A DNA stretch of 24,503 nt from a virus: positions 1-24,503 of IMG/VR virus record IMGVR_UViG_3300047546_001570; one strand, given 5' to 3'. Each line of letters starts with the position of its first letter. The first letter of the stretch is position 1. Under the pieces are notes generated by a model, which was not told the origin of the DNA, ran no database searches, and saw nothing but the letters and a program-made list of their open reading frames with translations. Both the position numbers and the translations under genes were made by a program. This document shows, in pieces, positions 1-24,503 of the stretch.

Positions 1-1492
1 CGTCTTGCGGGAAAAGCTCATTACTCAAGTCTTGGCCACGTTGCATCCGTTCCAAAACCACGTTGTCTTTTTGCCAGTTCTGCAATTCTTTTAAAATTGT
101 CGGATCTTTGGCAATAACAGCGTTTTGTCTCAATAATCCCCGCAAGTATTCAGTGTTCGCAGCGTTTCCTTTTTTAATTGTCTGTAATGTCTGCAATCCC
201 TTGGATGGATCGTCAACACTTCCCCACAAATCACTCATTTTTTCCAAATTACGCGACATGGGAGCCATTTGGCCCATCAAATTAGCATAATCTGGACTTT
301 GACGTTTCAGAACATCACTCATCTTTTCTGTGAGTGTTTTTCTCATTACGTCTAATTCTTTGTTAAATTTTCCAGCGCTCAAATTCCAACTACTGTCATC
401 ACGTATTTGGCGCATCGTGTCGCGTAATAGAGTTGGAGGAATGATGTCAGGATAGCTATCCAATCTTTCCCGGTATTTCATCCATCTGGCTAGTGCCTCT
501 TCGCGTCCTTCCCCCGCAAAATAACCACCATAACTAGCACCAATTTGATCGACAAAATTTAAAAGATCCTGCTTTCTAAATGATATGCTATCTCTAACAA
601 GTGCATCGTCAGCTTCATCCGACATTTTGCCTAATAATTTTTTCTGATTGCCTAGCTGATTTTGTATGTTGGAAACAATTTGTTGATCGACTTGCGGCCT
701 TTGCAAATCAAACTTTTTATCGCGCATTTTCTGACGTAACATTTCTTCAAGCGCTTTCTTTTTTTCTTCTGCGCCAGTTACGCCACGCCTTGCCTCGTCT
801 ACTGTCTCGTCAAGGATGTTTTTAATATCCTCGGTTTGATACAATTTCGCCGTTTCTTCAATTTCTCTGGGACTTTTGATAAAGGCTCTAGTCGTTTCTG
901 GAGGCACCCTTGCGACGACTTTACCTATTGGTGGCGCGATACCCCTACCGAATTTACCAGCAACATTACCCATACCTTTGGCGGCTTTTACGGCGCCTTT
1001 CCCGATTCCACCCCATGGAATTACGTTTGTAGGATCAACTACAGCCTCACCAAAACCGCCAATCACTCCCGCAGGACTTAAAGTTAATTTTCCGCCTTTT
1101 TGCACAAAAGGATTCAATATAATCGGCGTTTCGTACTCTTTTGTTGAAACGCCAAGACCGGCAGCAATATCTTTTCCGCTCGGCGCTTTTGTTGGATCTT
1201 CGCCAAATTGTTGACGGGCCGCCTGCCAAGCCTGTTCGGGTTTTCCTTGTGCTACCTTTTGAATACCTGCCCTTGCTGGTGCGCCAGAATATTTATCTAA
1301 AACATTACTGACACCACCAACTAGATCACTAACGCCAGCCCCTAAAGACTGCAAGCCGGGAATGGCGTAGTTTTCAATAAAACTATCAGGATCGTACTGT
1401 TCTACTGGCGCTGCTTTTTTATCGTTTTCATTTAATGGCACTTCTTCCCACTGTTCCGTTGGTACTTCTTCCCAATTCTCATCGGAGGCCAT
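1..1492 (-). CDS. Internal virion/ejection protein candidate, partial (3' end beyond window)
   Basis: The reading frame is open from an ATG at 1492 to base 1, giving at least 497 residues with no stop, so the C-terminus lies outside the window. The start has an AGGTGG ribosome site six bases upstream and overlaps the preceding gene by 14 bases. The N-terminus is acidic and holds two close WEEVP copies within the first 20 residues. Residues about 45-60 and 140-185 are Gly/Ala/Val-rich and hydrophobic, a look shared with phage proteins that insert into the host envelope during DNA delivery. Residues about 205 to the end are charged and probably helical. It is the last of four consecutive large genes after the portal. 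I see no lysozyme or other enzymatic motif in the visible part; one could lie in the missing part. Function is inferred from position and composition. Confidence 0.75.
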   Translation of the reverse strand, partial: MASDENWEEVPTEQWEEVPLNENDKKAAPVEQYDPDSFIENYAIPGLQSLGAGVSDLVGGVSNVLDKYSGAPARAGIQKVAQGKPEQAWQAARQQFGEDPTKAPSGKDIAAGLGVSTKEYETPIILNPFVQKGGKLTLSPAGVIGGFGEAVVDPTNVIPWGGIGKGAVKAAKGMGNVAGKFGRGIAPPIGKVVARVPPETTRAFIKSPREIEETAKLYQTEDIKNILDETVDEARRGVTGAEEKKKALEEMLRQKMRDKKFDLQRPQVDQQIVSNIQNQLGNQKKLLGKMSDEADDALVRDSISFRKQDLLNFVDQIGASYGGYFAGEGREEALARWMKYRERLDSYPDIIPPTLLRDTMRQIRDDSSWNLSAGKFNKELDVMRKTLTEKMSDVLKRQSPDYANLMGQMAPMSRNLEKMSDLWGSVDDPSKGLQTLQTIKKGNAANTEYLRGLLRQNAVIAKDPTILKELQNWQKDNVVLERMQRGQDLSNELFPQD

Positions 1493-3332
1493 TTACCACC
1501 TCTGGCTCGCCATAGTTGTAAATAAATTTTGTCTTATTATTCACTTTGTCATGAAATTTTTTGATTACTTTCCTTGGTCCTTGCTGTTCGGGTAATTCCA
1601 TTCCAGATCCAGCTGGCCCAGCTGCATTGATAATACTTTGAACGTATGCGCGGCGTAGTTCGCCTTTCTGTTTTCTTGTCCCAGGCTTGTCTCCCGGCAC
1701 AATCGCGTACGTTCCAAGCGTCCTAGTCAATTCCGCCTCACCAATCGCTGCGCCCGATGAAAAGCGCAATAATTGGTCTACTAGAGCTTTTGTCGCGTTT
1801 TTGTAAGTTTGTTCAACTTCAGGTGTAATGTAGTTTTGCAGATCAGGTGCTAGAACTCCTACAGCACCGCGCATAACACTTCCAACTCCCGGCCTGTACC
1901 CGGTTTGCTCTATGGCTTCAAGTCTTGTCAAAGCCTTGACAGCAACATTTGCTTGCGCGCCAGCTTTGCCTTGCGCTTCCGTAACTTTTGCACCGCCTGC
2001 ACCTGTTCCAGAAGAAATTTTATCCTTTTTAATTCCCTCATTGACTTTATTAGTGCGTTCTTTTTCTTCTTGAGCCCGTATTTTTAACTCAAGTTCTCTT
2101 TGTCTCAGTTGGGCCATGTATTGCTGATAGCGAACTTGCTCGCGCATTAACTCGCCTCGACGTTGCTCCCCAGCGACTTTCATGTCCAAATCAATTTTCT
2201 TCAAAACATTGTTGGCTTCCATCTTAGCTTGTTCGAGGCTTCTTAAATTGTCTGGAATAGGTAACTGTCGGGTTTGTCCCGTAACCGGGTTTTGCTGCAT
2301 AACGACCGGCCTACCTTGCTGATCCATAAACATAGGCAAAGTAGACCATGGATTATTAGGCTCGTATCCTGGCGGAAGTTGACGAGGCATTAAATTTCCT
2401 TCCTCGTCATACATGAGAATTTCACCCGGTTGTTCATCGGTGGGCGGCTTATAGTAGGGTAAAATTTTGGGTGGTTTTGGTCCTGTGGACTTTAAAAGTT
2501 TACTAGAAAGGTTTGCCCCTCTCAGGAGACTTTCTTCTCTCTGTTTTTCAAGGGCCAATTCATCGCCAACTTTGCCCATATCCCTTTGATAAATCGAATC
2601 AATCAAAGGTTGAAAGTTACCAACTTCAGAGCGTTTGCCCTCTAGGGTTCCCATTTTGGAAGCACTATCTGCAAGGCTGGCACCGAATTGGTTGGCAGCT
2701 GCGTAATCTCTGGCTCGTCCCATGCGAGCCAAACGATCCGCATCCATCGGATCGCCTGAAATTTTCTTCTTTAAGTATTCGTACAACTTGCCTCGAAAAT
2801 CCATTTCGCCTTGTGGTTGATCTGGCAACGGACGAGCGTTCATAGGACGAGGCTCGTTAGGTATGTAACCCATCACGTTGTTACGAATAGCGTTTTGTTG
2901 AGGCTCTAAAGACTCAGGAGCAAAATCTTGAACAGGCTTATTATATTCACCAAGTACAGGTGGTAATATTGCTTCAGGTGTTTCCGGGGTTTGTAGGTTG
3001 AAACCTACTGGCTCAGACGGTTGCGTTTTTACGAAGGAAGGCAAAGAGGTTGCAATTTGCCCTTCGTCTTTTATTTTTGACGATTTACCTTTTTTTGGTA
3101 ATACAGGTGCTGGCTTGGGAGCTATTGAATTAGCTTCTTTTGCAGGGACAAACTTTTTTGGCAAACTTTCGTCTAATGCTGGGTTTGCTTGCCCTTTCCT
3201 TTTCAAGTCTTCTTGCAGCTTTCTGCGTTTTTGCTCCATGGCATAATTTGCCCAATCGGGATTTGACAAATCATTGAGCGGATCAACGCCAGGAGCATAC
3301 GGAGTTACAGGGTAGGTACTTTTGTATTCCAT
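1479..3332 (-). CDS. Internal virion/ejection protein candidate with SGAAI-type C-terminal motif
   Basis: 617 residues. The start ATG overlaps the upstream stop as TAATG, so translation is probably coupled. The first ~180 residues are Pro/Lys/Glu-rich and look disordered. Residues about 365-435 are a charged, probably helical or coiled-coil stretch rich in Gln, Arg and Glu. Toward the C-terminus, a segment with RFSSGAAIGEAEL followed by a PGDKPGT and a K-rich RRA run matches a motif I know from many phage internal or DNA-transfer proteins (R..SGAAI...E, then PGD, then R.A). That motif and the position next to three similar genes support a virion protein packaged in the head. No enzymatic residues are recognised. 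Its end overlaps the next gene by 14 bases. Confidence 0.8.
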   Translation of the reverse strand: MEYKSTYPVTPYAPGVDPLNDLSNPDWANYAMEQKRRKLQEDLKRKGQANPALDESLPKKFVPAKEANSIAPKPAPVLPKKGKSSKIKDEGQIATSLPSFVKTQPSEPVGFNLQTPETPEAILPPVLGEYNKPVQDFAPESLEPQQNAIRNNVMGYIPNEPRPMNARPLPDQPQGEMDFRGKLYEYLKKKISGDPMDADRLARMGRARDYAAANQFGASLADSASKMGTLEGKRSEVGNFQPLIDSIYQRDMGKVGDELALEKQREESLLRGANLSSKLLKSTGPKPPKILPYYKPPTDEQPGEILMYDEEGNLMPRQLPPGYEPNNPWSTLPMFMDQQGRPVVMQQNPVTGQTRQLPIPDNLRSLEQAKMEANNVLKKIDLDMKVAGEQRRGELMREQVRYQQYMAQLRQRELELKIRAQEEKERTNKVNEGIKKDKISSGTGAGGAKVTEAQGKAGAQANVAVKALTRLEAIEQTGYRPGVGSVMRGAVGVLAPDLQNYITPEVEQTYKNATKALVDQLLRFSSGAAIGEAELTRTLGTYAIVPGDKPGTRKQKGELRRAYVQSIINAAGPAGSGMELPEQQGPRKVIKKFHDKVNNKTKFIYNYGEPEVVNGLR

Positions 3333-4609
3333 TACTGACCCTTTCTCCTCAAATATTCGTCAAAAGTAAAATCGGCTTCATAGGGCTCGTATGCCGCTGT
3401 TTCGCGTGGTGACATATTTGGAGTATATGGGCTATATCCCGCTCGCCCCTGTACTTGCGGCATGGAGGTAGCCGAATAACTTGGTTGAATTGCCTGCCCT
3501 TGAGGTGCATTTTGACCAAAATACGACAACCCCTTTGAAAAACCTTCGGCCACGCCTTGAATAGCTTGATTACGGTCGCGTGTTTGTTGATTCATAGCTG
3601 TGTCGTATTTGTAGCCAACTCCAGCCCTTGCACCTGCATGATTCATCAAATTTTCGTAATTTTGCTGAGTAAGTTGTTCTTTTTTAGCTTGGATGGCTAG
3701 TCTATCGGCTCGTGCTTGGCGATCCATCGCATACTTTTGACCAAGGAGATCATTATAACGGTTGAGGTTATCAACGCTAAATTTGTTGCGCTGCGCGACA
3801 TTCGCATCGGCTATGCGTTGCTCTCGATCCAAGTTGTATACTTGCGCCTGATTCGCCATGTTGGCACGTTGATTCAAATAGTTTTGATAGTTGGCGCTAG
3901 TGCGTTGGTTGAAGTCGTTAATAATGCCAGTATTGCGGGCCGCTTCGCCCATCTCGCTTGTTCTAATGTTGCCGCCAAGAGATGCGCTGCGATCGAGGGC
4001 CATAAGTTGGTTTCGATATGCCTCAGCCGCTGCCGCTTGGCTTGCCAGAGCTCCCCTTGTCATCGCATCAGAACCGCCTTGTAGCTGCGCTGCCAGTTGA
4101 ACGCCGCTATCTAGCGCTCCCCTCCTTTGTGCGTCCTGCAATGCCGACGCTGTGCGCCCTTGGGCCTCAATCCTGGCCCTGTCGCTGGCTTCCTGCATCT
4201 TTTGCTGGAACATCGGATCGGAACGGCCTGCTGCAATATCACGGTAACGGCGCAGGGCCTCTAACTGTGCTCCCCGTCCTTCTTGGGCCGCCGCCGAGGC
4301 TTCAACTATCTGCGGAGCTACCTCGCGCACAAAGTCGGCGACTTCGGGAACGTATTGGCCTACCGACGCAAACGATTCTGGCGTAATTCGCGAGTAATCA
4401 AAAGCCGCTGGCGGGATTGTTTTAACTAGCTCGGGATCGTCGTAAATTGAAACATTATATTGAGGAGGGACAATCTCATTAAACATCCTTTCTATGTCTT
4501 GAAGGCGTTTCTTGGATGCCCCTCTTTCTCTCTCAGAATTGTATAATTGAATTAAACCGGAGGCCGCTCCAATAGCTGCCATGCCGATGCCTATAGTCAG
4601 TGGTTCCAT
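3332..4609 (-). CDS. Internal virion/ejection protein candidate, Ala/Gln/Asn-rich helical
   Basis: 425 residues. The ATG overlaps the previous stop as TAATG and has a near-perfect AAGGAGG site seven bases upstream. Residues about 4-22 form a Gly/Ala/Ile-rich hydrophobic helix that could cross a membrane. The middle (about 100-330) is rich in Ala, Gln, Asn and Arg with very few hydrophobic clusters, typical of the long helical internal proteins that short-tailed phages eject to form a channel for DNA. The C-terminus is Pro/Tyr-rich. No catalytic motif is visible. The role is inferred from composition and from its place in the block of large genes downstream of the portal; a minor tail or scaffold-like role is possible. 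Confidence 0.75.
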   Translation of the reverse strand: MEPLTIGIGMAAIGAASGLIQLYNSERERGASKKRLQDIERMFNEIVPPQYNVSIYDDPELVKTIPPAAFDYSRITPESFASVGQYVPEVADFVREVAPQIVEASAAAQEGRGAQLEALRRYRDIAAGRSDPMFQQKMQEASDRARIEAQGRTASALQDAQRRGALDSGVQLAAQLQGGSDAMTRGALASQAAAAEAYRNQLMALDRSASLGGNIRTSEMGEAARNTGIINDFNQRTSANYQNYLNQRANMANQAQVYNLDREQRIADANVAQRNKFSVDNLNRYNDLLGQKYAMDRQARADRLAIQAKKEQLTQQNYENLMNHAGARAGVGYKYDTAMNQQTRDRNQAIQGVAEGFSKGLSYFGQNAPQGQAIQPSYSATSMPQVQGRAGYSPYTPNMSPRETAAYEPYEADFTFDEYLRRKGQ

Positions 4610-7017
4610 TATCGGCCTCCTTTTTTGTACATCTGATATTGCAAATCTTTTGCGCGGTCACGAGTTGTATCTCTAGCCTCAAAGGGTCGATCCTCATTCA
4701 AAATTTCCATCATTTTTCGCACTCTTGGATCTCGGCCTCTGATATAAATTTGATTTTTGTTAAAAGCTTTTTCTAAATCATCATAACTTTTTTGATTTAG
4801 ACTTTCAGGCTGAGGATGTATTTTTTTCATCAAATTTGCATCATAATCATTCAAAAATTGGTGAGTAATGTTTCTTCTCGTAGTCATATAATCAGTCAAA
4901 ATATATTGAGATCGTACAAAATCCGCTAACGCTTGCTTTTGCTCCGCTGACAATCCTTCGTTTTCTAAAGCCGCCAAAACCTTTTTTACAGTTTGCTCCG
5001 CCGGATCTAGCATTTTTTCATCATACGGTTTTTTTATAGCTTTAAATTCCGGCATTTTTGGAGGCTCGGCCTTAGAAAGAGCTTCGCTAGTACCACGTTT
5101 CAAAGCTCCCCTAATTTTCGGAAATGGTGTCGCGCTCATTAAGACATCGCCAGCCGTACTTGGTATTGCGGCCTCCATCAACGTACTGGGGATAGTCGCT
5201 AAACCAGCGCCTAAGTTTTCATAACCGCGCTCGGCTAATGGATCGACGATGTATTTTGTTAAAACATCATCAACGCCTTTTTTGAACTCTTGAGCTTCTG
5301 GAATTGGTGCGTTGTATTGTGCATCGTATTGTCTTTCAATCTCCTCACCAACACGCCCTCCATCAGCATAACCGCGCTTTACCGTGCCGCCACAATTGTA
5401 CTGATCTTGCACTTTTCCGCCGCAAGCGTATTTGTTTTTCAAAAGCTCTCGCGTCTTGGAAAAAGGCATGTTGTCTATGAAATCCTTGGCGCTTTCTTTA
5501 TCCCCAGCCGAACTGCGCGGAATTACGATCTCGCCCGGACTGAGTTTGGCACTCACAACGTCATTCGCCGGACTATCGCCATCCGTTAGCGCCATCCCAG
5601 GAACGCGCCCGCCATCGGAAAATCTATAGCCAGTGGGACCTGTGAATGTAGGTAATTTGACCTCGGGATTGTAGGCTCCCATGTTGCTAAAAAAGTCGCC
5701 GACCTTTTCCCAATTTTTCATCAGAGCGTCTTCGCCGAATCCAACACTTTCGCCGCCCGATGGCGCTGGCGCGGGAGCCGCTGGCGCGGGAGCGTTGAAA
5801 AACCCAGGAGGTGCAGCACCTCCCGCATCGTATGCGCCTGTATTGGCAAAAGGCGAATTTCGCGCCCTTTCATCCTCAGCTATTGCCCTATTCGTCATGG
5901 CATCGCGGAAAGCTTGACGGTCAAAACCTAAGGCGTCTTTCTCAGGGCCTTTCTTGCCAGCCAGTCGGCCCGCTGTCGCTATCTTATCTTTGCCTAAAGC
6001 CGCCATAATGCGGTTAAAGTTTGCGGCTTGCTCTCCCGAAATAAAATCCTCGGCCTTGGTGCTTTCAGCCGTCGCAGGTTTGAAATATTTGGAAAACTCG
6101 GATTCTCGGCCCATAGGGTTAAAAAAGTAGGAACGCAAATTTTCAGGCGAGTTTGCAGCTAGATCCCGCATTTCATCGGCCAAAACTTGCCCGCGCATGG
6201 CGTCAAGATTGCCGAAACCAACGTCGTATTTCGTTTCCTCCTCTTGTGCTGCCTTCTCAATCGCAGCCGTTTCTTCTTCTAAAGTGCTAATAATGCCTTG
6301 CCGGTACTTACTCGCAGCGTCGAGCTGTGCCTTGCGGGCTTCCGCTTGCGCGTTGGCCTCGATGTCGCCTTTGGTCTTAATAAGGTCTTCGTAATCTTTT
6401 AAAGTCTGTTCTCGGTTAATATTAAATTGCGGATCGGCGTTCAACATACTGAAGTCAATGGCGGCCTCACCACTTCGGGCTTCCGGATCATTGGAATCCC
6501 GCAAGAAATTCCTGACTCCTGCGTTCGTCTTGAGCGCATTGACAGGAGCGAAACTAGTCTGGGCTGTGCTGGTAAAAGCCCCAGGTGCAGTGGGCGTGCC
6601 TTGCTGAAATCGCGAGAGCCAATCCGGTTGACCGCTCGGCGCTTTGCCCCTTGCATAGTCGCGCACCTGCTCTTGTTGCTGCGTCCCGTATTGATAGGGA
6701 GTCACCGCATTTTGCATATACGTGTTGTATTCAGACTGCACTTGGCCCTTGCTGGCCTGCAAGGCTTGCCGGGTTTGCTGAAATTGGAAAGGGTTGCCAG
6801 ACTTGCCAAGGTTCCTCTCTAAGACTTGCGAACGACCTACATTTGCTGCTCTAGCTGCATCCCTAGGACGTTCACTAGATCCGCTGGCCGAAGCTTGCAC
6901 AGGCTCCGCGCCTATGTCGCCAGTGGTGCTAGTCAGGATAGCGTTATCTTGCTTTTGCTCATCCTGGTTCTGGAAAAGGTTTTCGTCCTGATCTTGGTCG
7001 TTTCTAACTGTCGCCAT
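4609..7017 (-). CDS. Large internal virion protein candidate with GGxVPG/SPGE motif
   Basis: 802 residues, starting two bases after the portal stop. The N-terminal 60 residues are very polar (Asp/Gln/Asn). A charged helical stretch spans about 200-265. An Ala/Pro linker at 400-420 is encoded by a 15-base tandem repeat. Residues about 468-503 hold DGGRVPG, then GDSPANDVV, then LSPGEIVIPRS, a pattern I recognise from many phage virion proteins whose exact role is unclear to me. Three short CGG/DGG-K/R-V units follow at 531-556. The C-terminal ~240 residues are Lys-rich and encoded by noticeably more AT-rich DNA. No enzyme active site is recognised. Position directly after the portal and before two probable ejection proteins argues for an internal head protein. 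Confidence 0.75.
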   Translation of the reverse strand: MATVRNDQDQDENLFQNQDEQKQDNAILTSTTGDIGAEPVQASASGSSERPRDAARAANVGRSQVLERNLGKSGNPFQFQQTRQALQASKGQVQSEYNTYMQNAVTPYQYGTQQQEQVRDYARGKAPSGQPDWLSRFQQGTPTAPGAFTSTAQTSFAPVNALKTNAGVRNFLRDSNDPEARSGEAAIDFSMLNADPQFNINREQTLKDYEDLIKTKGDIEANAQAEARKAQLDAASKYRQGIISTLEEETAAIEKAAQEEETKYDVGFGNLDAMRGQVLADEMRDLAANSPENLRSYFFNPMGRESEFSKYFKPATAESTKAEDFISGEQAANFNRIMAALGKDKIATAGRLAGKKGPEKDALGFDRQAFRDAMTNRAIAEDERARNSPFANTGAYDAGGAAPPGFFNAPAPAAPAPAPSGGESVGFGEDALMKNWEKVGDFFSNMGAYNPEVKLPTFTGPTGYRFSDGGRVPGMALTDGDSPANDVVSAKLSPGEIVIPRSSAGDKESAKDFIDNMPFSKTRELLKNKYACGGKVQDQYNCGGTVKRGYADGGRVGEEIERQYDAQYNAPIPEAQEFKKGVDDVLTKYIVDPLAERGYENLGAGLATIPSTLMEAAIPSTAGDVLMSATPFPKIRGALKRGTSEALSKAEPPKMPEFKAIKKPYDEKMLDPAEQTVKKVLAALENEGLSAEQKQALADFVRSQYILTDYMTTRRNITHQFLNDYDANLMKKIHPQPESLNQKSYDDLEKAFNKNQIYIRGRDPRVRKMMEILNEDRPFEARDTTRDRAKDLQYQMYKKGGR
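5765..5794. repeat. 15-base tandem repeat encoding Ala/Pro linker
   Basis: Two adjacent 15-base units (GCTGGCGCGGGAGC plus one variable base), 14 of 15 identical, lie in frame within the 802-residue virion protein and encode its Ala-Pro-Ala-Ala linker on the minus strand. It is also the most GC-rich spot of that gene. This looks like simple slippage expansion in a flexible linker. Confidence 0.7.
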
Positions 7018-7019
7018 TT

Positions 7020-9014
7020 TTATCGTCTCCCAAGCATGTCATCGGCTGGTTGTGCGACCTCTGGCGTCGGCAATGCCACGGCTTCACTTGTATCTGTACC
7101 GCCCTCCTCTGGCATAGGTTGCCCACCCTCAGGAGGAGGTGCGCCTTCCATACCGGGAGGTGGCATCATCCCGCCAGGAGGAGGCAAGGGAGGCATCTGG
7201 CCAGTCTGCACCATGGCCATAAGGACCGGATCTGTGTTTTTGGCAAGCTCCAAATGTTGCAGAATGTGATTCAAAATCAATTGCACACGAGCGCCATCGG
7301 CCCTGACGATTGGATCATTAAGCAACGTGCTGTGCATCATGATATGTTTCGGATGATTGTCGGTACTAAGTACAATCGTTTCCTTGCCGTCCATCATCGC
7401 GTCATTCTCGGCCTGGACTAGATCCGACTGGCTCGCCTGTGGCTGGAATAGCTTAGTCAGAGGTTCGCCGTCCAGGATGGACACGTACTCTTGAATATTT
7501 GTGACAAGCCCGCGCTCAATAGCTTTGTCAGCAATCTCAACACGCCCTGCCATAGTCTGCATTAGTGGGTTGATGTTTTGAATCTTCACACCAATGATCG
7601 GATCTAAGTCTTGAGCGTTAAATTTGCGACTGAATGACTGATAATTTTTACCAGTCATCCTTACAAGCCTCTCGGTAGTCGCAAACACGCGATATGCAGT
7701 AATGGCATGATACATGGTCCGTTCCAGACAGTTAATCATGCTTTTGGTGTAGCTGGACAAGAACTCCAAGGCGTTAGTCGTCAGGGTAGCGATGGCCTTA
7801 CCTGACGATGATTGCGGCACTTCACCCCGAACCGCTGCGTTAATGTTAGAAATTTGCTGCATATTGCTCAAAAGAGCCTCGGCAAACTTCAAACTATTAG
7901 GACTGTCTTGCAGAAGATTGAGAGGTTCGGGCTTACCGCCGCCAGGGATGTCCTGGGGAGTGTAAAATATGTAGTTCATGCCGCCCAAGGCTTCCACGTT
8001 GATATCAGCACCACGGGCCGCCGTCACATTTTGGACACCAAGAGCGCTATGGTTGGTCGCTACCGACGAAAACTCATGGTCATACATTTCTTGGGCCGGT
8101 AGCAGGTTCGAGAGCATGGGATAGCCGAAGTTAAGCCCTTTGATTGGCTCTGGCTTGTATTGCTCAATCGGGATGCAACCGTATTTATTCACGTCGTCGT
8201 AAAGGACGCAATTCTTGTCACCATAAATCATCATCCGGCCACGGGGGAGACTGGGAGTAGGCTTGTGATAGACCTCGTACACGTACACGGTGTCGTTATC
8301 ATCAAAGCCCATATAGGAGCGGGAACGTAACTCGGTCGAGACAGCTGGCAGTTTCATTAGCTGTTCGGCAAGTTCAGGATGTTGAGCGATTAGTGTCCAC
8401 CTATTACGGCGTACCCTGACTTGCACCCAATCCAGGTCCTCCCACCGAGGAATTTGGAAGTTGTAGAGCATGTCCATAATGTGAGGGATACTGATTTCAA
8501 TATCGCCCTCGTAAATGACACGCTCATTCTCGTCCACGGCGATGGCTTGGCCTACGTCGGTGCGCCACGTCGTTTTGATAAAGCCAGTACCTGTCACTAG
8601 GCCATCTTCGACAAATTGTTCCGCGAGTAGGTCTAGCTTGGTCTTTTCAACCGTTTCCTCACAAACAGCGTTGGCAATTCGGACGTTTTCCGTGACTTCA
8701 GCGCCGTCAGTCTTAGCAATCCCATGGAACGCAAGCTTTTGCTTGGTCACTAGCGTCACTAGCTGGCGGATTAGCGACCGCGCTTGAGGAACGCTCATTT
8801 TGACTAGTTCGCCTTGGTCGCCGACAAATTGAAGCGCCGTAAACCAGGATTGAGCGTCAAGAATCGTGGAATAGTAGGCGTAAGTGTTGCGCTGCCACAT
8901 TTGCCAAATTGGGTTGAATGATGCGCCGTAGAAACGCTGATTCATACCCATCAATTTCGCCGCTAATTCCTCGGCTTCCCAAGTCATGAAATAGTCGCGA
9001 GCGTTCAAACTCAT
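7020..9014 (-). CDS. Portal protein
   Basis: 664 residues from ATG 9014. The start overlaps the nozzle stop as ATGA with a purine-rich leader; the frame stays open 12 codons further upstream but nothing favours those. The portal is the dodecameric ring at one capsid vertex through which DNA is packed and ejected. Length fits podovirus/P22-type portals. The N-terminal third carries a phage-portal-like pattern (FNPIWQMWQRN, SVPQARSLIRQLVTLVTKQK). Around residue 310-385 lie PMLSNLLPAQEMYD, then NVTAARGADINVEALGG, then a glycine-rich turn. The segment SNINAAVRGEVPQSSSGKA (about 405-423) matches the conserved SG(K/R)A region of such portals. The C-terminal ~75 residues are Pro/Gly/Met-rich and likely disordered inside the head. 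Its place after the nozzle, far from the terminase, is unusual. Confidence 0.85.
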   Translation of the reverse strand: MSLNARDYFMTWEAEELAAKLMGMNQRFYGASFNPIWQMWQRNTYAYYSTILDAQSWFTALQFVGDQGELVKMSVPQARSLIRQLVTLVTKQKLAFHGIAKTDGAEVTENVRIANAVCEETVEKTKLDLLAEQFVEDGLVTGTGFIKTTWRTDVGQAIAVDENERVIYEGDIEISIPHIMDMLYNFQIPRWEDLDWVQVRVRRNRWTLIAQHPELAEQLMKLPAVSTELRSRSYMGFDDNDTVYVYEVYHKPTPSLPRGRMMIYGDKNCVLYDDVNKYGCIPIEQYKPEPIKGLNFGYPMLSNLLPAQEMYDHEFSSVATNHSALGVQNVTAARGADINVEALGGMNYIFYTPQDIPGGGKPEPLNLLQDSPNSLKFAEALLSNMQQISNINAAVRGEVPQSSSGKAIATLTTNALEFLSSYTKSMINCLERTMYHAITAYRVFATTERLVRMTGKNYQSFSRKFNAQDLDPIIGVKIQNINPLMQTMAGRVEIADKAIERGLVTNIQEYVSILDGEPLTKLFQPQASQSDLVQAENDAMMDGKETIVLSTDNHPKHIMMHSTLLNDPIVRADGARVQLILNHILQHLELAKNTDPVLMAMVQTGQMPPLPPPGGMMPPPGMEGAPPPEGGQPMPEEGGTDTSEAVALPTPEVAQPADDMLGRR

Positions 9015-12000
9015 TTGGATACTCTTTCTCTGTATGCGCGGATCGCCCAACTAATCGTTTGGATGTCCATGGATTCAGCCGCTTCTTGGTGATTCATTAT
9101 GGCTTGGATGAAAGTATTTCTCTGCTGAAATAATGGCACGTAAATACGAACAACTGGCGCAGGCTCGGTGATAACTTTTGCATCTAGTAGGTCTGCCTGT
9201 CCCCAGGGAAAGAATCCCCATGGTGCAAATCCCCAGCCGCCAGTAGTGCCAGTTACCCTAGTATCTAACCACTCGGCTTCTTCTGAACCGCCAAATGACT
9301 GGCCCTGGAAGGTCAGCTTGATTCGGCTAATGTTGTTGGTCCGAGTGTGTAACTGGATCTGAGCAAATTGTTTGCCCAGACCCACCGTACCACCATGAAA
9401 CGGAGCCATTACGACCGCGCTCTTAATGTTAGCATACAACTGGACAGTCAAGAGAGGCGTCAAATTTGGCACTTTGGCAAAAGTTACAAGAAACAAACCA
9501 CTACCAGCGTTTTCTACCGACCGGATCCGGTTGATAACGTCGTTGTAGACAATCACGTCGCCGACTTCAGGTGTTCGACCAACAATCTGTATGACTGCCT
9601 GTTTTGCGTTCAAATTGACCGAAAGAATTACACACGAATAGTTTTGGCCTGTGAACTCTAGGCGGTTGCCGTATTTGCGCTCCTTGAGTACCCGATTGCT
9701 CGACACGAGAAACATCTTGTTGCTAGGCCCTACTACGCCAGCCGTAAACAGATAGTCGCTCGATGTCCACGTATCGTTCAAACTATTGTAAATATACGTT
9801 ATGGATTTCGTACTTGAGTTGTAGCCTAAAGTAGAAATTCGGTAGGTACGATCTGATTCATACGATACAGCCGCCGTCTCTGCGTTTAGGTTCGCTTGGC
9901 CAAGGATTGGCTCGATAAAGTTTTCAATCCTACGGCTAAGAATCTCGACGCTAGAATCAGTCGCCGAACAAATCCCCTGAGTACCAAGAAAGTACACCTT
10001 GTTATTGAGGAGAGCACCGCTATTTTCGGCCAAGACAATGACGGTAGTATCGAGAGGCGTAACACTAAAATTAGCAATATTGTTGCCAGTAATTTTAAAT
10101 ATTCCATCTTCTTTCAGCAAAATCACGCTATCGCGTAGCGCAAATATCCTTTTAATCGCCTTGTTTTTAGATCCGACGAGCAAATAGTTTACCACGGGGA
10201 CAGCCTCGGGCTCGCTAACTTTGCTGATAAAAACGGCGTTTTTTTGAATGTTGTTTTTGCTGAAAACCTGATTACCGCTGGCAAACGATGTGGGCAAAAC
10301 TTGACTGAAGGCGTTGCAAATCCCAGCGCTACTGCCAGCCATGTATATGGTGCCAGTGAAATCCTCGGCGCTTATGCGAATTTTACCCGGAGTATCGTCG
10401 ATTGCTGAGACATAATTGCCGTATACTAGAGAAGGCAAATCCCTATTGATCGCTTTGATGAAACCTTGAGCGGTACGCCGTAATTGCGTCCCAACGCTCG
10501 CGCTTGTCTTGTCATACTGAAAAATAGGGTATGTGCCGTTCGTGACACCCTGAAAGAACAGATATGTGACAGCGCTGTATGGAACAGGAGTAGCGCCACT
10601 CAACAACTGAAAGGCATTAGCCGATAACCCAACGGAGTTTACCGTATACGTGCCGACTGCGAGAGATCCCCCGCTTACGAAGCTAACGAAAACCGTATCG
10701 CCAGCGAGGAAACCGTGAGCCGTGTAATTTATGCTCAAGTTACCAGTAGCATTGGTGACACTCTGAGACTGGACACTCTGATTAGCGACGCCGCTACGCG
10801 CAACATATCGCCTAATCGTCGCGTCCACTTTTATCTCGATATAGTCGTTATCGGCGATTCCCCCGGTATCGATTACGTCTATATTCAAAACGTGGCGAGC
10901 GATGCAATTAGCATAGAACACATAATTTTGAAACAAGGTGATGTCAGTACAATAAGGAGGTCTAAGATTCGCCTGAAGTTCTCCCTCTCGCGAGTTGGGG
11001 TTTGTATAGAGTTCCGTCGCGTTGGTGAGGAGAACACTATCGGTCTTATCTTCGTAAGAGAAAACTCGGTTAGCGAGGCTGACACTATCAAGCGTGATTT
11101 GTTCAACTAGTTTAAAGTCAGCGCTTGGGCTTGCCGTCTCGCTGTTACTTTCTGTGGTGCGATAGATTTGGATAAAGTAATTTTGTGAGACGAGATTGAT
11201 ATCGTCCGGTATGGATGCCTCAATTAGAGCCGTCCTAGACGCTTTCCATGAGAGAGTACCGCTCACGTTGTTACTGTCAACGCTGGCGATCTGGAATGTG
11301 GTAGGAGTGACGGCGCTAACAGTGTACGAGCCAAGAGCAACCGGATGATTTCCTAGACACTCAGTCACTGTGATTTGCATACCGTTGACAAGGTTATGCC
11401 CTGCACTGGTAACAGTCACTACGTTGCTGTTTCTCGTCCATGCAATCAAACTTCCATCGCTCTGGCGTGTCTGAATTGCATTGGTCAGAGGTACTATGTC
11501 GGATGGAGCTCCGAGGATTAAATTGCCGTTCACATCCTCACGCCCGAAACAGACACGATAAGCTATCTGACTGTCGCCAGGAATAGGCCCATTGAGAGGC
11601 AAAAACGAGCCACGGCAATCTAGGCCGCCAGCTGTACCAGCCTGGAAAACTGTACCGTTGTAGGCGTCAAGTTTGAGTACGCCAGTGTCACTGGTAAAGT
11701 ACAAGTTACCGTTTTGCTCGACTGATCGAGACACAAGCGGCGAGGTAATGCTAACAGGATGCCCAAGGAGCGCGGTAGCCGTTCCGATGGTGTTAGGCTC
11801 ACTACCCAAATCAGAAAAATACACGATCTTGTCATTAAAGACGCCCATCAATCGTGATTGGTAGGTAAAGAGGCTATTTAACGTGCTCGCACCGCTTGGA
11901 TAATATGAATAAAACCCGCGAATCTTTTGCAGGATGTTATCATCATTGATTACGACATTGCTGGCCTGTTCCATCGCGCCTTCGGGAAGCGCAAAGGTGT

Positions 12001-12055
12001 TAGGCTGTGCAAACAGGCCGCGAAACGCCTTAATCTCTGGGTATGAATATGTCAC
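9011..12055 (-). CDS. Tail nozzle protein (T7 gp12 / P22 gp10 type)
   Basis: 1014 residues from a GTG at 12055, preferred because it overlaps the adaptor stop (GTGA) and has GGAGG nine bases upstream; a TTG nine codons earlier is less likely. The protein probably forms the hexameric tube at the end of the short tail. The N-terminus, LPEGAMEQASNVVINDDN then RGFYSYYP, is the typical opening of podovirus nozzle/stabilisation proteins. Around residues 660-690 a stretch with NNKVYFLGTQGICSATD then EILSRRIENFIEPIL matches the family's central beta-propeller-like region. Two related beta-rich inserts lie at about 206-271 and 439-501, each with a (S/T)AGH/TAHG(H/F)L then GSYTV/GTYTV pattern. The C-terminus has a WGFAPWGFFPWG aromatic patch. 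Adjacent adaptor and portal genes agree with this role. Confidence 0.75.
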   Translation of the reverse strand: MTYSYPEIKAFRGLFAQPNTFALPEGAMEQASNVVINDDNILQKIRGFYSYYPSGASTLNSLFTYQSRLMGVFNDKIVYFSDLGSEPNTIGTATALLGHPVSITSPLVSRSVEQNGNLYFTSDTGVLKLDAYNGTVFQAGTAGGLDCRGSFLPLNGPIPGDSQIAYRVCFGREDVNGNLILGAPSDIVPLTNAIQTRQSDGSLIAWTRNSNVVTVTSAGHNLVNGMQITVTECLGNHPVALGSYTVSAVTPTTFQIASVDSNNVSGTLSWKASRTALIEASIPDDINLVSQNYFIQIYRTTESNSETASPSADFKLVEQITLDSVSLANRVFSYEDKTDSVLLTNATELYTNPNSREGELQANLRPPYCTDITLFQNYVFYANCIARHVLNIDVIDTGGIADNDYIEIKVDATIRRYVARSGVANQSVQSQSVTNATGNLSINYTAHGFLAGDTVFVSFVSGGSLAVGTYTVNSVGLSANAFQLLSGATPVPYSAVTYLFFQGVTNGTYPIFQYDKTSASVGTQLRRTAQGFIKAINRDLPSLVYGNYVSAIDDTPGKIRISAEDFTGTIYMAGSSAGICNAFSQVLPTSFASGNQVFSKNNIQKNAVFISKVSEPEAVPVVNYLLVGSKNKAIKRIFALRDSVILLKEDGIFKITGNNIANFSVTPLDTTVIVLAENSGALLNNKVYFLGTQGICSATDSSVEILSRRIENFIEPILGQANLNAETAAVSYESDRTYRISTLGYNSSTKSITYIYNSLNDTWTSSDYLFTAGVVGPSNKMFLVSSNRVLKERKYGNRLEFTGQNYSCVILSVNLNAKQAVIQIVGRTPEVGDVIVYNDVINRIRSVENAGSGLFLVTFAKVPNLTPLLTVQLYANIKSAVVMAPFHGGTVGLGKQFAQIQLHTRTNNISRIKLTFQGQSFGGSEEAEWLDTRVTGTTGGWGFAPWGFFPWGQADLLDAKVITEPAPVVRIYVPLFQQRNTFIQAIMNHQEAAESMDIQTISWAIRAYRERVSK

Positions 12056-12990
12056 CAGTAATACCCTCCGCGAACGCGCCAATAATTGTAGCCTCGTCCA
12101 CGTAGTAAGCCGTTGCGGTTGATAATCTTCGTTTGCTCGCCCTCTATTCGAGGCTGAATTATCTTGAGCAAATTTCGTTCTTGGGCCACGGCGTCCTTTT
12201 GCATCGCCTGGGAGCCTTCATAGTCGCCAATCGCGTACAGCACCCGATCTGCGACACAAGTTTCGAGAAGTTGTTGGGCCTCGTCCGGTAGCTGCATCAC
12301 TGGCGCTTCTTGAGCTAGTGCTATGTAGTCACCAGCCGCTAAGTCTGTGGGCACCGCGCCAGTCGCAAACACTAGCTGGGTAGAACCAGCGCTACCGATG
12401 GCCACGTCATAGGCCAAAGTCGAGCAACCCGCCTTGCCTTGGATGAAATCGATAAGCGTACCAGACAAAAACGTGTCCGGCTTGCCGTCGATATTCACCA
12501 CGTCGCCGCTTACGCTCGTCACCTTTGCCGCTTTGTCCATCGTCACCATTTTATTGGGCTGAAGATTGAAAAACTGGCGTAAAAGGTAGACATCGGCGTT
12601 CGGCTCTGGACAGAGCATAATCGAATCACCAGAGAAGTAGAAACCTGTAGGCAAAGTCTGGTTGATGAATAGGTGCTCATCCTCAAGCGCGATAAGTCGC
12701 ATATCAATCTGGCGAATATTGTCCTGGCTGTACTTGAGTTTCAAGTCCCGCAACGCTCTACCAATCGCCCGGTAATGGATTGGATACTTGCGCTGTCCCT
12801 GATACACAGGAATATCGACGTAGGTTACAAAATAGTTCTGATTGGTGCTCAAAAAGAGCGGAACCATTCTATCCCTGATTACGTCAGTCGCCAGATCAAG
12901 GAAATTTTGGTCGGTCATGAGAGGTTGATTTGCCGGGATAGTTATCCGACGTTTCAACCCCTCTAAGAATCGGTCGGACGTTACTGTCAT
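12052..12990 (-). CDS. Head-tail adaptor protein candidate
   Basis: 312 residues. The ATG overlaps the previous stop (ATGA), with AAGG nine bases upstream. The likely role is the ring joining portal to tail nozzle. Residues about 28-55 hold DQNFLDLATDVIRDRMVPLF, an N-terminal helical segment, followed by a beta region with VDIPVYQGQRKYPI and RAIGRALRDL, resembling adaptor/connector proteins of podoviruses. Residues about 118-150 (FSGDSIMLCPEP then LRQFFNLQPNKM) fit the same family. A beta-rich insert spans about 152-235, and a helical segment about 237-275. The C-terminus is aromatic and basic. It directly precedes and is coupled to the nozzle gene, as adaptors commonly do. It could instead be another head-completion protein. 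Confidence 0.65.
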   Translation of the reverse strand: MTVTSDRFLEGLKRRITIPANQPLMTDQNFLDLATDVIRDRMVPLFLSTNQNYFVTYVDIPVYQGQRKYPIHYRAIGRALRDLKLKYSQDNIRQIDMRLIALEDEHLFINQTLPTGFYFSGDSIMLCPEPNADVYLLRQFFNLQPNKMVTMDKAAKVTSVSGDVVNIDGKPDTFLSGTLIDFIQGKAGCSTLAYDVAIGSAGSTQLVFATGAVPTDLAAGDYIALAQEAPVMQLPDEAQQLLETCVADRVLYAIGDYEGSQAMQKDAVAQERNLLKIIQPRIEGEQTKIINRNGLLRGRGYNYWRVRGGYYW

Positions 12991-13370
12991 CGCATTTTAC
13001 CTTGCATTTTGGAGGATTTCATGGGCATCTCAGGCATACCTTTAGCCGGTTGTTTTTTCTCCATAGCTGCGATAAAAACGCCCGTGCCGCTTCTAGGTGC
13101 CGCTGGCTTTGGTTTGAAATAATCCCGCTTCATTTTCTGCAAGTCGCTCATCTCTTCCCCGCCCATATCCTCACCCATTTCCTCTAGCGGGCTTTCTTTC
13201 TCCATCGCCACGGCTTCCGAACCCTCGCCCGATACGGCGTCTTTGATTTCGTCCATAATTTCGGCTTCGGACGTGCCTTCTGCCAACATGTCATAAATCA
13301 AGTCTTTCAGTTCTGCGATTTTTGCCAGTTTCGCATCCATATCGCCGCCCATTTCCATGTCCATTGGCAT
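12987..13370 (-). CDS. Methionine-rich small protein of unknown function
   Basis: 127 residues, ATG with AGGAG six bases upstream. I do not recognise a family. Eighteen of 127 residues are Met (about 14%), opening with MPMDMEMGGDMD. Residues 1-75 are strongly acidic and partly helical (KLAKIAELKDLIYDML), while the last 45 are basic and Pro/Met-rich (KPKPAAPRSG, then a KGMPEMPMK stretch). The split charge and low complexity resemble small assembly or internal head proteins. It sits between the secreted CAP protein and the adaptor, within the late operon, and its stop overlaps the adaptor start. A scaffold-like or internal virion role is possible but unproven. Confidence 0.7.
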   Translation of the reverse strand: MPMDMEMGGDMDAKLAKIAELKDLIYDMLAEGTSEAEIMDEIKDAVSGEGSEAVAMEKESPLEEMGEDMGGEEMSDLQKMKRDYFKPKPAAPRSGTGVFIAAMEKKQPAKGMPEMPMKSSKMQGKMR

Positions 13371-13387
13371 AATTTGCTCCTATTGTA

Positions 13388-13837
13388 TCACTTCGGTTGA
13401 ATACGAAAAACAACTACCCATTTATCGCCAACGTGGGATGTACCAATCGCGGCAATTTTTGGATCAAGAAGGATTTTCCTGCCCATAAAGTCGCGCATCC
13501 ATCGAAAAACCGCCGTCTCTGGGAGCTCAAAACCACATCCAACTAGCTCGGCGCTTGCCTCTGTCCCGCAATCCCTAGCTCTCTGCTCAAATGTAGAGCC
13601 ATCTGAACCCGCATGATTGCATGACCGAGACTTTACCAAGTCTTTTGCATGTCGATCTGCTGCACAGGCTAACTCCCTCGTCGATACAACCAACGGCAAG
13701 TCATTCTGCGCCCTAATTTCGTTAATCTCGACTTGTAAATCATCCATGCCAGGGTAAGGCGTAGGAATTGGATCGGCAGGAGGAGCCGGAACCCATTGCG
13801 CGAAGGCGGTTGAGGCTAAGAGAAGTTTGTACAACAT
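13388..13837 (-). CDS. Secreted CAP-domain (SCP/PR-1-like) protein
   Basis: 149 residues. The ATG follows GAGG formed partly by the preceding gene's stop (TTGAGG). Residues 1-13 look like a short signal peptide (Lys4, hydrophobic LLLASTAFA, cleavage after AFA), followed by a Pro-rich spacer to about 29. The rest fits a bacterial CAP domain: EINEIRAQNDLPLV (38-50), LACAADRHAKDL (57-67), CNHAGSDGSTFEQRA (73-87), with H75 at the usual first histidine, a Glu in the SAEL stretch near 97, WMRDFMGRKILLDP (113-126) and WVVVF (140-144). The usual second histidine (before R in HRxxLL) appears to be Gly119. Four Cys (58, 73, 90, 101) may form disulphides outside the cytoplasm. CAP proteins have varied, often unknown roles; here it may aid adsorption or envelope interaction. 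Confidence 0.8.
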   Translation of the reverse strand: MLYKLLLASTAFAQWVPAPPADPIPTPYPGMDDLQVEINEIRAQNDLPLVVSTRELACAADRHAKDLVKSRSCNHAGSDGSTFEQRARDCGTEASAELVGCGFELPETAVFRWMRDFMGRKILLDPKIAAIGTSHVGDKWVVVFRIQPK

Positions 13838-13844
13838 GAAAACC

Positions 13845-14441
13845 TCAAGCGATACGAACAGCTCTTAACACGCCACAGTATTGTGGTGTCCCTGCACTCC
13901 AAGATCCCGTGTATGCGCGCAAAGCCATCGACGTTGTGGCATAACTCACACCTGTTCCAGTAGCGTAAATGATTATATTTGTTCCCGTACAAATTACCCT
14001 AATGGATGCTGTCGTAATACGAATGTCGCTGAAGGTTGTTGGTGGGTATTGCATAGCCAAACCACCCTCTACTACCGTACTATTCGTCTGCCCGTTTGCG
14101 ACTACCCCAATGACATATTCTGGGTTAGTAACAGTCGCCCCATTTCTTGTAATTCTAGCCATGCCGCTAACTTCATAAACGCCAGCTGTTAATACTAGAG
14201 TTGTAATGTTTGATTCTAAACCAGTGGCGTGAGTCACGTTAATCAAACTATTTACGTTAGATTGCAACACTTCACCGACATATCCGGCTGGAACTACTAC
14301 CCCGCTCGTATCTCCTTTAATCAACGCCCCTCCGTCGAGCGTCTTTTTCCCAGCAAAAGTCTGCGCCCCCGTTCCTACTAAACCAGGGCTTGTGGTTGTG
14401 GCTAATCCCGACGTGTTGAATGAAATCGCGCTATTTGGCAT
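13845..14441 (-). CDS. Short tail fibre/tip protein candidate sharing C-terminal module with long fibre
   Basis: 198 residues, ATG with AGAGGAC upstream, 12 bases after the previous stop. The first ~40 residues are Gly/Thr/Ser-rich with GTGAQTFAGKKTLDGGA, a repeat-like element seen in phage fibre shafts. From residue 45 a TSGVVVPAGYVGEVL opening leads into a beta-rich domain of about 150 residues that ends in RAVRIA. The long fibre ends with a domain that begins TSGVVIPSGYVGEQL and ends VATRIA, so the two appear homologous although the middles differ. A trimeric receptor-binding tip is the most natural reading. Location in the fibre cluster supports this; direct receptor identity cannot be read from the sequence. 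Confidence 0.7.
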   Translation of the reverse strand: MPNSAISFNTSGLATTTSPGLVGTGAQTFAGKKTLDGGALIKGDTSGVVVPAGYVGEVLQSNVNSLINVTHATGLESNITTLVLTAGVYEVSGMARITRNGATVTNPEYVIGVVANGQTNSTVVEGGLAMQYPPTTFSDIRITTASIRVICTGTNIIIYATGTGVSYATTSMALRAYTGSWSAGTPQYCGVLRAVRIA

Positions 14442-14453
14442 GGGTTTGTCCTC

Positions 14454-15515
14454 TTAGAGTTCGGCGGAAAAAGTGATACCGGAGTTTGCTGTATTGGAAT
14501 ATAGAACCATACCTCCACCAACATAACCGCCGGAAAAACTTATATACAAAGATGCTTGAGTTGGAGACGTTCTGTTCTGTTGAATGGCGGTATTTAAAGA
14601 TAAGTCAGATGCACTATTAGCACCATTTGCACCAAACACTTTGAAAGTTCCAACCAAAGCAGCCGCAGGAGCTATTCTCATCCTCACTGGAAATTGACCT
14701 AAAAACACCGTCCCAACTGTTGCGCTATCAATACAGCCACTACCAAAAATATTAGTAGAGTTTTGCGAAGCATCGTATGACATGACATGATAATAACGCT
14801 GGCACAAAGCAAACTCTGTTCCAATCGGCCTTTGCTCAAACGGCGTTGCTTGTGGTCCGGCTTCGAGTTGGACGTTGGCAATGTCGAAGGTGCCGGATTG
14901 CTCTCCTAATGAATCAGTTGAGGCATTAGAACCACTTCCTGCACTCAACCAAATTCTTAACCTTAGATAATCATCTCCGTTGGTACCTAACGTTTTCCCT
15001 GAAATACTCGGCAAAGTTACGGTTGCAGAATATCTTGCCCATGAAGATGTTATGGCAATTTTATTTATGCCTAGATTTTGAACGATTGCAGAAGGCGAAC
15101 CACCAGTGCCAAAAAATTGGGAAAACTCTATTGAAACAGATCTTGATGTGTCAGCTTTTGCCCAAAAAGAAATGGTACAAGTTTGACCAGATAATGTGGC
15201 TACACCTTCAATAAGTTGTTGCTTAATAACAAAGTTTGAAGCGTTAGCAACGCCAGCGGTTACAACCGTTCTAGAAAAATATTTTGGGTTTCCAGGAACG
15301 TCGGTTTGTCCAACCGTAAATGTTTGCTGGCTTGCTGTCTTAGTAGAGTTTCCGCCGTGTACGTTACTCCATCTATCATCACTGCCATACCCACTAGAAG
15401 TTTGGCTAGTACCCCTCTGCCAAATATCAAACCCGCCGTTAATCAGCTTATTCCTAAACATCAAGCCGCTGCCTGATATATCTCCATACGAACCTAGAAA
15501 GGGGACCGTTGGCAT
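14454..15515 (-). CDS. Tail fibre/virion protein with carbohydrate-binding-like jelly roll
   Basis: 353 residues, ATG with AAGGAG six bases upstream. The N-terminus has FRNKLINGGFDIWQRGTS then SSGYGSDDRWSN, a combination I recognise from many phage structural proteins, followed by a beta-rich segment to about residue 215 with CTISFWAKAD and SARYSATVTLP-like strands, as in CBM4/9-like jelly rolls. The segment QLEAGPQATPFEQRPIGTEF then ALCQRYYHVM (about 217-247) is another widespread phage signature. The C-terminal ~100 residues are Gly/Ser/Asn-rich beta. It probably binds a surface sugar as part of the fibre or baseplate-like tip. The gene looks more AT-rich than the long fibre gene next to it. 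Function is inferred from motif and location. Confidence 0.75.
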   Translation of the reverse strand: MPTVPFLGSYGDISGSGLMFRNKLINGGFDIWQRGTSQTSSGYGSDDRWSNVHGGNSTKTASQQTFTVGQTDVPGNPKYFSRTVVTAGVANASNFVIKQQLIEGVATLSGQTCTISFWAKADTSRSVSIEFSQFFGTGGSPSAIVQNLGINKIAITSSWARYSATVTLPSISGKTLGTNGDDYLRLRIWLSAGSGSNASTDSLGEQSGTFDIANVQLEAGPQATPFEQRPIGTEFALCQRYYHVMSYDASQNSTNIFGSGCIDSATVGTVFLGQFPVRMRIAPAAALVGTFKVFGANGANSASDLSLNTAIQQNRTSPTQASLYISFSGGYVGGGMVLYSNTANSGITFSAEL

Positions 15516-15530
15516 ATTTGCTCCTTAGTT

Positions 15531-18005
15531 TTAAGCGATTCGTGTAGCAACAATCTTGCCTCTGGCTGCTGCTGTACCAGAGGATAAGGTAATAGCTTGC
15601 CTTAGGGTTACGGACTTGGTTCCGTCTGTAGCTAAAACCAGACCGGGAATACTGCTGGCAGACCCTCCCCTAATTGCCGCGCCTTGTGTGACAAAAGCAA
15701 CAACGCCCGAATTATCCCCGTTCGTTGCAATAGTTGGCGTAAATGTACTATCGTTATATTTTGCGTTTGCCATAAATATAGCGCCAGCATTTACCCCGGC
15801 TGCTTCGATATTCCAAACATAAAAATCAACTCGCCACAAACCTGCACTTGTTATTGGTAATGTCGCAAGCGTAAGGGTTACACCCCCAGTTGTGCTTGTG
15901 GTAAGTTCAGAGCCCGTAACACTTAATTGTTCTCCAACATAACCGCTAGGTATCACAACTCCACTTGTTCGGCCCTGGATTTGGACACCGTTTCCGCTTG
16001 TGTTGGCATTGATGGTGTCAACCGTCGGCGTCCCACCAATCACGCTGCTACCGCTAACAGATAGCGGAAAGTTTGTCCCCACCGCCGGAGCGTTAAGCGC
16101 ATAGTTAATGCTTGCCGAAGTGAACACACCGGGAATGTTTGGCATGGTGATTTGAATGACACCGGCGTTGGTGATCGACATTAGAAATCCGGCTGGAGGC
16201 GTGTCGCCACTCACCTGATACGAAATGTCATAGATATTGTCACCGCCTCGTACGAATTGGGCTTGGACATAGAAACGGAGATCTGTCGTCGCGTCAATGT
16301 ATACCCAACCAGCAAGCCCGCCAGCGTCATAGGAGGATACGTCCTGGACGGTCTGGTTTGGTGTGTTGTTGAGAAGAGAGATTTGCGTCCTAGCATTGGC
16401 GCCGCCGACGACAACACCGCGCTTGGGAGCGACATAAAAGGTAGTCGTGCTAGAAGCCACACCAACCGGGACAGATACATATCCGATAGTGCTAGGCTCA
16501 GTCAGCGAGTAGGTTCCAGCAACACTATCGCTCAAGAAATAGACAGAGCCAGCCGTCAATCCGGTCAAACCCGAGATTTCGCCGCTAAGTGTCAACTCAA
16601 AGTTGTTCGCGTCAACCACACGCGATACGACGCCGACGACTTCCGCAGCTGCCGCAGAGGTTGCAATCGCTTTGGTGTATGTAGCGCCGTTCAAATAAAG
16701 CACGTTGCCGACAACAAAACCGTGTGACGCCTGATTGATCTTATCAACCGATCCGCCTCCGCCAATCCCCGACCATGCCCCGGCTGCGTACCCTTCAAAT
16801 GCCGTCAAATCGGAGTTGTACCGAATCATTCCGTTGACTGGCGTTCCTGGTCGTTCCGCCGTAGTGCCAGAAGCAACTTTGAACGAACCAGTGCCGTTCT
16901 GTGTTGCATTACCCGCAATCGTCAGCGTGTCGCTGGTCGCATCACCTAGGACAGTGTTGCCGTTGACAGTTAGATCAGTGCTGACTTTTGCTGCGCCTAC
17001 TACGTCAAGAGCTACGGTTGGGGCTGCGATACCGACGCCCACTCGGTTGTTGGCTGCGTCGATGACAAGCGTGTTGCTATCAAAGTTAAGGCCGTTGGGC
17101 AGTGTGACAGCTGTACCGTTAATAGTCAGCACGTCCGAGGAGGCATCGCCAAGGGCCGTGTTGCCGGAAGCGTTCAAGGCTCCAGCGTTGACCGTTGCCG
17201 CTGCCACAGTCGTGGCATTGACGGTGCCCACGACGTCCAGGGCTTGGCTTGGAGAGGCCGTACCGATACCCACTCGGTTAAGAGTTGCGTCAATAACGAG
17301 GGTATTGGAGTCGAAATTGAGGCCATTGGGGATACTTGCCGCGCTACTATTGATCGTCAGTGCGTCGGCTGCCTGATCGCCAAGAGTGACACCGCCGTTG
17401 AGAGCCGCTGTACCTGCCACGCTCAAAGCGCCGCTACCTGTCAGCGTCACGCTGCCAGAGCTATTCAGCGAAGTAGAACCAGCGATAGTGCCGCTAGTGA
17501 TGGCGCTACCAGATACCTTGCCAGCCGTTGAGATGACCCCAGAGATATCGGAATCAGTCACCTGTCCTGGGGGAATAGCGTAGTTAATTACTTTCCAATC
17601 GCTGTCGCCGCTGTTGTATTGCAGCATGACAACTTGGCGGTTTTTATTCAGCACGAGCGAGGTTTGACCGATGATAGTGTCAGACCCCGAACGATTGATT
17701 GTGATGTTGTTCGTCGCGGCATCAGCTTTGCCATCGACGATTACAAAAATCTGGCCGGGAGATCCTCCGGGCAAGTTGACAGTGACAGGACCAGCTACCG
17801 TCAAGTCAGTCACGATTGCGTAATCAGATGCAGCCGAGACAGTGACTGGGCTTGTTGTGGCCTTCCTAATCTCTTGCTTCATTTCGCCAGCAACGGCGGC
17901 TTTGTTTCCCAACGCAACCAGGAAGTTGGTCAAGCTTGACCAGTTGAACTCCCCAGATTGCGGGATACTGTATGTAGTTCCGTCCCAGGTTACGTTAATA
18001 GCCAT
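15531..18005 (-). CDS. Long tail fibre protein
   Basis: 824 residues, ATG with AAGGAA upstream; it begins 26 bases after the capsid terminator's T run. The N-terminal ~150 residues include PGQIFVIVDGKADAATNN and TIIGQTSLVLNKNRQVV, a virion-attachment type start. Low-complexity Ser/Thr/Gly shaft follows. Two imperfect ~52-residue repeats, at 209-260 and 286-337, contain IPNGLNFDSNTLVIDA and RVGIGTASP-type units, with a third partial unit at 354. A further module at about 420-530 (QASHGFVVGNVLYLNG, EVVGVVSRVVDANNFEL, LTAGSVYFLS) is common in phage fibres. The last 145 residues form the module shared with the 198-residue protein. No S74 chaperone end is visible. It most likely recognises the host surface. 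Confidence 0.75.
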   Translation of the reverse strand: MAINVTWDGTTYSIPQSGEFNWSSLTNFLVALGNKAAVAGEMKQEIRKATTSPVTVSAASDYAIVTDLTVAGPVTVNLPGGSPGQIFVIVDGKADAATNNITINRSGSDTIIGQTSLVLNKNRQVVMLQYNSGDSDWKVINYAIPPGQVTDSDISGVISTAGKVSGSAITSGTIAGSTSLNSSGSVTLTGSGALSVAGTAALNGGVTLGDQAADALTINSSAASIPNGLNFDSNTLVIDATLNRVGIGTASPSQALDVVGTVNATTVAAATVNAGALNASGNTALGDASSDVLTINGTAVTLPNGLNFDSNTLVIDAANNRVGVGIAAPTVALDVVGAAKVSTDLTVNGNTVLGDATSDTLTIAGNATQNGTGSFKVASGTTAERPGTPVNGMIRYNSDLTAFEGYAAGAWSGIGGGGSVDKINQASHGFVVGNVLYLNGATYTKAIATSAAAAEVVGVVSRVVDANNFELTLSGEISGLTGLTAGSVYFLSDSVAGTYSLTEPSTIGYVSVPVGVASSTTTFYVAPKRGVVVGGANARTQISLLNNTPNQTVQDVSSYDAGGLAGWVYIDATTDLRFYVQAQFVRGGDNIYDISYQVSGDTPPAGFLMSITNAGVIQITMPNIPGVFTSASINYALNAPAVGTNFPLSVSGSSVIGGTPTVDTINANTSGNGVQIQGRTSGVVIPSGYVGEQLSVTGSELTTSTTGGVTLTLATLPITSAGLWRVDFYVWNIEAAGVNAGAIFMANAKYNDSTFTPTIATNGDNSGVVAFVTQGAAIRGGSASSIPGLVLATDGTKSVTLRQAITLSSGTAAARGKIVATRIA
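16995..17150 (-). repeat. Fibre shaft repeat, unit B
   Basis: Encodes residues about 286-337: GD.SSDVLTI, LPNGLNFDSNTLVIDA, RVGVGIAAPTVALDVVG. It matches unit A in order and spacing. A third, shortened copy (GDATSDTLTI) begins at residue 354 (about base 16946) but lacks the following NGLNFDSN part. Confidence 0.75.
17226..17381 (-). repeat. Fibre shaft repeat, unit A
   Basis: Encodes residues about 209-260 of the long fibre: GD..ADALTI, then IPNGLNFDSNTLVIDA, then RVGIGTASPSQALDVVG. It aligns over its length with unit B 231 bases downstream, roughly 70% at DNA level by eye. This is a protein-level shaft duplication, not a mobile repeat. Confidence 0.75.
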
Positions 18006-18024
18006 GAATTAAATTCCTTTTAAG

Positions 18025-18058
18025 AAAAAAGGGCCAGCCCCAACGCATGGGGCCAGCC
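18025..18058 (-). terminator. Strong intrinsic terminator after major capsid gene
   Basis: Read on the minus strand, GGCTGGCCCC, A, loop TGCGT, T, GGGGCTGGCC gives an 11-pair stem (two G-U wobbles) followed by CTTTTTTCTT. It lies 17 bases after the capsid stop and 20 bases before the long-fibre start, so downstream tail genes would be reached only by readthrough or by a promoter I cannot see. Confidence 0.85.
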
Positions 18059-18074
18059 GCAATCAGAAGGTCAA

Positions 18075-19418
18075 TTAGGATGCGGATTCGTCATTGATAC
18101 CAGTGATGAGCAAGTTTTGATTGGGCTCTGGAGTGAAAACGTACTCGTCAGCGTAGGATTTGAATTGGTAGCCAGCTTGGTTTTCCAAGGGACGAATGAG
18201 ATCGCCGTTGTCATCCATGCCGGGCACTTTAAAGCCTACTTGAGCAGAACCGGAACGCTTCCACGTGTCGGTGCGGAGAGCGAAGGCATAACCTTCTTTC
18301 ATGCAGCGATGAGCCTTAATGGTGAGCTTGCCGGTCTGAGTGTAATACTCAATGTCACGGAAACCGTTTTGCGCTTGGCTAGGCGAATAGGACTTATCAT
18401 ACACGCGAAGACCAGCTTCGGTGTTGGACAAGGTGGACCAGCTACGTGGGTTGACGTACACGTTCACGTCGCCTTCCAGACCACCACCGTTGACTGCATC
18501 GGCCAGGGCTTCTTGTAGGCGGGAAAGCGTGAGCTTAACGCCAGTAGAAGCACCGTTGCTGATATCAGCCACGTTACCTTTGAATAGAGGGAATTGCGCG
18601 GTATTGACGCCGAACAACGTCCCGCTGTTGGCAAGGATTGCGTGAATGCCGACCATTTCGCCAGCGCCTTCTTGACCGTCGAAGCAAAGACGGACAGAGC
18701 CAGAGCCAGAAACGGCAGAAGGAGCGACAGGCACAAAGTCCACGGTGATGTAACCGTATTTGCTTTGGTAGCCAGTCAGCTTACCGGAAGCAAGGATGTT
18801 GCCGTTTTGGTCAACTTGCTTGACTTTCACGCCGATCATACCAACCCAGAAGCCAGCTGCAAATTCGCCTGGAGCCAACAAAATTGCTTTAGAAGCAGCG
18901 TTGACGCCGTTTACAAAAGCTAAACCGTTTAGCGTTCCAGATCCGTTTGTAAACGAAGCTCCGCGATAGGTGCCAGAGTAGTATGAAACGTACCCAAGAA
19001 GGCTAGGAGACTGGCCCCACATTCTGAAGATTTCTAGGAATTTGTTGTGTGATTTTAGGTTGTTACGCGTGATGAACTTCGTGGCTCTAAAGAAAGCTTG
19101 TTCATCCCCTAGTGAACGAGAAATTGTTGCGAATGGGAGGATGGAGGGGAGGATGGACACGTACGGAGTAACCAAGGTTTGCTTTACAGCCCCCGCAATA
19201 GCCGGGTTTATTTCGAAAGCTTCCTGTCCACTTCCTCCTAGCGTGATCCCTGTCTCGGCACTAAGCACAACATCTTCAACGAACTGTGCGCCCACTCGTG
19301 CGCCTTCGGCCCAACCAATGTCCATTCCCAAAAGCTGATCTTCCGGGACGAGGTCGTACATATCACCGTATACGTTTTTGAATAGCTCAATGACCTGATT
19401 GTTCGAAACGGAAGCCAT
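18075..19418 (-). CDS. Major capsid protein
   Basis: 447 residues from ATG 19418, chosen over an in-frame GTG three codons earlier because AGAGGTG lies eight bases before the ATG. It is assigned as the shell-forming protein from its length, its place after a scaffold-like gene and before a strong terminator, and its pattern: N-terminal helix region, QTLVTPYVSILPSILPFATI (about 80-100), a SHNKFLEIF then SYYSGTYRGASF stretch (about 122-155), and a C-terminal part with DIEYYTQTGKLTIKAHRCM, then MKEGYAFALRTDTW and DDNGDLIRP. A Gly/Ser-rich beta insert at about 160-250 could be an added surface domain. I cannot show the HK97 fold directly. No protease gene is seen next to it. Confidence 0.75.
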   Translation of the reverse strand: MASVSNNQVIELFKNVYGDMYDLVPEDQLLGMDIGWAEGARVGAQFVEDVVLSAETGITLGGSGQEAFEINPAIAGAVKQTLVTPYVSILPSILPFATISRSLGDEQAFFRATKFITRNNLKSHNKFLEIFRMWGQSPSLLGYVSYYSGTYRGASFTNGSGTLNGLAFVNGVNAASKAILLAPGEFAAGFWVGMIGVKVKQVDQNGNILASGKLTGYQSKYGYITVDFVPVAPSAVSGSGSVRLCFDGQEGAGEMVGIHAILANSGTLFGVNTAQFPLFKGNVADISNGASTGVKLTLSRLQEALADAVNGGGLEGDVNVYVNPRSWSTLSNTEAGLRVYDKSYSPSQAQNGFRDIEYYTQTGKLTIKAHRCMKEGYAFALRTDTWKRSGSAQVGFKVPGMDDNGDLIRPLENQAGYQFKSYADEYVFTPEPNQNLLITGINDESAS

Positions 19419-19445
19419 ATGATTCACCTCTCAGTGTTTTAATGA

Positions 19446-19934
19446 TTACTTTGCGATCCAGCAGAAACGCACTTCGATCATGCCGCTAGTAAGAGCGTCC
19501 AGACCAGCCAGGACGAAACGACCAGCCAAGTTACCAGCTGCGCCTAGTGCGCCTTCGCAAGCCAGAGTAGAAGCGGTCAAGCCTTCGGCAACGTCAGCAC
19601 ACTCGGCGACGGTTGCACCGTTCGAGCCGCTGTACAGCTTCGCAGACACGCTTAGGAGCTTTTTGGCTTGGCCGTTCATGTTGACGATGACTGCAAGGGC
19701 ATCGGTGCCCATAGCAGTTGCGTCAAATGCAGCAACGGCAAACTCAGAAGACGTCCCGAGGAACGAATCAATCACGCTTTGGGAAGCGATTGCATCGTAC
19801 GACTTCAACAGCGCAGTATTCGCGACGATGGGGCTCGAAGCCTTTGCGCCGGTAATCTTGAATTGTAGTACAAGCTCATTAGGTACCACTTTTCCAAGTT
19901 GGTCGTTGTAATAAAACAAGCTAGAGACTGCCAT
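19446..19934 (-). CDS. Small virion protein, head decoration candidate
   Basis: 162 residues, ATG with a GGAG nine bases upstream that is embedded in the end of the scaffold gene. I do not recognise a family with certainty. The protein is Ala/Ser/Thr/Val-rich, strongly beta- and small-residue-biased, with FKITGAKASSPIVANTALL near residue 25-45, ALAVIVNMNGQAKKLLSVSAKLYSG at about 79-103 and a closing GMIEVRFCWIAK. Lying between scaffold and major capsid, inside the bracketed capsid transcription unit, it is probably a high-copy capsid component such as a decoration or cementing protein. A minor head role is the main alternative. Confidence 0.6.
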   Translation of the reverse strand: MAVSSLFYYNDQLGKVVPNELVLQFKITGAKASSPIVANTALLKSYDAIASQSVIDSFLGTSSEFAVAAFDATAMGTDALAVIVNMNGQAKKLLSVSAKLYSGSNGATVAECADVAEGLTASTLACEGALGAAGNLAGRFVLAGLDALTSGMIEVRFCWIAK

Positions 19935-19939
19935 GATCT

Positions 19940-20797
19940 TTATCTCCGTTTAAATCGTTTTTCCATTTCTTGAAATTTCTTTTCAATCGTCATTGGTTCG
20001 TCAGCCTTGCCGACTTCTTTCGCGCTCGGTTTGTTTTTCATGACGGTTTTGCTATCCAAAACTCTATCAACTTTAGCTTTCATAAGCGAGTCGATTAGAG
20101 ACTTGGGCAAAATCGACATGGCTTCCTCTGGCGAAAGATCGCTTAGGTATGCGCCAATGTCCTCGGTCATGCTCCTTTGAGCGTATTGCAAAGCTTGCTT
20201 CGCGGGGATTCGTTCTCCCTTGGCTTTAATGCTCGCTTCAATCTGCTCAATGATACGAAGGGCTAGCCTTGGATTGGCTTTCTTCCCGGCTTCTGCCAAT
20301 GCTTCCGAGATTTCAGCGTCCAATTCGGCCACGGCTCTTTGCGCCAATTCTTCTTGACGCGCCTTCTTTGAGCCCTCTTCCAACTCTTGCATCTTACGTT
20401 CAAGCTCTTCCCGCCTTTTCCGCTCGGACAAAAGTTCTTTGCGCTCTTGTGGTAACTCCTCGTACTCATACTGCTCGATCAGGTAGTTCTCAAACATCTG
20501 TCGCGCTTTTTGAGGTCCGAGCTTGTCCACCAAATAGTTAATGTCCCCTTTCTCTAGGGCTTGATTAACTCTTTGCGCTTCGGTCGAGAGCTTGGCCGCT
20601 TCTTGATAACGGCGTGTGCTCTCTTTGGCGTTTTGATAGTCGCGGATTAGCTCGTCATACGAGACTTCGCGTACCTCGCCGCCAAACTTAACTTTGTGCT
20701 TTGCGTTGCGCCAAGGCTCGGCCTCTTGTTTGGCCTGAGTTGCTTGCGCTTCGGTCGGTTGTGCAGGAGCTTGGACTCCTGCGCTTGCGGTTTCCAT
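19940..20797 (-). CDS. Capsid scaffolding protein candidate
   Basis: 285 residues, ATG with AGGAGA four bases upstream. The protein is highly charged and almost wholly helical, with a Gln/Ala-rich start, a KFGGEVREVSYDELIRDY segment (about 38-55), a coiled-coil stretch at about 115-160 rich in Glu, Arg and Lys, and a basic C-terminal KKFQEMEKRFKRR. A basic C-terminal helix is how P22-type scaffolds bind the coat protein. Position just before the capsid gene fits. The N-terminal GGxxxxVxxxEL pattern is also common in phage scaffold/head assembly genes. No protease motif is visible. A strong promoter lies in front of it. Confidence 0.75.
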   Translation of the reverse strand: METASAGVQAPAQPTEAQATQAKQEAEPWRNAKHKVKFGGEVREVSYDELIRDYQNAKESTRRYQEAAKLSTEAQRVNQALEKGDINYLVDKLGPQKARQMFENYLIEQYEYEELPQERKELLSERKRREELERKMQELEEGSKKARQEELAQRAVAELDAEISEALAEAGKKANPRLALRIIEQIEASIKAKGERIPAKQALQYAQRSMTEDIGAYLSDLSPEEAMSILPKSLIDSLMKAKVDRVLDSKTVMKNKPSAKEVGKADEPMTIEKKFQEMEKRFKRR

Positions 20798-20839
20798 TCT
20801 ATCTCCTGTGGTAGTCTTTCGACGCCGATTTTAATCCGC

Positions 20840-20868
20840 ATTATCACATGCTTAATATAATAACACAA
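20840..20868 (-). promoter_or_regulatory. Sigma70-like extended -10 promoter for the capsid unit
   Basis: On the minus strand: -35 TTGTGT (20868-20863), 17-base spacer, TGT then GATAAT (-10 at 20845-20840), so an extended -10. Transcription would start near 20833, about 36 bases before the scaffold ATG. The -35 lies inside the end of the upstream gene. Match is by eye. Confidence 0.55.
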
Positions 20869-21247
20869 GATCTAGGGGGGCTAGATCATCGGTCGGGGCA
20901 CTTGTCCCATCTGGGTTACAGAGCCTTGCTACAATCGTTAAACGATTATTCCTGTCGTAATACCATCCAAATGATTGCAAGAGATACAGTGAGCTTTGCA
21001 CCCTCACCGGAATGATGCCTGTCACCGTCTTGCTGGCGGTGATGACTTGAGCCGTTCCGCTCTTGACGTTGACGGTCTTCACTTCACTCGCAAAGTTGTC
21101 CCCAAACGTCAAACCGCTCCTAAGATTCCTTACAGTCTGCTCGATGAATTGGGCAAGGTACTCAAAAAACTCGGGGATCTCTTTGCCGGTGTTGGTCTTG
21201 CTTATGCGAGTCGTGTCGAGAAGTCGCGTGATTGTAAACTTTGCCAT
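20852..21247 (-). CDS. Conserved-looking phage protein of unknown function
   Basis: 131 residues from ATG 21247, which overlaps the terminase stop as TGATG; GGAG lies seven bases upstream. An in-frame GTG one codon earlier is less likely. The first ~50 residues are probably helical, with FFEYLAQFIEQTVRNLRSGL then TFGDNF at about 27-52. The rest is beta-rich: VKTVNVKSGTAQVI, GIIPVRVQSS, SFGWYYDRNNRLTIVARL. I have seen this helix-then-beta pattern in small phage structural proteins near the terminase but cannot name a function. The low-charge, sheet-rich end suggests a virion part rather than a regulator. Confidence 0.7.
   Translation of the reverse strand: MAKFTITRLLDTTRISKTNTGKEIPEFFEYLAQFIEQTVRNLRSGLTFGDNFASEVKTVNVKSGTAQVITASKTVTGIIPVRVQSSLYLLQSFGWYYDRNNRLTIVARLCNPDGTSAPTDDLAPLDLVLLY
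20933..20947. repeat. Perfect dyad near capsid promoter
   Basis: AATCGTT, A, AACGATT is a perfect 7-base inverted repeat with a one-base centre. It lies inside the 131-residue gene, about 64 bases upstream of the capsid-promoter -35. It shares 15 of 17 bases with the dyad near 24163-24179. Coincidence is possible. Confidence 0.35.
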
Positions 21248-22653
21248 CACTTCGCTCCAAATCGTTTGGCTGTTGCGCCAAATTTGTTGGCACTTGGCAG
21301 GATATTTATGGGCTTGTCGCTAGGAGGCGTCCAGAAACGGTCCTTGCTTGCGATCTCGCTTGGGTACGGATTGCTACGGTTAAGCCCTCTAACAGCATAC
21401 ATTAGGGCCGCGATTGCATCACAGTGTCCTGTCGAGAGTGTTCGCTCGAAGTCTGTATGGTTTTTGTTGAACATACCAGACTGACAGGTTGTGATAGTCA
21501 GTTTGCAGTGTGACGCTATCTTGATCTTGTTTTGAGTGAAGCGATTAGCAAGCCCGTTTATGCTCGCTTCCCAGTCGCTTTTCTGTGGCAAGGCAACGCT
21601 CATTTTGAAGGTACGTCCGAGATCAACGGCAAGTTGTCCTGGCACGTCGGCATAGTAAACATGCTCCTTACGATTGGGCTGTAAATATTTGCCGGTCCAT
21701 TTGGACCGTATGTCATTAACGATGACTTCCGTTGGCGTGTTCGGCCCCCACCATAGTTCGTCGAATACGAAGTCGGTTGCTTCCAGGTATCCGTATCCAA
21801 CCACAACGGCCACGGTAAAATCGCGCACTCCGCCCCAGTCGATATAGATCTCGTAATTGCAGTATTCTGGGAGATCAAATTCTCCAATGTGACGAGCAGG
21901 ATCAAAATCAGGGATAACGACAACACTCTTGTCACGGATAATTTGATTAAGATATTCGCGCTTAAAATCATCGGTGTGCCTCCCACCTGCTCGTCTTACA
22001 CATGCCTCATACTGCGACTGACTTAGAGCCTTGTTATCGTCGATTGTGAACGAATAGAAAGAATTGTTGATTTGCGCCCTCGCCATCGTTTCGGTAATGA
22101 AAGGATGATCGGGCACTTTGGGCAAGGTGGTGAGAAATATGATTTTCCCTGCATCGGAATGAGTCAAAGCAGGGCCGATATCAGAGCGCAATGACTCAAG
22201 GTAATCATCTGGGTTGGCGTCGACGATCTCTTCGACAAATACGCCTTGCAGCGTCTTCCCTCGCTGACTGTTTGTATTCAAATCGAATCCGCCCATCACG
22301 AGTTCGGACGTACCAATATACCACTTGCCCTCTGACTTGGACGGTCGAATCAGACCAGGAGGCGCATCGGCAATGATATGCCTAAGCCTTGGCGTCACGA
22401 TCTCTCTTGTCTGCTTGAGTGTTGGGCCAATGATAAGAAAGCACCGATCATGCCAGCGTAGGCACTGCTCTATGGCAATCAAGACGCCCAGGTGACTCTT
22501 GCCAAACTGTCTGGCGCAAAGGACAACCGCCTCATCAATATCGGGAGGCAGGTTGTATATGGCGTCATATATGCTTTGTTGTTGGGGCCATAGTTTATAC
22601 TTCAAATTTCCGCGTGACCATAACTCCGCTGTTAGCTTGTTCAAACTCGTCAT
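21247..22653 (-). CDS. terL: Terminase large subunit
   Basis: 468 residues. It is the ATP-driven motor and nuclease that packs DNA into the prohead through the portal. ATPase half: Walker A at 46-53 (CARQFGKS, Lys52), Walker B at 137-142 (GVFVEE), coupling segment IFLTTLP at 172-178. RNase-H-like nuclease half: Asp272 in IDWGG, Asp336 in YADVPG and Asp412 in GHCDAIAALMYA. All main catalytic positions are present, so it should be active. The ATG start has no good Shine-Dalgarno site, and its first 59 bases overlap the preceding small gene, suggesting coupled translation; a TTG three codons later is an alternative. The Walker A form with Arg-Gln-Phe is typical of many podovirus and siphovirus terminases. 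Confidence 0.93.
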   Translation of the reverse strand: MTSLNKLTAELWSRGNLKYKLWPQQQSIYDAIYNLPPDIDEAVVLCARQFGKSHLGVLIAIEQCLRWHDRCFLIIGPTLKQTREIVTPRLRHIIADAPPGLIRPSKSEGKWYIGTSELVMGGFDLNTNSQRGKTLQGVFVEEIVDANPDDYLESLRSDIGPALTHSDAGKIIFLTTLPKVPDHPFITETMARAQINNSFYSFTIDDNKALSQSQYEACVRRAGGRHTDDFKREYLNQIIRDKSVVVIPDFDPARHIGEFDLPEYCNYEIYIDWGGVRDFTVAVVVGYGYLEATDFVFDELWWGPNTPTEVIVNDIRSKWTGKYLQPNRKEHVYYADVPGQLAVDLGRTFKMSVALPQKSDWEASINGLANRFTQNKIKIASHCKLTITTCQSGMFNKNHTDFERTLSTGHCDAIAALMYAVRGLNRSNPYPSEIASKDRFWTPPSDKPINILPSANKFGATAKRFGAK

Positions 22654-22816
22654 CTGTCAACTCATGCAATTCGCCGTTTTGCGTGACATACGCCACAATC
22701 TCGCTATCACTGTTTATGATGATAGAGCCATGCTTTGAGCCATGGACTATGTAAAGCTCGTGCTCAGTTTCTGCGTCACAGATCCGCTCCCAGAACTTGC
22801 TCACCTGACTTTTCAT
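22595..22816 (-). CDS. Small unknown protein between terminase subunits
   Basis: 73 residues, ATG preceded by AGAGG at a short spacing. It overlaps the gene before it by 41 bases and terL after it by 59 bases, so it is squeezed between both. No family recognised. Residues about 18-60 read as beta strands with turns (ELYIVHGSKHGSIIIN, EIVAYVTQNGEL) followed by an acidic TDDEFEQ. The composition looks protein-like rather than random, and the codon phase continues cleanly, but the heavy double overlap leaves some doubt that it is expressed. Confidence 0.55.
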   Translation of the reverse strand: MKSQVSKFWERICDAETEHELYIVHGSKHGSIIINSDSEIVAYVTQNGELHELTDDEFEQANSGVMVTRKFEV

Positions 22817-23006
22817 TGGCCTCTATCCAATCTGCCGCCGCTAAGAGCCATGCAGCAAAAGCGCGGCACTCCCGCGCTGAGATCCATTCGGCTTTAACTG
22901 AAACACGGTAAGGGCCTTGGGGCCATCCTTTTGATAGAACCATATGCGTTGTATCCATGACGTTGCCTTTGTTGCTCGGTCGATGCACCCGCGCTAGTGG
23001 TCCCAT
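22776..23006 (-). CDS. Small unknown protein after terminase small subunit
   Basis: 76 residues from ATG 23006, overlapping the terS stop as TGATG with AAAGGA five bases upstream; a GTG one codon earlier or ATG 17 codons later are alternatives. No family recognised. The second half contains YRVSVKAEWISARECRA then FAAWLLAAADWIEANE (about 33-65), an amphipathic helix rich in Trp and Ala. Gene position in the packaging cluster suggests a link to head filling or a host-takeover role, but nothing in the sequence decides. Confidence 0.6.
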   Translation of the reverse strand: MGPLARVHRPSNKGNVMDTTHMVLSKGWPQGPYRVSVKAEWISARECRAFAAWLLAAADWIEANEKSGEQVLGADL

Positions 23007-23419
23007 CACGTTCCTTTCGGTTTTTTGCCGTACCTCTTAATAAGCGCCTCGATCTCATGATCGGGCACGTCGGATAGATTGATCTCGGTCACTTTCTGTT
23101 CGACCTTCTCAGATTGGCCTAGGTACTGCTTGCCTAGCCAGATCATCATCACGCGGTCGCCGTTTTGAGCCCGTCTAAACTGGCGACGACGAAGCGAACA
23201 TTTGCCGCCAGCCGAGTATTTTTTATACACTTCCGAAAAACTCTTGTTATAATGCTCGGTTACGCGCCTAACAAGAGTCTCTTCGTCGATCTCAAACCAT
23301 CCCGCGATCTCTTCCTGTGTACATTGCATCTGGCAACATTTTTCAAAATCGCGAAAATCTATGTCCTTGATTTTGGCACCTGTCTCGCCTTCGGCCTTGG
23401 GCCGTTTTGTGACGCCCAT
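23006..23419 (-). CDS. terS: Terminase small subunit
   Basis: 137 residues, ATG with AAAGGAG nine bases upstream. The small subunit recognises viral DNA and starts packaging. The N-terminal half has DFRDFEKCCQMQCTQEEIAG then WFEIDEETLVRRV (about 21-54), a helix-turn-helix of the TerS kind. It is followed by SFSEVYKKYSAGGKCSLRRR (about 60-79) and MMIWLGKQYLGQ (91-102); the phrase LR..Q..... then M.IWLGK..LGQ is a hallmark of one TerS family. The C-terminal helix DHEIEALIKRY may bind the large subunit. It is the first gene of the leftward operon, with terL two genes downstream. Confidence 0.85.
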   Translation of the reverse strand: MGVTKRPKAEGETGAKIKDIDFRDFEKCCQMQCTQEEIAGWFEIDEETLVRRVTEHYNKSFSEVYKKYSAGGKCSLRRRQFRRAQNGDRVMMIWLGKQYLGQSEKVEQKVTEINLSDVPDHEIEALIKRYGKKPKGT

Positions 23420-23449
23420 TTGGGTAGTCTCCTTTGATTGATGTTTTAA

Positions 23450-23480
23450 ATTTTACCACGATTCATTAAATTAAATGCAA
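23450..23480 (-). promoter_or_regulatory. Candidate late promoter for packaging operon
   Basis: On the minus strand: extended -10 TGG then TAAAAT (23455-23450), with a possible -35 TTGCAT (23480-23475) at a long 19-base spacing. Predicted transcription starts about 23443, 24 bases before the terS start. The -35 is weak, but the extended -10 would compensate. No other minus-strand promoter is visible between the divergent genes. Confidence 0.4.
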
Positions 23481-23500
23481 TCATTTTACAAGGTAACAGT

Positions 23501-23728
23501 ATGTACTATGGATTTGAGTTCTCAAGTAGCAACCCACGTACTAAAAGGCCGATGGATGAATACGGCCAGCGAGTGGGCTATTATCATCGTTTCAACCACA
23601 AGGTTGACGTCCATGCGTGGGTCAAGAAGAGCAAATACCGAATCTATGTGCCTAGTACAGATCCAGAATTGAGGAGCTTAAAGCACCGAGGCATTATCGG
23701 CGCGTTCACTATCGACGGAGATAAATAA
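23501..23728 (+). CDS. Small unknown protein, first rightward gene
   Basis: 75 residues, ATG with AAGG seven bases upstream, 81 bases from the divergent terS start. No family recognised. It is polar, basic and aromatic (MYYGFEFSSS, then VGYYHRFNHKVDVHAWVKKS), with a beta-like KYRIYVPS segment. It is a short cytoplasmic protein with no signal or membrane segment. Its stop overlaps the Dps-like gene start (TAATG), so the two are co-transcribed and probably translationally coupled. It may be an early-type accessory gene. Confidence 0.65.
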   Translation: MYYGFEFSSSNPRTKRPMDEYGQRVGYYHRFNHKVDVHAWVKKSKYRIYVPSTDPELRSLKHRGIIGAFTIDGDK

Positions 23729-24138
23729 TGGCTAGTTTAATCAATTTAGCAACGGTTCTGAGGGCTGGTCAAGTTTATGCACACCATGCCCACAATGTTT
23801 GCTCTGGCCCCCAGTTCTTCGAGGACCACGCTTTTTTTGGTTCTGTGTATGCGAAATATGAGTCTGACTATGATGACGTTATTGAGCGTCATATTGGATC
23901 AACTGGCGACAAGCCCAATACCATTGAGTTACTTGGCCGGGCTTTAGATTTAGTACAGGGCCTTGGGGATGATTATTTCCAGGGGATCTTGATTGTGGAC
24001 AAAAGCATTTGCTCGATCTGCAAGACCATGTGCGATTCTGGGGAGCTATCGGAAGGCACCAAGCAGCTAATCGGCGAGATCTGCAATCAAGCCGAGATGC
24101 GAAAGTACAAGATTGTACAAAGAACATCGCGGGATTAA
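23728..24138 (+). CDS. Dps/ferritin-like protein
   Basis: 136 residues; ATG overlaps the preceding stop (TAATG) with CGGAG about seven bases upstream. Dps proteins form 12-subunit shells that oxidise iron and shield DNA. The N-terminal half matches the Dps ferroxidase region in order and spacing: YAHHAHN then CSGPQFFEDHAFF (17-37), giving His22 and His34 twelve apart, then Asp49 and Glu53 (DYDDVIER) at the spacing of E. coli Dps Asp78 and Glu82. The position of Dps Asp67 is Gly38. Two further helices, about 74-92 and 100-130, complete a four-helix bundle, ending QAEMRKYKIVQR. It lacks the long basic N-terminal tail of E. coli Dps and is shorter than usual (~160). Cys25, 95, 98 and 103 are extra. 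Iron oxidation may be altered. Confidence 0.8.
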   Translation: MASLINLATVLRAGQVYAHHAHNVCSGPQFFEDHAFFGSVYAKYESDYDDVIERHIGSTGDKPNTIELLGRALDLVQGLGDDYFQGILIVDKSICSICKTMCDSGELSEGTKQLIGEICNQAEMRKYKIVQRTSRD

Positions 24139-24155
24139 AAATAATCTAAAATTAG

Positions 24156-24185
24156 TTGTTGCCAATCGTTAAATGATTGGATAAT
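24156..24185 (+). promoter_or_regulatory. Candidate promoter with operator-like dyad in spacer
   Basis: -35 TTGTTG (24156-24161), 18-base spacer and -10 GATAAT (24180-24185). The spacer is nearly filled by CCAATC, GTTAAAT, GATTGG (24162-24180), a perfect 6-base inverted repeat with no following T run. Start of transcription near 24192 would give a 35-base leader to the 56-residue gene. Such a dyad could bind a repressor over the promoter. Confidence 0.35.
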
Positions 24186-24226
24186 AAATGGGCACGTCGG
24201 CAATGTCGCCATGCAGGAGGTGTCCC

Positions 24227-24397
24227 GTGTTTAAAATTTCTAAGGAATTTTGCGAAGAGTTAAATTGTCAAGTATGGTCGGTGAGTCGACGTGATGGTTT
24301 TATAATTAAAGACGGTGTGACTGCTTATAATTTTTTGCTCGATGATTGGGATAAAGCCATAGATTGCGCAAAAAAGTTAGAACTTCAATGTTCATAA
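24227..24397 (+). CDS. Small unknown protein, last rightward gene
   Basis: 56 residues from GTG 24227, chosen because a full AGGAGGT lies at 24215-24221, five bases before it. An in-frame ATG at 24188 would add 13 residues but has no ribosome site and lies right behind a predicted -10. No family recognised. The sequence opens as a short helix (KISKEFCEELN), then two strands (VWSVSRRDGFIIKDG), and ends with a helix (DDWDKAIDCAKKLEL). It is cytoplasmic, with three Cys. The intrinsic terminator sits four bases after the stop. Confidence 0.6.
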   Translation: MFKISKEFCEELNCQVWSVSRRDGFIIKDGVTAYNFLLDDWDKAIDCAKKLELQCS

Positions 24398-24400
24398 CAG

Positions 24401-24423
24401 AAGCCCCGAAAGGGGCTTTTTTT
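24401..24423 (+). terminator. Intrinsic terminator of the rightward gene group
   Basis: AAGCCCC, loop GAAA, GGGGCTT forms a 7-pair stem with a GNRA-type tetraloop followed by TTTTT. It sits right behind the 56-residue gene. The reverse strand lacks a matching T run, so it acts on the plus strand. Confidence 0.9.
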
Positions 24424-24503
24424 GTTGCATTTCGCTTTTTGATGGGATTAAGTACCTACCTCGTTAGGATAGATCCTCAAGAGATAGTGACAACGACGGG
24501 AAA
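24424..24503. other. Window-end stretch with no confident feature
   Basis: Eighty bases after the terminator. An ATG at 24442 opens a plus-strand frame that stays open to the window edge (20 codons), but it has no Shine-Dalgarno site and is too short to judge. I see no convincing promoter or repeat. Confidence 0.3.

What the first reader, a model, noticed from the sequence alone, without database searches (positions are those of the whole stretch)
13388..13837. CAP-domain protein with signal peptide in a phage structural operon, lacking the second His
CAP (SCP/PR-1) proteins are common in cells but unusual inside a phage virion operon. This one has a signal peptide, a Pro-rich spacer, four Cys and the H75 motif, but Gly119 at the usual second histidine. 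It sits between fibre genes and the head-tail genes, so it may act in the host periplasm or on the virion. The altered site argues for a binding role rather than a metal-dependent one.
Basis: partly seen in the sequence, partly recalled or inferred. Interest (0 to 1): 0.6.

Follow-up and report, generated by a model that had tools for sequence, protein, structure and literature searches.

The report
Exported CAP-fold protein in phage operon
This phage carries, between its tail-fibre and head-tail genes, a small gene for a probably exported CAP-fold protein that has lost one of the two metal-holding histidines, and its closest sister phages carry a second CAP gene with both, next to their lysis enzyme; this suggests, but does not show, that the phage acts on the host cell envelope through CAP proteins.

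Summary
The ORF at 13388-13837(-) is a CAP-domain protein (Pfam PF00188 36.2 bits, cut-off 21.1; AlphaFold model matches solved CAP folds at Z up to 18). It has a short export signal, a Pro-rich linker, four Cys, H75, E97 and Gly119 where the second cavity His belongs. The loss is real: orthologues in two sister phages have Gly and Ser there, while 51 of 57 CAP domains compared have His, and every other domain that keeps the first His keeps the second. Purifying selection (pN/pS 0.20) argues against decay. New here: (1) sister genomes carry a second, canonical CAP gene between tRNA-Asn and an endolysin; it has a separate origin. (2) An unrelated phage has a four-Cys CAP lipoprotein, both His intact, between its fibre and lysis genes. 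(3) The nearest named profile is DalA, a divisome-associated CAP lipoprotein, but the protein fails that family's cut-off. (4) None of 20 more distant terminase relatives has a CAP. Best reading: a Sec-exported, disulphide-stabilised late protein that binds envelope partners in the host periplasm, not a virion part. Function is inferred only. Phage CAPs and His-less CAPs were already known: new variant of a known kind.

The parts
13388..13837 (-). CAP-domain protein gene, 149 aa plus stop
   Evidence: PF00188 36.2 bits, E=1.2e-8; orthologues 78% and 53% identical at the same place in two other phages; pN/pS 0.20 to G001
13799..13837 (-). putative short Sec signal peptide, residues 1-13 (MLYKLLLASTAFA), no lipobox Cys
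   Evidence: sequence reading; orthologues have longer signals ending before Q; N-terminal hydrophobicity among the highest of the proteins compared; no predictor available
13748..13798 (-). Pro-rich spacer, residues 14-30 (QWVPAPPADPIPTPYPG); PTPYPG is invariant in three phages
   Evidence: alignment
13391..13747 (-). CAP fold, residues 31-149
   Evidence: model with local pLDDT about 90; Z 18.1 to 4ifa, 15.8 to BB0689
13613..13615 (-). H75, first cavity His, invariant in the three phage orthologues
13547..13549 (-). E97, equivalent of the Glu of the CAP 'GEN' motif
   Evidence: 57 of 57 domains have Glu here
13490..13492 (-). D116 (W113+3), acidic and invariant in the three phage orthologues
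13481..13483 (-). G119, in place of the second cavity His; Gly or Ser in the orthologues
   Evidence: 51 of 57 domains have His here; ungapped alignment
13664..13666 (-). C58; with C73 (13619-13621), C90 (13568-13570) and C101 (13535-13537) the four conserved Cys
   Evidence: all four invariant in three orthologues and present in the CAP lipoprotein of an unrelated phage (L155)
13845..14441 (-). upstream gene, 198 aa, unknown; no match in sister phage G001
   Evidence: tblastn
14454..15515 (-). tail-fibre gene (phrog_4492); 100% identical in G002, no match in G001
15531..18005 (-). large repetitive fibre-like gene, 824 aa
12987..13370 (-). downstream gene, 127 aa, unknown; in G006 a similar short gene directly follows the fibre-like gene with no CAP between
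12052..12990 (-). conserved head-tail gene, 312 aa (adaptor/tail-tube role inferred)
   Evidence: conserved in G001, G002, G006 and the Silvanigrella phage
7020..9050 (-). portal protein (P22-like)
   Evidence: phrog_156; PF16510
21247..22653 (-). terminase large subunit, used to find relatives
   Evidence: phrog_2

Best explanation
The gene encodes a CAP-fold protein that the host Sec pathway exports late in infection, with the virion proteins. In the periplasm it is stabilised by up to two disulphides and acts by binding, not by metal-dependent chemistry, because the two-His metal site is broken while the rest of the cleft (H75, E97, plus D116) is kept. The likeliest target is the host envelope machinery around peptidoglycan, in the manner of DalA, a CAP lipoprotein that binds divisome subunits and affects peptidoglycan cross-linking. 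It would work beside the phage's second, canonical CAP protein, encoded next to the endolysin in sister phages, to weaken or reorganise the envelope before lysis or to hold host division. Shown here: CAP identity and predicted fold, the lost His, purifying selection, conserved Cys, gene context, and the second CAP in sister phages. Inferred: export, periplasmic site, late timing, target and effect.
For: PF00188 hit and CAP fold. Export-like N-terminus and four Cys conserved in three orthologues. Tight co-directional operon with structural genes. G119/G/S in the orthologues, while every other CAP domain compared that keeps the first His keeps the second. pN/pS 0.20. A second CAP with signal, His, Glu and His intact in G001 and G002, between tRNA-Asn and a phrog_465 endolysin in G001. 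In an unrelated phage (L155) a CAP with the same four Cys, a lipobox (ITSC) and both His lies between a fibre-like gene and a phrog_894 endolysin. NCBIfam DalA is the best named profile for the virion-operon CAP (47.6 bits). DalA is an outer-membrane lipoprotein that binds divisome subunits, and its loss lowers mDAP-mDAP cross-links (PMC10470522); RSP1200, the same gene, has a CAP domain (PMC5442454). A CAP cleft without cavity His still binds ligand in HpVAL-4 (PMC5893428).
Against: No expression, localisation or activity data. The signal peptide is very short and no predictor was run. The protein is far below the DalA cut-off (47.6 against 200 bits) and lacks a lipobox. It is encoded with structural genes rather than lysis genes. 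The DalA match may reflect only the shared HTGSDGS-type CAP subfamily.
Confidence: 0.4

Rival explanations
1. Superinfection exclusion: the exported CAP protein blocks or alters the receptor or DNA-entry path so that the infected cell is not infected again.
For: [quoted passage not shown] A CAP domain in a mobile element already has an exclusion role: enterococcal PrgA, whose solved CAP domain (6z9k/6z9l) matches the model at Z 9.8-10.6, gives surface exclusion (PMC10588982).
Against: The CAP does not track the fibres: window and G002 share a 100% identical p14454 and a 90% identical p15531 but only 53% CAP identity, whereas G001 has no match to p14454 or p13845 yet its CAP is 78% identical. 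No lipobox. PrgA is thought to act by proteolysis, and this cavity lacks one of the conserved His.
Confidence: 0.2
2. It binds a lipid or lipid-like envelope molecule in the CAP cleft, with no enzymatic role, for example to handle host lipids during assembly or release.
For: A CAP protein lacking the cavity His binds sterol and has lipid cavities (PMC5893428); the Rhodobacter mutant in the CAP gene RSP1200 secretes lipid (PMC5442454).
Against: Most bacterial hosts lack sterols (general knowledge); no lipid-binding motif was tested; the clefts of the bacterial relatives are not characterised here.
Confidence: 0.15
3. It is a virion component (fibre-base or head-tail accessory), as the first reader also allowed.
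For: Encoded inside the structural operon between fibres and the head-tail genes.
Against: Export-like N-terminus and four conserved Cys suit the periplasm, not cytoplasmic virion assembly (general knowledge). All 20 more distant terminase relatives checked lack a CAP match, and in G006 the flanking genes are directly adjacent without it.
Confidence: 0.12
4. It is a captured host gene that is decaying or has no function in this position.
For: Patchy distribution; a conserved cavity residue is lost; faster protein change than its neighbours (pN/pS 0.20 against 0.08-0.14).
Against: Intact and syntenic in three phages whose synonymous sites are near saturation, with pN/pS well below 1 and H75, E97, D116 and all four Cys kept.
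Confidence: 0.06

Closest known systems
DalA (RSP_1200), divisome-associated CAP lipoprotein of Rhodobacterales (NCBIfam NF052539)
   Same: Best named profile for all three virion-operon CAPs (39-48 bits); CAP domain; envelope protein
   Different: Far below the 200-bit equivalog cut-off; no lipobox in the phage protein; DalA's cavity residues were not examined here
CAP lipoprotein of an unrelated phage, IMGVR_UViG_3300021958_000442 (L155)
   Same: 36% identity, same four Cys, Pro-rich spacer, HTGSDGS motif, downstream of a fibre-like gene
   Different: Lipobox present, second His intact, endolysin next to it on the other strand
YkwD-type CAP proteins (TIGR02909, PHROG 16914), including the LysM-CAP protein of Bacillus phage Stills
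   Same: CAP domain, secreted, phage-encoded; role unknown (PMC4541274)
   Different: The virion-operon CAP matches weakly (E 0.039 to TIGR02909; E 0.0018 to phrog_16914); no LysM; the sister phages' second CAP matches this type much better
HpVAL-4 (parasitic nematode CAP protein)
   Same: CAP fold without the metal-binding cavity His pair; still binds sterol (PMC5893428)
   Different: Eukaryotic; lacks both His, whereas the phage protein keeps the first
PrgA of Enterococcus pCF10
   Same: CAP domain carried by a mobile element, with an exclusion role (PMC10588982)
   Different: Cell-wall-anchored Gram-positive protein on a long stalk, thought to be a protease; Z 9.8-10.6 only

Membership tests
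CAP superfamily (PF00188) | profile score above the curated cut-off | tested here: met
   36.2 bits against 21.1; orthologues 28.1 and 29.9
CAP superfamily (PF00188) | alpha-beta-alpha CAP fold | tested here: met
   Z 18.1 to 4ifa, 15.8 to BB0689, 13.1 to GAPR-1, on a predicted model with pLDDT 82.8
CAP superfamily (PF00188) | cavity His-Glu-His set (typical, not required: HpVAL-4 lacks the His) | tested here: not met
   H75 and E97 present, second His replaced by Gly. Superfamily membership rests on profile and fold, since accepted members lack this set
CAP superfamily (PF00188) | secreted | tested here: inconclusive
   short hydrophobic N-terminus with AFA|Q, better in the orthologues; no signal predictor available
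DalA (NF052539) | equivalog score of 200 bits | tested here: not met
   47.6 bits
DalA (NF052539) | lipoprotein with a lipobox Cys | tested here: not met
   no Cys before residue 58
DalA (NF052539) | binds divisome subunits | not testable with these tools
   needs pull-down or two-hybrid tests
YkwD family (TIGR02909) | subfamily score of 171 bits | tested here: not met
   13.9 bits
Llp/Cor-type superinfection exclusion lipoproteins | small lipoprotein encoded beside the receptor-binding protein | tested here: not met
   no lipobox; in addition CAP divergence does not track the fibres

The most novel reading that the evidence does not exclude
The phage uses a two-protein CAP system: a canonical, metal-capable CAP beside the endolysin and a CAP without the metal site, made with the virion proteins, that binds the host divisome or peptidoglycan machinery like a DalA decoy, halting division or priming the wall for lysis. 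This would be a new class of phage envelope effector.
Probability: 0.18. Interest if true: 0.65.

Novelty: new variant of a known kind. Interest (0 to 1): 0.42.

Why it matters
What bacterial and phage CAP proteins do is an open question. A phage lineage that encodes two of them of separate origin, one with and one without the metal-binding His pair, gives a natural pair for asking whether the CAP cleft works by metal chemistry or by binding, and whether phages use CAP proteins to act on host cell-wall and division machinery.

Tried and rejected
Recent duplication inside the phage: rejected. The two phage CAPs are about 20-24% identical, and the virion-operon CAP falls in a supported 17-row clade of mostly HTGSDGS-type bacterial CAPs (98/92) that excludes the second CAP, though on a long branch. 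Chance match or misaligned site: rejected by fold, orthologues and the ungapped alignment. The first structure job, with 3 sequences, gave pLDDT 54.7 and was replaced. tblastn in 50,697 phage records found only three weak, unannotated human-gut matches, and none for the second CAP. The genome scan with the second CAP found no relative; with a CAP alignment it found only Chloroflexota MAGs, so the host is not identified. The nearest named phage by terminase infects Silvanigrella aquatica (31% identity) and has no CAP match. The CAP domain census draws mostly on Chloroflexota and a few plasmids and holds some near-identical rows, so its percentages are not population frequencies.

Full report
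WHAT WAS CHECKED. The window is a 24,503-base IMG/VR virus fragment. The reported gene is an ORF at 13388-13837 on the minus strand, 149 aa, starting at an ATG with GAGG five bases upstream and seven bases after the preceding gene's stop. Pfam PF00188 (CAP) matches residues 38-139 with 36.2 bits against a cut-off of 21.1. Orthologues lie at the same place in two other viral contigs, G001 (IMGVR_UViG_3300024352_000065, 78% identity) and G002 (IMGVR_UViG_3300043395_002142, 53%).

FOLD. VIA-align gives Z 18.1 (1.6 A, 117 residues) to the SCP domain of 4ifa, 15.8 to BB0689, 14.9 to SAV1118 and 13.1 to GAPR-1; the leading 42 entries, down to Z 7.8, are nearly all named CAP/SCP/PR-1 proteins, and then Z drops to 3.3. 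Foldseek agrees.

THE ALTERED SITE. In an HMM-guided alignment of 57 CAP domains, Glu at E97 is present in all, His at H75 in 51, and His at position 119 in 51. The exceptions at 119 are the three phage orthologues (G, G, S), two near-identical Chloroflexota domains that also lack the first His, and one domain of a gut phage that also lacks it. So among domains keeping the first His, only these phage proteins lack the second. The alignment to the CAP of another phage (L155, 36% identity) has no gap between W113 and the stretch after G119 and sets G119 against its His. H63 does not substitute, since L155 has it along with both cavity His; H135 is not conserved. D116 is invariant in the three orthologues and sits three residues after W113, where GAPR-1 has its second cavity Glu (that placement rests on my own knowledge of GAPR-1). 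The published meaning of the site: both His are needed for Zn-dependent effects in GAPR-1 (PMC6900432), both matter for Pry3 function (PMC7340583), yet HpVAL-4, with neither, still binds sterol (PMC5893428).

SELECTION. pN/pS between window and G001 is 0.20 for the CAP, against 0.08 for the portal, 0.10 for the 312-aa gene and 0.14 for the 127-aa gene. The gene is constrained but changes faster than its neighbours.

A SECOND CAP. A family search of the sister contigs found two CAP genes in G001 and G002 and one in the partial G004. The second, with 55-57 bits, lies on the other strand, after a tRNA-Asn and, in G001, before an endolysin-like gene (phrog_465, E=4.4e-30); it has a clear signal, SHDG, GEN and GPHR/AGHR, that is, His, Glu and His intact. 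The ends of G001 overlap by 145 bases at 98.6% identity, so G001 is close to a whole circular or permuted genome and holds both genes. The window stops before this region. G002 positions 1-7432 are 100% identical to window 17072-24503, so the window's phage probably has the second gene too, but G002 looks like a mixture of strains, so this is not shown. A tree places the two phage CAPs apart: the virion-operon type inside a supported clade of bacterial CAPs that are mostly of the HTGSDGS type, the second type outside it. They are not a recent duplication.

DISTRIBUTION. Twenty contigs with more distant terminases (28-54% identity) have no CAP match. In G006 (54% terminase identity) a short gene resembling the 127-aa gene directly follows the fibre-like gene, with no CAP between. 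The gene was therefore probably gained in the window's lineage. Some of these contigs are fragments.

AN INDEPENDENT CASE. Phage contig IMGVR_UViG_3300021958_000442 (L155) has a CAP lipoprotein (lipobox ITSC, Pro-rich spacer, the same four Cys, both His) after a fibre-like gene, followed by a short ORF with one hydrophobic stretch, then an endolysin (phrog_894) on the other strand. So a CAP of this subfamily occurs between fibre and lysis genes in a second lineage.

NEAREST NAMED FAMILY. NCBIfam's best match is DalA (47.6, 48.3 and 39.0 bits for the three orthologues; 57.3 for L155), below the 200-bit cut-off, so these are not DalA. DalA is an outer-membrane lipoprotein that binds divisome subunits; its loss lowers mDAP-mDAP cross-links (PMC10470522). 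The same gene, RSP1200, was described as a CAP-domain protein whose mutant secretes lipid (PMC5442454). This gives the best available lead for the target: the host's wall and division machinery.

EXPORT. The N-terminus MLYKLLLASTAFA|QW is a short but plausible signal; orthologues read MKMMLAKLFLASIANA|Q and MKIIFPLIFSSSLAFG|Q (which start codon is used is not known). Its hydrophobic stretch ranks high among the proteins compared. Four Cys conserved in all three fit an oxidising compartment. Tailed-phage virions assemble in the cytoplasm, so an exported protein is unlikely to be a virion part; this step is general knowledge plus inference.

RIVALS. Superinfection exclusion has good precedents in location (T5 Llp, PMC9586334) and in domain (PrgA, PMC10588982). 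Against it, CAP divergence does not follow the fibres: window and G002 share a 100% identical fibre gene but a 53% identical CAP, while G001 lacks that fibre gene and has a 78% identical CAP. Lipid binding, virion part and decay are weighed in the Rival explanations section.

VERDICT. The most likely reading is an exported CAP protein that acts by binding in the host envelope; its target is a guess guided by DalA. CAP genes in phages (PMC4541274) and His-less CAPs were known, so it is a new variant of a known kind. The pair of unlike CAPs in one phage is the most interesting part.

Noticed in passing
G001 about 10600-11077(+) and 11243-11626(+); L012, L016: Second, canonical CAP gene between tRNA-Asn and an endolysin-like gene, in a strand run that goes on to RecT.
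   Followed up: yes
G002 (IMGVR_UViG_3300043395_002142) 1-7432 and 34508-41726: Both ends of the contig carry divergent copies of the capsid-terminase region; the left end is 100% identical to window 17072-24503. Probably a mixed-strain assembly of a permuted genome.
   Followed up: partly
window 13845-15515: Two fibre-region genes are present in the window, and one of them whole in G002, but have no match in G001, so the fibre module is exchanged while the CAP gene stays.
   Followed up: partly
L155:7349-8410(+): An unrelated phage encodes a subtilisin-like protease with a signal-like N-terminus near its CAP lipoprotein and endolysin.
   Followed up: no
L028 (CP017838.1): A phage record from Silvanigrella aquatica is a distant relative by terminase, portal and capsid (31-43% identity), a weak hint at the host group.
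   Followed up: partly
G026, G027 (L123, L124): A Chloroflexota CAP-like family has lost both cavity His (Thr and Glu instead), another altered-site CAP group.
   Followed up: no
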